From positions 1 through 64,000 of the forward strand of contig JAQUBZ010000004.1 in the NCBI GenBank assembly GCA_028686425.1: DNA of 64,000 nucleotides, given 5' to 3'. Positions 1 to 64,000 of this stretch are shown piece after piece. Source of the DNA: Bacteroidales bacterium (lineage in GTDB: Bacteria > Bacteroidota > Bacteroidia > Bacteroidales > UBA932). A model generated the notes under the pieces. It saw only the letters and a program-made list of their open reading frames with translations, did not search any database and was not told where the DNA came from. Position 1 is the first letter of the stretch. The number at the start of each line of letters is the position of its first letter. The position numbers were made by a program, and so were the translations under genes.

Positions 1-113
1 TATGTAGAAAGGGAATAGTTGGGGTCTTGGCTTAAGCATGCATAGTATGCTTGGAAATGTGGGTAGTACTCGGACTGTTGGTCCTTGAGTGTAAACGAAT
101 TTAGCGGATCCAT
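1..113 (-). CDS. N-terminal fragment of an unidentified gene, cut by the window edge
   Basis: An open frame starts at ATG 113-111 and runs leftward to base 1 without a stop, giving 37 residues that begin MDPLNSFTLKDQQSEYYPHF. The start lies about 13 bases downstream of the start point expected from a well-formed Bacteroidota promoter (133-163), which is the main reason to treat it as real. The short stretch with Tyr-Tyr and an aromatic-rich helix reminds me of the N-terminal helix-turn-helix pieces of Bacteroidales insertion-sequence helper proteins, but this is only a resemblance. Function is not assigned. Confidence 0.5.
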   Translation of the reverse strand, partial: MDPLNSFTLKDQQSEYYPHFQAYYACLSQDPNYSLST

Positions 114-132
114 TGTCTTTCTGTTTTTAGCG

Positions 133-163
133 CAAAGGTATTTATATCTATATCCTTTGTCAA
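133..163 (-). promoter_or_regulatory. Bacteroidota-type promoter for the edge gene
   Basis: On the minus strand TTGA (163-160) is followed after 19 bases by TACCTTTG (140-133), an exact match to the TAnnTTTG -7 element of the Bacteroidota primary sigma factor. The implied start point is near base 126, giving a leader of about 13 bases to the ATG at 113. Confidence 0.65.
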
Positions 164-196
164 GACGTCATCGCGGAGACGCTTACGTCAGCGATT

Positions 197-236
197 TCAC
201 CCCGTGGCAAACAGACCCTTGAAAGCCACGGGGTGA
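197..236. repeat. Perfect 12-bp inverted repeat
   Basis: TCACCCCGTGGC (197-208) and its exact reverse complement GCCACGGGGTGA (225-236) flank a 16-base loop. There is no T-run beside it, so it is not a standard intrinsic terminator. It sits upstream of the edge gene's promoter and could be an operator, a recombination relic or a structured RNA element. Nothing else in the window matches it by eye. Confidence 0.6.
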
Positions 237-280
237 GCCATAATTAGTCCGACTTCTTACATCAGAATCATACAAAAACA

Positions 281-323
281 CCAGATCTTGACAGCGACAC
301 GGACACTGAGGTCTGGAGTTTTT
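281..323 (+). terminator. Weak terminator-like hairpin
   Basis: CCAGATCT (281-288) can pair with AGGTCTGG (309-316) with one G-T pair across a 20-base loop, and five T follow at 319-323. It would end any transcript entering from the left before the BRO-like gene at 392. The loop is long and the stem short, so this is tentative. Confidence 0.3.
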
Positions 324-391
324 GAATAATCATAATGTCATATTAAGTGAAATAATGCTTATTTTTACAAGTAATTTAATAGTGGAAAAAG

Positions 392-1243
392 ATGAGAAGC
401 GACAAAATCAAATTATTTGAGAACAGAAAAGTCCGCACAGAATGGAATGTGGATAGTGAAGAGTGGTATTTTTCAGTAGTGGACATAGTCTCAGTGCTGA
501 CAGATAGTGATTATGATACTGCCAGAAAGTATTGGAAGGTGCTGAAGGGCAGACTAAATGACGAAGGCAGTGAACTGGTAACAAATTGTTACCAGTTGAA
601 AATGGTAGCTGCTGATGGAAAGTTGAGATCTACAGATGTCTTTGATACTAAAGGTGTTTTACGCCTTGTCCAGTCCATTCCATCTCCCAAAGCAGAGCCG
701 TTTAAGTTATGGTTGGCGCAGGTGGGAAGTGAACGTCTGGACGAAATTGCCGATCCGGAAAAAGCGATTTTACGTGGAGCAGACTTTTATCGTGCAAAAG
801 GTTATACAGAAGGCTGGATTAATCAGAGGCTGCAAACCATCGAGATGCGTAAAGAACTTACAGATGAGTGGAAAGCCAGAGGCATCGACAAAGAAAAAGA
901 TTACGCCATTTTAACTAATGAAATGACAAAGGCTTGGAGCAGCCTTTCTGTTAAGGAATATAAGGAATTGAAAAATCTCAAAAAGGAAAACCTGCGTGAT
1001 AATATGACGAATCTTGAGTTAGTACTTAATATGCTTGCAGAAGTATCAACCACTGCCATTTCGAAGCAGGAACAACCAGAGACATTCTCAAATAGTCTGC
1101 ACATTGCCAAACGTGGTGGAAAAATAGCCAAAAATGCAAGAACCGATATTGAAAATCAGCTTAGACATTCAATCATTTCCACACTTAATGCAAAAGACAA
1201 ACCGGCATTAGAGATAAAGTCAACGGATGAAAAATCAGAGTAA
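392..1243 (+). CDS. BRO-family / phage antirepressor-like protein (DinD-like)
   Basis: A 283-residue protein with a BRO N-terminal domain over about residues 5-110. The diagnostic patches are KVRTEW followed by EEWYFSVVDIVSVLTDS and then a KYWKVLKGRL stretch. Related domains occur in phage antirepressors and in proteins annotated as DNA-damage-inducible protein D; they are thought to bind DNA. The C-terminal half (about 120-283) is charged and helical, with no motif I can name. It stands alone, between an edge-cut gene and an IS relic, in a stretch that looks accessory. No clear promoter precedes it. Being a phage or mobile-element remnant or a freestanding regulator are both possible; its target is unknown. 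Confidence 0.75.
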   Translation: MRSDKIKLFENRKVRTEWNVDSEEWYFSVVDIVSVLTDSDYDTARKYWKVLKGRLNDEGSELVTNCYQLKMVAADGKLRSTDVFDTKGVLRLVQSIPSPKAEPFKLWLAQVGSERLDEIADPEKAILRGADFYRAKGYTEGWINQRLQTIEMRKELTDEWKARGIDKEKDYAILTNEMTKAWSSLSVKEYKELKNLKKENLRDNMTNLELVLNMLAEVSTTAISKQEQPETFSNSLHIAKRGGKIAKNARTDIENQLRHSIISTLNAKDKPALEIKSTDEKSE

Positions 1244-1317
1244 TATAATAATATAGTACATATCGCATAGTACGCTGTATAACGTTGGATGAGTAAGTGG
1301 CTTTTTCTACCAAAAAA

Positions 1318-1391
1318 CGGGGAATTAACTTTGTAAAAATTCGGGGAAACAAAGTTACCGATTACACAGGGAAACAAAGTTACCGATTACA
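1318..1391. mobile_element. Relic of an IS21-family-like terminus with tandem end repeats
   Basis: A 23-bp direct repeat occurs at 1344-1366 and 1369-1391, beginning GGGAAACAAAGTTACC and ending GATTACA, with a 25-bp period. A related, partly inverted patch with GGGGAATTAACTTTG lies at 1317-1331. Read outward, each copy ends in CA (TG on the other strand). Multiple short terminal repeats and 5'-TG...CA-3' tips are typical of IS21-family ends. No istA or istB coding sequence is present: the BRO-like gene ends only about 75 bases to the left. I read this as a solo or truncated IS end; the family assignment is inference. Confidence 0.45.
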
Positions 1392-1455
1392 TTTAGTGGG
1401 GAAATCACATTAATCCGGGATAGAGGGTGTAGCGAATACCAAGAAAAGTGATTTT

Positions 1456-1486
1456 TTTGGTATGTTGAGTTTTTTTCTTATCTTGC
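1456..1486 (+). promoter_or_regulatory. Candidate promoter for the peptide/lipoprotein unit
   Basis: TTTG (1456-1459) is followed after 19 bases by TATCTTGC (1479-1486), which resembles TAnnTTTG but lacks one T of the TTTG core. If used, transcription starts near 1493, giving a leader of about 220 bases before the small peptide gene at 1716. Confidence 0.35.
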
Positions 1487-1507
1487 GAAGAGTAACGAAT
1501 ATAACCT

Positions 1508-1561
1508 ATGAAAAGCAGTAACTTGCCGAATATCAAAAAAATAATGGGGGGGGGCGATTAA
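1508..1561 (+). CDS. Possible 17-codon leader ORF carrying a nine-G tract
   Basis: ATG at 1508 opens the frame MKSSNLPNIKKIMGGGD and stops at TAA 1559-1561. The three Gly codons come from a run of nine G (1546-1554). Gain of one G would remove this stop and extend the frame to the TAA at 1702-1704, about 65 codons, ending six bases before the first ATG (1710) of the next small gene. Homopolymer tracts of this length are classic slippage sites. Whether this frame is translated at all is unknown, and no strong ribosome site is visible. Confidence 0.3.
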   Translation: MKSSNLPNIKKIMGGGD

Positions 1562-1571
1562 ACCCTGAGAC

Positions 1572-1608
1572 TGTTCCGCAGGTAATCTCTGCAAGGGGTG
1601 TCGGAACA
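1572..1608 (+). ncRNA. Structured leader element (nested hairpin)
   Basis: TGTTCCG (1572-1578) pairs exactly with CGGAACA (1602-1608). Inside it GCAG (1578-1581) can pair with CTGC (1589-1592). The element lies in the presumed 5' leader of the peptide/lipoprotein unit. I do not recognise it as a known riboswitch class. Confidence 0.3.
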
Positions 1609-1643
1609 TCAAATTTACAGACCGAATCATCAGGCAATTGTGA

Positions 1644-1670
1644 CACGCGCCACTGCAGGCGTGTGTTTTT
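1644..1670 (+). terminator. Terminator-like hairpin in the lipoprotein leader
   Basis: CACGCGCC (1644-1651) pairs with GGCGTGTG (1658-1665), with one G-T pair, around a six-base loop, followed by five T (1666-1670). It stands before, not after, the genes at 1716 and 1890. It could be an attenuator for them or the terminator of a short leader RNA. Confidence 0.45.
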
Positions 1671-1715
1671 GTGTGCCATGCTCCGACTATTATCGGAAAA
1701 CTAAAACAAATGCTT

Positions 1716-1856
1716 ATGAATAAGGAAGAGAAGACAGTCTATACGTCCCCTGTAATGGAGATGGTGGAATTGGAAAATGAACAAGGCTTCGCTGTCTCAT
1801 TTTCGGGTGGCGGTACATCGCCGTTTGAGAATGACGGAGAGGGCAGTTGGAATTAA
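1716..1856 (+). CDS. 46-residue acidic peptide of the type that precedes Bacteroidales surface lipoproteins
   Basis: A short gene starting at ATG 1716 (an alternative in-frame ATG lies at 1710). It begins MNKEEKTVYTSPVMEMVELE and ends in a Gly/Asp/Asn-rich acidic tail with SGGGTSPFE and a final GEGSWN. Small proteins with a YxSPxxEVxELE-like start and a glycine-rich acidic tail recur in Bacteroidales genomes and are usually hypothetical. It lacks a signal peptide. The lipoprotein gene begins 33 bases downstream, so the two are probably co-transcribed. Its function is unknown; a secreted-peptide precursor and a chaperone-like partner are both untested ideas. Confidence 0.55.
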   Translation: MNKEEKTVYTSPVMEMVELENEQGFAVSFSGGGTSPFENDGEGSWN

Positions 1857-1889
1857 CGACACGGAGTATAAACATTAAAAGAAAAAGAT

Positions 1890-3965
1890 ATGAAAAAAGT
1901 ATTATACAATATCTCCGCAGCATTATTCGCTGCCGCAATGCTCTCTGCCGCTGCATCCTGCAGCAAACAGGAGACACCGAACCTCCCGGAAGAGCCAAAG
2001 GCGGAGACCATTACCCTCAGCGCTTCGATGGAGCTTCCAGACTCCGAGACGAAGACCTCGCTCGACGGCCTGAGTGTGAAATGGAGTGATGGGGACAGGA
2101 TAAGCGTCTTCTTCGGAAACAACACTACTAATAATGAATTTACCCTTAGCAGCGGCGACGGGGAGACGTCCGGCAGCTTTACCGGCGAAGCATCCCAAGC
2201 GAGCGAGACACTCTATGCTGTCTATCCCTATAAATCGACTACGAGCATAAGCGGGAACACAGTCAGCCTCACTTTGCCTGCCGTCCAGACCTACAAGGCC
2301 GGAGGCTTCGCGGACGGCATGAACCCTGCTGTAGCCAGTACCTATGATTGTGGAAACCTTGAATTCAAGAACATCTGCGGTATATTGAAACTTGACTTGA
2401 AGCTCCCGGGCTCGGATGATCCTACTGTTGCGCTACCTCTTGTAGAAGTAAAACTGCCAATCCAAAAGATAGTCATCTACAGCCATACCGATAAACTCAG
2501 CGGAGAGGGTACAGTCAGAGATGTCTTGGTTCTATTTACTGAAGAAGACACGGTGATCCAATATTTTGTTAAGAAATTAGAAATGTCTCCCACAGCCTCC
2601 AATACCGTCACACTTGATGTTGGCGGTGCTACTATATCTAATTCTTCAGTAAAGTCCTTTTATATAGTGCTTCCGCCCACTACCGGCAAATTATATGTCA
2701 CAGTGTTTGGAGGCACCAGCAGTACCAGTACGATGACCAAAAGCACTGTTTCGACCATCAGCCGAAACAAGATTCGTCCGATGCCGACACTCGACTTTGT
2801 TGGAGTAGCCGGTGTCAGCTTGAGTGCACAGGGAACTTCCAACTGCTACATAGTGAGCGAAGCGGGGAATTACAGCTTCGATGCTACTGTAATGGGCAAC
2901 GGAGCTGTCGGTATAATTTCAGGAGGAGGCTTTCCCACCACAGATGCCCATATAACTCCCGCTCCAGTCTCAGCCCAGATACTTTGGCAGGACAAAAGAA
3001 CCAGTCTCCAACCCCCATACACCTATCCGATTTCAGATGTCTCCCTTACCAGCGGCAGGGTTACATTCAAGGCCTCAGGAGTAAAAGGTAATGCTGTGAT
3101 AGCAGTCTATGACGGCCCGAATGGCACAGGAAACATCCTCTGGTCCTGGCATATCTGGTGTACCGACACTCCGGCTGAGCAGCCATACAAGAACCTTGCA
3201 GGCAAAGAGTTCAAACTTCTCGACCGTAACCTCGGAGCGACTGCGGCAACACCTATAGTAGGGCCTATAAATACGGAAACATTACCCACATACGGACTGT
3301 TATACCAGTGGGGCAGGAAAGACCCGTTCCCAGGGAGTGCGGGTGTCGCTTCGAATACAGAGAAGGAACTGAACAAGAGTGACGGAAGCACATATACAAT
3401 GAGCGATGAGGGATACATAGTGGCTACGGATACCGATAAGGGCACCATTGATAACACCATAGCGAATCCTGCCATTTTCTATTATGGTATAGAAGCTTCA
3501 AGTTACGATTGGCATTATGCAAGCAGAAATAATTACCTCTGGGGCAATCCGAGAGGATACGCAGCAGATTACACAGCATCCAAGTCCATCTACGATCCTT
3601 GCCCTCCGGGGTACATGGTGGCACCGAATGACACTTGGACGAGGTTCACATCCACAGGAAAAAATTCTTCACAAAGAAATGAATTTAATCTAAGTGGAAG
3701 TTTTGACAACGGTTGGACATTCCATACGACAGAATGGCAATCAGGTTCATCATCGTGGTATCCTGCTGCGGGCAATAGGGAATACATCAATGGTTCTCTG
3801 TCAGATTCAGGCTTCGGCGGCTACTGTTGGAGCAGCTCTCCCAGCTCTTCTGGGAGCTACAAAGCCGGTTATCTTATGTCCAGTTCGCTCTTCGTGCGTC
3901 CGCAGGATTACGACAATCGCGCTTATGGGCTTTCGGTTCGGTGTAGTTTAGTGGGTGGAAAATAG
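1890..3965 (+). CDS. Fimbrillin-like surface lipoprotein with a FISUMP/C-lectin-like C-terminal domain
   Basis: A 691-residue exported protein. Residues 1-24 form a lipoprotein signal ending SAAASC. Residues about 40-310 resemble the fimbrillin-A/Mfa-like fold of Bacteroidales pilins, with the SDGDRISVFF and YAVYPY patches typical of that family. The C-terminal third has the hallmarks of the FISUMP (Fibrobacter major paralogous) / C-type-lectin-like family: KLLDRNLGATAATP, YGLLYQWGRKDPFPG, IYDPCPPGYMV, CWSSSP and a closing GLSVRCSL. It is likely displayed on the cell surface, perhaps as a pilus-tip or adhesin-type protein. The gene is visibly richer in G and C than most neighbours, which suggests transfer. 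A stem-loop follows at 3982-4039. Binding partner unknown. Confidence 0.75.
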   Translation: MKKVLYNISAALFAAAMLSAAASCSKQETPNLPEEPKAETITLSASMELPDSETKTSLDGLSVKWSDGDRISVFFGNNTTNNEFTLSSGDGETSGSFTGEASQASETLYAVYPYKSTTSISGNTVSLTLPAVQTYKAGGFADGMNPAVASTYDCGNLEFKNICGILKLDLKLPGSDDPTVALPLVEVKLPIQKIVIYSHTDKLSGEGTVRDVLVLFTEEDTVIQYFVKKLEMSPTASNTVTLDVGGATISNSSVKSFYIVLPPTTGKLYVTVFGGTSSTSTMTKSTVSTISRNKIRPMPTLDFVGVAGVSLSAQGTSNCYIVSEAGNYSFDATVMGNGAVGIISGGGFPTTDAHITPAPVSAQILWQDKRTSLQPPYTYPISDVSLTSGRVTFKASGVKGNAVIAVYDGPNGTGNILWSWHIWCTDTPAEQPYKNLAGKEFKLLDRNLGATAATPIVGPINTETLPTYGLLYQWGRKDPFPGSAGVASNTEKELNKSDGSTYTMSDEGYIVATDTDKGTIDNTIANPAIFYYGIEASSYDWHYASRNNYLWGNPRGYAADYTASKSIYDPCPPGYMVAPNDTWTRFTSTGKNSSQRNEFNLSGSFDNGWTFHTTEWQSGSSSWYPAAGNREYINGSLSDSGFGGYCWSSSPSSSGSYKAGYLMSSSLFVRPQDYDNRAYGLSVRCSLVGGK
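3828..3944 (+). other. Candidate diversity-generating-retroelement variable region
   Basis: The last part of the lipoprotein, from TGG 3828 to TGT 3944, has an invariant-looking frame (WSSSP, AGYL, V-PQ, NRA-G, SVRC) filled with Tyr, Ser, Asp and Asn residues. Most of the filler codons end in C or T (TAC, TAT, TCC, AGT, GAT, GAC, AAT). That is the pattern left when adenines of AAY codons in a template repeat are mutated. No template repeat, Avd or reverse transcriptase is in this window, so the retroelement would have to be elsewhere in the genome. Confidence 0.4.
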
Positions 3966-3981
3966 TCTAATAATTTTTGAA

Positions 3982-4039
3982 CGCACCGGGTGCGCTCCTT
4001 ACAAACAGCTGTAGTCCGTCAAGGGTTGCAGCTGTTTGT
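3982..4039 (+). terminator. Double stem-loop after the lipoprotein gene
   Basis: CGCAC (3982-3986) pairs with GTGCG (3990-3994). A second, perfect 11-bp inverted repeat follows: ACAAACAGCTG (4001-4011) with CAGCTGTTTGT (4029-4039). Only a weak T stretch follows, so termination is probable but not canonical. Stem-loops just past the variable region are also a feature of some diversity-generating retroelements. Confidence 0.5.
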
Positions 4040-4135
4040 GTTTAGTGGCAGCCGCCAATTTAAATAAATGATTATAATACGCTTTATGTTTTGCGCAGAT
4101 ATTCTGTAAACTTTTACAACTTGGATATAAAGCTC

Positions 4136-4166
4136 TTGTGAAATCGACAAACTTTATATAAATTCG
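4136..4166 (+). promoter_or_regulatory. Candidate promoter for the acyltransferase gene
   Basis: TTGT (4136-4139), 19 bases, then TAAATTCG (4159-4166), one base off TAnnTTTG. The start point would be near 4173, 18 bases before the ATG at 4191. Confidence 0.4.
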
Positions 4167-4190
4167 CAGATTGTATATTGTAATTGGATA

Positions 4191-5375
4191 ATGGCTTTTT
4201 TGGACAAATTTACGCGAGCAACCAATTCGCAGAATTTCATTCCGGAGATAGACGGGTTTAGATTTTTTGCGATTATTACTGTTGTTTTGATGCATCTGAA
4301 TGTCGGATTTTGCAGAACAGCCGGATTGAATTACAAAGATGGCATGATGGTCATCTGCAGCCTTTCATGGTTCTTGAACAGGGGAGGATTGGGGGTTCAG
4401 GTATTTTTTTCGATCAGTGGATTTATCCTCAGCATGCCGTTTTTGAAGTACTATCTTCAACGGAACAATACTATTCTTGGCAACCATCTTATACCCAAGC
4501 CGAAATTAGGCAGTTACTATTTGCGAAGATTGACAAGGCTTGAACCTCCGTTTATAATCGCCATAACATTCTTTTTTATTGTGCATGTCGTATTAAAGGA
4601 GGTACCGATAAAAGAGTTGACACAACACTTCATAGCCACACTTACATATTTGCACTGTATTATTTATAATGCGTGGTCAACGATAAATCCTGTCACATGG
4701 AGTCTCGAGACAGAAATACAGTTTTATCTTCTTGCTCCGTTTATTTGCAAATGGATATTCCAAAAGAGCAGGAATCCGGCATCCATAATAGCTGTTCTCT
4801 CCGTAATAACATTGTTGGGAGCATATTATTTCAAAGATACATATCATGACTTGCATCTCTCTTTTTCTCTGCTTCAGCAATTGCCGTTTTTTCTGGTAGG
4901 AATATTGGTGGCGTACATTTATCTGACTAATAAATCATTTCTTGAAAAGAAAAGTGTGCTGTTTGATGTCATTGGATTGGGTTCTATGTTCCTCCTGTTT
5001 TATTTCTCATTCGGCTACTTTATTTCCGATGTGGGATTTATTTTGTTTTTGTTTCTGCTGTTTATTTCAGTATTCAAAGGCAGATTTATGAATATGGTAT
5101 TTACGAATAAGTTAATATATGTGATAGGCGGTATGTGTTATACTATTTATTTGTTGCATTATCCTTTCTTCTATCTGATATGCAATTACACCAAGCCGCT
5201 GATTATTTTCGACAGTTATGCTTTGAATTTCTGGATTCAGGCATTTGTGATACTGCCTCTGCTGCTGGTGGTCTGCGGATTATTCTACTATTTCATTGAG
5301 AAACCATGCATGGATAAAAACTGGCCTAAGAAGTTGTGGATGAAGATTTCCGGTTCAAGGTGTAAAAACAACTGA
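4191..5375 (+). CDS. Acyltransferase-3 family membrane protein
   Basis: A 394-residue multi-pass membrane protein of the OafA/acyltransferase-3 family. It opens with the conserved IDGFRFFAIITVVLMHLNV, whose His begins the catalytic region. It also has a GVQVFFSISGFILS segment, LRRLTRLEPP and a SLETEIQFYLLAPF motif, followed by about eight hydrophobic segments. Such enzymes O-acylate sugars of capsule, O-antigen or other glycans at the inner membrane using cytoplasmic acyl donors. It is a lone gene with its own candidate promoter and a shared terminator with the convergent thioredoxin gene. No glycan cluster is adjacent, so the substrate cannot be inferred. Confidence 0.85.
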   Translation: MAFLDKFTRATNSQNFIPEIDGFRFFAIITVVLMHLNVGFCRTAGLNYKDGMMVICSLSWFLNRGGLGVQVFFSISGFILSMPFLKYYLQRNNTILGNHLIPKPKLGSYYLRRLTRLEPPFIIAITFFFIVHVVLKEVPIKELTQHFIATLTYLHCIIYNAWSTINPVTWSLETEIQFYLLAPFICKWIFQKSRNPASIIAVLSVITLLGAYYFKDTYHDLHLSFSLLQQLPFFLVGILVAYIYLTNKSFLEKKSVLFDVIGLGSMFLLFYFSFGYFISDVGFILFLFLLFISVFKGRFMNMVFTNKLIYVIGGMCYTIYLLHYPFFYLICNYTKPLIIFDSYALNFWIQAFVILPLLLVVCGLFYYFIEKPCMDKNWPKKLWMKISGSRCKNN

Positions 5376-5390
5376 TATTTTTCAATGATA

Positions 5391-5429
5391 TACAAAGAGA
5401 GGCGATCTATCTGACCGCCTCTCTTTGTA
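5391..5429. terminator. Bidirectional intrinsic terminator
   Basis: A perfect 14-bp inverted repeat (5391-5404 with 5416-5429, arm TACAAAGAGAGGCG) with an 11-base loop lies between convergent genes, with A/T-rich tails on both sides. Confidence 0.85.
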
Positions 5430-5447
5430 AGTGTGATATATGGTAAA

Positions 5448-6545
5448 TTACATTACGTCAGCTACAGCTTTTTGTAAATCTTCTCCGCGAAGGTCTCTTT
5501 TAACAATTGTTCCATCAGGACCAAACAGGATGATGTGAGGGATTCCCAAAATGCCATAAACGTTGGTAGGAGTTTTGTCATCTCCGACAAAAATCTGATT
5601 CCATTTCATACCCATCTCTTCAATGGTCTTTCTGCTGTTGGTATTGTCACCATCCCATACGGCAACACCCAACACAACAAGTCCTTTCTTCGTATATTTA
5701 TCGTAAGCGGCTTTGATGTTCGGAATTTCCCTTTTGCAAGGTCCGCACCATGATGCCCAGAAATCAACGAGTACATATTTGCCTTTTCCTACGAAATCCG
5801 AAAGATTTACATCTTTTCCATCAGGAGTTTTTCCTGAAAAATCAATAAACATGCTTCCTTCGGCTGTTTTTTCTTTTGCAACCATTGATTCTCTGACAGA
5901 TTGGAAGTTTTTATCGTTTTTGATAAAATCGGCTCCTTTATCAAGAAATTCGTCAAGATTGGCAACGCTTTCAAAGTCATAGATGAGATATTGAAGTGAT
6001 AAGTGTCCTAACGCATTGGATGTATTGGCAAAGTAAGTTGCTTTCCAATAGTTGTTTAATTGTTCCTGTGTCTTTTCATAAATTTCATTGACAGCGTTGT
6101 CTGCTTCTTCCCCTTTAAGGGTTTCATTAAATTCTTTTATTTTAGCAGACATTATTTTACGAACGGAATCCTGATATGCCAGAATTGATGAATATTTTTC
6201 ATTGAGCGGAGTTCCGGAAACTTTTGAAGGTTCATTCAGATTGATGTTGATAGTGCCTTTTTCAGGGATAAACATCGCATAATTCATGTTTCTTATTTTT
6301 GCATCGGTGGCAAGTGAAATTCTTTTGATGGTGCTGTCGCTTGCAACGCCTGTGATTTCAAATGTACCGTCAATAATTTGAATTGTGTCCTTTTCATTTG
6401 TCAACCGGTCGGTCATTATGATTACAGCTCCGGGAGTTGTTGATAATGAGTCGGTAATGGTACCTTTAACGGTATAGGTGCTCTCTTTTTGAGTGCATGA
6501 CACTGCCATCAATATGGTGGCAAGTAAAATCAGATGTTTTTTCAT
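5448..6545 (-). CDS. TlpA-like thioredoxin lipoprotein with a DUF4369 N-terminus
   Basis: A 365-residue protein from ATG 6545; the frame extends 13 codons further upstream but the signal peptide starts here. MKKHLILLATILMAVSC is a lipoprotein signal with Cys at 17. The N-terminal half resembles DUF4369, a beta-rich domain found before thioredoxin domains in Bacteroidales. Residues about 230-365 form an AhpC/TSA/TlpA thioredoxin fold with the WASWCGPCKREIP active site and a cis-proline in GILGIPHI. It likely acts as a thiol-disulfide reductase on the periplasmic side of the envelope. The upstream region shares back-to-back promoters with the trp leader. Confidence 0.9.
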   Translation of the reverse strand: MKKHLILLATILMAVSCTQKESTYTVKGTITDSLSTTPGAVIIMTDRLTNEKDTIQIIDGTFEITGVASDSTIKRISLATDAKIRNMNYAMFIPEKGTININLNEPSKVSGTPLNEKYSSILAYQDSVRKIMSAKIKEFNETLKGEEADNAVNEIYEKTQEQLNNYWKATYFANTSNALGHLSLQYLIYDFESVANLDEFLDKGADFIKNDKNFQSVRESMVAKEKTAEGSMFIDFSGKTPDGKDVNLSDFVGKGKYVLVDFWASWCGPCKREIPNIKAAYDKYTKKGLVVLGVAVWDGDNTNSRKTIEEMGMKWNQIFVGDDKTPTNVYGILGIPHIILFGPDGTIVKRDLRGEDLQKAVADVM

Positions 6546-6568
6546 TGTATAAATATTTTGTAATTTTT

Positions 6569-6600
6569 TTTGCAAATCCGACACAAAGGTAATATATTTG
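6569..6600 (+). promoter_or_regulatory. Promoter of the trp leader and trpB
   Basis: TTTG (6569-6572), 20 bases, TATATTTG (6593-6600): both boxes match the Bacteroidota consensus. The start point would be near 6607, twelve bases before the leader-peptide ATG. The -7 element lies one base from that of the divergent thioredoxin gene. Confidence 0.7.
6584..6591 (-). promoter_or_regulatory. -7 element of the thioredoxin gene promoter
   Basis: TACCTTTG on the minus strand (6591-6584) matches TAnnTTTG exactly; the -33 box is not obvious. The start point would be near 6577, leaving a leader of about 32 bases to the ATG at 6545. Confidence 0.5.
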
Positions 6601-6618
6601 TTCTCATAATTATAAGAA

Positions 6619-6678
6619 ATGAATTTTATTGCTCAAAATAATTGGTGGTGGCGTCGCTTACAACTCATAAGGTCGTAA
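6619..6678 (+). CDS. trpL: trp operon leader peptide with three consecutive Trp codons
   Basis: ATG 6619 to TAA 6676-6678 encodes MNFIAQNNWWWRRLQLIRS. The TGG-TGG-TGG run (6643-6651) lies at the base of the first hairpin, and the stop codon lies in that hairpin's distal arm. This is the geometry of classical ribosome-mediated attenuation: a ribosome stalled for lack of charged Trp-tRNA would cover the first arm, while one reaching the stop would cover the second. The gene downstream is tryptophan synthase beta, which fits. The symbol is used by analogy with trpL of other bacteria. Confidence 0.85.
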   Translation: MNFIAQNNWWWRRLQLIRS

Positions 6679-6704
6679 GGAACGCAGCGCCGTGATTTTT
6701 TTTT
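6650..6704 (+). promoter_or_regulatory. Pause hairpin (1:2) of the trp attenuator
   Basis: Starting inside the last Trp codon, GGCG...CGCTTAC (6650-6661) pairs with GTAAG...CG...GCGCC (6675-6691) with small bulges. Nine T follow at 6696-6704, so the hairpin might also terminate. A candidate antiterminator is CGTAAGG (6674-6680) with CCTTGTCG (6718-6725), about seven pairs including a bulge; this alternative is weak by eye and needs folding. Confidence 0.6.
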
Positions 6705-6705
6705 G

Positions 6706-6755
6706 AAAAGGAACAGGCCTTGTCGCACTTGCGGCAGGGCCTGTTCCTTTTTTTT
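6706..6755 (+). terminator. Attenuator terminator upstream of trpB
   Basis: A perfect 14-bp stem (AAAAGGAACAGGCC at 6706-6719 with 6738-6751) is extended inside by TGTCGCA/TGCGGCA and followed by eight T (6748-6755). It is a strong intrinsic terminator that lies after a leader peptide and before a gene in the same direction, so it regulates rather than ends the operon. Confidence 0.85.
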
Positions 6756-6803
6756 GCGCTCCATCGGATTTTAGGAAATTATAAATTGTTAAATATTGAT
6801 AAG

Positions 6804-7991
6804 ATGAAAACTTACAGAACTTTTTTGGCTGATGAAAACGGCTGCTTTGGAAATTTCGGAGGAGCTTATATCCCCGAACAATTGAAAAAATGTATTGATG
6901 AACTTCGTGAAAACTACTATGATATGATCACAGCTCCTGATTTTCGGGAAGAATATGATAACTTGTTGCAAAACTACGTTGGAAGGCCGTCTCCACTCTA
7001 TTTTGCCAATAGACTTTCAGATAAATACAAATGCAGAATCTATCTGAAAAGGGAGGATTTGAACCATACGGGAGCACACAAAATCAACAACACAATAGGA
7101 CAGGTGCTGCTGGCCGGGCGAATGGGCAAAAAACGAATTATAGCAGAAACGGGGGCCGGACAGCATGGCTTGGCTACGGCCACGGTATGTGCATTGATGG
7201 GAATGGAGTGTACTATCTATATGGGCGAAATGGATATGCAAAGGCAGCAATTAAATGTTGAAAAGATGAAAATGCTCGGTGCTCAAGTGGTACCGGTAAA
7301 GAGTGGATCAGGAACCCTGACAAATGCCGTGGATGCCGCATTGCAGGATTGGTGTTCCAATGAAAAGGATACCTTTTATATAATAGGCTCGGCAGTAGGA
7401 CCTCATCCATATCCCGATATGGTGTCATATTTTCAGTCAGTGATAAGTCGTGAAATAAAATATCAATTATTGGAGCAGGAAGGACGTGATTATCCCGATT
7501 ATCTGATAGCCTGTGTGGGGGGAGGAAGCAATGCATCAGGGACAATGTTTCACTATATTGACGAACCGAGAACCAAGATAGTGCTTGCAGAGGCTGCGGG
7601 CAAAGGTTTGCATAGCGGATATAGCGCCGCTACAGTAAATGAGGGCGTCATAGGCATTCTGCATGGATCTAAAAGTCTTGTCATGCAGGATGAAAACGGC
7701 GAATTGAAAGAGGCCTATTCTATTTCAGCAGGGCTTGATTACCCAGGGGTCGGGCCAATGATTGCCAACTTATCCATATCGGGGAAGATAGATGTTCAGG
7801 CAGTTACGGATGAAGAGGCTGTTGCCGCCGCATTTGAACTCACAAAAATGGAGGGGATTATACCTGCCTTGGAAAGTTCCCACGCTCTCGGGCTATTGCC
7901 CAAATTGAATGCTGAAACGAATGACGTAGTTGTTATTACAGTTTCCGGCAGAGGTGACAAAGATATGGTCACCTATACAAATTATTTATGA
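6804..7991 (+). CDS. trpB: Tryptophan synthase beta subunit
   Basis: 395 residues from ATG 6804; the open frame extends upstream through the terminator but translation there is unlikely. The PLP lysine lies in HTGAHKINN, with NGCFGNFGGAYIPE at the start, AETGAGQHG, and the phosphate-binding GGGSNASG. It ends with a TVSGRGDKD motif. It condenses indole and serine to tryptophan. No trpA or other trp gene follows: the next gene starts a different operon with its own promoter. It may therefore scavenge indole or pair with a TrpA encoded elsewhere. Regulation is by the attenuator at 6619-6755. Confidence 0.95.
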   Translation: MKTYRTFLADENGCFGNFGGAYIPEQLKKCIDELRENYYDMITAPDFREEYDNLLQNYVGRPSPLYFANRLSDKYKCRIYLKREDLNHTGAHKINNTIGQVLLAGRMGKKRIIAETGAGQHGLATATVCALMGMECTIYMGEMDMQRQQLNVEKMKMLGAQVVPVKSGSGTLTNAVDAALQDWCSNEKDTFYIIGSAVGPHPYPDMVSYFQSVISREIKYQLLEQEGRDYPDYLIACVGGGSNASGTMFHYIDEPRTKIVLAEAAGKGLHSGYSAATVNEGVIGILHGSKSLVMQDENGELKEAYSISAGLDYPGVGPMIANLSISGKIDVQAVTDEEAVAAAFELTKMEGIIPALESSHALGLLPKLNAETNDVVVITVSGRGDKDMVTYTNYL

Positions 7992-8016
7992 AAATCGTAA
8001 ATAGTTTGTAAATTTG
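7985..8016 (+). promoter_or_regulatory. Promoter of the sensor/ABC operon
   Basis: TTTA (7985-7988), 20 bases, TAAATTTG (8009-8016). The -7 element is exact. The start point would be near 8023, only 14 bases before the ATG at 8037, with no room for a leader structure. The -33 box overlaps the end of trpB. Confidence 0.65.
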
Positions 8017-8036
8017 TTGAAACTATTAATTGCAAT

Positions 8037-9008
8037 ATGAAAAACTTTTTTGCAAATCTTGTGTTGCTGACCATTTTATCTTGTATTCCGATGGGGGCAC
8101 AAGATAAATTGCACAAAATCACCTTCTCTCCGTCATGGATGCCGCAAGCACAATTTGCCGGTTACTACGTGGCATTGGAAAAGGGATTTTACAGAGATGC
8201 CGGTTTGGATGTAGAGATAATTATTCCTTCCAATTCCAGCCCCTCTGTTTTGAAATTAAAAACAGGTGAAGTCGATATAATCTCTACTCAGTTAGTTCAG
8301 GCAATTGCGGCTAAAGATGCGGGGACAGATCTTGTCAATATATGTCAGACAAGCCAGGTCAACGGTCTTGTGATAGTTGCTCAGCCTCAATATACTTCGC
8401 TTGAAGATTTGATCGGGAAGAGGGTTGCATCATGGAAAAGCGGATTTTCGGAACTTGCCTACTGTATGGCTAACGATAACGGGCACAATGTGGAGTGGAT
8501 TGACATACCGTCGGGAATTAATTATTTTATCAGTGGAGCGGTTGACGGTATTCTGACGATGTACTATAATGAATATTTTCAAGTTATGAATTGTGGTAAA
8601 AAAGTGACCGAACAGAATGTTTTTCACCTCTCTGAGTATGGATATAATGTCCCTGAAGATGGATTATATTGTCTTAGAAGCGCTTATTTAAATCATGAAA
8701 AGGAGATGAATGCCTTTGCACAAGCCTCGAAGCGAGGGTGGGAGTATGCACGTGAACATACGGATGAAACAATAGATATTGTGATTAAAACCATGAAGAT
8801 ACACAATATTGCAAGCAGCCCTTCTCATCAGAAGTGGATGCTTGCAAAAATACTTGAATTGCAGATTAACAAAGAGACCGGACAGGCTTCTTATACATTA
8901 GATCCCAAAACTTTCAAATTTGCAGTGGATGTTCTGAAAAAGAATAATCTGATTAAAAATGATGTCACATACGACAGTTTCGTATCACCTGAAACACGTG
9001 TAAAATGA
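8037..9008 (+). CDS. NMT1/THI5-like exported solute-binding protein
   Basis: 323 residues. The N-terminus MKNFFANLVLLTILSCIPMGAQ is an export signal; Cys16 could be lipidated or cleavage could follow GA. The body matches the NMT1/THI5/SsuA-like periplasmic binding family: ITFSPSWMPQAQFAGYYVAL with a KGFYRDAGLDVEI stretch, and VDIISTQLVQAIAAKDAG. Members bind thiamine-pyrimidine precursors, sulfonates, nitrate or bicarbonate, so the ligand is unclear here. No matching permease of that family is next door. Instead the gene overlaps by four bases (ATGA) with a Cache-domain sensor, so it may present a ligand to the sensor rather than to a transporter. That role is inference. Confidence 0.8.
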   Translation: MKNFFANLVLLTILSCIPMGAQDKLHKITFSPSWMPQAQFAGYYVALEKGFYRDAGLDVEIIIPSNSSPSVLKLKTGEVDIISTQLVQAIAAKDAGTDLVNICQTSQVNGLVIVAQPQYTSLEDLIGKRVASWKSGFSELAYCMANDNGHNVEWIDIPSGINYFISGAVDGILTMYYNEYFQVMNCGKKVTEQNVFHLSEYGYNVPEDGLYCLRSAYLNHEKEMNAFAQASKRGWEYAREHTDETIDIVIKTMKIHNIASSPSHQKWMLAKILELQINKETGQASYTLDPKTFKFAVDVLKKNNLIKNDVTYDSFVSPETRVK

Positions 9009-11338
9009 AACTATTTTATAATATAAAGCACTCATTTTCAGCACGTTTCAGTCTGTATATTCTGATACTTGTGGGAGTTGTATTTTTAGCCACTCTTTCC
9101 ATAACATATATCAACTCTTACAGAACCATTGAGAATGCGGCTCGTGAAAATGCCGAAATTACCATGGAGAAAACGACTCTTGAAATTGAGAGTTTGCTTT
9201 CAGGACTCAGCAAAACTGTGGATAATGTTGCAAGAATACTTCAAAAGGAGCCTTTTCATCCCGATTCCCTCTATTCGATAGTTAGAGAAATCGTTGAGAA
9301 CAATAGTGATGTCATTGGAAGCGCAATCGCTTTTGAACCGGACCATTTCAGGCAGAAAGGGTATTATTATTCTCCATACGCATATCGTGAAGGCGACAAG
9401 GTATCGGTCAAGCAGCTTGGCACAGTCGATTATGACTATTTTACAAAAGAATGGTATCAGATACCTAAACTGCTTGATAGAAATTATTGGACCGAACCCT
9501 ATTATGATGAAGGTGGAGGAGAAGCCGTGATGTGCACGTATTCATCTATAATGAAGGATGAAAATGGCAATTTTATGGGGGTTGTAACGGTTGATATTTC
9601 ATTGGACTGGCTTAGCAATCTTGTTCAGTCTATCAAGCCGTATCCCAATTCATATTCATTTCTTATCGGTTGCGGAGGCACTTATATCGTACATCGTCAG
9701 AAGAACAGGATATTAAATGAATCCATATTTTCAATCTCATACGAAGAGCCTGACCCGTCTATTTCTCAAAGGATAGGGCAGAAGATGGTTGATGGCGAGA
9801 CAGGAGAGGAAATAGTTATGAATGATGATTATCTTGCATATATCTTTTATGCTCCTATCGAGAATATAGGATGGTCATTAGCTATGGTGTGCCCTGCTGA
9901 TGATATTTTTGCAGAGCTGACACGGACATCAAGAACTATCGGACTCTACTCTATTGGCGGACTTTTGTTAATTTTTGTATTTTGCCTTATTGCAATCCGA
10001 AGAGTTACCTCTCCTCTGAAATCTTTTGCCGTTTCTGCAAAGAAGATTGCGCATGGAGATTTCAACGTGGCATTGCCTGTAATCAAATCTGAAGATGAGA
10101 TGATGGAGCTGCGTAATTCGTTTGACTATCTGCAGAAAGAGCTTGTAAGATATATGGATTCTCTTCAAAATACGGCTTCGGCCAAAGAGAAGATAGAGAG
10201 TGAGTTGCGAATAGCAAGGCAAATACAGCTCGGCATGATTCCTAAGACATTCCCTGCATTTCCGACCCGTACAGATATGGATATTTATGCAATATTGAAT
10301 CCGGCCAAAGAGGTCGGGGGAGATTTGTACGACTTCTATATCGATGGAGACCGCCTGCTTTTCGTCATTGGCGATGTTTCGGGAAAGGGGGTTCCTGCCT
10401 CTTTGCTGATGGCTGTTACCAGAAGTATGTTCCGTTCGGCTTCGGCTTATCTGCACAGCCCTGCAGAGATAGTTTCCGCTTTGAGCGCTGCCATAGTGGA
10501 TAGTAATGACTCCAATATGTTTGTAACATTGTTCCTTGGAATACTTAACCTTAAAACAGGCGAAATTAATTACTGCAATGCAGGACACAATCCTCCTGTG
10601 TTGTTAAGTAGCGGCAATGTCGGATTTTTCCCTGTCGAGCCTAATATCCCTCTCGGACTTTTTGAGGGATTTGAGTACAAGGAGCAAAATGGGGTTATTC
10701 CAAACGGAGCGACTTTGTTTTGCTACACTGACGGTTTGACAGAAGCCGAAAGTGAAACAAAAGAGCTGTACGGGGAAGATCGTCTGTTGAAAGTATTGGA
10801 GGATAAAGAGTTATATACCTCTAAAAATCAGATAAATGCAGTGTATGAAGATGTTCGCGCTCACGTGGGGAATGCCGATCAATCTGATGATCTTACTATG
10901 CTTTCAATCACTGTTTTTTATAAGACAATTTCTCGTAAAATAGTTATTACCAATGATTTATCGGAAATAGAAACTCTCAAATCCACGGTTGATTCATTCT
11001 GCGAAGAGGTGAAAATATCTCCGGAGCTCTCAATGCAGCTGCAGCTGGTGTTGGAAGAAGCTGTCACCAATGTGATACTATATGCCTATCCCGACAAAAA
11101 GGGAGATATTGAACTTGAATTATCTCAATGTAACGGACATTTGACGTTTGTTCTCAGTGACAGGGGCATTCCTTATAATCCGTTGGAAAAGGAGGATCCG
11201 GATGTCACTCTTGCTGCCGAAGAGCGACCAATAGGTGGTCTGGGAATATATTTTATCAAACAACTTATGGATGAAGTGGGGTACAATAGAAATGACGGGA
11301 AGAATATTTTTACAATGAAGAAAATACAAAACAATTAA
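9005..11338 (+). CDS. Membrane sensor: dCache-HAMP-PP2C phosphatase (RsbU-like) fused to a HATPase (RsbW-like)
   Basis: 777 residues. TM1 is about 17-36 and TM2 about 311-331, with a periplasmic double-Cache-like sensor between (TDWY-like WYQIPKLL, WTEPYYDEG, GVVTVDISLDWL). HAMP is about 331-385. A SpoIIE/PP2C phosphatase spans about 400-640 with metal motifs VGGDLYDFY, GDVSGKG, YTDGLTE and DQSDDLT. A GHKL kinase of the RsbW/SpoIIAB type spans about 645-775 with an intact N-box LEEAVTN (683-689), DRGIP (719-723) and GGLGIYFIKQL (744-754). The two activities would dephosphorylate and phosphorylate a STAS protein, which is encoded next. Both on one chain makes it a candidate bifunctional switch driven by an external ligand. 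Confidence 0.9.
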   Translation: MKLFYNIKHSFSARFSLYILILVGVVFLATLSITYINSYRTIENAARENAEITMEKTTLEIESLLSGLSKTVDNVARILQKEPFHPDSLYSIVREIVENNSDVIGSAIAFEPDHFRQKGYYYSPYAYREGDKVSVKQLGTVDYDYFTKEWYQIPKLLDRNYWTEPYYDEGGGEAVMCTYSSIMKDENGNFMGVVTVDISLDWLSNLVQSIKPYPNSYSFLIGCGGTYIVHRQKNRILNESIFSISYEEPDPSISQRIGQKMVDGETGEEIVMNDDYLAYIFYAPIENIGWSLAMVCPADDIFAELTRTSRTIGLYSIGGLLLIFVFCLIAIRRVTSPLKSFAVSAKKIAHGDFNVALPVIKSEDEMMELRNSFDYLQKELVRYMDSLQNTASAKEKIESELRIARQIQLGMIPKTFPAFPTRTDMDIYAILNPAKEVGGDLYDFYIDGDRLLFVIGDVSGKGVPASLLMAVTRSMFRSASAYLHSPAEIVSALSAAIVDSNDSNMFVTLFLGILNLKTGEINYCNAGHNPPVLLSSGNVGFFPVEPNIPLGLFEGFEYKEQNGVIPNGATLFCYTDGLTEAESETKELYGEDRLLKVLEDKELYTSKNQINAVYEDVRAHVGNADQSDDLTMLSITVFYKTISRKIVITNDLSEIETLKSTVDSFCEEVKISPELSMQLQLVLEEAVTNVILYAYPDKKGDIELELSQCNGHLTFVLSDRGIPYNPLEKEDPDVTLAAEERPIGGLGIYFIKQLMDEVGYNRNDGKNIFTMKKIQNN

Positions 11339-11347
11339 TTTAATATT

Positions 11348-11650
11348 ATGGAGACAATTATTGAACAACAATCAGAAAAAACAATTATCAAGATTAACGG
11401 AAGACTTGATTCGATGAATTCGGGTGATTTTGAAAAGGCCATTACGCCTGTCTTGGAGGGAGCGATGAAAGATATAACGTTGGACTGCACGGATTTTGAG
11501 TATATCAGCAGTTCAGGATTGAGATTGTTTCTGACCTTGTTGAAACATTCTAAATCAAAAGGGGGCAAGTTGTGTATAAAGGCATTGAAACCTGAAATAA
11601 AAAGTGTCTTTGACATAGCCGGATTTACTCCTCTATTTCAATTTGAATAG
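11348..11650 (+). CDS. STAS-domain anti-sigma-factor antagonist (SpoIIAA/RsbV-like)
   Basis: 100 residues, a single STAS domain. The phosphoacceptor loop reads DFEYISSSGLRLFL; by alignment with SpoIIAA the middle Ser (about residue 55) is the likely target. NGRLDSMNSGDFE near the N-terminus is also typical. It is the natural substrate for the phosphatase and kinase domains of the preceding gene. Neighbours lie 9 bases upstream and 2 bases downstream, so it is co-translated with the sensor and the permease fusion. Bacteroidota are not known to carry sigma-B, so its partner is more likely another protein, perhaps the degenerate kinase domain of the ABC ATPase at 13821. Confidence 0.9.
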   Translation: METIIEQQSEKTIIKINGRLDSMNSGDFEKAITPVLEGAMKDITLDCTDFEYISSSGLRLFLTLLKHSKSKGGKLCIKALKPEIKSVFDIAGFTPLFQFE

Positions 11651-11652
11651 TC

Positions 11653-13818
11653 ATGTTGCGGAAATTATTCCGTGCTTTTTTGACGATAGTTATCGTCCAA
11701 TCAGCTCTTGCTTGTTCAAATGACAAGAAGGACACAATTCGCTTGGAAAGCCTGAATGATATTTCCGACAAGCGAATAGCCGTTGTTATGGGGACAACAC
11801 AGGATGATTATGCGTGCAAGACTTTTCCCGATGCCGTCATATCAAGGTATGAATCAGCCTCGGACATGGCAATATCTCTGACTCAGGGGCAGGTAGATGC
11901 TTTTCTGGCAGACGGGACAGAGGCAAAAATGATTGTCGAAGAATATCCTGAACTTATAATTTTTGAAGATCGGGTCTATTCCGAACTTTTCGGTATCGGA
12001 TTTGGCGATGGCACCCTGAGAGACAAATTCAACATCTTTCTCGGCAAAATAAAAGAGAGCGGTCAACTGCAGAAAATTGTTTCAAAGTGGGAAAATAACC
12101 CGAGAGATGCCGTAATGCCCGATTTTGACTTTTCAAAAGACAATGGCTCGCTGAAAATAGGTACTAATCCCGTAATGATGCCTTTCGAGTACGTCAGGGA
12201 TGGCAGATATGTAGGACTTGACATCGAAGTAGTATCCATGTTCTGCAAAGAGATACAAATGACCCCGGAATTTTCAAATATGCCTTTCGGATCTTTGATA
12301 GCGGCATTGTCAAGTGGAAAAGTCGATCTCATTTGCAGTGGAATTACAATCACACCGGAAAGGCAGAAACAGGTAAAGTTTTCAGAACCATACTATGAAT
12401 CCAAAACAAGTATGATTACACTGAAAAAGTATGTAGATGGTTCCCGCCACAAAGTGATAGGTGTGCTGATGGGTTCTACCCAGGATTTTTTGGCGGCTGA
12501 ATTATTTCCGGATGCCCAACTCAATCGGTATGAAAATGCCGACCAGATGGTGTTGGCTCTTAAAGAAAGAGTTTGCGACCAAATAGTGATAGATGACATA
12601 AGGGGAGAAGTATTGATAGATATTTATCCCGAATTCAAATATGTATCGGATTCTCTTGCAGCCGATTCGGTGGTTGTAGTCTCCTCATTGCAAAATAGAG
12701 CTATTATTGACCGTTTTAACTTGTTTCTGGAAGAAATTGAGCAATCTGGATTGCTTGATAGTATTTCCAAACAATGGTTTGTCAATCCATCCGGAGCAGT
12801 AATGCCTCCGATACCGGATGGAAAGAACGGAATCCTTAAAATAGGGACGACAGCTGAAGATTTCCCATATTCGTTTATCCGCGATGGGAAACCTGCCGGA
12901 CTTGATGTCGATATGATGGTCAGATTTGCCGATTATATAGGTAAAAAGCCGGAATTTCAGATAAATACTTTCAGCGGTATGATTACTTCGGTACTGACAA
13001 GAAAAGTTGATATAGCGGCCAATACCATAATGCCGACAGAGGAGCGCAAGAAGCAGATGTCAATGTCGGAACCTTACCTTAAATATAATTCGGGGTTGAT
13101 GGAGTCACAAAAAAGCGCTGTTTCAGAAGGGACATTTTTTGGCAAAGTAAAGGAAAGTTTTGATAACAATATTGTCAAAGAGAGGCGTTATTTGCTTATT
13201 TTAAACGGATTGAAGGTCACTCTGATTATCTCTCTGCTGTCGATATTGTTAGGGACCATACTCGGAGGCATTATCTGTGCAATGCGCATGAGCAAAAATG
13301 CAATAGCAAGGATAACAGCTAAAGTATATATTGACATATTAAGGGGTATCCCTCAGGTAGTGTTGTTGATGCTGATGTTTTATGTGGTATTTTCTTCAGT
13401 AAATTTAAGCGGAGTGATAGTCGCTTCCATTACTTTTGCCATGAATTTTGCCGCATACGTTGCGGAAATGTTCCGTACATCTATCGAGAGTATCAGCGTG
13501 GGGCAGAAAGAGGCAGGTATTGCACTTGGTTTCAGTAAAATAAAAACATTTATTTATATCATTATGCCGCAAGCGGTCAGACGTGTTCTTCCCGTTTACA
13601 AAGGGGAGTTTATCTCACTTGTCAAAATGACTTCCATTGTAGGATATATTGCGGTACAGGATTTGACGAAGGTGGGAGACATCATCAGAAGCAGGACTTT
13701 TGATGCATTCTTCCCGCTTATTTTCATAGCCATTCTCTATTTTTTATTGGCATGGCTGCTAACGTTGTTATTGAATTTGGTTGAATTAAAAACAGTTCCC
13801 CAAAGGGGAAAAGAATAG
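11653..13818 (+). CDS. Amino-acid-type ABC permease fused to tandem solute-binding lobes
   Basis: 721 residues. A lipoprotein-like signal ends SALAC (Cys21). Then come pieces of family-3 (amino-acid) binding protein. Residues about 33-150 match only the second lobe and C-tail ([14 protein letters not shown], then [16 protein letters not shown]). Residues 165-380 are a full domain ([40 protein letters not shown]). Residues 394-485 are a first lobe only ([29 protein letters not shown]). The HisM/GlnP-type permease follows at about 510-712, with an EAA-loop [17 protein letters not shown]. It would import amino acids or similar polar solutes with the ATPase encoded next. The lobe order 2-1-2-1 is odd and may create two composite binding clefts. 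Confidence 0.85.
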
Positions 13819-13820
13819 AT

Positions 13821-14948
13821 ATGGATGCAATGATTAAAGTCGAACATCTTTCAAAGAAATTTGACGACCTTGTGGTATTGAAAGATATCAACACAACAAT
13901 ATGTAAGGGGGAGGTAATCTCTATTATCGGCCCTTCAGGTACAGGTAAAAGTACATTTTTGAGATGCCTCAATCTTCTTGAAACACCTACAGGTGGCAGA
14001 ATAGTAATTAATGGAGAGGATATTCTCTCTCCTAAAGCCGATGTCAATGCAATGAGGCAGAAAATGGGAATGGTGTTTCAGAATTTCAACTTGTTCGATC
14101 ATCTCACAATTATGGACAATCTGACCATTGGCCCTGTCAAGTTGCTGGGAGTGAAAAAAGAAGATGCCGTGGCTCGCGGAAAGGAGCTTTTGCAGATGGT
14201 GGGACTTGCGGCAAAGGCCAACTCTTTTCCGAGTGAATTGTCCGGCGGGCAGAAGCAGCGTGTTGCAATAGCAAGATGCCTGTCGATGAATCCCGAAATA
14301 ATTTTGTTTGACGAACCAACCTCAGCATTGGATCCCACCATGGTCAGCGAAGTTCTCGGGGTAATCAAACATCTGGCTCAGGAGGGAATGACAATGGCTA
14401 TTGTGACACATGAGATGAATTTTGCAAAAGATGTATCGAGCCGCATTCTATATATGGACGAGGGAATTATCTATGAGGACGGCACTCCTGATGAAATATT
14501 CAATCATCCCAAGAAAGAGAAGACAAGAGTATTTATTCATCGCATCCGTAACTGCAGATATCATATTGAGGATAAGGACTATGACTTTTATGGAATGAAC
14601 AATGTCATTACCACTTTTTGTGAAAAGCATTTCTTTTCATCCAATCAGGTACAATCCATACTCCTTCTTGTAGAGGAGAGTCTTCAGCTTTACTTTGATA
14701 AAGATAATCTGGAACAGAGAAATGCTATAATTAAAGAGGGTGGAGGAATAGAATTGTCAATAGATTATTCCGAAAAAGAGGAAGAAATCGTTATATATTT
14801 TACGGTTACCAACAATCTTCCTTCAATTCTTAAAACATCCGAATCTTCCGACGGGCTGAGCATGACGATAATTTCCGGCTTGACAAGCTCTGTAGAAGAG
14901 GATGATGTCGGTGACAAGACCCGATTTATCATGAAAGTAAAAAAATAA
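13821..14948 (+). CDS. Amino-acid ABC transporter ATPase fused to a degenerate RsbW-like domain
   Basis: 375 residues. Residues 1-240 are a GlnQ/HisP-type ATPase: Walker [10 protein letters not shown] (37-45), Q-loop Gln87, signature LSGGQ (140-144), Walker B ILFDEP (161-166), H-loop His197. Residues about 245-375 resemble the GHKL fold of anti-sigma kinases. [13 protein letters not shown] stands where RsbW has an LEEAVTN N-box, and [11 protein letters not shown] is like the G2 box, but the N-box Asn and the DxG motif are absent. The tail is probably not a working kinase; it may be a docking site for the STAS protein that gates the transporter. Only two bases separate it from the permease fusion. 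The fusion is seen directly; the gating idea is inference. Confidence 0.85.
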
Positions 14949-14954
14949 TTCAAT

Positions 14955-15671
14955 ATGCGTGTCATAATCATCGGAGGAACATCCGGCATAGGTCGCAATC
15001 TTGCCCTGAAATACTCGTCGAGGGGAGATATTGTGGGAGTGAGCGGGCGAAGAGAAGAGCTGCTGAAGTCATTGAAAGAGGAGGCTCCTAACAAAATTTT
15101 TACCAAATCTTTTGATGTTACATCAGATAATGCAGATGCCTCATTTCTATCTCTTGTGGAGATGATGGGAGGAGTGGATTTGTGCATATATTGTGCCGGG
15201 TATGGGGTAAATACAAGAGAGATCATTCCTGAAAAGGAATTGACCGCTGTTGAGATCAATGTCAAGGGATTTGTCCGGATTGTGACGACGGCATTCAATT
15301 ATTTTAAGGAAAAAGGGAGCGGGCATATAGCCACCATTTCTTCCATTGCCGCCACAAAAGGGCTTGGGATAGCGGCATGCTACTCCTCTTCCAAGAGATT
15401 TCAGGCAACATATCTTGAAGCTCTTGAACAGGTCTCCAACACGAATGGATTTCATATCAGATTTACCACCATACAGCCGGGATTCATCAGAACAGACTTT
15501 ATCCATCATGATTATCCGATGGTTATGGATCTGGAATATGCAGCAAAGAAGATATTCAAAGCCATAAACGGCTGCCGCAGATTTGTCGTCATTGACCTGA
15601 AGTGGAAGATTATAGTCTTCTTATGGAGATTGATTCCCAAATGGCTGTGGGTCAAATTGAAAATAAGGTAA
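14955..15671 (+). CDS. Short-chain dehydrogenase/reductase
   Basis: 238 residues with an SDR Rossmann start MRVIIIGGTSGIGRNLAL (TGxxxGIG-type glycine motif), a CAGYG patch matching NNAG, ATISSIAATKG, and the YSSSK catalytic Tyr/Lys pair. It uses NAD(P) to oxidise or reduce an unknown alcohol or ketone. It is the last gene of the sensor/ABC operon, six bases after the ATPase, and faces the deformylase-like gene 27 bases away. Whether it processes the imported solute is open. Confidence 0.85.
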   Translation: MRVIIIGGTSGIGRNLALKYSSRGDIVGVSGRREELLKSLKEEAPNKIFTKSFDVTSDNADASFLSLVEMMGGVDLCIYCAGYGVNTREIIPEKELTAVEINVKGFVRIVTTAFNYFKEKGSGHIATISSIAATKGLGIAACYSSSKRFQATYLEALEQVSNTNGFHIRFTTIQPGFIRTDFIHHDYPMVMDLEYAAKKIFKAINGCRRFVVIDLKWKIIVFLWRLIPKWLWVKLKIR

Positions 15672-15698
15672 ATATTTGTGGTCGAAGAAGAATATGGC

Positions 15699-16322
15699 CT
15701 ATTTATAGTCTGTGTAAAGAATACCTTTCAGGTGATCGGTCTCATGTTGGAAAATAACAGCCGTGAATCCCGATACGGTATCGCATTTCGGCTCGAAAGT
15801 GAGTTCGTCATTGTAATTGACCACAATCATGGTGGAGCGGAGTACGGTATCTCTCATGTCAGGAACAGAGAGACATCCTTCCCATCCGTATTTCTTGTCA
15901 GGCGAATAGTAGGAAATGGAGGCGTTGGGATAAAATTCAAAAGGCTCTCCCGATTTGTCAAATCTCTGAACGGCAACAAGCTGTTTGGATATTCCGACTT
16001 GCGGGGCGGCAATGCCTACTCCTGTATTCGCAGTGTCGAGTACCGTACATAACATTCTGTTTCTTAAGATATTATACTCATCTGACTGAAGATCTGTCAT
16101 GGTGAGAGGCGCGGCCTGCAGTCTCAAAAAAGAGAGTTCCGCAGTGTCCAAAGTGGTGAACAGCGGCATTATCCCTGCTGTAGAATCGCTTCCGATTCTT
16201 TCTATTTCCACCTCTGAAAATGAAACGCATTGCCTCCTGCATGATTGCGATACGGTTATCGCAATCAATGCAAGAACAAACGTAAGAGGCAGTATTTTCA
16301 GAAATGATACTTTTCTTTCCAT
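15699..16322 (-). CDS. Exported peptide deformylase-like protein
   Basis: 207 residues from ATG 16322 (alternative start 16337 would overlap the kinase gene). All three deformylase motifs are present: GVGIAAPQVG, WEGCLSVP and the metal-binding QHETDHLKG (HExxH). Ahead of the catalytic domain is a hydrophobic export segment (about 10-25) ending SQSC, a possible lipobox at Cys28, then a spacer of about 60 residues. Ordinary deformylases are cytoplasmic and lack this. It would act in the periplasm or on the membrane, perhaps on N-formyl peptides. Lipidation is uncertain because the lipobox is poor. It is the last gene of the sugar transporter/kinase operon. Confidence 0.85.
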   Translation of the reverse strand: MERKVSFLKILPLTFVLALIAITVSQSCRRQCVSFSEVEIERIGSDSTAGIMPLFTTLDTAELSFLRLQAAPLTMTDLQSDEYNILRNRMLCTVLDTANTGVGIAAPQVGISKQLVAVQRFDKSGEPFEFYPNASISYYSPDKKYGWEGCLSVPDMRDTVLRSTMIVVNYNDELTFEPKCDTVSGFTAVIFQHETDHLKGILYTDYK

Positions 16323-16330
16323 AGTGGTGA

Positions 16331-17284
16331 TTACCATGCAAGTGCACCGGCGCCGAGTATTGCGGCATCGGCTTCGTTAAGTCCTGATTTCAAGATTTGT
16401 ACTTTGTCTTTCCAGATGCCGAGCAAGTTGGCCTCCATGGCATCTTTTGTGGGTTTCATGATCAGATCTCCTGCATCTGCAAGTCCGCCGAACAGTACAA
16501 TGGCTTCCGGGGCGCTGAATGCCACAAAATCAGAGAAAGATGTGCCAAGCATCTTTCCGGTGAATTCAAAGATCTTTACGGCTATCTTGTCGCCTTTCAT
16601 TGCTGCATCAAATACATCCTTTGAGGAGATGTCAATCAGAGATCGGAGAGATGACGGTTCATCGGTCATGTCAAGCCATTCGCGTGCGGTACGGGCAACT
16701 CCGATGGCGGAAGCGTAAGTTTCAAGACAGCCGGTCTTTCCGCAGTTGCACTGACGTCCGTTGTGTCTTACTGCGCATGTGTGCCCCAATTCTCCGGCAA
16801 ATCCGTCATGTCCATAGACAAGTTCGCCATTAATCACGATTCCGCTGCCGACACCTGTTCCGAGGGTTATTTCGATGAAGTTTTTCATCCCTTTTGCTGT
16901 TCCGTAGGTCATCTCGCCTATGGCTGCCGCATTGGCATCATTGGTTACAGTGACAGGCAATCCTGTCTTTTTGTAGATATACTCTTTTAACGGAACGACT
17001 TTTCCTTTTCCCCATGGGAGATTGGCCGCATCTTCGATGGTACCGTGGTAATAGTTACCGTTCGGAGCGCCGATCCCTATCCCTTTTATGGCTTCGACAG
17101 ATACCTGGCTTGACAATTCGAGTATATTGTTGCTCAAGTCATTCATAAATTTCTCGCCATCCTGGGCACCATATATTTTGGTGTCCATCTTCTTTCTTGC
17201 AACGATATGGGCAAATCTGTCCATGATGCCTATTTTGGCCGATTGACCGCCGATGTCAACCCCTACAACATATTCTTTTTCCAT
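16331..17284 (-). CDS. ROK-family sugar kinase, probably glucokinase
   Basis: 317 residues. The ATP motif is near the N-terminus (VGVDIGGQSAKIGI), with the catalytic Asp in TVTNDANAAAIGE, the phosphate loop EITLGTGVGSGIVING, the ROK signature, a zinc site in ELGHTC followed by CNCGKTGCLETYAS, and GLNEADAAILGAGAL at the end. It phosphorylates a hexose, probably glucose, entering through the transporter encoded 19 bases upstream. The call glucokinase rests on this pairing; other hexoses are possible. Confidence 0.9.
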   Translation of the reverse strand: MEKEYVVGVDIGGQSAKIGIMDRFAHIVARKKMDTKIYGAQDGEKFMNDLSNNILELSSQVSVEAIKGIGIGAPNGNYYHGTIEDAANLPWGKGKVVPLKEYIYKKTGLPVTVTNDANAAAIGEMTYGTAKGMKNFIEITLGTGVGSGIVINGELVYGHDGFAGELGHTCAVRHNGRQCNCGKTGCLETYASAIGVARTAREWLDMTDEPSSLRSLIDISSKDVFDAAMKGDKIAVKIFEFTGKMLGTSFSDFVAFSAPEAIVLFGGLADAGDLIMKPTKDAMEANLLGIWKDKVQILKSGLNEADAAILGAGALAW

Positions 17285-17303
17285 AATATTCGATTATTTG
17301 TGA

Positions 17304-18596
17304 TTATTCGGTAACGATATCTTTGTTTACGTTTTTAGAGAATACAAGAGCATACATCATCATGAAGATGAATCCTGCAAATATCAGCCAATAGCTGTTG
17401 AGGAATCCAGCAGAGTCAGCAATTCTACCTTGAATGATAGGGAGGATACCGCCGCCACAAACCATCATCATGAATATTCCGGATGCCATCTCTGTAAATC
17501 TGCCAAGACCCGAGGTCGCAAGGTTGAAGATGCTTCCCCACATCACTGATGTGCATAATCCGCAGAGGATCAGGAACATGATTGAAGTAGGAACGTTCTG
17601 GAGTCCGAATGAGAGATTTGAATTGAATACAGGCATATTCACTGTGGCTGACGGATTGATGAACATGGCCAGCAATACGAATAAGGCACCGATTGCAGTT
17701 GTAGCCGAGAGCATAACCTTGCTTGAAACTTTTCCCCCTATAAGGCCGCCGACAAGACGTCCGATGAACATCAGGAACCAGTATGTACCGCAAAGTGTCC
17801 CTGCAATAGCTTCATCCATTTCAAGACCTCCTGCTCCAAGATCTTCGGTCATATACAGGTTGGCAATGTTAGGAATACCGACTTCTACACCGACATAAAT
17901 GAAGATTGTGATGATTCCGAATATGAAGTGACGGAATGACCATGCGCTGTGTGTCTCTTTCTGAGCACTCTTCTGAGAGGATAGTGCAAGGTGCGGTTCA
18001 GGAATCCTTGTTAATGACAATACTATGAATGCTAACGCGAAGATGCCCATTGCTATAAAGAGGGCAGGGTTTGCATCTGCAATTTGGTTTGCTTCCACAT
18101 TGGAGCCCATCAGATAACCGATAAGGACCGGAACTATGGTTGCGCCGATAGAGTTGCACGCTCCGCCGAACTGAATGAGCTGGTTGCCTTGCTTTTCATT
18201 CTTGCCGAGGCTGTTAAGCATAGGATTGACAACTGTATTGAGCATACACATTGAGAATCCCGATACGAAGGCTCCGACTAAATATACGGCAAAGCTTTCT
18301 GCAATTCCGGAAAGGAGTGTGATGCCTACTCCGACAAATCCCACGATAATGGCCCAGAGGGCTGTCTTTTTGTAACCGAGGCGTTTGAGCATGATGCCGG
18401 CAGGGATACCCATGCAGGCGTATGCGATGAAGTTGGCGAGATTACCCAGCTGTGACAGGAAGTTGCTTGCGCTGAACTGGTCTTTAACAATTACTCCAAA
18501 TGGATTTTGAAGTCCGGTAACGAATGAAATCATGAAGAACAATGCAAACATCATAGCGATCGGGAGTGCATAGTTCGATTTTTTAGTGGTAGTCAT
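17304..18596 (-). CDS. Sugar:proton MFS transporter (GluP/FucP-like)
   Basis: 430 residues with about 12 hydrophobic segments. The FucP/GluP-family features are FFMISFVTGLQNPFGVIVKDQF near the start, PAGIMLKRLGYKKTALWAI, NTVVNPMLNSLGK and GGACNSIGATIVP. It imports glucose, galactose or a related sugar by proton symport across the inner membrane. It is the first gene of an operon with the ROK kinase and the deformylase-like protein, and is divergent from the propeller lipoprotein. Confidence 0.9.
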   Translation of the reverse strand: MTTTKKSNYALPIAMMFALFFMISFVTGLQNPFGVIVKDQFSASNFLSQLGNLANFIAYACMGIPAGIMLKRLGYKKTALWAIIVGFVGVGITLLSGIAESFAVYLVGAFVSGFSMCMLNTVVNPMLNSLGKNEKQGNQLIQFGGACNSIGATIVPVLIGYLMGSNVEANQIADANPALFIAMGIFALAFIVLSLTRIPEPHLALSSQKSAQKETHSAWSFRHFIFGIITIFIYVGVEVGIPNIANLYMTEDLGAGGLEMDEAIAGTLCGTYWFLMFIGRLVGGLIGGKVSSKVMLSATTAIGALFVLLAMFINPSATVNMPVFNSNLSFGLQNVPTSIMFLILCGLCTSVMWGSIFNLATSGLGRFTEMASGIFMMMVCGGGILPIIQGRIADSAGFLNSYWLIFAGFIFMMMYALVFSKNVNKDIVTE

Positions 18597-18637
18597 AATT
18601 TATATTAAGTTTTAATTTTCAGTTTGAAAATATCTTT

Positions 18638-18645
18638 CAAATATA
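18638..18645 (-). promoter_or_regulatory. -7 element for the sugar transporter operon
   Basis: TATATTTG on the minus strand (18645-18638) matches the consensus. No clear -33 box is present. The start point would be near 18631, 35 bases before the ATG. Confidence 0.4.
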
Positions 18646-18713
18646 GACATATTTTCCCGAATAATGGTGATAAAATATATAAGGTATAAAGAAAAACAAT
18701 ATTGGAAAGATAT

Positions 18714-18745
18714 TTTGGTCTGACATAAAATAATGTATAAATTTG
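18714..18745 (+). promoter_or_regulatory. Promoter of the propeller lipoprotein
   Basis: TTTG (18714-18717), 20 bases, TAAATTTG (18738-18745); both boxes match the consensus. The start point would be near 18752, 22 bases before the ATG. Confidence 0.7.
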
Positions 18746-18773
18746 CAAAGACAATCAATTAAAAATCAACTTT

Positions 18774-19964
18774 ATGAATAAAAACTATTTTTCCGCAATT
18801 GTAGCATGTGTTGCGATTGCGATTGTATCGTCTTGTTCGGGTGATAAGGATGGAAGTGTGGGAGTAATCGATATAGAGAAAGGGCTTGATAATGTCGTAT
18901 CGGTCAATTTGAGCGATTATGCCTCTTCTTTGAGTTATTATTCATTAGAGTCCGATTCGGTCCTGCTTCCAGCTATTAACAGATCGACCGTGGTCGATGG
19001 GAATGTCATACTGACAAATCTCAGATCCACTACATTGTATGTCTATTCAAATGATGGTAAATATATAAAGAACCTTGGAGAAAAGGGGAGGGCGAGAAAT
19101 GAATATTCTGTTGCCGGCCAATTAATTCCTGAACCTGATTCAAAATGCCTGACAGTCTGGTCAGGGGATAAAATCGTAACTTATTCGATTGAAACAGGAG
19201 AGTTTGTCAGAGCTTTAGTCGTTGATGAGATTAAAGGATTTGATTGCGGATTTTTCGGCTCCACCGTATATCTCGGTGACGGAAATTATGCAATCGAATC
19301 GCTCGATAAAGAGGCAAATGCCGAGAATGAAACATTGGTGTATGTCGATTCTTGCGGAAATGTGACAGGCTCAGTACAGTTACCTCCGCCATATAATTCT
19401 TTAGTGCAGCTGACAAAGACACAAGTTGTCCCCAATCCTATAAAATGTACGATTTATGAGTATAAGGGGGCCGTTAATGTGATTCCGGGAAAATGCGATA
19501 CCATATTTACCATATCAGATGATATGCTGAGACCAAAATATGTATTTGATTATGGCAGTTTAGAGAGTATCGGTACAGCAAAAGTGATATCAGACAAGAC
19601 ATTTTCAGTAGGAAGAAAATATTTTGAATGTGACAATTTTATCCTGTTTGATGCAAACTTGCCGGCTTCATATACAATATATCCTGATTCGAGGAGAGTG
19701 TATATGATATATGACAAGAATACCAAAAGGACATCAACGGCCGAATATTCAGACAAGTATAAAATGGCGGGATTTACAAACGATATTGATCGGGGGATGC
19801 CGTTCATGCCGGACATGGTGGTTGATGGCAAAATGTATCAATTTGTAGATGCCATCAGTTTCATTGAGGCTGCCGCACTGACCGATGCGCCCGAAATAAA
19901 GAGAATAGCTCAAACTCTGACCGAGACCTCCAATCCGGTAATGATAGTGGCGACACTCAAATAG
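18774..19964 (+). CDS. Six-bladed beta-propeller lipoprotein
   Basis: 396 residues. A lipoprotein signal ends AIVSSC (about residue 21). The body resembles the Bacteroidales 6-bladed beta-propeller family: an early VSVNLSDYASSLSYYSLE, TLYVYSNDGKYIKNLGEKGRARNEY as the first blade hairpin, and later repeats with internal Asp/Gly turns. These proteins are common envelope lipoproteins, with no proven role I can name. The gene is single, with its own promoter and a terminator shared with the convergent DUF1015 gene. Confidence 0.75.
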   Translation: MNKNYFSAIVACVAIAIVSSCSGDKDGSVGVIDIEKGLDNVVSVNLSDYASSLSYYSLESDSVLLPAINRSTVVDGNVILTNLRSTTLYVYSNDGKYIKNLGEKGRARNEYSVAGQLIPEPDSKCLTVWSGDKIVTYSIETGEFVRALVVDEIKGFDCGFFGSTVYLGDGNYAIESLDKEANAENETLVYVDSCGNVTGSVQLPPPYNSLVQLTKTQVVPNPIKCTIYEYKGAVNVIPGKCDTIFTISDDMLRPKYVFDYGSLESIGTAKVISDKTFSVGRKYFECDNFILFDANLPASYTIYPDSRRVYMIYDKNTKRTSTAEYSDKYKMAGFTNDIDRGMPFMPDMVVDGKMYQFVDAISFIEAAALTDAPEIKRIAQTLTETSNPVMIVATLK

Positions 19965-19994
19965 AGTGTATAATACAATAGGGTGTAAACATAA

Positions 19995-20024
19995 AAAAAG
20001 CTGACCTTTTCGGGCCAGCTTTTT
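19995..20024. terminator. Bidirectional intrinsic terminator
   Basis: AAAAAGCTG (19995-20003) pairs with CAGCTTTTT (20016-20024), with further internal CC/GG pairing and A- and T-runs at the outer edges. It serves the propeller gene and the convergent serC-serA-DUF1015 operon. Confidence 0.85.
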
Positions 20025-20040
20025 CTATAGATAAATACGG

Positions 20041-21336
20041 TTATACTAATTTGTGAATAGCAAGACCGCTGCGCAATTTAGGCTCAAACCATGTGGTCTT
20101 TGGAGGCATGATATTGCCGGTATCGGCAATATTGATCAATTGCTTCATAGATACAGGGTAGAGAGCAAATGCGGCAACCATCTCTCCGGAGTCAACTCTT
20201 TTCTTCAACTCTCCAAGTCCGCGAATACCGCCTACGAAATCAATCCTCTTTGAAGTACGAAGATCCTTGATGTCAAGCAATTTGTCGAAGACGAGATTGG
20301 AAAGAATGGTAACGTCGAGTACTCCGATAGGGTCATTATCATTGTAAGTGCCGGGTTTTGCTGTAAGAGAATACCACACTCCTTCAAAATACATTGAGAA
20401 ATTGTGCAATGATGCAGGTTTGTAAGGTTCCGATGAAGGGCAATGGCAAGGAAGTTCACATTCGCATTTGCCACCGTCTCTGGTGCAATCGCATTTACAT
20501 TCAATAATAAAGTCTTTTTGAAGAGCTTCGATAAATTGTTTTGAACTCATTCCGTTCAAATCCTTGATGACGCGATTGTAATCTATAATCTTCAAGTGAC
20601 TTTCAGGGAAAACCACTGCCATGAAGTAGTTGTACTCTTCATTGCCTGTGTGGTGTGGATTCTGTTTGCGCTTCTCTTCTCCAACAAGAGCAGCAGCAGC
20701 TGTCCTGTGGTGACCGTCAGCAACATAGAAAGCAGGAACGGTGCCGAAAATCTCGGTAATACGCTTGATGTCGGCGTCGTTATCGATAACCCAGAAATGA
20801 TGACCGAAGCCGTCTTCTGCAACGAAGTCGTATTCGGCAGGCTTTGCAGTATATCTTGATACGATGCTGTTAATCTCGGAATTGTCAGGATAAGCAAAGA
20901 ATACAGGCTCTACGTTGGCATTCTGGATGCGGACGTGAATCATTCTGTCTTCTTCCTTGTCCTTACGGGTAAGTTCGTGTTTCTTGATCTTGCCTGTCAG
21001 ATAGTCTTCCACGTTGGCGCAAACTACAAGACCGTATTGTGTGCGGCCGTCCATAGTCTGGGCATATACGTAATAGCACTCTTTCTTGTCCTGAACCAGC
21101 CATCCTTTTTCAATCCATTTCTTGAGATTCTCTACAGCCTTGTCATAGACAGGTTGTGAGTGTTCGTCGGCAATCGGATCAAAATCGATTTCGGGCTTGA
21201 TGATATGAAGAAGTGACTTTTCACCTGCTTCGGCTTTGGCTTCAACGGAGTTGAGGACGTCATAAGGACGTGATGCAACTTCTTTTGCAAGAGCTTTTGG
21301 TGGGCGGATAGCCGCAAAAGGTTTAACTTTTACCAT
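20041..21336 (-). CDS. DUF1015 protein linked to the serine pathway, with a Cys-rich insert
   Basis: 431 residues. The DUF1015 family is shown by VKPFAAIRPPKALAKEV with ASRPYDVLNS, then HELTRKDKEEDR and the conserved YVADGHHRTAAA (about 204-215). Family function is not established; it often sits beside serA and serC, as here (7 bases after serA). Unusual is a cluster of seven Cys and one His at 280-299 (C280, C282, C284, C291, C293, C297, C299, H298), which looks like a metal-binding loop. Confidence 0.85.
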   Translation of the reverse strand: MVKVKPFAAIRPPKALAKEVASRPYDVLNSVEAKAEAGEKSLLHIIKPEIDFDPIADEHSQPVYDKAVENLKKWIEKGWLVQDKKECYYVYAQTMDGRTQYGLVVCANVEDYLTGKIKKHELTRKDKEEDRMIHVRIQNANVEPVFFAYPDNSEINSIVSRYTAKPAEYDFVAEDGFGHHFWVIDNDADIKRITEIFGTVPAFYVADGHHRTAAAALVGEEKRKQNPHHTGNEEYNYFMAVVFPESHLKIIDYNRVIKDLNGMSSKQFIEALQKDFIIECKCDCTRDGGKCECELPCHCPSSEPYKPASLHNFSMYFEGVWYSLTAKPGTYNDNDPIGVLDVTILSNLVFDKLLDIKDLRTSKRIDFVGGIRGLGELKKRVDSGEMVAAFALYPVSMKQLINIADTGNIMPPKTTWFEPKLRSGLAIHKLV

Positions 21337-21343
21337 GTCTTCT

Positions 21344-22264
21344 CTATTTATTCAATTGGAAAGTTCTGTCGCCTGTAGCGAAGAATTTACAAATCTGATT
21401 AGCAGCAGCAAGACCTGCATTGATGTTGGCTTCTGCAGTCTCTGCGCCCATTTTTTTAGGGGTTGCAAATACTCTCTTGCCGAATTTCTCGTTAAGTTCT
21501 GCCTGATTCTCGGCAGCAATATCGGTTACATATTTGAGGTCTTCTCTTTCTGCAAGCACTTTTAACAATTCTTCCTCATTTATGACTTCCTTGCGTGCAG
21601 TGTTTACAAGACAGCCACCTTTAGGCATTTTTGACAGCAAAGCATATCCGATAGACTTTTTGGTCTCCGCTGTAGCAGGTATGTGAAGAGATACGAAGTT
21701 GGATTTGCTGTAAAGATCTTCAAGAGAAGCAGCAACAGCAACGCCATCTTTCTTTATTGCTTCTGCAGGAACGAACGGGTCGTAAGCCATGATGTTCATT
21801 CCGAAACCTTTGGCTACTTTTGCAACAAGGCGTCCTACGTTACCGTAAGCCTGAATACCGAGAGTCTTGCCTTTCAATTCACTACCTGTACCGGGAGTGA
21901 AGTTGTTACGTGACATGTAAACCATAAGGCCGAGTGCGAGTTCTGCAACTGCATTTGAATTCTGTCCCGGAGTATTCATTGCAACAATGCCTCTTTCAGT
22001 GCATGCGGCAAGGTCAAGATTGTCGAATCCTGCACCTGCGCGAACAACTATCTTCAAGTTTTTGGCAGCAGCAACTACTTCTTTGGTAACCTTGTCGGAA
22101 CGAACGATAAGAGCATCTGCATCAGCAACTGCTGCATAAAATTCGTCAACTGAAGTATATTTTTCAAGAAGAGCCAATTTGTGGCCGGCACCTTCAACGA
22201 TGGTTCTGATCCCATCGACCGCAGCTTTTGCAAACGGTTTTTCGGTAGCAATTAAAACTTTCAT
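21344..22264 (-). CDS. serA: D-3-phosphoglycerate dehydrogenase, short form
   Basis: 306 residues of the D-isomer 2-hydroxyacid dehydrogenase family. The NAD-binding motif lies in LGIQAYGNVGRLVAKVAKGFG, the arginine in VVRAGAGFDN, and the Glu/His pair towards the C-terminus. It oxidises 3-phosphoglycerate, the first step of serine synthesis. There is no C-terminal ACT domain, so feedback by serine through that domain is not expected. It lies between serC and the DUF1015 gene in one operon, which secures the call. Confidence 0.9.
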   Translation of the reverse strand: MKVLIATEKPFAKAAVDGIRTIVEGAGHKLALLEKYTSVDEFYAAVADADALIVRSDKVTKEVVAAAKNLKIVVRAGAGFDNLDLAACTERGIVAMNTPGQNSNAVAELALGLMVYMSRNNFTPGTGSELKGKTLGIQAYGNVGRLVAKVAKGFGMNIMAYDPFVPAEAIKKDGVAVAASLEDLYSKSNFVSLHIPATAETKKSIGYALLSKMPKGGCLVNTARKEVINEEELLKVLAEREDLKYVTDIAAENQAELNEKFGKRVFATPKKMGAETAEANINAGLAAANQICKFFATGDRTFQLNK

Positions 22265-22272
22265 GATAAATG

Positions 22273-23346
22273 TTATTTATGTAATTGTTCAAATTCTTTC
22301 ATGCAGTCAACCAATGCCTGAACACTTTCGATAGGGCAGGCATTATAGATAGAAGCACGGAAACCGCCTACTGAACGGTGTCCTTTGATACCAACCATTC
22401 CTCTCTCTTTGGCAAATGCCATAAATTCATCTTGAATGTCTTCGTGACCGGGAGCAGGAACGAAGCATACGTTCATGATTGAACGGTCTTCCTTGGCAGC
22501 AGTGCCTACAAATAGAGAGTTGCGGTCTATTTCATCATAGAGAAGCTGTGCCTTTGCTACGTTTCTCTTGTTGATTTCTTTAAGTCCGCCCATGCTCTTA
22601 ACCCATTTCAAAGTTTCGGTCATGACGAAAATAGGGAATACAGGAGGAGTGTTGAACATTGAATCATTATCAATATGAGTTCTGTAATCGAGCATTGTAG
22701 GGATGTAACGTGTAACCTTGCCGAGAACGTCTTTGCGTACGATTGCAAAGATAACGCCTGCGGGACCTACATTTTTCTGTGCACCACCGTAGATAAGAGC
22801 ATATTTGCTGACATCTACAGGACGGCTCATGATATCTGATGACATATCGGCAACCAAATTGACAGGGCAATCCATGTCTTCTCTGATTTCAGTTCCGTAA
22901 ATTGTATTGTTGGTAGTGATATGGAAATAATCCAGATCCGCAGGAATTTCGTATCCTTTTGGGATATAGCTGAAAGTCTTATCTGCCGATGAAGCAATAC
23001 ATACGGCATTACCTATGCCTTTAGCCTCTTTCAAAGCTTTTTTAGCCCATACGCCTGTTTCAAGATAACCTGCTTTGTTTTCAAGAAGGTTCATTGCAAC
23101 ATACAAGAATTGGAGTGAAGCTCCACCACCGAGGAATAATACTTCGTAATTGTCGGGAATATTGAGCAATTCTCTCCAAAGACCGCGACATTCGTCCATT
23201 ACGGCTTCCCATTCTTTTGAGCGGTGAGAAACTTCTATGACAGACATGCCTGTTCCTTTGAAATCTTGCAGAGCAGCGATTGCTGCATCGATAGCAGGCT
23301 TCGGTAATACGCAAGGACCTGCATTAAAATTGTAAGCTTTTTTCAT
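22273..23346 (-). CDS. serC: Phosphoserine aminotransferase
   Basis: 357 residues, class V PLP aminotransferase. It begins [15 protein letters not shown] with [13 protein letters not shown] shortly after. GGGASLQF binds the PLP phosphate, and the PLP Lys lies in [12 protein letters not shown]. It converts 3-phosphohydroxypyruvate to phosphoserine. It is the first gene of the serC-serA-DUF1015 operon, behind a TATCTTTG promoter element. Confidence 0.95.
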
Positions 23347-23379
23347 ATAATAAATATTTTATTCGTTTATATAATTTGA

Positions 23380-23387
23380 CAAAGATA
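23380..23387 (-). promoter_or_regulatory. -7 element for the serC operon
   Basis: TATCTTTG on the minus strand (23387-23380) is an exact consensus match; the -33 region is only T-rich. The implied leader to the ATG at 23346 is about 27 bases. Confidence 0.5.
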
Positions 23388-23420
23388 GTCTTTTTTATTT
23401 CAGATTAAAATTAAAACTGA

Positions 23421-23894
23421 TTAATCGCTGATGATTTTTAAGTTTCTGAGGTCTGTTGCCTTCTCGCAATAATGGCAAAGAAGCAAAGTCTCTTTGCCTT
23501 TGACTATTGTGGTAAATTTGGTATCAATCTTCTGATGGTTGGTGACACACATCGGATTCATGCACTTTACTATGCCTACAACTTCTTCCGGAATGGAAAT
23601 CACTTTTTTTTCCACTACCGCATAATTTTTTATAATGTTGATTGTGGCCTGAGGTGCTACAAGGGCGATTTTGTTGATTTCCTCATCTTCAAAAAATCTT
23701 TCTGAAATCTTGATAATTCCCTTTTTGCCAAGACTTTTGCTGTCTAAATTACTCCCTATGGTTATCTGATTGTTACCCTGTGTCAGGTGGAGGATATCTA
23801 TTACCTTGAATAAATTGTCTGCAGGTATATGGTCAAGTACTGTTCCATTCTTGATGGCAGTGACTTTCAATTGGTTGTCTTCTGTTTTAGTCAT
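23421..23894 (-). CDS. pyrI: Aspartate carbamoyltransferase regulatory chain
   Basis: 157 residues. The N-terminal effector-binding domain reads KNGTVLDHIPADNLFKVIDIL, and a zinc domain has CMNPMC and CHYC. It binds the catalytic chain and carries allosteric nucleotide sites. It directly follows pyrB (8-base gap). Confidence 0.95.
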   Translation of the reverse strand: MTKTEDNQLKVTAIKNGTVLDHIPADNLFKVIDILHLTQGNNQITIGSNLDSKSLGKKGIIKISERFFEDEEINKIALVAPQATINIIKNYAVVEKKVISIPEEVVGIVKCMNPMCVTNHQKIDTKFTTIVKGKETLLLCHYCEKATDLRNLKIISD

Positions 23895-23902
23895 CTTGTA
23901 AA

Positions 23903-24808
23903 TTATTTATATCCAAGTAAATATGCTATGATTGCCATTCTTACATACATACCGTTCTCGGCTTGTTTGAAATAATAGGCGTAAGGAGTATCGTCCACAT
24001 TTGTGGCGATTTCGTTAATTCTCGGCAGCGGGTGGAGAATCTTCATATTCGACCTGACATTGGTGAGCATTTTAGCATCTAACCTGTAAATGTCTTTGAC
24101 TTTTTCATATTCAATCGGGTCGCTGAAGCGCTCCTGCTGCACTCTTGTCATGTACAGTATATCTGTATTGTCTATATGCTCGGTCAGTTGTGAGGTTTCG
24201 GTGTATTTTATCCCCTTCTCCTCTAAAAACGATTTGTATTCAACAGGCATTTTCAGCTCGTCCGGGGCGGTAAAAATGTAGTTTGGAGAGAAATGAGACA
24301 TGGCTTGAAGCAGAGAATGGACGGTACGTCCGTACTTCAGGTCGCCGACCATATTGATAGTCAGATCTGTCAGCCTGTTTTGAGTCTGCTTGATGGTGTA
24401 TAGGTCCAGAAGTGTCTGGGAAGGGTGCTGATTGGCTCCGTCGCCGGCATTGACCACAGGAACAGAGGCGACCTCCGAGGCATATCTTGCGGCCCCTTCG
24501 AGTGGATGCCTCATTACTATGATATCTACATAGTTGGATACCATTTTGATGGTGTCTTTCAGAGTTTCTCCTTTGGTTATGCTTGTGTTTCCCGTATCGG
24601 AAAATCCGATAACACGTGCTCCCAATCGGTTTGATGCTGTCTCAAAACTGAGCCTTGTACGTGTAGAAGGCTCAAAAAAGATGCAGGCAACAACCTTCCC
24701 GTCCAGAATTTTTTGAGATTTGTTTTTTTCAAATTCCGCTGCGACATCAAGAATATGCAGGATTTCATCTTTTGTGAAATCGTGGATTGATATTAAACTT
24801 TTTGGCAT
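23903..24808 (-). CDS. pyrB: Aspartate carbamoyltransferase catalytic chain
   Basis: 301 residues. The carbamoyl-phosphate site [12 protein letters not shown] is followed by the GETLKDT loop and HPLPRINEI at the C-terminal side. It makes carbamoyl-aspartate, the committed step of pyrimidine synthesis. Its start overlaps the end of yigZ by 16 bases, so the three genes yigZ-pyrB-pyrI are likely one transcript. Confidence 0.95.
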
Positions 24809-25407
24809 ATATGTGTATTTTTTAATAATTCTCTGAATTGGTCTATCTGAGTAAGTCTGACTTTGACATCGATGGTACAGCTTAAATCAAAGTTTTGAGT
24901 TGACGGGGTGATATTCAAATCTTTCAAAACTTTCATCACTTCATTCATCTGCAAATAATCAAAAGTGACGGTATAAATCTCTCCGGCTATCTTTTCTATG
25001 ATACGGGCATTTGCTATTGCATCTGCGGCAGCACTTTTATACGCCTTTATCAGGCCGGGGACACCAAGTTTGATGCCTCCGAAATATCTCACCACGACAA
25101 TCAGCAAATCACTTAGTTCATTTGAAAGAATCTGTCCGTAGATGGGCTTCCCTGCAGTTGACGAAGGCTCTCCGTCATCATTTATTCTCCATTTGTCACC
25201 AAGATAACCGAGCCTGTATGCATAACAGTGATGGCGTGCGTCAAAATATTCTTTTTTAATCTCCGAGAGTATCGATTTGACCTGCAGTTCCGTTTCAACA
25301 GGATAAGCGAAAGATATAAATTTGCTCCCGTTGTCTTTGTATAGTCCTTTCGAGAGCGTGGCGATGCTTTTATAGCAATCCGGTGCAGATTTATAATTCG
25401 ATTCCAT
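24793..25407 (-). CDS. yigZ: YigZ/IMPACT-family protein
   Basis: 204 residues from ATG 25407 ([10 protein letters not shown]); the upstream extension of the frame has no family similarity. The IMPACT core is clear: KSKF-like [11 protein letters not shown], then [22 protein letters not shown] and [19 protein letters not shown]. The C-terminal part is the DUF1949-like domain. Family members are linked to translation or stress control, but the bacterial function is poorly defined. Confidence 0.9.
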
Positions 25408-25413
25408 ATCGAG

Positions 25414-25444
25414 TTGTAAAAGTACTCCTTTTTTAGTAAATTTG
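25414..25444 (+). promoter_or_regulatory. Promoter of the 25465 gene and miaA
   Basis: TTG (25414-25416), 20 bases, TAAATTTG (25437-25444, exact -7). The start point would be near 25451, 14 bases before the ATG. Confidence 0.6.
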
Positions 25445-25464
25445 CAATATAAATTGAAGGTGAT

Positions 25465-25944
25465 ATGATTTATCAATACAGAGCACTTATTCCTGAAAGC
25501 AAAGTGTTTTTCAGGGTTTATGAAATAAGATTCGAGATGACCTTGTTTCAGTTTAATTCATTCATATTAAATGATTTGGGTTTTGCTCCCGACCAGATGG
25601 TGGTCTTCAGGGGGTACGATTCGGATGGTGTTTTGTGTAGCGAATATGGTCTTTTCGATATGGGGGACGGAGCTATAGATACCATTACTTTTGCCAAAAT
25701 GATGGAGAGGGGAGAAAGAGAATTTCATTACGTATTCGACTTGCATAGACAGAGATACATTAGATTCGTCTATGAAGGCGAAGGTGAATTTTCCCCAAGA
25801 GTGTCTTATCCGCGGATTATTTCCGAAAAAGGTAGAAATCCGGAACAGTTCTCCAACGGATATGAAGATTTGGAGGATTTTGAAGAATTGAGCGAGCCGA
25901 CTGAAGAGATTTTAGACGACGGCTCATTTGATGATAATGAGTAA
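25465..25944 (+). CDS. pRiA4b ORF-3-like protein with an acidic tail
   Basis: 159 residues. The N-terminal part (RVYEIRFEMTLFQFNSFILNDLGF...HYVFDL) resembles the plasmid pRiA4b ORF-3 / TnpR-like fold, a small alpha-beta domain of unknown function. The last 35 residues are strongly acidic (EDLEDFEELSEPTEEILDD). It is divergent from yigZ and overlaps miaA by 8 bases, so translation is coupled. Role unknown. Confidence 0.6.
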   Translation: MIYQYRALIPESKVFFRVYEIRFEMTLFQFNSFILNDLGFAPDQMVVFRGYDSDGVLCSEYGLFDMGDGAIDTITFAKMMERGEREFHYVFDLHRQRYIRFVYEGEGEFSPRVSYPRIISEKGRNPEQFSNGYEDLEDFEELSEPTEEILDDGSFDDNE

Positions 25945-26806
25945 ATCGGATAAAAGACTGATAATAGTTCTCGGACCTACTGCGGTCGGTAAAACCGATT
26001 ACAGTATTGACCTCGCCCTGAGATACGGCTCACCTGTCATATCTTGTGATTCGAGACAGATTTTCAGGGAGATGACTATCGGGACAGCTATCCCTTCACA
26101 GGAGCAGTTGTCCAAAGTGAAACACTATTTTATCCAATCCCACTCGGTGGAGCAGTATTATACTGCCGGCAAATATGAAATAGAGGCTCTTGCTGTGTTG
26201 AGCGAGTTGTTTCAGACTTGTGATACTCTTGTAATGACAGGAGGATCAGGGCTTTATATTGATGCACTTTGCAATGGTCTTGATGATTTTCCCCCTGCCG
26301 ATCAGAGTTTGAGGAAACAACTTATGGAGAGGATGAACAAAGAGGGGATGGAGTCGTTGAGGATGGAGCTGAAAAGACTTGATCCACAGTCGTATAATTC
26401 TATAGATATTGCCAATCGGCAGCGTGTCGTAAGGGCGCTTGAAGTTACAATTTCTACAGGTCGGACATTTTCATCATACAAGACAAACAGTGCCAAGAAG
26501 AGGGATTTTGTCATTGAGAAAATCGGATTGACGAGAGAGCGGCATCTCCTCTATGACAGGATTAACAACAGGGTGGACAAAATGATTGAGACAGGTTTGG
26601 TGGAAGAGGTTCAATCTCTGTTACAATATCGGAATATGCCGGCATTGCAAACTGTCGGGTACAAAGAGATATTTGAATGTCTTGATGGTCATATATCATT
26701 GGATGAGGCTGTTTCGCTGGTAAAACGAAATACGCGCCACTATGCCAAGAGACAGATGACATATTGGGGTAGAGATACAAGTATTAATTGGTTAAAATTG
26801 GAATAA
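25937..26806 (+). CDS. miaA: tRNA dimethylallyltransferase
   Basis: 289 residues from ATG 25937 (ATG 25931 is also in frame). The P-loop is VLGPTAVGKTDYS; ISCDSRQIFREM, then TGGSGLYIDAL, and TVGYKEI near the C-terminus are typical. It prenylates A37 of tRNAs reading UNN codons. It overlaps the genes on both sides. Confidence 0.95.
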   Translation: MSKSDKRLIIVLGPTAVGKTDYSIDLALRYGSPVISCDSRQIFREMTIGTAIPSQEQLSKVKHYFIQSHSVEQYYTAGKYEIEALAVLSELFQTCDTLVMTGGSGLYIDALCNGLDDFPPADQSLRKQLMERMNKEGMESLRMELKRLDPQSYNSIDIANRQRVVRALEVTISTGRTFSSYKTNSAKKRDFVIEKIGLTRERHLLYDRINNRVDKMIETGLVEEVQSLLQYRNMPALQTVGYKEIFECLDGHISLDEAVSLVKRNTRHYAKRQMTYWGRDTSINWLKLE

Positions 26807-28611
26807 TGGCAAGTTATCTGGAAGTTGACAACATAAGCAAGTCTTACGGTCCGAAAGTGCTTTTTGATGAGATTTCATTCAATATCAATGAGGGGGACAA
26901 GATAGCCCTGATTGCTCCCAACGGGACGGGGAAGACATCTCTGTTGAGCATTCTGGCCGGCAGGGACTCATCCGATGCAGGAGGGGAGGTAAAGTTTCTT
27001 AAAGATATTTCAATCGCCTTTCTCGAACAAGATACCGTTTTTGATGCCGAAGTTACCGTATTCGATTGGGTATATTCATGTACCAATACCAAAAACGAAC
27101 ATAATCAGTGGGACCTTGAAGTCAGAATCAAACAGATGCTGACTTCTCTTAAAATCCCCGATTTTACCAAAAAGATGGGAAGTTTGTCCGGAGGGGAAAT
27201 AAAAAGAGTCGCAATAGCCGCCATGCTTGTCAAAAAAGCCGAGTTCCTTATTATGGATGAACCGACTAATCATCTTGATATTGAAGCAATTGAATTTCTC
27301 GAAGACTATCTTAAAAAGTCGAGATGCACCTTACTGATGGTTACGCATGACAGATATTTTCTTGACAGAGTATGCAATCAGATTTTTGAGATGGATGGAG
27401 GTAAGCTCTATTCGTATAAAGGAAATTATTCATACTACTTAGAGAAAAGAGAAGAGCGTCTGGCGGTCAGCAAGGCCGAGACAGATAGGGCGAGAAATCT
27501 GCTCAGGGGAGAGTTGGAATGGATCAGAAGCACCCCGTGTGCCAGGACAGGAAAGGCAAAGTACAGGATAGACGCATTTTATGATTTGAAAGAGAGAGCA
27601 CAACAGAGAGTTGAGCAGAAAGTGCTTAATATCAATGTTAAGAGTGCAAGACTCGGCAAGAAGATTATAAATTGCAAGAATTTGTCTCTCCATTTTGGAG
27701 ACAAATGTATCCTTGACAGCTTTACATACAATTTTGCTCCGGGGGAGAAAATAGGGATTGTCGGAAAAAACGGAATAGGGAAAAGCTCATTCGTTAATTT
27801 GCTTACAGGAAATGTTACTCCCGACTCCGGAGAAATGGAGGTGGGAGAGACGGTAAAATTCGGGTATTACCACCAGTCCGGAATTAATTTCAGGGAAGAT
27901 CAGACTATATTCGATGTTGTACATGACATAGCAGAGGTTGTTACACTGAGTGATGGCAGACAGGCTTCCGTTACAACTTTTCTTCAATATTTCATGTTTC
28001 CTCCAAATATGCTCAATACAAAGGTGGAAAAGCTCAGCGGAGGTGAAAAAAGAAGACTCTACCTGTTAACCGTCCTGATGCGCAATCCCAATTTTCTGAT
28101 TTTGGATGAGCCGACCAATGATCTTGATATAATTACATTGAATGTACTTGAGGAATATCTGAAATCGTTTGCGGGTTCCGTCATACTTATTTCGCATGAC
28201 AGGTATTTTCTTGACAAAATAGCGGATCATATATTTATATTCAAGGGAGAGGGCCGGGTCAAGGACTTTGTGGGTATGTACAGCGAGTACCATGCTTATA
28301 TCAAGGAATATGAGAAAGAGAGCCGTAAGAATCCCAAAAAGGAGAACGACAAGGTAAAAGAAGTTCCTAAAATTGTTTCTTCAGATAATGAACCTCTGAA
28401 AAAGAAAAAATTATCATATAAGGAGCAGCGGGAGTTCGATCAACTCGAGAAAGATATAGATGCTCTTTATTCTGAAAAGAAGAAGATTGAGGAAGAACTC
28501 TCTTCAGGCAATCTTTCATACGAAAAGATTACCGAGTATTCGGCGCGTGTGGGGGAGATAATCAAACTTATAGAGCAGAAAGAGAGTCGCTGGATGGAGT
28601 TAGTTCCCTAA
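26806..28611 (+). CDS. ABC-F family ATPase (Uup-like)
   Basis: 601 residues from ATG 26806, which overlaps the miaA stop (TAATG). Two ATPase cassettes are seen: Walker A APNGTGKTSL with signature LSGGE, and GKNGIGKSSF with KLSGGEKRRL. The linker follows the first DEPTNHLD. The C-terminal coiled coil (about 520-595, rich in Lys/Glu) matches the Uup type. ABC-F proteins act on the ribosome or on DNA rather than in transport. The exact subfamily is uncertain. Confidence 0.9.
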   Translation: MASYLEVDNISKSYGPKVLFDEISFNINEGDKIALIAPNGTGKTSLLSILAGRDSSDAGGEVKFLKDISIAFLEQDTVFDAEVTVFDWVYSCTNTKNEHNQWDLEVRIKQMLTSLKIPDFTKKMGSLSGGEIKRVAIAAMLVKKAEFLIMDEPTNHLDIEAIEFLEDYLKKSRCTLLMVTHDRYFLDRVCNQIFEMDGGKLYSYKGNYSYYLEKREERLAVSKAETDRARNLLRGELEWIRSTPCARTGKAKYRIDAFYDLKERAQQRVEQKVLNINVKSARLGKKIINCKNLSLHFGDKCILDSFTYNFAPGEKIGIVGKNGIGKSSFVNLLTGNVTPDSGEMEVGETVKFGYYHQSGINFREDQTIFDVVHDIAEVVTLSDGRQASVTTFLQYFMFPPNMLNTKVEKLSGGEKRRLYLLTVLMRNPNFLILDEPTNDLDIITLNVLEEYLKSFAGSVILISHDRYFLDKIADHIFIFKGEGRVKDFVGMYSEYHAYIKEYEKESRKNPKKENDKVKEVPKIVSSDNEPLKKKKLSYKEQREFDQLEKDIDALYSEKKKIEEELSSGNLSYEKITEYSARVGEIIKLIEQKESRWMELVP

Positions 28612-30807
28612 TTCGGAAAGGAATTTGATCCTTACAAGTCGCACTTCTTCTTCAGAATAGGAAGGTCCAAGCTCTTTCAATGCATCGTTGAGCGAATCGG
28701 AAGCAGCCTCTTCCTTAAAATAGGTATAGATGTCGTCTATCTTGTCATCATCAATAGTCTGTCTGATATAGTAGTCTATGTTGAGCTGAGTGCCGGAATT
28801 GATAATTGATTCGATTTCGTCAAGCAACTCTTCCATATCCATATCCTTTGTCTCGGCAATATCTTCAAACGGAAGTTTGCGGTCAATAGAGTTGATTATA
28901 TAAACCTTATTGGCGGAACGGTTGACAATAGACTTAACCACCAAATCGTTAGGACGGTCTATTTCATTTTCTTCCACATATTTGGCTATTATCTCTATGA
29001 ATGGCTGACCGAATTTCTTAGCTTTGCCTTCACCAACTCCCTGACAATTTTTCAATTCGTCAAGGGTGATTGGGTATTGAATGGACATATCTTCAAGCGA
29101 AGGATCATTGAAGATGACCCAGCTCGGAAGATTAATCTTTTTGGAAAGGTCTCTTCTTACATCTTTAAGGATGGCCAGCAATTCCGGATCTCCGCCGCCT
29201 CCACCAATATTGTGCTTGGTGTTGCCGATTGGAGAGATGTCATCGTCATCCTCTCCTTCTACAAATTCTCTGTCTTCTGTCAACATGAGTTGATGCGGAT
29301 GTTCAAAAAATTCCCTCCCTTCATTTGTGACGGAAATAAGTCCGTATCGCTCAATATCTTTATCAAGCAGGTGCAGTACAAGCCCCTGCCGTATGACTGC
29401 CGCCCAGAAACGGACACTTTTGGATTTCCCGATGCCAAACAACTCGTGCTTGTGGTGGTTGTATGACTTGATGATGGAGTTGTTCTCTCCTGCAATAATG
29501 TTTGAAAGGTGATCTGCCTTGAACTCTTCTTTGAGAGACATGATCAATTCGAGAACGATAAGCATATCTTCTTGTCCGTCAAATTGCTTCTTGGGATAAA
29601 GGCAATTGTCGCACGCCCCGCAGTTGTCCTGATTGTAATCTTCCCCAAAATAGTTGAGGAGAATCTTCCTCCGACACTGGTTCGATTCGGCATAAGCCAC
29701 CGTTTCCATCAGCAGCTGCTTCCCTATCTCCTGTTCCGAAACAGGCTTGCCCTGCATGAATTTTTCGAGTTTGAGAATATCCTTATAACTGTAAAAAGCT
29801 ATGCATTGTCCCTCTTTGCCGTCTCTTCCGGCACGTCCGGTCTCCTGATAGTATCCTTCAAGGCTCTTTGGGATGTCGTAGTGTATTACAAATCTGACAT
29901 CCGGTTTGTCGATTCCCATGCCGAATGCTATGGTTGCCACTATTACGTCAACATCTTCCATTAAGAATCTGTCCTGATTGTTTGCCCTTGTAGTGGCATC
30001 CATGCCTGCATGATATGGAAGAGCCTTGATACCGTTGACATTCAGAAATTCGGCAATTTCTTCCACTTTCTTACGGCTCAGACAATAAATAATGCCGCTT
30101 TTACCTGAGTTTTCCTTGATAAATTTTATAATCTCCCTCTTCGGATTGGACTTGTCCCTTATTTCGTAGTAAAGATTCTCCCTGTTGAAAGAAGACTTGA
30201 ATACTCTGGCATCGCTCATGCCGAGGTTCTTCTGAATGTCAGTCTGAACTTTAGGAGTAGCCGTGGCAGTCAATGCAATAATCGGAGCCGGACCTATCTC
30301 ATTTACTATTATATTGATACGCCTGTATTCCGGACGGAAATCATGCCCCCATTCGGAAATACAATGGGCTTCGTCTATGGCATAGAACGAAATCTTTATT
30401 TGTTTCAACAGCTGAATGTTCTCCTCTTTCGTCAGAGATTCGGGCGCCACATAAAGCAATTTGGTTACTCCGTGGAGAAGATCTTTCTTTACCTCATTGA
30501 TTTGAGCCTTGTTAAGTGATGAATTTAAAAAATGGGCGATTCCCTCCTGATTTTGAATAAATCCGCGTATCGCATCCACCTGGTTCTTCATCAATGCAAT
30601 AAGGGGAGAAACAACAATGGCTGTTCCGGGCATGCACAGCGCGGGCAGCTGGTAGCATAAAGACTTGCCTCCGCCTGTCGGCATAAGCACAAAAGCATTA
30701 TTACCGGCCACTAAATGTGTGATGATAGCTTCCTGATCTCCTTTAAAAGAGTCAAAACCGAAAAATTCCTTCAGCTTTATATGTAATTCTTCAGAACTTA
30801 TGTCCAT
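28600..30807 (-). CDS. recQ: ATP-dependent DNA helicase RecQ
   Basis: 735 residues. The helicase core has MPTGGGKSLCYQLPAL, DEAHCISEWGHDFRPEYRRI and FGMGIDKPDVRFVIHYDIPKS; the zinc site includes CRRKILLNYF and CGACDNC. An RQC region and an HRDC domain (about 545-620) follow, then a further 110-residue C-terminal extension common in Bacteroidota RecQ. It unwinds DNA 3'-to-5' in repair. Its last 12 bases overlap the convergent ABC-F gene. Confidence 0.95.
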   Translation of the reverse strand: MDISSEELHIKLKEFFGFDSFKGDQEAIITHLVAGNNAFVLMPTGGGKSLCYQLPALCMPGTAIVVSPLIALMKNQVDAIRGFIQNQEGIAHFLNSSLNKAQINEVKKDLLHGVTKLLYVAPESLTKEENIQLLKQIKISFYAIDEAHCISEWGHDFRPEYRRINIIVNEIGPAPIIALTATATPKVQTDIQKNLGMSDARVFKSSFNRENLYYEIRDKSNPKREIIKFIKENSGKSGIIYCLSRKKVEEIAEFLNVNGIKALPYHAGMDATTRANNQDRFLMEDVDVIVATIAFGMGIDKPDVRFVIHYDIPKSLEGYYQETGRAGRDGKEGQCIAFYSYKDILKLEKFMQGKPVSEQEIGKQLLMETVAYAESNQCRRKILLNYFGEDYNQDNCGACDNCLYPKKQFDGQEDMLIVLELIMSLKEEFKADHLSNIIAGENNSIIKSYNHHKHELFGIGKSKSVRFWAAVIRQGLVLHLLDKDIERYGLISVTNEGREFFEHPHQLMLTEDREFVEGEDDDDISPIGNTKHNIGGGGGDPELLAILKDVRRDLSKKINLPSWVIFNDPSLEDMSIQYPITLDELKNCQGVGEGKAKKFGQPFIEIIAKYVEENEIDRPNDLVVKSIVNRSANKVYIINSIDRKLPFEDIAETKDMDMEELLDEIESIINSGTQLNIDYYIRQTIDDDKIDDIYTYFKEEAASDSLNDALKELGPSYSEEEVRLVRIKFLSELGN

Positions 30808-30821
30808 AGATGAAAATTCAT

Positions 30822-30829
30822 TACCTTTG
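30822..30829 (+). promoter_or_regulatory. -7 element upstream of the ureohydrolase
   Basis: TACCTTTG (30822-30829), an exact match, with a poor TTAT -33 box at 30798-30801. The start point would be near 30836. Confidence 0.45.
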
Positions 30830-30879
30830 TAGCACTAAGGTATCAAATAGTTTACTCATTACAAAATTTTTTTACTAAA

Positions 30880-31917
30880 ATGAATAATACAACAGACAAA
30901 TTCAATCCTAACGACATCGGAGTGGCCAATGGAAATTACTTTGGATTGCCATTTTCAATAGATGAATCACAGATAGTTATACTTCCTATACCGTGGGATG
31001 TCACCACCTCTTACAATCCGGGAACACACAATGGGCCGCAGGCTATTCTCGATGCTTCACTGCAAGTTGATTTGTTTGATGTAAACGTTAACGAAGCATG
31101 GAATATAGAGATTGGAACGGAGCCTTTGAGCGAAAAAGTATTGAAGGATAATGAAAAATATCGCGCCATCAGTGAGTATGTCATAAACTGCCTTGCCATG
31201 GGATATTCCGAAACAGAACTGAAAAAAGAGATAGAAAAGGTAAACAAAGGAAGCAGGATGCTGAATGATTGGGTGTATGACAAGGCAAAGCAATTTTTAG
31301 AAAAAGGGAAAATGGTGGCACTGCTTGGAGGGGAGCACAGTGTCCCTTTCGGCTATATAAAAGCTCTTTCCGAAAAATATGCGGAATTCGGAATCCTGCA
31401 TATAGATGCTCATGCGGATTTGAGAAATGCGTACGAGGGATTTACATACTCACACGCTTCAATTATGTATAATGTATTGAACAATATTCCTCAGGTTACC
31501 AAAATATGTCAGGTAGGGCAGAGGGATTTCTGTGTTCAGGAGTGCGAGATAATTGAAAGAGATGAGAGACTCTCATTTTTCTCCGATATGGAAATATCCA
31601 ATTTTCTGTTTGAAGGTGGGACATGGAAAGAAATATGTGACAAGATTATAGACTCTCTTCCTCAAAATGTTTATATCAGTTTTGATATTGACGGTCTTTC
31701 TCCCGATTTGTGTCCCAATACGGGGACTCCTGTCCCCGGCGGATTGAGTTTCAGGCAGGCAGACTACCTCCTGTTCAGGCTTGCCGCAAGCGGTAAAACG
31801 ATAATAGGATTTGATTTGTGTGAGGTTTCACCGGGGAGTGACGAGTGGGATGCAAATGTCGGAGCAAGGTTGCTGTTTAAAATGGCTCTTTACTCTCAAT
31901 TACATGCTCGGAAGTAA
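30880..31917 (+). CDS. Ureohydrolase (agmatinase/arginase/formiminoglutamase family)
   Basis: 345 residues. All manganese motifs are present: GGEHSVPFG, LHIDAHADLRNAYEG and SFDIDGLSPDLCPNTGTPVPGG. It hydrolyses a guanidino or formimino compound to release urea or formamide. The substrate cannot be told from motifs alone; agmatine and arginine are the obvious candidates. It is divergent from recQ and upstream of nhaA, which has its own promoter. Confidence 0.85.
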   Translation: MNNTTDKFNPNDIGVANGNYFGLPFSIDESQIVILPIPWDVTTSYNPGTHNGPQAILDASLQVDLFDVNVNEAWNIEIGTEPLSEKVLKDNEKYRAISEYVINCLAMGYSETELKKEIEKVNKGSRMLNDWVYDKAKQFLEKGKMVALLGGEHSVPFGYIKALSEKYAEFGILHIDAHADLRNAYEGFTYSHASIMYNVLNNIPQVTKICQVGQRDFCVQECEIIERDERLSFFSDMEISNFLFEGGTWKEICDKIIDSLPQNVYISFDIDGLSPDLCPNTGTPVPGGLSFRQADYLLFRLAASGKTIIGFDLCEVSPGSDEWDANVGARLLFKMALYSQLHARK

Positions 31918-31964
31918 TTTCCGTAACGACTATGACTTATTGTTCGGCAGATGGAAAAAAATAC

Positions 31965-31972
31965 TATCTTTG
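31965..31972 (+). promoter_or_regulatory. -7 element upstream of nhaA
   Basis: TATCTTTG (31965-31972) is an exact match. A TTG lies about 21 bases upstream. The implied start point near 31979 leaves 27 bases to the ATG at 32006. Confidence 0.5.
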
Positions 31973-32005
31973 CAATTCCTATTTTTAAAATTATAGTTCA
32001 AGAGA

Positions 32006-33364
32006 ATGATTGATAAAGAATTGAATCTTATTGAAGTTGATCCCGTAAAGACGAGCGCTGTTCGCAAGTACTTTAATAAGTTTTTCAAAAGCCAGTCAAC
32101 AGGTGGCATATTGCTGCTTGCATGTGCTCTTATCGCCCTTATTATTGCAAATGTGCCCTCGTTGTCCCATATCAAAGATATGTGGGGAATCAGTATGGGG
32201 ATCGAATTTGGGGATTTCTCTCTGAAAATGCCTTTGCTCGACTGGGTCAATGACGGATTGATGGCCGTATTTTTCTTTGTGGTCGGTCTGGAAATCAAAA
32301 GAGAGATGATGGTGGGGGAGCTCTCTTCTATCAAGCAGGCGACGTTACCGGTGTTTGCGGCACTTGGAGGGATGATATTTCCGGCCCTGATATATTCGAT
32401 ATTCAATATGCAGGATCCTGCCTCTTCTCACGGATGGGGAATACCGATGGCTACCGATATAGCATTTGCGATAGGTGTGATATCTTTGCTCGGCAACAGG
32501 GTGCCGATGGGAATAAAGGTTATGCTGACGGCATTAGCCATTGTGGATGACCTTGGGGCTATAATAGTGCTTGCAATATTTTACCCTACTCATGCTCTCG
32601 ATTTTAACAGTTTGCTGATTGCTCTCTCAATTTTCGCATTCCTGATGCTTATGAATAAGCTTGGAGTGAAGAAAGTATTTGTTTATGTGATTGGGGGTGT
32701 TTTTATGTGGTACTTTGTATATTGCTCGGGTATTCATGCTACTATAGCAGGTGTCCTTTTAGCCATTACCATTCCTCACAAGACTACCATCAACGAAGTT
32801 CTTTTCATTATGAGTTCGGAGTACGATATAAAGCGATTTAAAGAGGTGTCCGATAGCAATGTGAGTGTTCTTGCCAATCATGAACAACAGCACATCCTAC
32901 ACAGAATGTCTGAGAATCTTGACAAGATGGAACCGTTGATGCACAAGCTTGAAACAAAGTTGCAGCCGCTTGTCAATTTTGTGATTATGCCGTTGTTTGC
33001 ATTGGCAAACGCCGGTGTGCTTTTCAGCATGGATGTATTCAGCGGCGGAATACCGGGTGTTTCTCTCGGCATCTTCTTCGGATTGCTTTTTGGCAAACCT
33101 ATAGGAATCTTCCTCTTCAGTTTGATTTCCGTCAAGTTGAAGTTATCCGATTTGCCGTCGGGAGTGAAATGGAAACAGGTATTTGCCATGGGAATATTGG
33201 GAGGTATAGGATTTACGATGTCAATATTTATAGATAACCTCGCATTTAAAGATATAGATATGGCCAACCTCGGAAAGGTATCGATTCTGCTGACGTCATT
33301 TACCGCAGCGTTAGTCGGATTGGGAGTGCTGCATTTGACAACCAAACATTGTAAACAAGATTAA
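32006..33364 (+). CDS. nhaA: Na+/H+ antiporter NhaA
   Basis: 452 residues with 11-12 membrane segments. The hallmarks are FFFVVGLEIKREMMVGEL, MATDIAFAIGVISLLG and TALAIVDDLGAIIVLA, with the paired Asp of the ion site. It exchanges sodium for protons at the inner membrane. A cytoplasmic loop of about 60 residues (near 265-325) is charged, as in other Bacteroidota forms. Confidence 0.95.
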   Translation: MIDKELNLIEVDPVKTSAVRKYFNKFFKSQSTGGILLLACALIALIIANVPSLSHIKDMWGISMGIEFGDFSLKMPLLDWVNDGLMAVFFFVVGLEIKREMMVGELSSIKQATLPVFAALGGMIFPALIYSIFNMQDPASSHGWGIPMATDIAFAIGVISLLGNRVPMGIKVMLTALAIVDDLGAIIVLAIFYPTHALDFNSLLIALSIFAFLMLMNKLGVKKVFVYVIGGVFMWYFVYCSGIHATIAGVLLAITIPHKTTINEVLFIMSSEYDIKRFKEVSDSNVSVLANHEQQHILHRMSENLDKMEPLMHKLETKLQPLVNFVIMPLFALANAGVLFSMDVFSGGIPGVSLGIFFGLLFGKPIGIFLFSLISVKLKLSDLPSGVKWKQVFAMGILGGIGFTMSIFIDNLAFKDIDMANLGKVSILLTSFTAALVGLGVLHLTTKHCKQD

Positions 33365-33385
33365 ATACTTAATAATATTATTAAA

Positions 33386-34099
33386 ATGAAAACACTTAAA
33401 ACAATTACGTTGTGCCTTATGGGAGCTTTGATTATTGCTTCCTGCTCAACAAAATCAAACAACCCGCAGCCTAAAGGTATCACTGCCTCAGATGTGGATT
33501 CGGTAAGTTATGCACTTGGCCAATATTTCGGTATGATGGTCAAAATGGATAATTTCGGTGACCTTAACATGAATAAACTCATTGCAGGTATGAAAGAGAT
33601 TATCAATATCGACTCTGTAGATCAGGAAAAATTGCAAATGCAGGCTCAGGAAAATGCTCAGGTTATCAATAAATTTATGGAGAAAAAAATGAAAATCTCT
33701 CAGGAACAGAGCAAAATTGAAGAGACCGAATTCTTTGCAAAGAATGGAAAAGAAGAGGGAGTTATTACCACAGAATCAGGTGTTCAATACAAGATTGTTC
33801 GCGCCGGCAATGGTGTTAAGCCTTCTGCAACGGATTCAGTAGAAGTAAATTACGAGGGATCTCTTCTTGACGGTACAGTATTCGATTCATCTTATGAAAG
33901 AGGTGAGAGTGTAACATTCCCTCTTAATCAGGTGATCAGAGGATGGTCTGAAGGTCTTCAATATGCAGATGAAGGTAGCGAAATCACCCTTTGGATTCCT
34001 GCAGAATTGGCTTACGGTCAAAATGCTCCCGGAAGTATAGGTCCTAACAAGACTTTGAAATTCAAAGTTGAACTGATTAAAGTCATTCCTGTCAAATAA
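33386..34099 (+). CDS. FKBP-type peptidyl-prolyl isomerase lipoprotein
   Basis: 237 residues. A lipoprotein signal ends IIASC (about 21). A helical FKBP_N dimerisation region (40-130) is followed by an FKBP_C domain: VEVNYEGSLLDGTVFDSSYERGESVTFPLNQVIRGWSEGL, then WIPAELAYG. It is an envelope proline isomerase or chaperone. It lies 21 bases after nhaA and before a strong terminator. Confidence 0.9.
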   Translation: MKTLKTITLCLMGALIIASCSTKSNNPQPKGITASDVDSVSYALGQYFGMMVKMDNFGDLNMNKLIAGMKEIINIDSVDQEKLQMQAQENAQVINKFMEKKMKISQEQSKIEETEFFAKNGKEEGVITTESGVQYKIVRAGNGVKPSATDSVEVNYEGSLLDGTVFDSSYERGESVTFPLNQVIRGWSEGLQYADEGSEITLWIPAELAYGQNAPGSIGPNKTLKFKVELIKVIPVK

Positions 34100-34119
34100 T
34101 TGACGGATACCAAATAAAT

Positions 34120-34157
34120 AAAAAGAGTGATTGGACAATTCCCAATCACTCTTTTTT
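34120..34157. terminator. Bidirectional intrinsic terminator
   Basis: A perfect 15-bp stem (34120-34134 with 34142-34156, arm AAAAAGAGTGATTGG) around a seven-base loop, with a T-run after it, lies between convergent genes. Confidence 0.9.
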
Positions 34158-34176
34158 GTGACCTATTACCAATTTA

Positions 34177-35679
34177 TCATCCGCAGTGATAATACTTATT
34201 AACCAATTCCATCATCATTGACGGATTTTTCTTAATTTCTTCTCTGATATGTTCGTCGTTGTAGCCTTTGAGCTGAGCTATTGTGCCGTCAATCAAGGCA
34301 GGGCTGAATATTCCGCAGGCCTCAAATAATGCTCTGTTCTTTTCGAGTTGAAGTGCCGATTCGTGGCATGAAGAAGGAAGTTGTTCGAGAGAATTCAGTT
34401 TTGCCTCGTTCTTTTTGTCATGAATGTTTACGTCAACGTAAGTGCTTTCTGCAACTTGCAGAGCATCAGGCATTTCAAATCCTGTTCTTGCTGCAACGAC
34501 AAGTCCTGCAAGCATATTGTAAATATCTGCCGAACCGTCAGGTGAACGCATTTCAACGGTCTGTTTGTCAGGGGCTTCAAGTTTCTCCCCTATTTCGAGG
34601 GGATTTGCTATGGAGAGCATGTCACTGCCTGCTGTCCATCCAAGAGGAACTCTCACAAGTACCGAACGGTTCCTGTCTCCCCAGCAAATACTTGTCGGGG
34701 CTTCCTGATGAGGCACAAGGCGGAAGTATGAGGTAGGATTGGTGTTTCCGAAAGCAGTCAGAGATGAGGCACATTTCATATATCCGGCAATTGCAGTACG
34801 GGCAATATTTGAAAGTCTGCCGTCCTCAATCATCATGGATTGATTACCTTTCATAATGCGTGTGTGGAAATGAAGACCGCTTCCGGCTTTCCCCTCAGTG
34901 ATTTTCGGAGAAAATGTTATATCCAATCCGTATTGATATGCGAGAGTGCGCAAGATCCATTTAGCCATAAGCAGTTGATCAGCAGCAGATTCTACCGGAT
35001 TGACCAGAAATTCAATCTCGTTCTGTTCGTAAATTTTGCCGTCAAGGGTGAAATTTCCCACTTCGGAATGACCGTACTTGATATTTCCGCCAGCCTGGGC
35101 GATAAGTCTCATTGCGTCAGTCCTGAAAGATTCGTACTTTGTAAAAGGGGTGGATTCATGATACCCTCTCTGATCTCTCGTCGGGAACATCCTGTCATCA
35201 TTGTCTATTACGTAAAATTCGAGTTCGCCCATTGCCTCAAATCTGAAACCCGTCTTCTGCTGAAAGGCCTGATGAGCTTTTTTCAATGTATATTCGGGAG
35301 AAGTTTCGAGAGGAAGTCCATCCTTTGTAAAATAAGTGCAGAGGAGCCCCAATGTGGGAATTTCAGCAAATGGATCAATGTATGCCGTTGAAAATCTTGG
35401 AATTACATATAAGTCGCTTGAACCTGCCTCAATATACGGGAAGAGACTTGACCCGTCAACACGCTCTCCGTAAGAGAGAATGGAATCAAGATATTGATAG
35501 TTTGTGACAGGGAAGTTGAGCGTTTTCAATCTTCCGTCATTGGCGGCGTATCTGAAATTGATAATTCTGATTTCATTTTTAATCACGAAATCTATAATGT
35601 CCTTTTTGGTAAATTCCGAAGGTGCTTTACCCAGATAACAAATCAAAGGATTGATGTTGTATTCAAAATATTTATTCAT
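34177..35679 (-). CDS. glnA: Glutamine synthetase, about 500-residue type
   Basis: 500 residues. The beta-grasp N-domain is followed by the catalytic barrel with ELEFYVID, GHSEVGNFTL..QNEIEF, GSGLHFHTR (the His of the GAGxHxH motif) and TSICWGDRNRSVLVRVP. It makes glutamine from glutamate and ammonia. The length is close to type I rather than the roughly 700-residue type III also found in Bacteroides. No PII or other nitrogen gene is adjacent. Confidence 0.85.
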   Translation of the reverse strand: MNKYFEYNINPLICYLGKAPSEFTKKDIIDFVIKNEIRIINFRYAANDGRLKTLNFPVTNYQYLDSILSYGERVDGSSLFPYIEAGSSDLYVIPRFSTAYIDPFAEIPTLGLLCTYFTKDGLPLETSPEYTLKKAHQAFQQKTGFRFEAMGELEFYVIDNDDRMFPTRDQRGYHESTPFTKYESFRTDAMRLIAQAGGNIKYGHSEVGNFTLDGKIYEQNEIEFLVNPVESAADQLLMAKWILRTLAYQYGLDITFSPKITEGKAGSGLHFHTRIMKGNQSMMIEDGRLSNIARTAIAGYMKCASSLTAFGNTNPTSYFRLVPHQEAPTSICWGDRNRSVLVRVPLGWTAGSDMLSIANPLEIGEKLEAPDKQTVEMRSPDGSADIYNMLAGLVVAARTGFEMPDALQVAESTYVDVNIHDKKNEAKLNSLEQLPSSCHESALQLEKNRALFEACGIFSPALIDGTIAQLKGYNDEHIREEIKKNPSMMMELVNKYYHCG

Positions 35680-35820
35680 GAAACTAATTTTAATTTTAAA
35701 TTTTAAGCAAAATAAATAAATTTATTTCAAATTGCAATCAAAATGTTTCATTTTTCTTTAAAAATGTGTACTTAGGTTTATTCCATTATTTTTGTACATT
35801 TGCAAGTTATATTAAAAAGG
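35680..35820. other. AT-rich divergent intergenic region
   Basis: 141 bases between glutamine synthetase and the MsbA-like exporter, very A/T-rich on the left. I see no clear minus-strand TAnnTTTG for the glutamine synthetase gene; the plus-strand promoter is listed separately. Confidence 0.6.
35772..35802 (+). promoter_or_regulatory. Promoter of the MsbA-like exporter
   Basis: TTAG (35772-35775), 19 bases, TACATTTG (35795-35802, exact -7). The start point would be near 35809. The frame begins earlier at a TTG inside this element, which supports ATG 35821 as the real start. Confidence 0.6.
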
Positions 35821-37647
35821 ATGGATACATTTAAGAGAATATTGGCATACGCCAAACCATACGGGAGATATTGGCCGGGATATTTGCTCCTTTCAATCTG
35901 CTCGGTAATATTCGGGATTATCAATTATGCACTGATTGGTCCGCTGCTTACGGTATTGTTTGAATCAGACACGATTGCAACTACCATTGCCAAACCCGAA
36001 TTTTCATTTACGGTGGATTATGCCAAAAACATTTTCACATATCTTTTGTCGAGTATTATAGGAAATGACGGAATTATCAAGGGATTGGCATTTGTGGCTT
36101 TGACACTTGTTGCTGCCTGTTTACTTTCAAATATATGCCGATATCTGTCTCAGAGAATACTCGTCAGCATGAAGACAAAACTGATGAAGAATATCAGAAG
36201 GGATTTGTTTGCGAAGATAGCATCTCTTCATATCGGATATTTCAACGGAAGGAGAAAGGGTGATATACTGTCAAGTATTTCAAATGATGTAAATGAAGTT
36301 CAAAATAGCGTAGCAAGCAGTTTCCATATTATATTCAGGGATCCTCTGCTCGTTATCGGATTTCTTGCCATGTTGTTTTACATGTCTCCGAGGCTGACAC
36401 TTGTATCGCTGATAGCGCTGCCGTTTTCGGCACTTGTCATAACCCGTATCACTCGCAAGTTGAGAAGCGGTTCAGTGATGACACAGACACTGATGGGGCG
36501 TATTCTAAGCCAGTTTGAAGAGGCTATTTCGGGTTCAAGAATCATAAAGGCTTTCAATGCACAGCAATACGTGGAGAATAGTTTTGACAAGAACAATGAG
36601 GCTCATCGGAAAATAAGCCGTTCCATATTCAACCGACAGGAACTTGCTTCTCCCACTTCCGAATTTTTAGGAATAACTATTGCGGCAGTTGTACTGTTTT
36701 ATGGAGGTTGGTTGAATATCAATGGCAATCTCGGTATGACGTGGCCGGAGTTTATCGTGTATATAGGCTTCTATTGGAGAGTGCTTGAGCCTGCAAAGGC
36801 TATTTCCAATGCCTACGCGAACATTCAGAGAGGGTTGGTTTCAGGAAACAGAATTTTTGAGATTCTCGATGTGGAGTCTGAAATAAAGGAAAAAGAGCAC
36901 CCTGTAAGATTGTCTTCGTTCGATAACTCGATTGAGTTCAAGAATGTCAGTTTTTCCTATACGGGAGAGCCTGTCCTCAAAAATATCGACCTTGTCATTC
37001 CTAAAGGTAAGATGGTGGCGGTAGTAGGCCCTTCCGGGGCGGGTAAATCAACTATGGCCGATTTGCTTCCGCGTTTCTGGGATGTTACGGGAGGCTCTAT
37101 TTTATTGGATGGAACGGATATACGAGATTATAAGTTGGAAGATCTGATATCATTGATGGGAATAGTTACTCAGGAGTCTATTCTGTTTAACGATACCGTT
37201 TATAACAATATCACATTCGGAATGGAAAATGTCTCTCAAGATGAGGTGATAATGGCTGCCAAAATTGCAAATGCCGATGAATTTATATCACAGATGGAGG
37301 AGGGGTATCAGACCAATATCGGAGACCGCGGAGCAAAACTCTCCGGCGGACAGAGACAGCGCATCGCAATAGCAAGGGCAGTGTTGAAGAATCCTCCAAT
37401 CCTGATATTGGATGAGGCCACTTCCGCATTGGATACTGAAAGTGAAAGACTTGTTCAGGATGCTTTGACAAAGCTGATGAAAAACAGAACATCTCTTGTT
37501 ATAGCCCACAGACTATCTACTATCAGATATGCGGATTCGATTGTCGTATTGCAGAACGGCGCGATAGTTGAGAGGGGGAATCACGATTCATTAATCGAAA
37601 AGCATGGTCTTTATTCTCATTTGTGTGAGTTGCAGGCTTTCTCTTAA
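35821..37647 (+). CDS. ABC exporter, MsbA-like (membrane and ATPase domains fused)
   Basis: 608 residues from ATG 35821, preceded by AAAAAGG. Six membrane helices occupy about 1-320. The ATPase has Walker A VGPSGAGKSTMADLLPRFW, signature LSGGQRQRIAIARA and ILILDEATSALD. It works as a homodimer or heterodimer exporting a lipid or drug-like substrate from the inner leaflet; MsbA (lipid A flipping) is the closest type by overall layout. The acyl-CoA synthetase follows after 10 bases. Confidence 0.85.
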   Translation: MDTFKRILAYAKPYGRYWPGYLLLSICSVIFGIINYALIGPLLTVLFESDTIATTIAKPEFSFTVDYAKNIFTYLLSSIIGNDGIIKGLAFVALTLVAACLLSNICRYLSQRILVSMKTKLMKNIRRDLFAKIASLHIGYFNGRRKGDILSSISNDVNEVQNSVASSFHIIFRDPLLVIGFLAMLFYMSPRLTLVSLIALPFSALVITRITRKLRSGSVMTQTLMGRILSQFEEAISGSRIIKAFNAQQYVENSFDKNNEAHRKISRSIFNRQELASPTSEFLGITIAAVVLFYGGWLNINGNLGMTWPEFIVYIGFYWRVLEPAKAISNAYANIQRGLVSGNRIFEILDVESEIKEKEHPVRLSSFDNSIEFKNVSFSYTGEPVLKNIDLVIPKGKMVAVVGPSGAGKSTMADLLPRFWDVTGGSILLDGTDIRDYKLEDLISLMGIVTQESILFNDTVYNNITFGMENVSQDEVIMAAKIANADEFISQMEEGYQTNIGDRGAKLSGGQRQRIAIARAVLKNPPILILDEATSALDTESERLVQDALTKLMKNRTSLVIAHRLSTIRYADSIVVLQNGAIVERGNHDSLIEKHGLYSHLCELQAFS

Positions 37648-37657
37648 TATATGAAAA

Positions 37658-39316
37658 ATGAAAAAATCGGTCAATAAACTTTTAGAAGACAGTTTTAAAT
37701 TGAATTGGGAAAGGCCCGCTTTATCCGATCATAAAGGAGATACCCTTTATTACAAGGATGTGGCCACCAGAATTGAGAAACTTCATATTGTATTTGAGAC
37801 TTGTAATCTCAAAAAAGGGGACAAGGTGGCTGTCTGTTCCAGAAATCAACTGAATTGGGGTGTTACTTTTCTGGCCGTGCTTACATACGGAGCGGTTCCG
37901 GTTCCAATCCTTCATGAATTCAAGCCCGGTAATATCCATTATCTGGTCAATCATTCCGATTCAAGAATCCTGTTTGCAGGCTCATCCATACTTGAAAACC
38001 TGAACGGTTCGGAAATGTCCGGCCTTGAGGCTATCATTAAAATAAACGACTTTACAATCACCTTTGCCAGAGATGAGAAGGTGTATGATACATACAACCA
38101 CATCGGAGAGCTGTTTGCATCCAAATATCCAAAAGGATTTACGTCGTCCGATTTGCATTATTATGAGGATTCACCGCAAACTTTGGCATTAATTAACTAT
38201 ACTTCAGGTACTTCAGGCTTCTCAAAAGGTGTGATGATACCGTACAGAGCACTATATTCCAATATATTGTTTGCCGGCAGTGTAGAGCCGCACATGAACA
38301 ATACATCAAATGTTGTGGCAATGCTCCCTTCGGCCCACATGTACGGTATGATGTTTGAGTTTTTGTTTGAAATGACAATAGGCGCCCATGTCCATTTTCT
38401 TACCAGAGTGCCGAGCCCGAAGATAATCCTCGAAGCCCTTGCTGAGATCAAGCCTGATATTATCATCTCAGTGCCATTGGTGATTGAGAAGATTTACAAA
38501 AAGATGCTTTTGCCGTTTATCAGCAAAAATCGTATCAAGATGCTTCTGACACTTCCGGTAATCGACCAGATGATACAGAAAAAAATCCAGCAGAATTTAG
38601 TGAATGCCTTTGGAGGGAAATTCAAAGAAGTCATAATCGGCGGTGCGGCATTCAACAAAGAGGCAGAGGCGTTTTTCAAGAGAATTAACTTTCCTTTTAC
38701 CATCGGATACGGGATGACGGAGTGCGCTCCCATTATTACATACGTGCCATGGAACAAAGCAAAGCTCTATTCCTGCGGTAAAGCCGCTCCGCGCATGGAA
38801 ATAAAAATAGATTCAAAAGATCCTAAAAATATTCCGGGAGAGATTCTTGTAAAGGGAGATAATGTATTTTTAGGCTACTACAAAAATAAAAAGGCGACAG
38901 AAGAGGCCTTCTACAAGGGGTGGTTTAAGACAGGGGATATTGGTGTCATGGATTCGGACGGATATCTGTTTCTGAAAGGGAGAAACAAGAGTATGATACT
39001 TGGACCTTCGGGGCAAAATATCTATCCGGAGGAGATAGAAAGCAGTATCAATAACTTGCCTTATGTGATAGAGTCACTTGTTATTGAGGATAAAGGGGCA
39101 CTGACTGCACTTATTTATCCCGATTTGGAACAAGCTGAAGAAGAGGGACTTTCACAAGAACAGTTAATGGTCAAATTGAAAGAGGGTATTGAGATTTCAA
39201 ACCTCGAATTGCCAAACTATTGTAAAATAGTCAATGTCGAGATATTTCCCGAAGAGTTTGAAAAAACCCCAAAGAGAAGTATCAAGAGATATTTATATCA
39301 GAGAACACAAATATAA
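37658..39316 (+). CDS. AMP-forming acyl-CoA synthetase (long-chain type)
   Basis: 552 residues. ANL-superfamily motifs are INYTSGTSGFSKGVMI (P-loop-like), GYGMTECAPII, GWFKTGDIGVMD and KTPKRSIKRYLY with the catalytic Lys. It activates a fatty acid to acyl-AMP then acyl-CoA (or acyl-ACP) in the cytoplasm. It is in the operon with the lipid-type exporter, which suggests lipid metabolism. Confidence 0.85.
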   Translation: MKKSVNKLLEDSFKLNWERPALSDHKGDTLYYKDVATRIEKLHIVFETCNLKKGDKVAVCSRNQLNWGVTFLAVLTYGAVPVPILHEFKPGNIHYLVNHSDSRILFAGSSILENLNGSEMSGLEAIIKINDFTITFARDEKVYDTYNHIGELFASKYPKGFTSSDLHYYEDSPQTLALINYTSGTSGFSKGVMIPYRALYSNILFAGSVEPHMNNTSNVVAMLPSAHMYGMMFEFLFEMTIGAHVHFLTRVPSPKIILEALAEIKPDIIISVPLVIEKIYKKMLLPFISKNRIKMLLTLPVIDQMIQKKIQQNLVNAFGGKFKEVIIGGAAFNKEAEAFFKRINFPFTIGYGMTECAPIITYVPWNKAKLYSCGKAAPRMEIKIDSKDPKNIPGEILVKGDNVFLGYYKNKKATEEAFYKGWFKTGDIGVMDSDGYLFLKGRNKSMILGPSGQNIYPEEIESSINNLPYVIESLVIEDKGALTALIYPDLEQAEEEGLSQEQLMVKLKEGIEISNLELPNYCKIVNVEIFPEEFEKTPKRSIKRYLYQRTQI

Positions 39317-39320
39317 AAAT

Positions 39321-39734
39321 ATGACAGATAAAGAGACAAAATTTGATAAAAGCTATTTGGAAATGGCCTCTGTTTGGGCTAAAAATTCATATTGTGTCAG
39401 ACGTCAGGTAGGAGCTATTATTGTAAAAGACAGAATGATAATTTCTGACGGTTACAACGGTACTCCATCCGGTTTTGAAAATGTGTGTGAAGACGAAAAT
39501 GGCAATACGAAAGCGTATGTACTGCACGCTGAAGCAAATGCAATTACAAAAGTTGCAAAAAGCGGAAACAGCAGCGATGGCTCGACATTGTATGTTACAG
39601 CTGCACCATGCCTTGAATGTTCAAAACTGATTATTCAGGCAGGGATAAAAAGGGTAGTCTATAGAGACGAATATCGCATAATGGACGGCGTGGAACTACT
39701 TAAGAGAGCGGGAATCGAAGTTGTAAAATATTAA
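39321..39734 (+). CDS. dCMP deaminase / ComEB-like cytidylate deaminase
   Basis: 137 residues from ATG 39321, five bases after the synthetase. Zinc-site motifs HAEANAITK and APCLECSKLI define the family, and RRQVGAIIVKD with GYNGTPSGFENVCED are typical of dCMP deaminases. It supplies dUMP for thymidylate synthesis. Confidence 0.9.
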   Translation: MTDKETKFDKSYLEMASVWAKNSYCVRRQVGAIIVKDRMIISDGYNGTPSGFENVCEDENGNTKAYVLHAEANAITKVAKSGNSSDGSTLYVTAAPCLECSKLIIQAGIKRVVYRDEYRIMDGVELLKRAGIEVVKY

Positions 39735-39744
39735 AAGTTCAGAT

Positions 39745-41349
39745 ATGGAAAATACATGGTTTAAGAAACTGACTATGGCCCTGATATGGGTGATTATCAT
39801 AGCATTTGCCATTTTGCTGATAAAGAGATTTACTCAGGCAAATAAGAATGAGATAAATCTTGACCAGACAAAAGACAATTGGGCCAAGATGATGCTTATA
39901 CTTAATTCGGTTGACAAAGATTACGTGGATGCAATTGATTACGAGAAAGTTACTGAAGAATTGCTTCCGGATATAATGTCTAAACTCGATCCTCACTCGG
40001 TATATCTTCCACCTCAAGAGTTGAAAGATGCCGAAGAGTCATTGCAGGGAGGTTTTGACGGAATAGGAATACAATTTACGGTTCCCAATGATACGGCAGT
40101 CGTTTCAAATGTGATTGTCGGGGGACCTTCCGAAAAAGCGGGGCTTTTGTCCGGCGACAGGATTCTGATGGTGAATGATGTATCGATTGCAGGGGTAAAA
40201 ATGCCTCAGGATTCGATGGTTCTTCTGATGAAGGGGAGGAAAGGGACAAAAGTAGATGTAAGCATCAAGAGAAATGGGGAAGACAAGCCTATACCATTTA
40301 CGATAATAAGAGATAAAATCCCTGTCAAAAGTGTTGACGTCGCTTTCATGATTAATGATACCACAGGATATATCAAACTCTCAAAATTTGCCAAAACAAG
40401 TTATTCTGAATTTTTGGAGTCATCTCTCAAATTGAGGGAAAAGGGGATGAAAAAACTGATATTCGACTTGCGCGATAATACCGGAGGGTATTTGGATCAG
40501 GCAATGCTGCTCTCAAACGAATTTCTTCAAAAAGGAGACCTTGTGGTATATATGGAGGGGAAAAACAGACCGAGACAGGATTTGTTTGCTGACGGAAAAG
40601 GGGGATGCAGGGATATTGAACTTGCAGTTCTGATAAATGAAGGCTCCGCATCATCAAGTGAAATATTTGCAGGAGCAATGCAGGATAATGACAGGGCTAC
40701 TATTTACGGGCTTCGCTCATTCGGCAAAGGACTTGTTCAGGAACCGATTTATTTTTCCGACGGTTCGGGTATAAGATTGACAGTAGCCAGATTCTATACT
40801 CCTACCGGAAGGTCTATACAGAAACCATATTCTCCTGATTATGAGTATGACATTATACACAGGTATGAACATGGAGAGATGACAAATGTAGATAGCATAA
40901 GAGTTAATGACTCTCTGAAATATATAACTCCGAAGGGGAAAATAGTATATGGCGGAGGAGGTATAATTCCGGACGTTTTTGTGCCTCTGGATACAGTGGG
41001 TGTTACGGATTTTATGATAAAATGCAACAGACAGGGACTTCAGAATAAGTTTGCCAACGAAATCAGCGATGAATATCGGGTACAGATGAGAAATATAAAA
41101 GATATGGCATCACTCAACAAATTTCTCGACGGATTGTCACTTGAAAAAAGATTTCTTGCATATACAAAAGACAAAGGGGTAGTTCCAGAGGGAAATCAAT
41201 GGCAGATATCGGGAAATATTATAATGATTCAGGTGAGAGCTCTGATTGGAAGATATACTCCGATGGATGACAATGCGTTCTATCCAATATATCTGCAGAC
41301 TGACAATGTAATCAAGAAAGTTTTGGAAAATAAGCCTATTGGGCGATAA
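39745..41349 (+). CDS. S41 C-terminal processing protease
   Basis: 534 residues with an N-terminal membrane anchor (about 11-28). A PDZ domain (about 100-190: GIGIQF, GGPSEKAGLLSGDRILMVND) is followed by the protease domain, with the Ser in NEGSASSSEIFAGAMQDNDRA and the Lys in GLRSFGKGLVQEP. It cleaves envelope proteins near their C-termini. Its last 14 bases overlap the convergent TonB-like gene. Confidence 0.9.
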   Translation: MENTWFKKLTMALIWVIIIAFAILLIKRFTQANKNEINLDQTKDNWAKMMLILNSVDKDYVDAIDYEKVTEELLPDIMSKLDPHSVYLPPQELKDAEESLQGGFDGIGIQFTVPNDTAVVSNVIVGGPSEKAGLLSGDRILMVNDVSIAGVKMPQDSMVLLMKGRKGTKVDVSIKRNGEDKPIPFTIIRDKIPVKSVDVAFMINDTTGYIKLSKFAKTSYSEFLESSLKLREKGMKKLIFDLRDNTGGYLDQAMLLSNEFLQKGDLVVYMEGKNRPRQDLFADGKGGCRDIELAVLINEGSASSSEIFAGAMQDNDRATIYGLRSFGKGLVQEPIYFSDGSGIRLTVARFYTPTGRSIQKPYSPDYEYDIIHRYEHGEMTNVDSIRVNDSLKYITPKGKIVYGGGGIIPDVFVPLDTVGVTDFMIKCNRQGLQNKFANEISDEYRVQMRNIKDMASLNKFLDGLSLEKRFLAYTKDKGVVPEGNQWQISGNIIMIQVRALIGRYTPMDDNAFYPIYLQTDNVIKKVLENKPIGR

Positions 41350-42061
41350 AACGATATACTATCTCGCCGCTCTGGCGGGATGGAGCACTTGAGGAGGCGC
41401 CAAAGCGGGAACGTTTTGCCGCCTCTATTGCAAATTCATGTAACGACTTGTCGGGAGACGATATGGTTTCCATGACAGATGCCTGAATGACTCTCCCTTT
41501 CTGATTGACAATTATTTCGACAACAACATCTCCCGAACCGTATCCCTTGTATGCAGGGACGGGGAGGTATTGCGCCTTTCTTCCATCAAGTTTATAAGAT
41601 ATGACTGACGGACCTCTGTAGGTGGGTTCTTTATCCGATTCTTGCTGCTGCTTGTCTGCGAGATCGACAGTTTCGTCATTCTTTTCTTCCATGGCGAATG
41701 CTTCGCTTTTGGATTTATCGAGCTTACGTTGGAGTTCACGAGCCTGATCATAGACTTCATTGGGATTCTTGCTTCTATCGTCTTTCAACTTTACATTAGC
41801 GTCGATAGCTATATTCCTTATTTGAGAGCGCGGAGTGGAAAGCATTGCATCGAGCTCCCTGCTTACCTCCTCTTTCAGCTGAATGACTTTCTGCTCCTCT
41901 TCGATTTGTTCCTGCTTCGTAAAATCAAGAACAAACGAAGACTCGTTTGTGACTACGGAATGAATCGTCACTACAAGCATGATTATCAGCAGAATCAAAT
42001 GAAAAGACAAGGTCAGATATAATCCGACCTTTTTTTCTCTCTTCTGACTATCATTGCTCAT
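41336..42061 (-). CDS. TonB-like energy transducer
   Basis: 241 residues. One membrane anchor (about 13-32) is followed by a charged helical, coiled-coil-like spacer of about 110 residues. The C-terminal TonB-type domain has PAYKGYGSGDVVVEIIVNQKGRVIQASV. The spacer lacks the usual Pro-rich repeats. It probably links the ExbB/ExbD motor to outer-membrane receptors. It lies one base after udk, downstream of asnS, rather than directly beside the ExbD genes. Confidence 0.75.
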   Translation of the reverse strand: MSNDSQKREKKVGLYLTLSFHLILLIIMLVVTIHSVVTNESSFVLDFTKQEQIEEEQKVIQLKEEVSRELDAMLSTPRSQIRNIAIDANVKLKDDRSKNPNEVYDQARELQRKLDKSKSEAFAMEEKNDETVDLADKQQQESDKEPTYRGPSVISYKLDGRKAQYLPVPAYKGYGSGDVVVEIIVNQKGRVIQASVMETISSPDKSLHEFAIEAAKRSRFGASSSAPSRQSGEIVYRFIAQ

Positions 42062-42062
42062 A

Positions 42063-42680
42063 TCATCTCTTTTCTTTCAAAGCTTTTTCAATGGTGGCAA
42101 GCATAATATTGATTGCCACCTGATTGTGCCCTCCTTGAGGGATAATTATGTCGGCATATCTCTTGCTCGGGGCAATAAACTGCAAGTGCATTGGTTTGAC
42201 GGTCTTTTCATAACGTTCCATCACTTTCTCTACACTTTTGCCTCTCTCTACGATATCTCTTGAAATGACACGCATCAATCTGTCGTCATCATCGGCATCG
42301 ACATATACCATTATATCGAGCTGATCTCTCAATTCTTTGCATGTGAAAATCAAAATTCCTTCAACAATGATGATAGGTGCCGGTTCGACTCTGATGGTTT
42401 CTGTCTTAGACCTCGAACAAGTGATGTATGAATATACGGGCTGTTCAATAAATCGTCCCTCTTTCAGCTGTTTAAGTTGACTGACAAGTAATTGGAAATC
42501 AATAGCATCAGGATGGTCAAAATTCAGCTCCTGCCTTGCGGCCAATGGTAGATGACTCTGATCCTTATAGTAGGAATCCTGAGGTATTACGACTGCTTTG
42601 TCGTTCAATTCCTCTATTATTTTTTTTACAACAGTGGTTTTTCCTGAACCGGTTCCTCCGGCGATGCCAATAATTAACAT
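42063..42680 (-). CDS. udk: Uridine kinase
   Basis: 205 residues. The P-loop GIAGGTGSGKTTVVKKI is near the start, with QDSYYKD, FDHPDAIDF, EGILIF and RRhxRD-like DDRLMRVISRDIVERGKSV. It phosphorylates uridine and cytidine in pyrimidine salvage. It lies between asnS and the TonB-like gene with gaps of 1-3 bases. Confidence 0.95.
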   Translation of the reverse strand: MLIIGIAGGTGSGKTTVVKKIIEELNDKAVVIPQDSYYKDQSHLPLAARQELNFDHPDAIDFQLLVSQLKQLKEGRFIEQPVYSYITCSRSKTETIRVEPAPIIIVEGILIFTCKELRDQLDIMVYVDADDDDRLMRVISRDIVERGKSVEKVMERYEKTVKPMHLQFIAPSKRYADIIIPQGGHNQVAINIMLATIEKALKEKR

Positions 42681-42683
42681 AGT

Positions 42684-44069
42684 TTAAAATTCTGCGCTCT
42701 TAGGTGTTCTTGGGAATGGAATTACATCGCGGATGTTGGTCATACCCGTCACAAACAGCAATAATCTTTCAAAACCAAGGCCGAAACCGCTGTGAGGTGC
42801 GGAACCGAATCTGCGTGTATCTATATACCACCAAAGGCTATCGGTGGCCATATTAAGTTCATTAATTCTGTTTTGCAGCTTTTCGAGAGACTCCTCTCTT
42901 TGTGAACCGCCTATTATTTCACCTATTTTAGGGAACAGGACATCCATTCCTCTGACAGTTTTTCCATCATCATTCTGCTTCATATAGAAAGCTTTGATGT
43001 CCTTAGGGTAGTCAGTCAGGATGACAGGTCTCTTGAAATATTGTTCAACAAGATACCTTTCATGTTCGCTCTGCAGGTCGATGCCCCATGATACAGGAAA
43101 TTCAAACTTATGTCCCGATTTGATCAATATGTCAACACCTTCAGTGTATGTCAAACGTACAAAAGATGTATTGATAACTCCTTCAAGTCTTGCAATTAAC
43201 TCTTTGTCAAACATGTCATTAAGAAATTTAAGATCGTCTGCACAATTGTCAAGAGCATATTTTACAAGATATTTGATGAAATCTTCGGCAAGATTCATGT
43301 TGTCTTCTATCTCATAAAATGCCATTTCCGGTTCAACCATCCAAAATTCGGCAAGGTGACGCGGAGTATTTGAGTTTTCTGCACGAAAAGTGGGACCGAA
43401 TGTATAAATTTCTCCAAGAGCCATCGCCCCCAATTCACCTTCAAGCTGTCCGCTTACGGTAAGAGCAGTCTGACGCCCGAAGAAATCGTTTTCATAATTG
43501 ATTGTCCCATCTTCTTTTCTTGGAATATTGTTTAAATCCAAGGTTGTTACCTGAAACATTTCTCCGGCACCTTCGCAATCGGAGCCCGTAATCAGTGGGG
43601 TATGAAGATATACGAATCCTTTGTCATTGAAGTATTTATGAATTGCAAATGCCATTGCATGGCGTATTCTCAACACAGCCCCGAAAGTATTGGTACGAGG
43701 ACGCAAATGAGCTATTTCTCTCAAAAATTCCATACTGTGTCCTTTCTTTTGAAGCGGATATGTATCGGGATCTGCCGTTCCGAGAATTTCTATTTTTCGA
43801 GCTTGAATCTCTACGCTCTGTCCGCTTCCCATTGAAGCGACAAGGTCTCCTATGACCGATAGGCATGCACCGGTGGTAATCTTTTTAAGCAAAGATTCAT
43901 CAAATTTTGAAGCATCGCATACAATCTGGATGTTGTTGATGGTGGAACCGTCATTTAAAGCGATAAATGCAACATTTTTATTTCCTCTTTTGGTTCTTAC
44001 CCAACCTTTTGCGAGAACTTCTGTTCCGGGAGCCTGTTGGAGCAGTTGTTTAACTTTTAGTCTTTCCAT
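42684..44069 (-). CDS. asnS: Asparaginyl-tRNA synthetase
   Basis: 461 residues from ATG 44069 ([10 protein letters not shown]; another ATG two codons earlier). An OB-fold anticodon domain is followed by the class II core: [24 protein letters not shown] (motif 2), and [29 protein letters not shown] (motif 3). It charges tRNA-Asn. Confidence 0.95.
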
Positions 44070-44114
44070 AAACATAATTTTTCTAACTTGTAAAGGTACT
44101 CAATAGCCAATAAT

Positions 44115-45608
44115 TTACCAAAATATTGGTGCAGAGAGTTCACTTTCATTCCAACATTTATCTACAACCGTTATAACATACTTGTATTTTCCGGCTCTTT
44201 TATCTGTAGGTTTATAATAATCATCTCTTGTTATTTTAACAATATTTCTGCTGTCGGTGATATCAATAGGGGCATTTGCGTGGAATCTGTAAACAATGTA
44301 GAAATGTGGTTGCTGCATAACATCGTCAGTTTCCACTTTGTCCCATCTGATGCTTTTCTTCTTAATTTTTAAGGTTTCCACTCCCATAGGTGGAATGGAA
44401 TCAATTGATGTATAAGCCGGAATCAGCGAGAGATATTTTTGATATTTTGAGCTTAGCGAATCTGCAATTGAGATCTGATTTGCGGCAATGGACCATCCCG
44501 GCCACCATACGTTGCCGTCAACGTGCTCGAGAGTCCGTACAAGTTCCATCTTCCGGGCCATCTGCGTTGTCTTCGGATTTTGCAGGTCGGGTTCGTTGAA
44601 TGTCGAAATATTCTGTCCCACATATAGCTGCCCGCCGAAATTGCCATCATTCCACCATTTTATCAAAGTTTCGTAATCTGCGGCGGGATGACCTATTTTC
44701 CAATAAATCTGAGGAACAATATAATCTATATAACCCTTCTGTGCCCAATCCGGAACATCTGCAAACAGTGCCTCATAGTTTGAAAGGCCATTTGTACGGC
44801 TTCCGCTTGAGTCAGGCGTTTCGGATAGATTGCGGTGAATTCCGAAAGGGGAGATGCCGAAGCGTATCCAAGGTTTGATTGATTTGATGGTATCGTTGAT
44901 GCGATGCATTAAAGTTGCAACATTATTTCTTCGCCAATCGTTTTTCTGCCAATATTCAAATCCCTGCTGTCGGGCATATTTGACAAATGAGGCATCATCG
45001 TGAAATTCCTCATATTTGACGGGATATGGATAGAAATAGTCGTCAAAATGCACTGCATCAATGTCATATCTTGTGACTATATCTGATATCACTCTGACCG
45101 TATGTTCGATGGCCTCCGGTTCTCCGGGGTCGAAGTAGAGCTGCTTTCCATATCTTTTGAACAGCTCCGGCTTTTTAAAATAGAGATGATCGGGATGTAA
45201 TTGCTCTTTGTCATTGGATGTCACACGATATGGGTTGAGCCATGCGTGGAGTTCCATTCCTCTTTTGTGACACTCTTTAACCATAAATTCAAGTGGATCC
45301 CAATATGGAGTGGGAGCTACACCCTGCTCTCCGGTCAGGAATCTTGTCCAAGGCTCTAATTCGGACTGATAAAAGGCGTCAGCCTGAGGTCTGACTTGGA
45401 AAATAACGGCATTGCAGCCTGTCATCTGAAGGGTATCCAATGTTCTGATGAACCATTGCTGAATTTCGTCAGTGGTCATGGTTTTCATTCGCTGATTACC
45501 CACAATATGAATCCATGCACCTCTGAATTCACGTTTGGGTAGTTGCTGTCCAAAGCAACTGCCCAAGGTGATAACAATTACGGTAATAGTGATAAGAAGT
45601 CTTTTCAT
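44115..45608 (-). CDS. GHL10-type glycoside-hydrolase-like lipoprotein
   Basis: 497 residues from ATG 45608. A signal peptide ends TLGSC (about 18), probably lipidated. The TIM-barrel region matches the GHL10/DUF187 family: EFRGAWIHIVGNQ, NAVIFQVRPQADAFYQSELEPWTRFLTG, GMELHAWLNPYR, and AVHFDDYFYPY with acidic pairs. The last about 110 residues look like a fibronectin-III-type module. Related proteins are thought to cleave peptidoglycan-derived or other glycans; the substrate is not known. It is two codons from alkaline phosphatase. Confidence 0.85.
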   Translation of the reverse strand: MKRLLITITVIVITLGSCFGQQLPKREFRGAWIHIVGNQRMKTMTTDEIQQWFIRTLDTLQMTGCNAVIFQVRPQADAFYQSELEPWTRFLTGEQGVAPTPYWDPLEFMVKECHKRGMELHAWLNPYRVTSNDKEQLHPDHLYFKKPELFKRYGKQLYFDPGEPEAIEHTVRVISDIVTRYDIDAVHFDDYFYPYPVKYEEFHDDASFVKYARQQGFEYWQKNDWRRNNVATLMHRINDTIKSIKPWIRFGISPFGIHRNLSETPDSSGSRTNGLSNYEALFADVPDWAQKGYIDYIVPQIYWKIGHPAADYETLIKWWNDGNFGGQLYVGQNISTFNEPDLQNPKTTQMARKMELVRTLEHVDGNVWWPGWSIAANQISIADSLSSKYQKYLSLIPAYTSIDSIPPMGVETLKIKKKSIRWDKVETDDVMQQPHFYIVYRFHANAPIDITDSRNIVKITRDDYYKPTDKRAGKYKYVITVVDKCWNESELSAPIFW

Positions 45609-45615
45609 AATCAAG

Positions 45616-46833
45616 TTAATATTCTATGCCCATTGCCTTGCAGATTTTTTGAGGAATGTCGGTATTGTCCATTCTCCCTCTGAATAGTTCACTTCCGGCA
45701 CCGATTGCATAAACAGGGACTCCGCCTCCTGTATGTGATTTGGTCGTCCAGCCTATCTGAGCCTTTTGTGAAACTGTATCCATTACTGCGGCACTGTTCA
45801 TGTAATTTTCTACGGTTGTCTCTGTTGCATTGACTTTGATTGAGTCAACGACTTTAAGATTATAGACATACCCCTTTGTCATACCCAATGATACACCGCC
45901 TGTTTCATGGTCTGCAGTTACGATAATAAGGGTTTCGTCTTTATGTTTCAAATAGAATTGATATGCTATCTCGACAGCATCGGCCATATCGATTGTTTCA
46001 AAGATTGTGTTGGCTAAGTCATTTGAGTGAGCGGCCCAATCGATTTTTCCACCTTCTGCCATGATGAAAAATCCTTTTTCGTTTTCAAGTACTTCAATGG
46101 CGGATGATACAACTTGAGACAAAGTCAGGTCATTTTTCTTTCTTCCCAACGCATACGGAAGGATATTGTCTTCTTTCCCTTTTTCCTGAAATAAGACAAT
46201 TTTGGAAGCATTTTCTTTCTTGGCATTGAATTCGTCCAATCCGTATGCCACAGTATAGCCTGCATTTTCTGTAATCTCGTAAAGTGATTGCTCCGCCTGG
46301 CCCTTGCCACGCGGTGTGGCAAATCCACCACCTCCGAAAAATTCAAAGCCTGTTGCCGACAATTCTTTACCTATGCTGTAATAATCACTTCTCGATGGAG
46401 AGTGGGCATAAAATGCACCGGGAGTTGCGTGATCAATTGTTACAGTGGTCATAATGCCGACTTTATATCCGGCATCATGAATTTTGTAGGAAATACTTGT
46501 AAGGTTTGTTGAATCCGGCAGAACTCCCAACATACCATTGTTGGTCTTGTGTCCGGTAGAAAGGGCTGTACCTGCTGCTGAAGAGCAGGTTATGTAGTTG
46601 CTTGCAGAATAAGTGGTGGCAATTCCCAACTCGGGGAATTTTGAAAAATTGAGAGGTTCGCTTCCAATCACCCCTTTTTCGGTAGCCAGATATGCTTCGG
46701 CAAGTGCCACATGAGAAAATCCCATTCCATCTCCGATGAAATAGAATACGTATTTTGCCCTCTTCTCGCAGCAGGAACTGACTGTCAGAAGGCAGAGAGC
46801 AATAACAACAAATGGTAATAGTACTTTTTTCAT
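45616..46833 (-). CDS. Alkaline phosphatase
   Basis: 405 residues. A lipoprotein-like signal ends TVSSC (about 21). Metal and catalytic motifs are FIGDGMG, ITCSSAAGTALSTGHKT with the nucleophile Ser, VTADHETGGVSL and SHTGGGVPVYAIG. The Asp usually before the nucleophile (DSA in E. coli PhoA) is replaced by Cys here. It hydrolyses phosphate monoesters in the envelope. A hairpin separates it from the ExbD gene upstream. Confidence 0.9.
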   Translation of the reverse strand: MKKVLLPFVVIALCLLTVSSCCEKRAKYVFYFIGDGMGFSHVALAEAYLATEKGVIGSEPLNFSKFPELGIATTYSASNYITCSSAAGTALSTGHKTNNGMLGVLPDSTNLTSISYKIHDAGYKVGIMTTVTIDHATPGAFYAHSPSRSDYYSIGKELSATGFEFFGGGGFATPRGKGQAEQSLYEITENAGYTVAYGLDEFNAKKENASKIVLFQEKGKEDNILPYALGRKKNDLTLSQVVSSAIEVLENEKGFFIMAEGGKIDWAAHSNDLANTIFETIDMADAVEIAYQFYLKHKDETLIIVTADHETGGVSLGMTKGYVYNLKVVDSIKVNATETTVENYMNSAAVMDTVSQKAQIGWTTKSHTGGGVPVYAIGAGSELFRGRMDNTDIPQKICKAMGIEY

Positions 46834-46853
46834 TACATGATTGATTTATATAA

Positions 46854-46882
46854 GAAAGGGCGACTTGTACGGTCACCCTTTC
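46854..46882 (-). terminator. Terminator-like hairpin after the second ExbD gene
   Basis: On the minus strand GAAAGGGTGAC (46882-46872) pairs with GTCGCCCTTTC (46864-46854), one T-G pair, seven-base loop, then TTATATAAA. The T stretch is short, so some read-through into alkaline phosphatase is possible. Confidence 0.5.
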
Positions 46883-46901
46883 CTAAATATTTAAAATAAG
46901 A

Positions 46902-47369
46902 TTATTTAGCAGCTTTACGAGCACCATACATAATCTTAAGAGCAGAACAACGACGAAGCTCTTGCTTGATGTCGCTGATGATACCCATACGGGTGTCCTG
47001 GTCCGCTTTGATTGAAACTGTCATATATGGACGCTCAGCTTCACTTAGATTTTCACGTTCTGCCGCAACGAAGTCCCTGATGTCGTCAATGGTCCTGAAA
47101 GAGTCATTGAGTTGGATGCGGGATTCCGTTCCGAATTTAGCCTGATATTGAGAAGTAGGGGTCCCCACAAAAATATATGAAGACAAATCCTTTCTCTCCA
47201 ATTTTGCAATTTCACTTGCCTGCGGCATGGTCAACTGCACCAGACGGTCAGTTTGACGCATACTCGTAGAAACCATGAAGAACATCAAAATCATGAACAC
47301 AATATCAGGTAGAGATGCTGTATTGATAGGCGGTGTACCACCTTTTCCTTTTTTGATAAATTTAGCCAT
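46902..47369 (-). CDS. ExbD/TolR biopolymer transport protein
   Basis: 155 residues. One membrane helix near residues 20-40 (LPDIVFMILMFFMVSTSMRQ) carries the conserved Asp of the proton path. The rest is a periplasmic domain. It pairs with the ExbB-like protein at 48388 to energise TonB or act in envelope maintenance. It is the last of four genes in the motor cluster. Confidence 0.9.
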   Translation of the reverse strand: MAKFIKKGKGGTPPINTASLPDIVFMILMFFMVSTSMRQTDRLVQLTMPQASEIAKLERKDLSSYIFVGTPTSQYQAKFGTESRIQLNDSFRTIDDIRDFVAAERENLSEAERPYMTVSIKADQDTRMGIISDIKQELRRCSALKIMYGARKAAK

Positions 47370-47381
47370 ACTGATATCTCC

Positions 47382-47960
47382 TTATTTTTTCTTTACATCT
47401 TTAGGTTCTGCTTCGGAAATGTTTGAAGGTATTGCCTTTTTAACAATATCCTGCTTCTCTTCGTCAAGTCTTGCAAATTTCTTTCCGTAGTTCTGCATAG
47501 CAAACTGGTCACGAAGAATGTTGATAGCTTTGACAAGTTCGTTCTGAACTTCCAAATATTTGCGATAACTTGTACCGCGGTCATTTTGGAGCGAGATAAC
47601 ACCTTTTGATACAGAGCATTGGCCAAATCCTTCAATATCCTTCATCTCCTTTTCGGGAAGGTTCGGATCATCGGTAGGGTTAGTCAGAAATTCTATGATT
47701 TTATCTTTCAGCTGGCTGACATCCATCGGTTCATTTCCGGCTAACAATCTATCGTTGGAGTTGATCTTTACTAGGATGATATTTCTACGGTTTACTTTCT
47801 GGTCTTCTGCTTTCTGATCTTCAGCAGGTAGAGGAGGGAGACGCCTTGACAGACCTTGCTCCTGGTCCATAGTTGAAACCATCAAAAAGAATACCAACAC
47901 CAAGAATGCAATATCCGCCATTGATCCGCCGTTTATTTCGGGAGTCTTTTTTGATGCCAT
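47382..47960 (-). CDS. ExbD/TolR biopolymer transport protein, second copy
   Basis: 192 residues. The membrane helix with conserved Asp is MADIAFLVLVFFLMVSTMDQEQG. It is longer than the copy downstream, with an extra charged C-terminal region (about 140-192). Two distinct ExbD paralogues side by side are common in Bacteroidota and probably form a heteromer. Confidence 0.9.
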   Translation of the reverse strand: MASKKTPEINGGSMADIAFLVLVFFLMVSTMDQEQGLSRRLPPLPAEDQKAEDQKVNRRNIILVKINSNDRLLAGNEPMDVSQLKDKIIEFLTNPTDDPNLPEKEMKDIEGFGQCSVSKGVISLQNDRGTSYRKYLEVQNELVKAINILRDQFAMQNYGKKFARLDEEKQDIVKKAIPSNISEAEPKDVKKK

Positions 47961-47965
47961 TGTGA

Positions 47966-48382
47966 TTATTTATTTTTAATTGCGTTAAATACTGCACCGC
48001 CTATGATAGCCAGAACTGAGACTGCAAATACAAAATAAGTAATGTATAGAGCGGTGTCGGTAAATTTGTATGTAGCGTCAGAAATGGGTTTATTTGTTTC
48101 AACCGGAGTTCCGGGAGCGAGCAAATAAGCACCACCGACAATTACTATCATTCCAATCACTAACAGGATTAAATTCTTTATACCCTTCTTGCTGCCTGCT
48201 GCACTCTTAATTGAGAAGAACAGCACAAGTATAAGTGTGACAGCTAACAAGAGATATGCCCAATACAGAAAGATATCCATCATTGGAGCATCCGCTGATG
48301 TTGGCAGAATAACAAAGAATATAACCAGCAATATCAGTGAAAGAACGAGTAATATATATTCAATATATTTGATTACTTTCAT
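47966..48382 (-). CDS. Small membrane protein of the ExbB/ExbD cluster
   Basis: 138 residues with four hydrophobic segments (about 8-28, 36-57, 70-90, 112-134) and a short periplasmic-looking linker. I do not recognise a family motif. Gaps of five bases on each side place it in one transcript with ExbB and both ExbD proteins, so a part in the same motor is likely. Confidence 0.7.
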   Translation of the reverse strand: MKVIKYIEYILLVLSLILLVIFFVILPTSADAPMMDIFLYWAYLLLAVTLILVLFFSIKSAAGSKKGIKNLILLVIGMIVIVGGAYLLAPGTPVETNKPISDATYKFTDTALYITYFVFAVSVLAIIGGAVFNAIKNK

Positions 48383-48387
48383 GATTA

Positions 48388-49179
48388 TTATTTTTGATAT
48401 TTAACTAACAGGTCAATCAAAGAGATAGATGCATCTTCCATTGATACAACAATGGTGTCAACTTTTGATATTAGATAGTTATAGAACAATTGAAGGATGA
48501 TAGCTACGATCAGACCGCCTACGGTAGTAATCAACGCAACCTTCATACCTGCTGCAACAAGGTTAGGAGAAATATCACCTGCGACTTCAATAGCATCGAA
48601 TGCCTGAATCAGACCGATAACTGTTCCCATGAATCCCAACATAGGTGCGATAGCGATGAACAATGTAATCCATGAAAGGCCGCTTTCCAACTGACCCATT
48701 TGAACCGAACCGTAAGAAACAACTGCTTTCTCAACAGATTCAACACCTTGGTCCATACGGAGAAGACCCTGATAGAAAATACTTGCGATAGGACCGCGGG
48801 TATTGCGGCAAACATCTTTTGCCTTTTCTACACCGCCATTCTTCAAAGCATTCTCAACGTTGGTAAGAAGCTTTTTGGTATTGGTTTCAGACAAACTCAA
48901 AGTGATAATTCTTTCAATAGCGATAGCCAAACCCAAGATAAGGCACAATAGAATGGTTGCCATAAAACCGGCACCACCTTCTATGAATTTGGTTTTTAGC
49001 TGTTGGTGTAATGGTTGATCGCTTGCGCCTCCTGCAAAAATATCAGTAGGTTCATCAGCTGCAGGGGTTGCAACAACATTTTCGGTAGTTGTTGTTTCAT
49101 CCTGTGCATAAGCTACTTGGAACTGAGCAGATACTGTCATAAGACCAATAACTGCCAAAAACATGAAAAATTTTTTCAT
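48388..49179 (-). CDS. ExbB/TolQ/MotA-like proton channel protein
   Basis: 263 residues. An N-terminal signal-like segment ends VAYAQ, then a Thr/Glu linker. Three membrane helices follow, with RGPIASIFYQGLLR and the channel region LSWITLFIAIAPMLGFMGTVIGLIQAFDAI. It forms the proton channel of the Ton-like motor with the ExbD proteins. It is the first gene of the cluster; the 106-base upstream region is A/T-rich with no exact TAnnTTTG. Confidence 0.9.
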   Translation of the reverse strand: MKKFFMFLAVIGLMTVSAQFQVAYAQDETTTTENVVATPAADEPTDIFAGGASDQPLHQQLKTKFIEGGAGFMATILLCLILGLAIAIERIITLSLSETNTKKLLTNVENALKNGGVEKAKDVCRNTRGPIASIFYQGLLRMDQGVESVEKAVVSYGSVQMGQLESGLSWITLFIAIAPMLGFMGTVIGLIQAFDAIEVAGDISPNLVAAGMKVALITTVGGLIVAIILQLFYNYLISKVDTIVVSMEDASISLIDLLVKYQK

Positions 49180-49285
49180 AAGTTTTTTTGTAATTAATTA
49201 TTAAACAATGTATTAAATAGTTATAGTTTTTTTATTCTATCATTTAAAATATCGTGCAATTTAAGCATTTTTTTTTAAAACCTAA

Positions 49286-50320
49286 TTATTTATTCAAAAT
49301 TTCGCCTCTGAGGCTCTTTGTCAGCTCGGAAATTATGATCGAGTTGTCATTGTACTTCCCCATCAGAAAAAACAATTTGGTTATGGCCGATTCGGTGGTA
49401 ATGTCATATCCGCTGATTACACCAATCTCTTTGAGTGTGGCTCCGTTTGCGTAGGCATTCATGTCAACACTGCCTGCAAGACACTGAGTTACATTGATTA
49501 TGATTACTCCTGAATCAACACATTTTTTAATGTTTTGCAGAAACCATTCCGTAGAAGGAGCGTTGCCGCTTCCGAAAGTTTCCAGCACAACGGCCCTCAA
49601 ATGTTTGGTGGAGAGCACTGCTTCTATATATTCCCTTCTTATACCGGGAAATATTTTCAGTATGGCAAGGTTAGTGTCCAAATTGGTATGTATAATCAGC
49701 TCTTTTCCCCATTTTTCAGGATAAGAGATGACGGCTCTGTTATATTTTATATGGATACCCACATCTGCAAGGACAGGGTAGTTGGCAGAGCGGAACGATC
49801 TGAAATTTTCAGCGTTGTACTTTGTGGTTCTGTTGCCGCGATATAACTGGCTTTCAAAATAGATACAGACTTCCGGAACAAAAGGCCTTCCCGACTCGTC
49901 TATGGATGCCGCAAGTTCAATGGAAGAAATAAGATTCTCTTTTCCGTCTGTTCGCAACATTCCGATAGGAAGCTGGCTTCCGGTAAATATTACCGGTTTT
50001 TCGAGATTTTCAAGCATGAAGCTGAGGGCAGAGGCCGAGTAGGCCATAGTATCGGTCCCATGAAGAACCACAAACCCGTCATACTTGTCGTAATTCTCTT
50101 TTATAAGGTGTACAAGCTCAATCCAAAATTCGACCTTTACATCGGAAGAGTCAATAACGGGATTGAACGAATACGAGTCAATCGAACACTCGAATTTTTT
50201 CAATTCCGGAACTTCTTCAAGTATCTGGTCAAAATTGAAAGGTTTGAGCAACAGAGTTTCAGGGTCCTGTTTCATGCCGATGGTGCCACCGGTATAGATT
50301 AGAAGTATCGATTGTTTCAT
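49286..50320 (-). CDS. ansA: Type I (cytoplasmic) L-asparaginase
   Basis: 344 residues, no signal peptide. The catalytic threonines lie in LLIYTGGTIGM and VVLHGTDTMAYSASAL. It hydrolyses asparagine to aspartate and ammonia in the cytoplasm. The start overlaps the end of tatD by four bases. Confidence 0.95.
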   Translation of the reverse strand: MKQSILLIYTGGTIGMKQDPETLLLKPFNFDQILEEVPELKKFECSIDSYSFNPVIDSSDVKVEFWIELVHLIKENYDKYDGFVVLHGTDTMAYSASALSFMLENLEKPVIFTGSQLPIGMLRTDGKENLISSIELAASIDESGRPFVPEVCIYFESQLYRGNRTTKYNAENFRSFRSANYPVLADVGIHIKYNRAVISYPEKWGKELIIHTNLDTNLAILKIFPGIRREYIEAVLSTKHLRAVVLETFGSGNAPSTEWFLQNIKKCVDSGVIIINVTQCLAGSVDMNAYANGATLKEIGVISGYDITTESAITKLFFLMGKYNDNSIIISELTKSLRGEILNK

Positions 50321-51111
50321 ATAGTATGTATTGTGTCAGGTAAATTAAACACTCGTTTAGCTGTCAGTGTAGTGATTTGTGAAACATCTTGCAAAGGTAC
50401 ATTTTTGATGTGAGAAACCGTTTCGGATATTATGCTTATGTAAGACGATTCGTTTCTTTTTCCCCTGAAAGGGACAGGGGTGAGCCACGGGCAATCCGTT
50501 TCAAGTAAAATATCGGTCAGAGCTATTTTTTCGAGGACAGAAGCTATGCCGGCATTTTTATAGGTCAGCACTCCTCCGATTCCGACTTTGAAATCACCGT
50601 ATTTCATGATTCGCTTAAATGTTTCATAACTTCCTGAAAATGCATGAAATACCCCCTTGACTGGGATTCCCTTGGTCTCTTCAAATACACTGAAAATATC
50701 CTCTGTCGCTTCACGAGAATGAATGATTATCGGAAGGTTGTATCGCGCTGCAAGCTCTATCTGTTCTGCAAATACCCTTTTTTGTTGCGTGACAAACTCT
50801 TTGGACCAATATTCGTCAAGGCCTATTTCCCCTATTGCGTAGAACCGTCTGTCTGAAATATGCTCTCTGACAAAATCCATCTCTTCTTCCCAATTACCAT
50901 CGACGGAAGTGGGGTGAAGCCCTATGCATGGGAACGCATAAGATGGAAGTATATCGCAACACTCTATCATTGAGTTGTATGAGGCCTTGTCAATATCGGG
51001 AAGAATAAATCCCGATACACCTGCTTTTACAGCTCTTGATACGACTTCTTTGAAATCGGGTCGGAATGCCTCATCGTACAGATGAGAGTGGGTGTCGATA
51101 AAATCGGGCAT
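50317..51111 (-). CDS. tatD: TatD-family deoxyribonuclease
   Basis: 264 residues. Metal-binding motifs DTHSHLYDEAF, GEIGLDEYW, HSREA, HAFSGS and ETDCPWLTP are all present. It is a metal-dependent hydrolase, likely a DNase active in repair. It is upstream of, and coupled to, the asparaginase gene. Confidence 0.9.
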   Translation of the reverse strand: MPDFIDTHSHLYDEAFRPDFKEVVSRAVKAGVSGFILPDIDKASYNSMIECCDILPSYAFPCIGLHPTSVDGNWEEEMDFVREHISDRRFYAIGEIGLDEYWSKEFVTQQKRVFAEQIELAARYNLPIIIHSREATEDIFSVFEETKGIPVKGVFHAFSGSYETFKRIMKYGDFKVGIGGVLTYKNAGIASVLEKIALTDILLETDCPWLTPVPFRGKRNESSYISIISETVSHIKNVPLQDVSQITTLTAKRVFNLPDTIHTI

Positions 51112-51162
51112 TAAGGTTGTCGCTCTTCTTTAAATTCGGAAACAAAGTTAACATTTTTTTGA

Positions 51163-52260
51163 TTAAGTGGTGTATTTATTCCCTTGAACGGACCTTATGA
51201 GACCATCCATTTCCATTTCGAGCAGGTTGAGAGATACCTCTTCCAAAGAGAGAGATGTCAGGGACAATAGATTTTCTACGCTCACAAAAGTGTGCAATTT
51301 AAGGAATTCCATTATTTTTATCTTTACCTCATTGTCCAACTCTCCGAAAATTGTATTATTAGAAATGATTTCATCTTTGGAATCCCATTTAAGGATTTTT
51401 CCGATAGTCGATACATCCTTTACAATAGAGGCCATATTGGCGCCTATAAGTCTGTTGCACCCCTCAAATGACAAATCCGTGATTCTCCCCGGCACAGCAA
51501 ACAGCTCTCTCGAGTATGAATTGGCAAGTGATGCAGTGATGATTCCTCCCCCTTTTGAAAACGATTCGACCAGAAGTGTAGCATCGGCTATGCCGGCAAT
51601 GATGCGGTTTCTGCGCACAAAATTGCCTTTGAACGGAGTTGTACCTGAAGGGAAATCGGTAAGTAATCCTCCTTTTTCGACTATTTCCTTTGCAAGTTCC
51701 TTATGTGCATGGGGGTAAATCTCATTCAGACCTGTTGCCATGACTCCTACTGTGGGGAGTCCGAATTCGATGGCGCTTCTATGGGCAGTAGCGTCTATTC
51801 CGTATGCAAGTCCGCTTACAATCAATGGTTTGATTACCTGTCTGGATAGTCGCTCGATTATTTTTCTGCAACAATCTTTTCCATATATGGATGCCTGCCT
51901 CGTGCCTACGACCGATAATATTTTCTCGGCATTCAAGTCTGCATTACCTTTATAGTAGAGTACGAGCGGAGCATCCGGACACTCTTTCAATCTTTTCGGA
52001 TAACGTTCGTCTTTGATATAAATCACATCAATACCGTATTTACGTGTCCATTCAATCTCTTTGTTCGCCCATTCAAGGATTTGCGGGTCAAGAATGCTGT
52101 CAACGTAGTTACTTCCTGTTGGGAGTATCTCCAACAATTGCTCACGGCTCATGTCGAAAAAATCGCCGATATCTCCGTATTCCGCAAGTTGTCTCGAAAC
52201 AGCGCATTTGGAAGCGAATATTCTACTCAGTGCGCAAGCATAAATCAATAAGTCACTCTT
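51163..52260 (-). CDS. dprA: DNA-processing protein DprA
   Basis: 365 residues from ATG 52260 (an upstream ATG at 52278 is also in frame). The Rossmann-like core shows VVGTRQASIYG, IVSGLAYGIDATAH, LPTVGVMATGLNEIYPHAH and RNRIIAGIADATLLVESFSKGG. A winged-helix C-terminal domain follows. It loads RecA onto incoming single-stranded DNA in transformable species; its role elsewhere is less clear. Confidence 0.95.
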   Translation of the reverse strand, partial: KSDLLIYACALSRIFASKCAVSRQLAEYGDIGDFFDMSREQLLEILPTGSNYVDSILDPQILEWANKEIEWTRKYGIDVIYIKDERYPKRLKECPDAPLVLYYKGNADLNAEKILSVVGTRQASIYGKDCCRKIIERLSRQVIKPLIVSGLAYGIDATAHRSAIEFGLPTVGVMATGLNEIYPHAHKELAKEIVEKGGLLTDFPSGTTPFKGNFVRRNRIIAGIADATLLVESFSKGGGIITASLANSYSRELFAVPGRITDLSFEGCNRLIGANMASIVKDVSTIGKILKWDSKDEIISNNTIFGELDNEVKIKIMEFLKLHTFVSVENLLSLTSLSLEEVSLNLLEMEMDGLIRSVQGNKYTT

Positions 52261-52364
52261 CATAATTTTTTCGGCCAAATTATAAAGTGTGACTTAGATT
52301 TCGATACCAAAAAAGGTATTATTTCAAAAGGGTGTTTATTTAAAAAATAATCAGAAAATACAAA

Positions 52365-53411
52365 TTAAATCACCAGCATTGCATCTCCGTAAGTACCAAA
52401 CATATAGCCCTCTTTTATGGCCACTTTGTAGGCATTCATTACATTGTCGTATCCACCAAATGCCGCAACATTCATGAGCATGGTGGAAAGAGGAAGATGA
52501 AAATTGGTGATTACTGCATCGGGAATGGAGAACCTGTATGGTGGGAAAATGAACTTGTTGGTCCATCCATCATAATCTTTAATCTCTTTTTTAGTGGTGA
52601 CATAAGTTTCCAAAGCCCTTACGACAGTAACGCCGACTGCAACAACTTTCTTTTGGTCATGTTTGGCCTTATTAATTCGCTGAGCTGTTTCAGCAGAGAT
52701 AATCATCTGCTCCGAATCCATTTTGTGCTTTGACAAATCCTCTACATCCACTGTATGGAAATGTGCATTTCCCATGTGAAGTGTCAGAAAAGCCGTGTCG
52801 ATTCCCTTGATTTCCATTTTTTTGAAAAGGATCTTGCTGAAGTGAAGACCTGCGGCAGGGGATGCAACGGCTCCCTCGTACTTGGCATAGATTGTCTGGA
52901 ATCTTTCAGTGTCACAAGGTTCGGTAGGTCTTATCCATTTAGGGACCGGAAGCTCTCCAAGCTGATAAAGTGTCTGTTTAAATTCTTCGTATGGACCGTC
53001 ATACAAGAAACGAAGAGTACGACCTCTTGATGTGGTATTATCAATTACTTCAGCTACAAGGGCATCATTTTCACCAAAATATAATTTGTTGCCAATTCTG
53101 ATTTTTCTTGCAGGATCGACCAATACGTCCCAAAGTCTCTGCTCTTTGTTGAGCTCTCTCAATAGGAAGACTTCAATTTCCGCCCCTGTCTTCTCTTTAT
53201 TTCCTCTGAGTCTTGCAGGAAATACCTTTGTGTCGTTGAATACAAATAAATCCTTGTCAGTGAAATAGTTGATGACTTCTTTAAAGACCTTGTGTTCGAT
53301 TTCTCCTGTCTGTTTGTGAAGAACGAGCAGCCTTGCTTCATCTCTCTCTTCTGAAGGATATTTTGCAATCAGGTTGTGAGGAAGCTGAAAGTTGAATTGT
53401 GATAGTTTCAT
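52365..53411 (-). CDS. queA: S-adenosylmethionine:tRNA ribosyltransferase-isomerase
   Basis: 348 residues. It begins [18 protein letters not shown], followed by [32 protein letters not shown] and [25 protein letters not shown]. It makes the cyclopentene ring precursor of queuosine in tRNA anticodons. Confidence 0.95.
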
Positions 53412-53491
53412 TATACACTTTGTTGATTAAAATACGACAAAAACATATATTATACGTATAAAAGTCAAAAAAGTTTCATTTTATGCAAAAA

Positions 53492-54328
53492 TTATTCGGA
53501 TAATCGAAACGGGCCTGAAGCTGTTCGTCTTAACGATATGAGATATGCGCCACTTTCGAGAGTGGTCCCGATATCGCGTGCAAGAGATCTTATATATGTT
53601 CCCTTACTGCATTGCACCTTTATTTTGGCAATCGGGCGTCCGTTGTCTGAAGCTTCACCGGAATGGTGATAACAATAATGAGGTACCGTATTTTCTTCTC
53701 TTTGAAGATCTCTCTGTTGTGAAATTCCGTCATTTTCAATATCTGCGGCAGGGATGAAAGAGATGAGTTCCATTGAGAAAATTGTTATGACCGACTTTCT
53801 CAACTCCACTGTTTCTCCGGCTCTTGCATATTCGTATGCTCTCAGCCCTCCAACAATTTTGGCTGAGAACATTGGAGGAATCTGCTCCTGCTCTCCGATG
53901 AACTGCTGCAGAACGGTCTCAATCCTCTCTTTTGTAATATGACTGAAAGGATAATGGTGGTCTATTTCCTGCTCAAGATCGTATGATGGAGTGGTGGCCC
54001 CAAATTCTATTTCGGCAATATATTCCTTTTCGTGTGACTGTAATTCTTCCGCAATTTTGGTGGCTTTTCCTACGCAGATTATCAGCAGTCCGGTGGCAAG
54101 AGGGTCGAGAGTTCCGGCATGTCCGACCTTTAGATTTTTCAGACGAAAATGTTTCTGAATCTGAAATTTAACCTTTCTGACAACGTCTGCCGATGTCCAT
54201 CTGTAAGGTTTGTCAATCGGAATCACAATTCCTTCCGGATAATCGCTAATCTCTGAAGAGAGGGTATTATCGAAAAATTCGGTAATACCCTCTATAGTAC
54301 AGCCGTATAGAGTATAATAGCATCCCAT
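53492..54328 (-). CDS. truB: tRNA pseudouridine(55) synthase
   Basis: 278 residues. The catalytic Asp is in GHAGTLDPLATGLL; IDKPYRWTSADVV and PPMFSAKIVGGLRAYEYAR are typical. There is an N-terminal extension of about 30 residues before the usual family start, and a charged insert near 205-235. It forms pseudouridine 55 in the T-loop. It starts three bases after rpiB. Confidence 0.9.
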   Translation of the reverse strand: MGCYYTLYGCTIEGITEFFDNTLSSEISDYPEGIVIPIDKPYRWTSADVVRKVKFQIQKHFRLKNLKVGHAGTLDPLATGLLIICVGKATKIAEELQSHEKEYIAEIEFGATTPSYDLEQEIDHHYPFSHITKERIETVLQQFIGEQEQIPPMFSAKIVGGLRAYEYARAGETVELRKSVITIFSMELISFIPAADIENDGISQQRDLQREENTVPHYCYHHSGEASDNGRPIAKIKVQCSKGTYIRSLARDIGTTLESGAYLISLRRTASGPFRLSE

Positions 54329-54331
54329 GTA

Positions 54332-54766
54332 TTATTTGCAGGCTATTTTATCAACACGCCTTTGGTGTCTTCCTCCCTCAAATGAGGCGGCAAAGAAAGA
54401 TTTTACTATCTCTTGTGCCATTTCAAAAGAGATGAATCTTGCAGGTAGGGAGAGAACATTTGCATCGTTATGTTGTCTTGCCAATGCTCCCAATTCCGGG
54501 TTCCAACATAAAGCAGCGCGTACTCCCTGATGTTTGTTGAGGGTCATGGAGATTCCGTTGCCGGATCCGCAAATGGCGATTCCGCAGCAGACTTCGCCAT
54601 TCTCTATAGCATAACCCAGAGGGTGAGCCGTGTCGGGATAGTCCATGCTCTCTGTAGAGTGTGTTCCAAAATCCTTTATTTCGTAGCCTAACGACTTAAC
54701 AAGCGGTTTGAGCGCTTCTTTGAGTTCATATCCGGCGTGATCGGATGCCATTCCTATAACTTTCAT
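54332..54766 (-). CDS. rpiB: Ribose-5-phosphate isomerase B
   Basis: 144 residues. The features are GMASDHAGYELKE, DYPD, the CGSGNGISMTLNK loop and RHQRRVDKI. It interconverts ribose-5-P and ribulose-5-P in the pentose phosphate pathway. It sits tightly between gltX and truB. Confidence 0.95.
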   Translation of the reverse strand: MKVIGMASDHAGYELKEALKPLVKSLGYEIKDFGTHSTESMDYPDTAHPLGYAIENGEVCCGIAICGSGNGISMTLNKHQGVRAALCWNPELGALARQHNDANVLSLPARFISFEMAQEIVKSFFAASFEGGRHQRRVDKIACK

Positions 54767-54770
54767 AATT

Positions 54771-56321
54771 TTATGCTAAATGGTTTAATGCTCTTTTTAT
54801 TCTATTGTCAACCTCTTCTTTGCCCAATAATGCCATTATATCGGCTACTGAAGGTCCTTTTGATTCACCTACCAGAAATAATCTCAGGAGATTCATCACT
54901 TTGCCCATGGGCCATTGATTGTCGGTAATAAGGGTGTGAAGTTGTTCTTCTATATGTTCTTTTGTGAACGGTTCGAGATTACAAATGAAAATGTGGACTT
55001 GAGGAATTATCGGTTTGACATCATCTTTCCAATATTTGGATATTGAAGAGGGGTCATAAGTGCTTGGTGCTCTAAAAAAATAGCTGCTCAATCCCCAAAA
55101 TTCGTTTGAGAAGTGAGCTCTCTCTTTGATAATTTCGCATACGCTTCCGATATAGCTGTCACTGAATCCTACAAGCCTTCCACCTTCGAGGGCTTTGAAT
55201 TCGGCTGTCAGTTCTTCAGTGGTCTGCATTCTCAAATATTGTTCATTGAACCATTTGGCCTTGTCCGGATTGAATTTGGCTCCCGATTTGATGACTCTTT
55301 CGAGAGAGAATGCCTGTACAAGCTCTTCGAGTGAAAAAATTTCCTGTTCCGTACCCGGATTCCATCCCAAAAGTGCAAGCAGATTGACAAATGCCTGAGG
55401 ATAATATCCATCTTCACGATAGCCGCGTGATACTTCTCCTTCGGCATTTATCCATTTTAGCGGAAATACGGGGAATCCGAGACGGTCTCCGTCACGTTTG
55501 CTCAGTTTGCCTTTTCCGTCCGGTTTAAGTAAAAGGGAGAGATGTGCAAAGCGCGGCCGGCTTTCCTGCCATCCGAATGCTTCGTATAGCAAATAGTGCA
55601 GCGGAAGCGATGGAAGCCATTCTTCGCCTCTGACTACTTCGGTGATTTCCATAAGGTGGTCATCTACGATATTTGCAAGGTGGTATGTCGGCAGCTCATC
55701 GATTCTCTTCCATAATACCTTGTCATCGAGCGTGTTACTGTTGACTTCAATTTCTCCCCGGATAAGGTCGTTCATCCTTATCGTTCTGTTCTCCGGTATT
55801 TTGAAACGGATAGTCCAATGAGTTTCATTTTCTATTAGTTGTGATACTTCGGATGCCGGAAGTGTGAGAGAGTTTCTGAGAGAACCACGGGTTGCGTAGT
55901 TGTAAGTGAATGTACTTTTTTGAGCCTCTGCATTTTTGCGAAGCGTATCCAACTCTTCAGCTGTGTCAAATGCGTAATAGGCATACCCTTTTTCTACAAG
56001 CTCTTCTGCATATTTGCGATAGATGCCCCGGCGCTGAGATTGTCTGTAAGGTGCGTGAGGATGTCTTTCAGATGGGGTCTCCACAACTTTTCCGTTTTCG
56101 TCAACTCCTTCGTCCGGAGTAATCCCGCACCAGCGCAGAGCATCAATGATGTACTCTTCGGCTCCGGGCACAAATCTCTGAGAGTCGGTATCTTCTATTC
56201 TTAAAATAAAATCTCCTCCTGCCTGTTTCGCGTACAAATAGTTATACAATGCTGTTCTGACTCCGCCAATATGAAGCGGACCTGTAGGACTTGGTGCAAA
56301 ACGTACTCTTCTCTTTTTCAT
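54771..56321 (-). CDS. gltX: Glutamyl-tRNA synthetase
   Basis: 516 residues. Class I signatures are RFAPSPTGPLHIGGVRTALYN (HIGH-type) and GKLSKRDGDRLGFP (KMSKS-type). It charges tRNA-Glu. It follows ftsZ by five bases. Confidence 0.95.
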   Translation of the reverse strand: MKKRRVRFAPSPTGPLHIGGVRTALYNYLYAKQAGGDFILRIEDTDSQRFVPGAEEYIIDALRWCGITPDEGVDENGKVVETPSERHPHAPYRQSQRRGIYRKYAEELVEKGYAYYAFDTAEELDTLRKNAEAQKSTFTYNYATRGSLRNSLTLPASEVSQLIENETHWTIRFKIPENRTIRMNDLIRGEIEVNSNTLDDKVLWKRIDELPTYHLANIVDDHLMEITEVVRGEEWLPSLPLHYLLYEAFGWQESRPRFAHLSLLLKPDGKGKLSKRDGDRLGFPVFPLKWINAEGEVSRGYREDGYYPQAFVNLLALLGWNPGTEQEIFSLEELVQAFSLERVIKSGAKFNPDKAKWFNEQYLRMQTTEELTAEFKALEGGRLVGFSDSYIGSVCEIIKERAHFSNEFWGLSSYFFRAPSTYDPSSISKYWKDDVKPIIPQVHIFICNLEPFTKEHIEEQLHTLITDNQWPMGKVMNLLRLFLVGESKGPSVADIMALLGKEEVDNRIKRALNHLA

Positions 56322-56326
56322 AAATA

Positions 56327-57580
56327 TTATTCTTCCTTTTCTTGTTGTTGCTCTTTAAACATTCTCTCTCTTCGTGTGATGGCAGGTTCCGATTTCAACT
56401 CTTTAATTGTCCTCGGATTGTCTGTTATCAGTGCAGGCTTGCCTGTAATTATGCTCTTTGCCACTATTTGAGATTGTCTTTCGGGGCACAAAGGTAAGCC
56501 TCTCTTTTTACTTTCCGAATATTTCTTATCATATTTTACCTCAATTTTGTTGTGATGATGTATCATGTCTTCGCTGATTACCGGCAGTTGTGCCATTTCA
56601 AAACCCGTAGCGACGATTGTAACACTGATGTTTTCTCCAAGTGCATCATTTTTAACCACACCGCGTTTGAAATTACCGGTAGGGCCGGTATATTCTTTGA
56701 TATAATCCATAATCTGGGAGAGTTCAAACGTCTTGATGGTCTTGCCTGATTCGCTGCTCGATGTGATGTTGACAAGTACACTTTTGGCAGTATGCAGGTC
56801 ACATTCATTCAGCAGGGGAGACGAAAATGCTTTTTCCACTGCCTGAATTGCTCTGTCGGGACCGGATGCGACACCTGTTCCCATTATTGACATCCCACTA
56901 TTTTTCATTACCATTCTGACATCTGCAAAATCGACATTGATATATCCGCGACATGTGATTATTTCAGCAATACTCTTGACTGCCGTTGCCAGAACTTCAT
57001 CGGCCTTGGGAAAAGCTTCAAAAAGATCAAGATCTCCGAATATTTCGTATAGTTTCTGGTTGTCGATGATAAGGAGGCTGTCCACAAACTTGTCGAATTC
57101 TTTGATACCTTCCACAGCGCGATATAGTGCTTCGGGACCTTCATCTCTGAATGGAATTGTGACTACACCCACTGTCAGCATTTCTCTCTTTTTGGCAGCT
57201 TCCGCTATTACAGGTGCTGCTCCCGTGCCTGTACCGCCACCCATTCCGCAGGTAATAAATACCATCTCCGTATTGTCCCCCAGCATCTTGTTAATGCTGT
57301 CAATAGATTCTTTGGCAGCCTTTTTACCCTTGACAGGGTCCGTTCCCGCACCGAGCCCTTTGGTGATTATCTCGCCAAGTTGCAGTTTGGTGGGTACGGG
57401 GCTCATTTCAAGAGCCTGCATATCTGTATTGCATATTGCAAAATCCACATTCTTGATCTCCTGAGAATACATGTAGGAAACGGCATTACTACCTCCGCCT
57501 CCTACTCCGATCACCTTTATTATATTGGATTTACGATCCCAAGGCAATCCGAATTGTTCAACTTCTTTAACTGCTTCCAT
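56327..57580 (-). CDS. ftsZ: Cell division protein FtsZ
   Basis: 417 residues. The tubulin signature is GMGGGTGTGAAPVIAE, with VIGVGGGGSNAV at the nucleotide site and NVDFADV in the T7 loop region. A linker follows, and the protein ends with a Glu-rich tail after EPAITRRERMFKEQ. It polymerises to form the division ring. It is the last classical division gene in the cluster. Confidence 0.98.
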   Translation of the reverse strand: MEAVKEVEQFGLPWDRKSNIIKVIGVGGGGSNAVSYMYSQEIKNVDFAICNTDMQALEMSPVPTKLQLGEIITKGLGAGTDPVKGKKAAKESIDSINKMLGDNTEMVFITCGMGGGTGTGAAPVIAEAAKKREMLTVGVVTIPFRDEGPEALYRAVEGIKEFDKFVDSLLIIDNQKLYEIFGDLDLFEAFPKADEVLATAVKSIAEIITCRGYINVDFADVRMVMKNSGMSIMGTGVASGPDRAIQAVEKAFSSPLLNECDLHTAKSVLVNITSSSESGKTIKTFELSQIMDYIKEYTGPTGNFKRGVVKNDALGENISVTIVATGFEMAQLPVISEDMIHHHNKIEVKYDKKYSESKKRGLPLCPERQSQIVAKSIITGKPALITDNPRTIKELKSEPAITRRERMFKEQQQEKEE

Positions 57581-57583
57581 GAT

Positions 57584-58969
57584 TTATGCTTTATCGTTAT
57601 CTTCACTAAAAATATTACCGAATATACCTGTAAAAGTTCTTTTCTCCTTTACAGCAGGCTCTTTTCTGACTTTTGTCCTGCCTGCATCTTTGGTTTTGGC
57701 GTACTCTTTTTCTTTAATATCTTCCTCTTCACCGAATAAGTTGTTGTTAAATTGACGTGTTGATTCTGCTTTGGCGGGAGCAGTTTCATACATTTCACTA
57801 TATTCGATGTGTGAAAGTTTTCTGTCAAATCCCTCAAGTATAAGTCCGACGGCTGTCGAAGAATACGCGTCAAAACTATTGTCATCGGAATCACTTGTAA
57901 TGGAGGCCCTTGGAGCGGCAAGTCTTACCTTGCACTGCAATATTACCTTTGCAAGGTCGATAATGCTTTCCATGTAACATCCACCACCTGTCAATACCAC
58001 TCCGGAAGGTATTTTGTTAGAATATCCCGATTGCTGTATGACATAGCGGACTGCCTCAAATATTTCGCTCATTCGTGCTTCTATAATCTGAGATAAAGTT
58101 CGGACTTCCACTTCTCCCTCAACATCGCCGATATCCGATTTAAGGATGAGTTTTTTATTTTCGGGGGTATCTTCTTCAACACAGAATCCGTGTCTGATTT
58201 TTACGAGTTCCGCCCAATTGTATGTGATGGCGGCAACCTGCTTTATGTCGGTCGTAATGGATTCACCTCCGAAAGGGATAATGGCAACTTCACGAACAGT
58301 ATTTTCCCGTATAATTGCTATGTCTGTCGAACCGCCTCCTATATCGACAAGCGCAACGCCATTTTCCATTTCAAGGTCATTCAGAGTGGCTCTTGCCGAG
58401 GCAATAGGGGATAGAACGGCTCCCTTTATTTTGATTCCGAAATTGTTCAGAACGGCCTCTCTCGTCGTTATTAATGATTTTTTCCCTTTGAATAATTTGA
58501 ACAACGTCTCGACAGATGTCCCTTTCATTCCCACAATCTGTAAAAAACCTATATGATCATCAACATTGTATTCCTGAGGAATAATGTCATATACCATGTT
58601 GTCTGCATCGTTTTCTGCTGACAGCACTTTGTTTGAAATGATTTTGAGGTCCTCTTCGGAAATATGTTCCTGAGGATTGGCTCTGCAAAATGTATTTGTT
58701 ATGCTTTTACTCTCTATGAGCTTGCCGGAAATGCTGACGATTGCCTCATCTATATCCTCGCCAATTTCTCTTTCAGCTGCTTCAATAGTCGGACGCAAAG
58801 TCTCAATGACTGTCATATCATTGATGATTTCCCCATTTTCAATACTGATTCCGGCTGGAAGAGGAGCATCCCTGTAAAATACTATTCTGACTCCCGAATC
58901 GGTCTTTTCTCCAACGATGGTGACAATTTTGGTGCTGCCGAAGTCTATGGCTGCTAAATAGTTATTCAT
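57584..58969 (-). CDS. ftsA: Cell division protein FtsA
   Basis: 461 residues. Actin-fold motifs are AAIDFGSTKIVTIVGE, VALVDIGGGSTDIAI and VLTGGGCYMESI. A Lys/Glu-rich linker of about 60 residues precedes the C-terminal tip FTGIFGNIFSEDND, likely the membrane-binding helix. It anchors FtsZ to the membrane. Its ATG overlaps the ftsQ stop by one base. Confidence 0.95.
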   Translation of the reverse strand: MNNYLAAIDFGSTKIVTIVGEKTDSGVRIVFYRDAPLPAGISIENGEIINDMTVIETLRPTIEAAEREIGEDIDEAIVSISGKLIESKSITNTFCRANPQEHISEEDLKIISNKVLSAENDADNMVYDIIPQEYNVDDHIGFLQIVGMKGTSVETLFKLFKGKKSLITTREAVLNNFGIKIKGAVLSPIASARATLNDLEMENGVALVDIGGGSTDIAIIRENTVREVAIIPFGGESITTDIKQVAAITYNWAELVKIRHGFCVEEDTPENKKLILKSDIGDVEGEVEVRTLSQIIEARMSEIFEAVRYVIQQSGYSNKIPSGVVLTGGGCYMESIIDLAKVILQCKVRLAAPRASITSDSDDNSFDAYSSTAVGLILEGFDRKLSHIEYSEMYETAPAKAESTRQFNNNLFGEEEDIKEKEYAKTKDAGRTKVRKEPAVKEKRTFTGIFGNIFSEDNDKA

Positions 58970-59739
58970 TATCTACAAATTATCTGGTTGTTATACTTCA
59001 AATTTACTGTTTTATATTTGTTAATACCCTCTTCCGGAATAATGGTCCGGTAAAAGGCGTTTAGTTTTTTAAATTTCAAATCTATGTCGGAACTCTCTCC
59101 AAAGATGATTTTTCTGCATCCAAGTCGCGGCAGCAGAGCAATATCCCCATTCTGTTCAATATAAATTTCTCCTATCAGTTTTTTGTAATACTCCTGATGT
59201 TCGATATAATTGCTTAATTCGATAATAGACATAATCCAATCTTTTTCTTTGTCGGGCGGATAACCCTTGTACTCTTTTCCGAAAGAGGTAGGTATATATC
59301 CAGATACAATAGGGACGGGGATAGCATTTATGGTTGGAAATATATATCCCGTATAATCCGCATAATAGCTTTCTTTATCGTTTTCAAATCTGATAACAGG
59401 CTTTCTCTGGGTAATTTCAACGTTCAGAACCCCTGGTTGCATAACATATACTTCGGATTTGAAAATTTCTCCCTGTGCATTCAAAACACTCTCAATGTGG
59501 TTAATGTCAATCTTATCTGTTCTTTTTCCAAGCACACTGTCATTAAGGTTTATGATATTTCTTATCTGCTGCTCGTCAATAAGTCTTATTTTAAGTGAAT
59601 CAATATATCTAACGTCAATAGTATTGCATACCAGAGCGTTTCTGCCGAGGTCTGCAAGTGCCTCTGCGTAATAGAAATAAACTCCGGCGGCAGCAATAAT
59701 TGCCGTAATTCCCAATATTATCGCTATTTTTTTAAACAT
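58969..59739 (-). CDS. ftsQ: Cell division protein FtsQ
   Basis: 256 residues. One N-terminal membrane helix (about 3-25) is followed by a POTRA-like region (about 50-120) and the FtsQ beta domain. Sequence identity in this family is low; the call leans on its place between murC and ftsA and the domain layout. It overlaps murC by 16 bases. Confidence 0.85.
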   Translation of the reverse strand: MFKKIAIILGITAIIAAAGVYFYYAEALADLGRNALVCNTIDVRYIDSLKIRLIDEQQIRNIINLNDSVLGKRTDKIDINHIESVLNAQGEIFKSEVYVMQPGVLNVEITQRKPVIRFENDKESYYADYTGYIFPTINAIPVPIVSGYIPTSFGKEYKGYPPDKEKDWIMSIIELSNYIEHQEYYKKLIGEIYIEQNGDIALLPRLGCRKIIFGESSDIDLKFKKLNAFYRTIIPEEGINKYKTVNLKYNNQIICR

Positions 59740-61091
59740 CCTTTTAAATATTGCTCAATAGGTTCTATAAACCGATCTATGTCTCCGGCCCCAAAAGTGA
59801 CAAGGCAGTCAATGTCTCTTGTATGGATGGTATCCATAAGATGTTCTTTATCAATAAGTACCTTATCCGGTATAGTTACTTTATCTAAAATGATTTCGGA
59901 TGTCACCCCCTCAATAGGAAGTTCTCTTGCGGGATATATCGGCAAAAGAATCAATTCATCCAGAGTACTGAGCGCATCGGCAAAATCATCGGCAAAGTCC
60001 CTTGTTCGTGTATATAGGTGCGGTTGAAATATACCGCATATTCTTCTTCCCCTGAAAATATCTCTCATTGAACTGACAGCTGCACGTATTTCGTTAGGGT
60101 GGTGAGCATAGTCGTCTATATATGCACATTCGGGAGTGTTAATATGAATGTCAAATCTTCTTTTTACTCCTGAAAATGTGGCTAATGCCTTTTTGACGGC
60201 CTCTTTATCCAATCCGTCAAGAATGGCGACAGCTGCTGCGGCGATGGCGTTTTCGACATTTACCCATCCTGGGACCCCCACTGTACAATGTTCTATTTTT
60301 CCATGAGGATAATTGATGGTAAAATCGAAGTATCCTCCTTCAAGAGCAACTATATCCGATCCGTAAAAATCACATAGAGTGTTGAATGAATATCGGTAAA
60401 TATTGCAGGAAACATGTTCCGTCGGAACTTCAACTCCCTGCTTTACAATCAGAGCTCCATCAGGTTTGATTTGAGAAGCAAACATTCCAAATGCTTCTAT
60501 AACATGGCGGTGGGTAGAATAGATGTCGAGATGATCTGCATCCGTCGCCGTGATTATGGCAATTGACGGGTACAGTTGAAGGAATGATCTGTCAAATTCG
60601 TCTGCTTCAGCCACAAGAACAGGGTTTTTGCTCAACAGCAGGTTTGTGTCGTAATTTTTGGAGATTCCTCCTAAAAATGCATTGCATCCCTCTCCCGAAT
60701 GAGTGTAAATATGTGCAAGCAAGGTACTTGTAGTGGTTTTTCCGTGGGTCCCGGCCACTGCAAGACATTTCTGGTTTTGGGCAATTTCTCCAAGTGCTTT
60801 GGATCTTTTGCATAATGTGTATCCCTGTTCCTGTACATAGGTCAATTCTTCAAAATCGGAAGGTATGGCAGGTGTATAAATTACGAAAGTATGGTCTATG
60901 TCTTTCGGAACAGCTTCAAGCATAGGGGAGTAGTGTATTGTTATCCCCTCTTTCTCAAGCTCTTTTGTCAGAGGTGAAGGTGTACGGTCATAACCGGACA
61001 CATCGTATCCGGCATGTTTGAAATAACGTGCTATGGCACTCATCCCTATGCCTCCGATTCCCAAAAAATAATAATGAGTAAATTTATTCAT
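59724..61091 (-). CDS. murC: UDP-N-acetylmuramate-L-alanine ligase
   Basis: 455 residues. N-terminal FLGIGGIGMSAIARYF, ATP site VAGTHGKTTTSTLLAHI, DDYAHHPNEIRA and FQPHLYTRTRDF. It adds L-Ala to UDP-MurNAc in the cytoplasm. It overlaps murG by eight bases. Confidence 0.98.
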   Translation of the reverse strand: MNKFTHYYFLGIGGIGMSAIARYFKHAGYDVSGYDRTPSPLTKELEKEGITIHYSPMLEAVPKDIDHTFVIYTPAIPSDFEELTYVQEQGYTLCKRSKALGEIAQNQKCLAVAGTHGKTTTSTLLAHIYTHSGEGCNAFLGGISKNYDTNLLLSKNPVLVAEADEFDRSFLQLYPSIAIITATDADHLDIYSTHRHVIEAFGMFASQIKPDGALIVKQGVEVPTEHVSCNIYRYSFNTLCDFYGSDIVALEGGYFDFTINYPHGKIEHCTVGVPGWVNVENAIAAAAVAILDGLDKEAVKKALATFSGVKRRFDIHINTPECAYIDDYAHHPNEIRAAVSSMRDIFRGRRICGIFQPHLYTRTRDFADDFADALSTLDELILLPIYPARELPIEGVTSEIILDKVTIPDKVLIDKEHLMDTIHTRDIDCLVTFGAGDIDRFIEPIEQYLKGCLKK

Positions 61092-62202
61092 ATTCCTTCC
61101 TGATTAGTGACAATACCTCGCGTGCTATAATTTCGCCTGCATTTTTCTTGCCAAGTTTAAGAATGTTGGTTTCCATTTCTTTTATTTTTACCTCATCCGA
61201 AATCAAAAATTCCACCTTGTCCATAAGGGTTTGTTCTGCATCAATGTCTTTGACAATCATTGCAGCGTTCTTTTCCACGAGAGCCATAGCATTGTGAGTC
61301 TGATGATCTTCGGCAACATTCGGAGAAGGGACGAAAATGGTCGCTTTTCCTGTTGCACACAACTCCGATATGGTACCGGCTCCGGCTCTCGAAACGATTA
61401 CATCCGCCACGGCAAATGCAAGGTCCATCCTTTGAATAAAATCGTAATTTCTGAGATTGGGCAGTTCTTTGTCTTTGAGAAAAGACTCCACCTCTTGCCT
61501 ATAATATTTTCCGCTTTGCCAAATCACCTGATATTGAGCGTTTTTACTTTTCTCTTTTACCCACTTGATCATTGTATTGTTGAGGGTTCTGCTTCCAAGG
61601 CTCCCACCCACTATGAATACCGTCTTTTTGCCGGGGTCAAGATTGTAGAATTTGTATCCTTCGACTTTTTGCTCTTGAGTAGGAGGAGCTATCTCCTTTC
61701 TTATTGGATTCCCTGTGAATATGATTTTTTCCTTTGGAAAGAATTTTTCCATTCCATCGTAGGCTACACATATTTTTGATACCCTTTTGCCCAATATTTT
61801 GTTGGTAAGTCCGGCAAAAGAGTTTTGTTCCTGAATAAGGCACGGGATGCTACGATGTGAAGCACTCCACAAAAGAGGTGCGCTTGCATATCCTCCAACT
61901 CCGACAGCCACATCAGGTTTGAAATCTTTGATAATCCGTCCGGCGATAGAGATACTTTTAATTATTTTGAAAGGAAGGGCCAGATTTGAAAGGGATAATT
62001 TGCGTTGAAGTCCTGCCACGGGAAGCCCTTTTATTGGATAACCGGCAGCAGGAACCTTTTCCATTTCCATTTTGCCGATGGCTCCTACAAACAGAATTTC
62101 GGCATCGGGACATATTTCCTTTATTGAATTGGCAATCGAAAGAGCCGGAAATATGTGACCTCCGGTGCCTCCTCCGCTGATGATGATTCTCGGTTTATCC
62201 AT
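61084..62202 (-). CDS. murG: UDP-GlcNAc:lipid I N-acetylglucosamine transferase MurG
   Basis: 372 residues from ATG 62202; the frame extends 54 codons upstream inside ftsW but those have no family match. GGGTGGHIFPALSIA is the N-terminal glycine motif, with GVGGYASAP, QEQNSFAGLTNK, VGGSLGSRTLN and VSRAGAGTISEL. It converts lipid I to lipid II at the inner membrane. It overlaps ftsW by eight bases. Confidence 0.98.
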   Translation of the reverse strand: MDKPRIIISGGGTGGHIFPALSIANSIKEICPDAEILFVGAIGKMEMEKVPAAGYPIKGLPVAGLQRKLSLSNLALPFKIIKSISIAGRIIKDFKPDVAVGVGGYASAPLLWSASHRSIPCLIQEQNSFAGLTNKILGKRVSKICVAYDGMEKFFPKEKIIFTGNPIRKEIAPPTQEQKVEGYKFYNLDPGKKTVFIVGGSLGSRTLNNTMIKWVKEKSKNAQYQVIWQSGKYYRQEVESFLKDKELPNLRNYDFIQRMDLAFAVADVIVSRAGAGTISELCATGKATIFVPSPNVAEDHQTHNAMALVEKNAAMIVKDIDAEQTLMDKVEFLISDEVKIKEMETNILKLGKKNAGEIIAREVLSLIRKEYE

Positions 62203-63505
62203 TATAATTTTCCTCCTTATTAAAATCGTTGTTAATTTGTTCGGTCTGTGTGGCTTCGACTTGAGCCTGAGCAGCTTCAAGCTGTTCCTGCTTGTCAACC
62301 TGCTTGCTGACAGACAGAATAATGCCGAATGCTCCGCACAATACCATATAAGCCGTACCTCCATGACTGATCAGAGGGAGTGTATGACCTGTAATGGGCA
62401 TTAATCTGACATTTACAAATATGTGCATAAATGCCTGCAATACTATCAGAAACGAGAGCCCGAGTACCACAGAACAAGAGTAGAGTGTCTGACATTTGTA
62501 AGAAATCCTGATACTTCTGAACAAAAACATAATGTACAGAAGAATTACTATTGTTCCGCCCGCCAATCCGTATTCTTCCACTATAAATGCATAAATAAAG
62601 TCTGAATATGCCATGGACAGTGAATATCTCTGCGTACTCTTTCCAGGCCCTTTTCCGATTATTCCTCCCTCCGAGATGGCAATTTTTGCATTTTCAGACT
62701 GACGTATTTCGTCAATATATTCTTTTTTCTCGAAGTCGGACATGGAAGCGATTTTTTCCTCTTCAGTCTTGTCATTTATGTCTGAGGCAAATGAAGCCAC
62801 CCTGTTTTGAACTGTTCCGAATCTGTTGAAAAACTTTTCAATAACCCCTTTCTCACTTTCAGGTGTTGTGGAGTTCTTGTAAAATGCATTATATATACCG
62901 AACATGAGCAAGATACACGCAAAAATGCCGCCGAGGGAAATCAGCAAATATCTTAACTTGACTTGCATGAAAAACATTAAGAGAAAGCCTATTGTTCCAA
63001 TAAGAATGGCTGATGAAAAACTGTTTACCACAATTATACCGCACACAGCCAATATCGGCAGCAACAGTTTCACGGCAAAATCCCTGAAAGTATTGAGGCT
63101 ATCCTGCCAATACTCGATTGCTTTGGCAAGATAGAGAATAATGCCGATTTTGGCAAACTCAAATACCTGAATGGTCCTTCCGTAAAGTTTGATACCGCGT
63201 ACAGCTCCGTTTTTAACATCTTTTATGCCCGGAACAAAGAGCAAAAGAAGAAGTACTACAGATGCTCCAAACAAGAAGAATGACAAAAATCTGTACCACC
63301 TCATCGGAATCATGTAGCAGATAAACAACGCAAAGAAGCCTATAAGTACCGATTTGATCTGGGCAACGAAGATGACAAGCTTACTTGATCCCGCTGTATT
63401 GGCAAGATAAGTGCTTGAAGAAAACACCGATACGATAGATATTAATGCGAGTAGCATGACCACCAGCCATATCCCTTTGTCTCCCTTAAGTGTTATTTTG
63501 CTCAT
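62195..63505 (-). CDS. ftsW: FtsW-type peptidoglycan glycosyltransferase (SEDS)
   Basis: 436 residues with about nine or ten hydrophobic segments. SEDS landmarks are VFEFAKIGIILYLAK, a long extracytoplasmic loop (about 215-280), GPGKSTQRYSLSMAYSDFIYAFIVEEYG and MPITGHTLPLISHGGTAYMV. It polymerises lipid II in the septum with a partner PBP. The C-terminal tail is Gln/Glu-rich. Confidence 0.95.
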   Translation of the reverse strand: MSKITLKGDKGIWLVVMLLALISIVSVFSSSTYLANTAGSSKLVIFVAQIKSVLIGFFALFICYMIPMRWYRFLSFFLFGASVVLLLLLFVPGIKDVKNGAVRGIKLYGRTIQVFEFAKIGIILYLAKAIEYWQDSLNTFRDFAVKLLLPILAVCGIIVVNSFSSAILIGTIGFLLMFFMQVKLRYLLISLGGIFACILLMFGIYNAFYKNSTTPESEKGVIEKFFNRFGTVQNRVASFASDINDKTEEEKIASMSDFEKKEYIDEIRQSENAKIAISEGGIIGKGPGKSTQRYSLSMAYSDFIYAFIVEEYGLAGGTIVILLYIMFLFRSIRISYKCQTLYSCSVVLGLSFLIVLQAFMHIFVNVRLMPITGHTLPLISHGGTAYMVLCGAFGIILSVSKQVDKQEQLEAAQAQVEATQTEQINNDFNKEENYNG

Positions 63506-63555
63506 ACTCTTTCGTTTTCGGTTACATAAGTTAATAAATCACACCTTTTGTGCTT

Positions 63556-64000
63556 CTACAGTCTTTTTACGGCTTCCTTAAATTGTCTCCCTCTGTCCTC
63601 ATAATTTTTAAACAAATCAAAACTTGCACAGCAAGGGGACAAAAGGACGGTATCTCCTGCTTCGGAGAGTTCGGCTCCCTGTTTGACGGCTTCTTCCGCA
63701 GAAGTTACGTCACAGATATATGGGACTTTGTCCTCAAAAAAATCGTGTATCTTTTTATTATCAACACCAAGACAGATTATGGCTTTTACTTTTTCCTTTA
63801 CAAGATCGGCGATAGGTTCATAATCATTTCCTTTATCTGTCCCTCCCAATATCAACACAATCGGAGTGTTTACGCTTTCAAGTGCGTACCATGTAGAATT
63901 GACATTTGTTGCTTTTGAATCGTTAATATACATGACATTTCCAACAGACATTACTTTTTCCATTCTGTGCTCAACCCCTTTGAATGATGTAAGGGCTTCT
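63556..64000 (-). CDS. murD: C-terminal part of UDP-N-acetylmuramoylalanine-D-glutamate ligase (cut by the edge)
   Basis: About 147 residues are visible; the frame continues past base 64000. Upstream of the internal ATG at 63963 the frame reads EALTSFKGVEHR, which is the MurD pattern just before the C-terminal domain. YINDSKATNV (the DSKATN signature), LILGGTDKG and LLSPCCASFDLFKNYEDRGRQF then follow. It adds D-Glu to the stem peptide. It is 50 bases upstream of ftsW in the dcw order. Confidence 0.95.
   Translation of the reverse strand, partial: EALTSFKGVEHRMEKVMSVGNVMYINDSKATNVNSTWYALESVNTPIVLILGGTDKGNDYEPIADLVKEKVKAIICLGVDNKKIHDFFEDKVPYICDVTSAEEAVKQGAELSEAGDTVLLSPCCASFDLFKNYEDRGRQFKEAVKRL

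Follow-up and report, generated by a model that had tools for sequence, protein, structure and literature searches.

A Bacteroidales lipoprotein with a predicted lectin-fold C-terminus homologous to the variable regions of diversity-generating retroelements

Lectin-like protein ends that are rich in Tyr, Ser, Asp and Asn invite the question of whether they are diversified by a diversity-generating retroelement (DGR), that is, by reverse transcription of a template repeat (TR) and adenine-directed mutation of the variable region (VR). We address this question for a gene at positions 1890..3965 (+ strand) of a 64,000-nucleotide stretch of a Bacteroidales genome, referred to here as the window. 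The original prediction, made from the letters of the window, held that the C-terminus of this gene resembles a DGR variable region. The genome assembly comprises 2.22 Mb in 51 contigs with a completeness of 92%, and the first base of the window is also the start of the contig, so that the gene lies 1.9 kb from a contig end.

The open reading frame encodes 691 amino acids and resembles a lipoprotein precursor (MKKVLYN...SAAASC, with the Cys at codon 24); its N-terminus, MKKVLYNISAALFAAAMLSAAASC, resembles a lipoprotein signal, the signal and the lipobox-like motif having been read by eye. Residues 64-285 (2079..2744, + strand) match PF13149 (Mfa_like_1) weakly, with E = 1e-4 and 22.9 bits against a curated cut-off of 27 bits, which suggests a fimbrillin-like (Mfa-like) region. 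It is followed by a predicted Ig-like beta-sandwich domain (2835..3167, + strand; residues 16-126 of the structural model, whose whole-model PDB matches are mostly Ig-like domains) and by a predicted C-type-lectin-fold domain of a divergent Fib_succ_major/Lcl type (3168..3962, + strand). A terminator-like inverted repeat, ACAAACAGCTG/CAGCTGTTTGT, can be read directly from the sequence past the stop codon (4001..4039, + strand).

The stretch that had drawn attention (3828..3944, + strand) lies at the C-terminus of this frame and translates in frame to WSSSPSSSGSYKAGYLMSSSLFVRPQDYDNRAYGLSVRC. Its lectin-like frame is real and its composition is unusual: Tyr, Ser, Asp and Asn account for 46% of the residues compared to 27% in the remainder of the gene, a content near the top among 107 aligned homologue tails. 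When the gene is aligned with homologue tails and 11 translated templates, the counterpart of the variable regions in DGR-bearing homologues (PAAGNR...SVRC; 3762..3944, + strand) begins upstream of 3828, at about 3762. The original prediction also pointed to codons ending mostly in C or T, as expected from adenine-directed mutation of AAY codons. Codons of Tyr, Asp and Asn end in C or T without exception, and such endings are consequently uninformative for these amino acids because no other ending is possible. Given the amino acids of 3828-3944 and the codon usage of the gene itself, 24.2 ± 2.3 (standard deviation) codons would be expected to end in C or T (NNY), compared to 28 of 39 seen (P = 0.075); among the Ser codons, an informative class, 9 of 11 are NNY compared to 75% in the remainder of the gene. 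The C/T-ending codons match what the amino acids predict, the NNY excess is not significant, and the codon argument for adenine-directed mutation is not confirmed.

The structure search with a joint model of the Ig-like and lectin parts was swamped by the Ig part, hence the lectin domain was modelled separately: the C-terminal 271 residues, folded alone with 70 homologues, yielded a predicted model with pLDDT 92. A structural aligner placed this model closest, among the matches given here, to Treponema denticola TvpA (2y3c; Z 6.6 over 173 residues). The C-terminal domain of Legionella Lcl (8q4e; Z 5.6 over 99 residues), Bordetella phage Mtd (1yu3; Z 4.8 over 125 residues) and the BACOVA_04982 fimbrial protein (4eps; Z 4.7 over 132 residues) also matched, as did snake and mammalian lectins, mostly at Z 4-5. 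Nearly all of the aligned structures have C-type-lectin-type folds; the lowest is endostatin, whose fold we take to be likewise of lectin-like type. Foldseek gave weak matches with the lectin domain alone, and searches of Pfam, NCBIfam, PHROGs and PDB sequences returned no direct match for the domain. The window protein matches neither PF09603 (Fib_succ_major) nor PF07603 (Lcl_C), families of the same predicted fold, whereas 22 of the 71 aligned homologues match PF09603 and 1 of 71 matches PF07603. The agreement among the aligned structures, together with the homology, leads us to assign a predicted C-type-lectin fold to the domain, and the alignment and the model together place a variable-type C-terminal region within it. 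TvpA and Mtd, which share this fold, are known DGR targets with about 9% sequence identity to the window protein, whose resemblance to them lies in the predicted fold; the Bacteroides surface protein 4eps has a similar C-terminal fold and 11% identity.

Homologues of the lipoprotein are abundant in Bacteroidales. We compared the fetched loci with themselves for repeats whose mismatches fall at A, and found textbook TR/VR pairs with an adjoining reverse transcriptase (RT) and a C-terminal variable region in 9 of 12 homologues on viral contigs, as well as A-specific TR/VR pairs adjoining an RT in four genomes of the same genus. A bacterial homologue, L080, which is 38% identical in the C-terminal half, likewise has a textbook pair with the variable region at the C-terminus: a VR at 6775-6972, a TR at 8020-8217 and an RT frame at 8135-9289. 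It stands here for the DGR-diversified Fib_succ_major lipoproteins of gut Bacteroidales (SRS014459.31157, PMC4159848), which have the same C-terminal lectin-fold domain and an alignable variable-region frame. The reported DGR target SRS014459.31157 (Mfa2 + Fib_succ_major; PMC4159848) is, like the window protein, a lipoprotein with a fimbrillin-type N-terminus, and lectin folds have been described for annotated variable regions in general (PMC8144416). We therefore agree with the original prediction that the fold family is one used by known DGR targets, since the model matches TvpA, Lcl and Mtd and since A-specific TR/VR pairs in the corresponding C-terminal region mark homologues of the domain as DGR targets. 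The resemblance of the gene's C-terminus to a DGR variable region is genuine homology. Between target and template, two of the DGR-bearing loci contain an accessory gene (L080:7029-7802 and L043:1790-2488) with a weak match, under the curated cut-off, to MutS domain I; no Avd-like model matched either gene.

The window gene differs from these lipoproteins in having neither RT nor template and in having AAY-compatible codons at 14 rather than 17 of 17 positions. Neither an RT nor a template copy was found in the 64-kb window, as the original prediction had already stated. The check that it proposed, a search of the whole genome for an RT and a near-copy of 3828-3944, likewise found neither within the 92%-complete assembly, the first of the outcomes it had named as speaking against it. 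In the 2.22 Mb there is no RVT_1 (PF00078) match and no match to the DGR RT of L080; among 40 genomes of the same genus, 12 have an RVT_1 match and 5 have a DGR-type RT. BLASTN found no DNA near-copy of the region in the assembly, the longest similarity elsewhere being a 16-bp match. A degenerate pattern in which every template base is either A or the same as in the variable region, with up to 3 mismatches allowed, matched only the gene itself when applied to 3840-3929 and 3888-3944 in the assembly. No useful inverted repeat indicative of an invertible promoter was seen upstream of the gene, and Rfam gave no match in positions 1-8000 of the window. The closest matches to the gene in the same genus are 38-43% identical.

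A more specific comparison uses the 17 alignment columns at which at least 7 of the 11 translated templates encode Asn. All nine proven variable regions that were scored have NNY codons at 17 of 17 of these columns. The window gene has 14 of 17, the three AAY-incompatible codons being Glu GAA, Lys AAA and Met ATG. Of the 95 homologues in which no DGR was detected, 32 score at least as high, and some of the 95 may have a distant template of the kind found in Alistipes muris (below). With no RT, no template, 3 of 17 codons incompatible with AAY and no codon bias beyond composition, the claim that 3828-3944 itself was mutated at adenines is not supported. Bacteroides ihuae has four paralogues in tandem whose C-termini are VR-like (L064:108-9728); they score 17, 15, 14 and 11 of 17, and BLASTN found no template in that genome for the 17/17 copy. 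All-NNY codons were consequently dropped as a diagnostic of DGRs, because this copy attains the full score with no template found. Among homologues without a detected DGR, variation is greatest at the very columns that DGRs mutate (mean entropy 3.5 compared to 2.4 bits, p = 8e-7), as expected if these columns form a ligand-binding face.

The reading that we favor, with a probability of about 0.8, is that the gene is an ordinary paralogue whose fold family DGRs sometimes use, a slowly diverging, adhesin-like surface lipoprotein. The genome contains at least eight further paralogous frames, some of them near one another on contigs C9 and C34, and the gene would be one of about nine. Its fimbrillin-like N-terminus and Ig-like spacer would present a C-type-lectin-fold domain at the cell surface, where the Tyr/Ser/Asp-rich C-terminus would serve as the binding face; surface display and ligand binding are thus suggested, the predicted fold being what points to binding and to a ligand. 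After duplication, the C-terminus would have diverged through normal mutation and selection, and it would look like a variable region because DGRs took up the same fold in related lineages. Counting against this reading are the assembly, 92% complete and in 51 contigs, the contig start 1.9 kb upstream, the high Tyr/Ser/Asp/Asn content, and branch support below 95 in the tree described next.

A present or recent role of the gene as a DGR target, with its RT and template lying in the unassembled 8% or having been lost to leave an orphan variable protein, is in our judgment unlikely. For the version in which a since-lost DGR once acted on the gene or on a recent ancestor, leaving a variable region that now decays, one can cite the occurrence of DGRs among same-genus genomes and on homologues of the domain, the 14/17 score, which exceeds the mean of 0.69 over the other paralogues in the genome, and Treponema denticola isolates that lack core DGR parts and still have target genes (PMC4891356). 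However, in a quick tree built from the domain outside the tail, the window gene and a 50%-identical paralogue fall in a 26-row branch with no DGR-bearing or all-NNY member (SH-aLRT 93, under 95), the NNY excess over composition is insignificant, and Bacteroides ihuae deprives the codon pattern of diagnostic value. A lost DGR is accordingly possible but less likely than the ordinary-paralogue reading, and we regard it as rather improbable. An active DGR whose RT and template sit in the unassembled part, or in a prophage missing from the assembly, could draw on the incomplete assembly, on the nearby contig end and on the example of Alistipes muris, where a template may be far from its target. 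Nevertheless, the downstream side, where these parts usually lie, is complete and holds acyltransferase-like, thioredoxin-like and trpB-like genes, no RT occurs in 2.22 Mb, and GAA, AAA and ATG stand at positions encoded AAY by proven templates; we consider this very improbable. Least probable of all is diversification via gene conversion from silent cassettes or paralogues. Several paralogues are available, some near each other on C9 and C34, but the assembly holds no donor, because DNA similarity to the region ends at the 16-bp match.

A DGR is not diagnosed by a C-terminus that is lectin-like and rich in Tyr, Ser and Asp and whose codons end in C or T, because the same columns also vary in homologues for which no DGR was detected. 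The comparison further links DGR targets of bacteria and viral contigs with a large group of Bacteroidales lipoproteins, most of it Pfam-dark.

A stronger finding than the window gene, and one that deserves a study of its own, lies outside the window in Alistipes muris DSM 112343 (L056 genome; L155, L156-L167), which has one RVT_1 match and one target gene. Between the two are eight 192-nt stop-free template-like cassettes in tandem, and twelve further dispersed copies share their borders, giving about 20 cassettes of near-constant length, all stop-free in one frame. Over 144 nt, the variable region differs from the remote cassette L157:526-717 at 12 positions, all of them at template A and none elsewhere, while its first ~40 nt (5' end) fit another cassette better. 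This suggests a candidate DGR with a template library for a single target. Multiple TR variants are known from T. denticola isolates and human carriers; a template library within a single genome was not found in a short, non-exhaustive literature search.

Directly upstream of the lipoprotein gene in the window is a small frame, MLMNKEEKTVYTSPVMEMVELENEQGFAVSFSGGG...SWN (1710-1856, + strand). Short peptides like its product precede several homologues (for example L091, L069, L083 and L058) and constitute an unnamed conserved peptide family. Further upstream, two exact direct copies of GGGAAACAAAGTTACCGATTACA at a spacing of 25 nt (1344-1391) are perhaps the end of an insertion sequence, and positions 392-1243 (+ strand) encode a BRO-N domain protein (PF02498, E = 1.6e-9) with weak similarity to DNA damage-inducible protein D.

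Follow-up and report, generated by a model that had tools for sequence, protein, structure and literature searches.

Six open reading frames lie on the + strand at positions 8037-15671 of the window, by which we mean the whole 64,000-nucleotide stretch of a Bacteroidales contig (JAQUBZ010000004.1) that was analysed. A first-pass annotation had described them as one operon joining an amino-acid importer to a partner-switching pathway, and the six-gene operon and its domain content are borne out: the frames stand at the positions reported earlier, the Pfam domain matches agree, and the successive junctions, taken from the coordinates, are a 4-nt overlap followed by gaps of 9, 2, 2 and 6 nt. The genes and features are as follows:

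6807-7991, + strand: trpB, directly upstream of the operon (TIGR00263, 561 bits against a cut-off of 392)
8009-8016, + strand: TAAATTTG, match to the Bacteroidota -7 box, with the first ATG 20 nt further on
8037-9008, + strand: NMT1/THI5-type periplasmic binding protein (SBP1), 323 aa (PF09084, E 4e-34)
9005-11338, + strand: Cache-HAMP-PP2C-HATPase sensor, 777 aa
11348-11650, + strand: STAS protein of the RsbV/SpoIIAA type, 100 aa (PF01740, E 3e-19)
11653-13818, + strand: binding-lobe/permease fusion, 721 aa (SBP_bac_3 in three stretches, and BPD_transp_1)
13821-14948, + strand: GlnQ/ArtP-type ABC ATPase with a C-terminal pseudo-RsbW tail, 375 aa (ABC_tran)
14544-14945, + strand: the tail (aa 242-375 of the ATPase), predicted from profiles and a fold search to be a degenerate RsbW/SpoIIAB-fold domain
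14955-15671, + strand: SDR oxidoreductase, the last gene of the operon, 238 aa (adh_short PF00106, E 2e-29)

The 'one good promoter' that had been placed before these genes is plausible yet unproven. The octamer at 8009-8016 fits the Bacteroidota -7 consensus TAnnTTTG, whereas a sigma-70 scan of the 45-nt gap before the operon returned no site, and no terminator-like site was found between the trpB stop (7991) and the operon, so that read-through from trpB is possible. Rfam models gave no match at the gathering threshold over 5000-18800.

The importer is made up of the fusion protein, in which binding lobes in the order B1-A1-B2-A2 (B1/B2 35% and A1/A2 36% identical) are followed by the BPD_transp_1 permease, and the ATPase, whose core shares 55-56% identity with 2olj and 4yms, two amino-acid importer ATPases of solved structure. 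ABC ATPase motifs, a matching permease and binding domains, by which a GlnQ/ArtP-type importer is recognized, are all present; no equivalog model among those listed scored over its cut-off to specify the substrate. The signalling proteins include the sensor, composed of a Cache/PDC domain (aa 44-293), a HAMP domain (331-381), a SpoIIE-type PP2C phosphatase (447-637; PF07228, E 1e-51) and an RsbW-type HATPase (649-773; HATPase_c_2, E 1e-24), which retains the N-box Asn, the G1 Asp, the ATP lid and the GG (G2) motif. The STAS protein carries a YISSSG loop, present in most relatives among those listed, and Ser55 is its predicted phosphorylation site. An SpoIIE-type PP2C, an intact RsbW-type kinase and a STAS protein with a conserved-loop Ser, as in Rsb/SpoIIA modules, are thus encoded together, and no cognate sigma factor was found among the six operon genes and the two neighbours scanned; the absence of a sigma factor from the operon rules it out as a sigma-B system. 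Because its gene lies directly upstream of 13 of the 17 Cache sensors of the window sensor's type, the NMT1 protein is read as probably a co-sensor and not a part of the importer. The SDR enzyme is probably incidental to the system, the window's own being the only SDR-profile match with E < 1e-5 in the fetched tail loci. A weak match on the opposite strand (6.5e-5) adjoins the gene set of locus L052.

The C-terminal tail of the ATPase

Pfam gives no HATPase match at E <= 1 for the tail. Its relationships are seen with more sensitive comparisons: a profile of 17 tails matches the window's own sensor HATPase (E 7e-10), and alignment of the tail with three sensor-type HATPases by hhalign gives 97.8% (E 7e-13). 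Run against the sequences of solved structures, the tail profile returned one chance-like match (E 0.34), and the viral contigs scanned with the tail held no relative. In a fold search with the tail model, the first eleven places go to anti-sigma or SiaB-type proteins (Z 11.2-13.1; the top one, 8ih8_C, with Z 13.1, rmsd 2.7 and 120 aligned residues), and several of the top matches have been solved with STAS partners (UsfX-RsfB, SpoIIAB-SpoIIAA and RsbW-RsbV). Beyond these come the response regulator LvrC (Z 10.5) and histidine kinases (Z of 7.0 or lower).

The window's tail has neither the N-box Asn nor the G1 Asp nor the ATP lid, and the same degeneracy runs through its relatives. Compared with 33 kinase HATPases, themselves chosen by a profile of intact ones, the G1 Asp is found in none of 51 tails (33/33 in the kinases), the N-box Asn in four (33/33), all four outside the window's order, and the lid segment is cut down to 3-5 residues, with one tail at 11, from 16-17. 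Among the 51 is the tail of locus L082, which, because it matches only weakly (E 4e-4), does not enter the linkage figures below. Judged by these comparisons and the structural model, the tail is a degenerate, lidless relative of RsbW, SpoIIAB and UsfX, a class that binds STAS proteins, and it would share with the RsbW/SpoIIAB anti-sigma kinases the HATPase fold without the ATP-binding motifs. The earlier description of an 'RsbW-like tail' therefore stands as regards homology and fold and falls as regards a working RsbW, and the sensor has to be the source of any kinase activity.

Linkage and distribution of tail-bearing transporters

The ATPases with a tail form one clade (50 sequences, support 0.998), 43 of the 50 carry GPSGTGKS (compared with 0/68), and they occur beyond the Bacteroidota. 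Of 49 tail loci, the window excluded, 10 have contiguous signalling genes on the same strand, versus none of 69 tail-less GlnQ loci, whose taxonomic make-up differs from that of the tail loci (p 8e-5, or p 0.001 if four close relatives are treated as one). In Azonexus hydrophilus (L113) the complete set lies on a single strand. For these counts, L072 was dropped beforehand as lying on the same contig as L038; of the 18 tail-ATPase matches besides that of G393 itself, 17 were fetched and G575, a 140-aa frame, was left out; the STAS genes of L035 and L184, which lie at a greater distance, and the PP2C/HATPase genes of L185, 4.5 kb off, were not scored as contiguous, nor were weak SBP1-profile matches in controls L091, L108 and L144 scored as signalling genes. 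In control L112 a STAS gene lies 6 kb off on the opposite strand, and several controls have weak PP2C-profile matches (E 2e-4 to 8e-16), under the cut used. As for the gene order in the window, its parts do lie side by side in distant genomes, but the exact order is not widely conserved, 39 of the 49 tail loci, some of them short contigs, having no contiguous signalling gene.

At the level of whole genomes, a strong SpoIIE match, by a threshold set after the list was seen, is present in 21/21 tail genomes of the order sample versus 69/372 other genomes, and in 9/9 tail genomes reached via named records, hence in all 30 tested; counting any SpoIIE match, the figures are 21/21 versus 271/372 (p 0.002). 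Several tail genomes encode two or more STAS proteins or phosphatases, which makes the cognate pair ambiguous there. The tail itself is patchy, being found in two of six sampled genomes of the window's family and, at full strength, in one of 200 in the order of Azonexus.

Related domains are also borne by other transporters. In four related genomes (L175-L178), a STAS protein, a PP2C-HATPase sensor, a tail-bearing SDF symporter and a tail-bearing importer are encoded together, so that tail-like domains sit on two unrelated transporters in one operon with a STAS protein and its kinase/phosphatase. The SDF-borne domain showed no significant match to kinase HATPases (A3), and against the tails it reached 83% with one sequence and 95.5% (E 2e-8) with four. 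MATE pumps bear related domains that are less degenerate than the tails: three MATE-sized frames among the profile matches were inspected and all three are MATE, the N-box Asn being absent from each, the G1 Asp present in L193 and a lid-length segment present in L192 and L193. In distant bacteria, related gene sets seem to connect the partner-switching relay to transporters of other kinds, and recurrence on SDF and MATE proteins points to a reusable adaptor, one that Pfam overlooks or picks up only faintly. We give even chances to the broader proposal that the RsbW-derived domain is a general STAS-docking adaptor, through which partner switching would act directly, in several phyla, on ABC importers, SDF symporters and MATE pumps. 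If so, this would be a widespread phospho-switch for transport, not transcription, spanning at least three unrelated transporter superfamilies.

Alternative readings of the tail and the relay

C-terminal regulatory domains are common on importer ATPases, as in MetN and MalK, and the tail could likewise be a self-contained regulatory or dimerisation domain, sensing a small molecule or stabilising the ATPase dimer, with the neighbouring partner-switching genes acting elsewhere. The many tail loci without a contiguous signalling gene fit this reading, as does the appearance of MetN and MalK in the results of a fold search with the full-length ATPase. We nevertheless consider it unlikely, since the tail's own fold matches are STAS-binding anti-sigma factors, tail-like domains occur on two unrelated transporters within the L175-L178 operons, and a strong SpoIIE-type phosphatase accompanies the tail in 30/30 genomes.

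A further possibility is that the relay governs transcription or another output, through a sigma factor or a STAS-TCAD9 protein encoded elsewhere, the importer being merely co-expressed. Partner switching is known chiefly for freeing sigma factors, its classical target, and on other contigs of the window's genome sigma-70 region 3 does exceed its cut-off in two proteins, one of them RpoD-like (below curated cut-offs). The genome also encodes a second STAS protein, one with a fused TCAD9 domain. Against this, the six genes include neither a sigma factor nor a free anti-sigma factor, HATPase_c_2 exceeds its cut-off genome-wide only in the sensor and in one protein beside hydrogenase-like genes, and the anti-sigma-fold tail on the ATPase is left unexplained, which makes such an output very improbable. 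The other HATPase_c_2 protein adjoins [FeFe]-hydrogenase-like and NuoF-like genes and the genome's second SpoIIE match a [FeFe]-hydrogenase-like gene (models matched below curated cut-offs in each case), and both were judged unrelated on account of these neighbours. Finally, we give almost no credence to a tail that is an active RsbW-like kinase phosphorylating the STAS protein, with transport state coupled to signalling in the reverse direction: an N-box-region Glu is retained in 45/51 tails, but the motifs weigh heavily against an active kinase, the G1 Asp being missing from 51/51, the N-box Asn from 47/51 and the lid as well, and the sensor already has an intact kinase domain.

A proposed relay and its relation to known systems

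From the gene content and comparisons above, we regard it as likely that a partner-switching relay, working via the STAS protein and the pseudo-RsbW tail, sets the activity of the polar amino-acid ABC importer encoded by the operon. In the proposed model, the Cache domain, probably helped by the NMT1 protein as co-sensor, would detect a periplasmic ligand, and this would shift the balance between the PP2C phosphatase and the HATPase kinase of the sensor and, with it, the phosphorylation level of Ser55. Depending on this level, the STAS protein would bind, or fail to bind, the tail, which would act as a docking site stripped of its former kinase machinery, and the binding state would alter ATP hydrolysis or importer assembly, turning uptake either on or off. 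The central idea of the first-pass annotation, partner switching aimed at a transporter ATPase, is thereby well supported by comparison, as the parts recur together in distant genomes, the operon is without a sigma factor and the tail groups by structure with STAS-binding anti-sigma factors; revised are the tail, now degenerate, the NMT1 protein, now a likely co-sensor, and the SDR enzyme, now probably incidental. Were partner switching to gate transporters directly, it would provide fast, reversible, ligand-driven control of transport without transcription.

The window's ATPase shares its core type with the GlnQ, ArtP and GlnPQ importers, and GlnP likewise has binding domains fused to the permease. 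In contrast to these, the window's ATPase has the C-terminal pseudo-RsbW tail and the GPSGTGKS and ALDPTM signatures, and its partner has lobes in B-A-B-A order ahead of the permease. With the Rsb/SpoIIA systems (RsbU-RsbV-RsbW and SpoIIE-SpoIIAA-SpoIIAB) the operon shares the PP2C, the HATPase kinase, a STAS protein with the conserved Ser and the tail fold, whereas it encodes no sigma factor and has, as its RsbW-like output partner, a degenerate domain joined to a transporter ATPase. Outputs other than sigma factors are already known for partner switching, including SypE/SypA, SiaABCD and BtrUVW, which have in common with the proposed relay the kinase/phosphatase control of STAS phosphorylation; to our knowledge, none of them acts on a transporter via an RsbW-like tail. 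The listed results of searches in an open-access library, which takes in neither subscription journals nor bioRxiv, contain no account of partner switching acting on transporters in this way.

A STAS protein acting on an ABC ATPase has a precedent in MlaFEDB, a different transporter family, where MlaB is bound to the ATPase MlaF and needed for it (PMC7367683). MlaB contacts the MlaF core and a C-terminal extension, not an RsbW-like domain, a phosphomimetic substitution at the STAS Thr weakened MlaF binding, and MlaB phosphorylation is yet to be demonstrated (PMC7367683). The operon as an Mla system is ruled out by its permease, which is of the BPD_transp_1 and not the MlaE type, and by the mlaB_1 equivalog score of 17.7 bits against a cut-off of 90. 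It also bears on a question raised in the MlaFB paper, namely whether phosphorylation governs those STAS proteins whose target is an ABC ATPase (PMC7367683), and since kinase, phosphatase, STAS protein and ATPase are here encoded in one operon, that question is directly testable in this system.

The operon and its importer

The first-pass annotation had described six genes running in one direction, and both their coordinates on the forward strand and, in domain searches, their domain content were confirmed.

Features in and ahead of the operon
6807-7991: trpB (ATG at 6807); the operon begins 46 nt downstream
8009-8016: TAAATTTG, candidate -7 promoter box ahead of the operon, from a consensus match
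8037-9008 (+): NMT1-type binding protein
9005-11338 (+): Cache-HAMP-PP2C-HATPase sensor
11348-11650 (+): STAS protein
11653-13818 (+): binding-lobe/permease fusion, four lobes in the order B1-A1-B2-A2, then the membrane part
13821-14948 (+): GlnQ-type ABC ATPase with an RsbW/SpoIIAB-like C-terminal domain, the tail (14544-14945)
14955-15671 (+): SDR

Successive reading frames are separated by -4, 9, 2, 2 and 6 nt, and TAAATTTG fits the consensus of the Bacteroidota -7 box. The ATPase core carries the usual ABC motifs and shares 55-56% identity with two amino-acid importer ATPases of known structure (2olj and 4yms). In the permease fusion, lobes B1 and B2 are 35% and A1 and A2 36% identical; given the lobe order, we infer that A1-B2 can make an ordinary binding protein and that A2 with B1 would make a circularly permuted one. 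For the NMT1 protein, a role as co-sensor is likelier than one in the importer, because its gene lies directly upstream of 13 of 17 Cache sensors of the window's type.

Ahead of trpB, in region 6619-6755, a small ORF (MNFIAQNNWWWRRLQLIRS) with three consecutive Trp codons precedes a hairpin (6706-6751, arms of 22 nt; fold z -6.6) and a T run. This region, which matched no Rfam family at the gathering threshold, is likely a trp attenuator. No Trp_syntA match, and hence no trpA, was detected in the genome, which is 92% complete, so that absences from it are provisional. A trpB without a detected trpA could possibly reflect indole salvage and a need for tryptophan, from which one might guess that the downstream importer serves an aromatic amino acid.

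A degenerate anti-sigma-type domain on the ATPase

The tail (ATPase residues 242-375) matches no Pfam HATPase family and is related to three sensor-type HATPases by hhalign (97.8%, E 7e-13). AlphaFold2 models of the whole ATPase and of the isolated tail are confident (pLDDT 91.5 and 89.9, respectively). In a fold search with the tail, the best eleven matches are anti-sigma or SiaB-type proteins (Z 11.2-13.1), several of them solved together with STAS partners, followed by the response regulator LvrC (Z 10.5), and histidine kinases reach at most Z 7.0.

Motifs were compared between 51 ATPase tails and 33 kinase-type HATPases, both from fetched loci, the latter chosen via a profile of intact domains and showing what an intact domain looks like, not its frequency. 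The G1 Asp and the aligned G2-box GG are each found in 0/51 tails versus 33/33 kinase-type domains, the N-box Asn in 4/51 (L077, L185, L188 and L191) versus 33/33, and the Glu of the N-box region in 45/51 versus 33/33, whereas the lid segment has 3-5 residues in tails (11 in one) and 16-17 in the kinase-type domains. The window's tail lacks Asn, Asp and lid, and has therefore probably lost the ability to bind ATP in kinase fashion.

A first search found the tail in 16 of 393 genomes from the window's order, its own counted; outside the window, 16 loci (15 genomes) have it fused to a GlnQ-type ATPase with an adjoining permease gene. A profile built from 17 tails has matches in 61 of the 393, the weaker of which, inspected in part, include ordinary RsbW-type HATPases such as that of the window's own sensor (E 7e-10), and adds five tail-ATPase genomes (L044-L048) for a total of 21. 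In a tree of 118 ATPase domains, the 50 with a tail part from the 68 without one, with no exceptions (support 0.998); GPSGTGKS occurs in 43/50 tail-bearing versus 0/68 tail-less ATPases, ALDPTM in 42/50 of the former and ALDPE in 68/68 of the latter. On this sequence evidence, the tail-bearing ATPases are one old subfamily. Record titles, which may be wrong for MAGs, place the tail in Bacteroidia and Bacteroidales, Desulfuromonas, Treponema, Synergistaceae, Coriobacteriaceae, Oscillospiraceae, a 'Bacillus' MAG and Azonexus hydrophilus, whose record carries no MAG label. Its distribution is patchy (2/6 sampled genomes of the window's family); strong matches occur in about 15/196 genomes of the order of L075 and, among 200 of the order of Azonexus, in its own genome only.

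Linkage of signalling genes to the tail ATPase

The linkage recurs in part: of 49 loci outside the window, several of them short contigs with neighbours out of view, 10 have signalling genes in an unbroken run with the tail ATPase and on its strand, and the remaining 39 do not.

Contiguous, same-strand gene orders in compared loci
L029: kinase HATPase, permease, tail ATPase
L033: NMT1, Cache, PP2C, HATPase, STAS, second ABC transporter, permease, tail ATPase
L047: permease, tail ATPase, sensor
L075: SDF symporter, STAS, 1140-aa permease-ATPase-tail fusion
L113 (Azonexus): permease, tail ATPase, STAS, HATPase, NMT1, Cache-PP2C
L175-L178: STAS, PP2C-HATPase sensor, SDF symporter, permease-ATPase-tail fusion (broken into two overlapping frames in L178)
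L180: STAS-APH protein, tail ATPase, permease

Among 69 tail-less GlnQ loci, which differ from the tail loci in taxonomy, none has contiguous signalling genes (Fisher p 8e-5, or 0.001 with L175-L178 taken as one; the L175 fusion is 93% identical to that of L176 and 83% to that of L177). The first locus set alone gives 5/32 versus 0/69 (p 0.0025). In one control (L112) a STAS gene lies some 6 kb off on the opposite strand, and several controls have weak PP2C-profile matches under the cut used.

In genome G122 (L052), an NMT1-sensor-STAS set followed by a second permease fusion lies apart from the tail ATPase, and in other tail genomes part or the whole of the set of NMT1, Cache-PP2C, HATPase and STAS genes is found elsewhere. 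A SpoIIE match of E 4.6e-46 or better, a threshold picked after the list was seen, is present in 21/21 tail genomes of the order sample versus 69/372 others, and any SpoIIE match in 21/21 versus 271/372; all 9 tail genomes reached via named records have one of 4.2e-45 or better. Of the tail genomes from the order of L075, this test covered G393.

In a look for alternative targets of the relay, the window's genome was seen to contain, over Pfam cut-offs, two STAS proteins (the window's and a STAS-TCAD9 protein), two HATPase_c_2 matches (the sensor and one whose neighbours are hydrogenase-like genes) and two SpoIIE matches (the sensor and a weaker match next to a hydrogenase-like gene). Its two sigma-70 region 3 matches, one RpoD-like, are both on other contigs. 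STAS is also fused to a TCAD9/APH-like domain in L153 (966-3056) and L053 (2922-5159), the latter close to PP2C and HATPase genes.

Related domains on other transporters and a model for the switch

The SDF symporters of L075 and L175-L178, identified by PF00375 in L075 and L175 and by profile matches in L176-L178, carry at their N-terminus a relative of the tail (95.5%, E 2e-8) without N-box Asn or lid. In three inspected loci (L192-L194), MATE pumps (PF01554) carry a related C-terminal domain (98.7%, E 3e-16) and adjoin PP2C genes, in L193 and L194 also HATPase and STAS genes. Judged by their motifs, these MATE-borne domains are less degenerate than the tails: the N-box Asn is absent in 3/3, the G1 Asp is kept in L193 and a lid-length segment in L192 and L193. 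The case for a receiver role rests above all on the presence of related anti-sigma-type domains on unrelated transporters, next to partner-switching genes, and the pseudo-RsbW tail is probably the receiver of partner switching on the transporter.

In a Synergistaceae MAG, a 307-aa frame without Pfam match (L158, 8690-9610) has a C-terminal tail-like match (E 5e-6) and adjoins Cache-PP2C and HATPase genes. A second kind of ABC transporter is accompanied in six loci by a 389-428-aa protein with an N-terminal STAS domain.

STAS-domain proteins beside the second ABC transporter kind
L033: 10826-12079
L057: 2272-3558
L060: 7612-8781
L063: 12651-13907
L068: 4819-6081
L069: 3297-4568

This transporter has ABC_sub_bind and BPD_transp_2 by Pfam in L033 and L060, with an ATPase gene nearby in 6/6 loci. 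The C-terminal part of the STAS protein has no Pfam match (tested in L033); these proteins are often near PP2C genes and may offer a further link between partner switching and transport.

In the proposed model, in which we infer STAS-tail binding, Ser55 phosphorylation, the sign of the effect and the importer substrate, ligand binding outside would move the sensor between kinase and phosphatase states, Ser55 of the STAS protein would be modified according to that state, and the STAS protein would dock on the tail in one state, changing the importer's ATP hydrolysis or assembly. Such wiring to the transporter is strongly suggested by the sequences compared, and the operon would represent a new form of partner switching with a transporter as its target; the first-pass finding holds, and reaches beyond what the window sequence alone could show. 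The MlaB-MlaF pair, in which a STAS protein acts on an ABC ATPase, sets a precedent, and phosphorylation of MlaB is named by its authors as an open possibility (PMC7367683).
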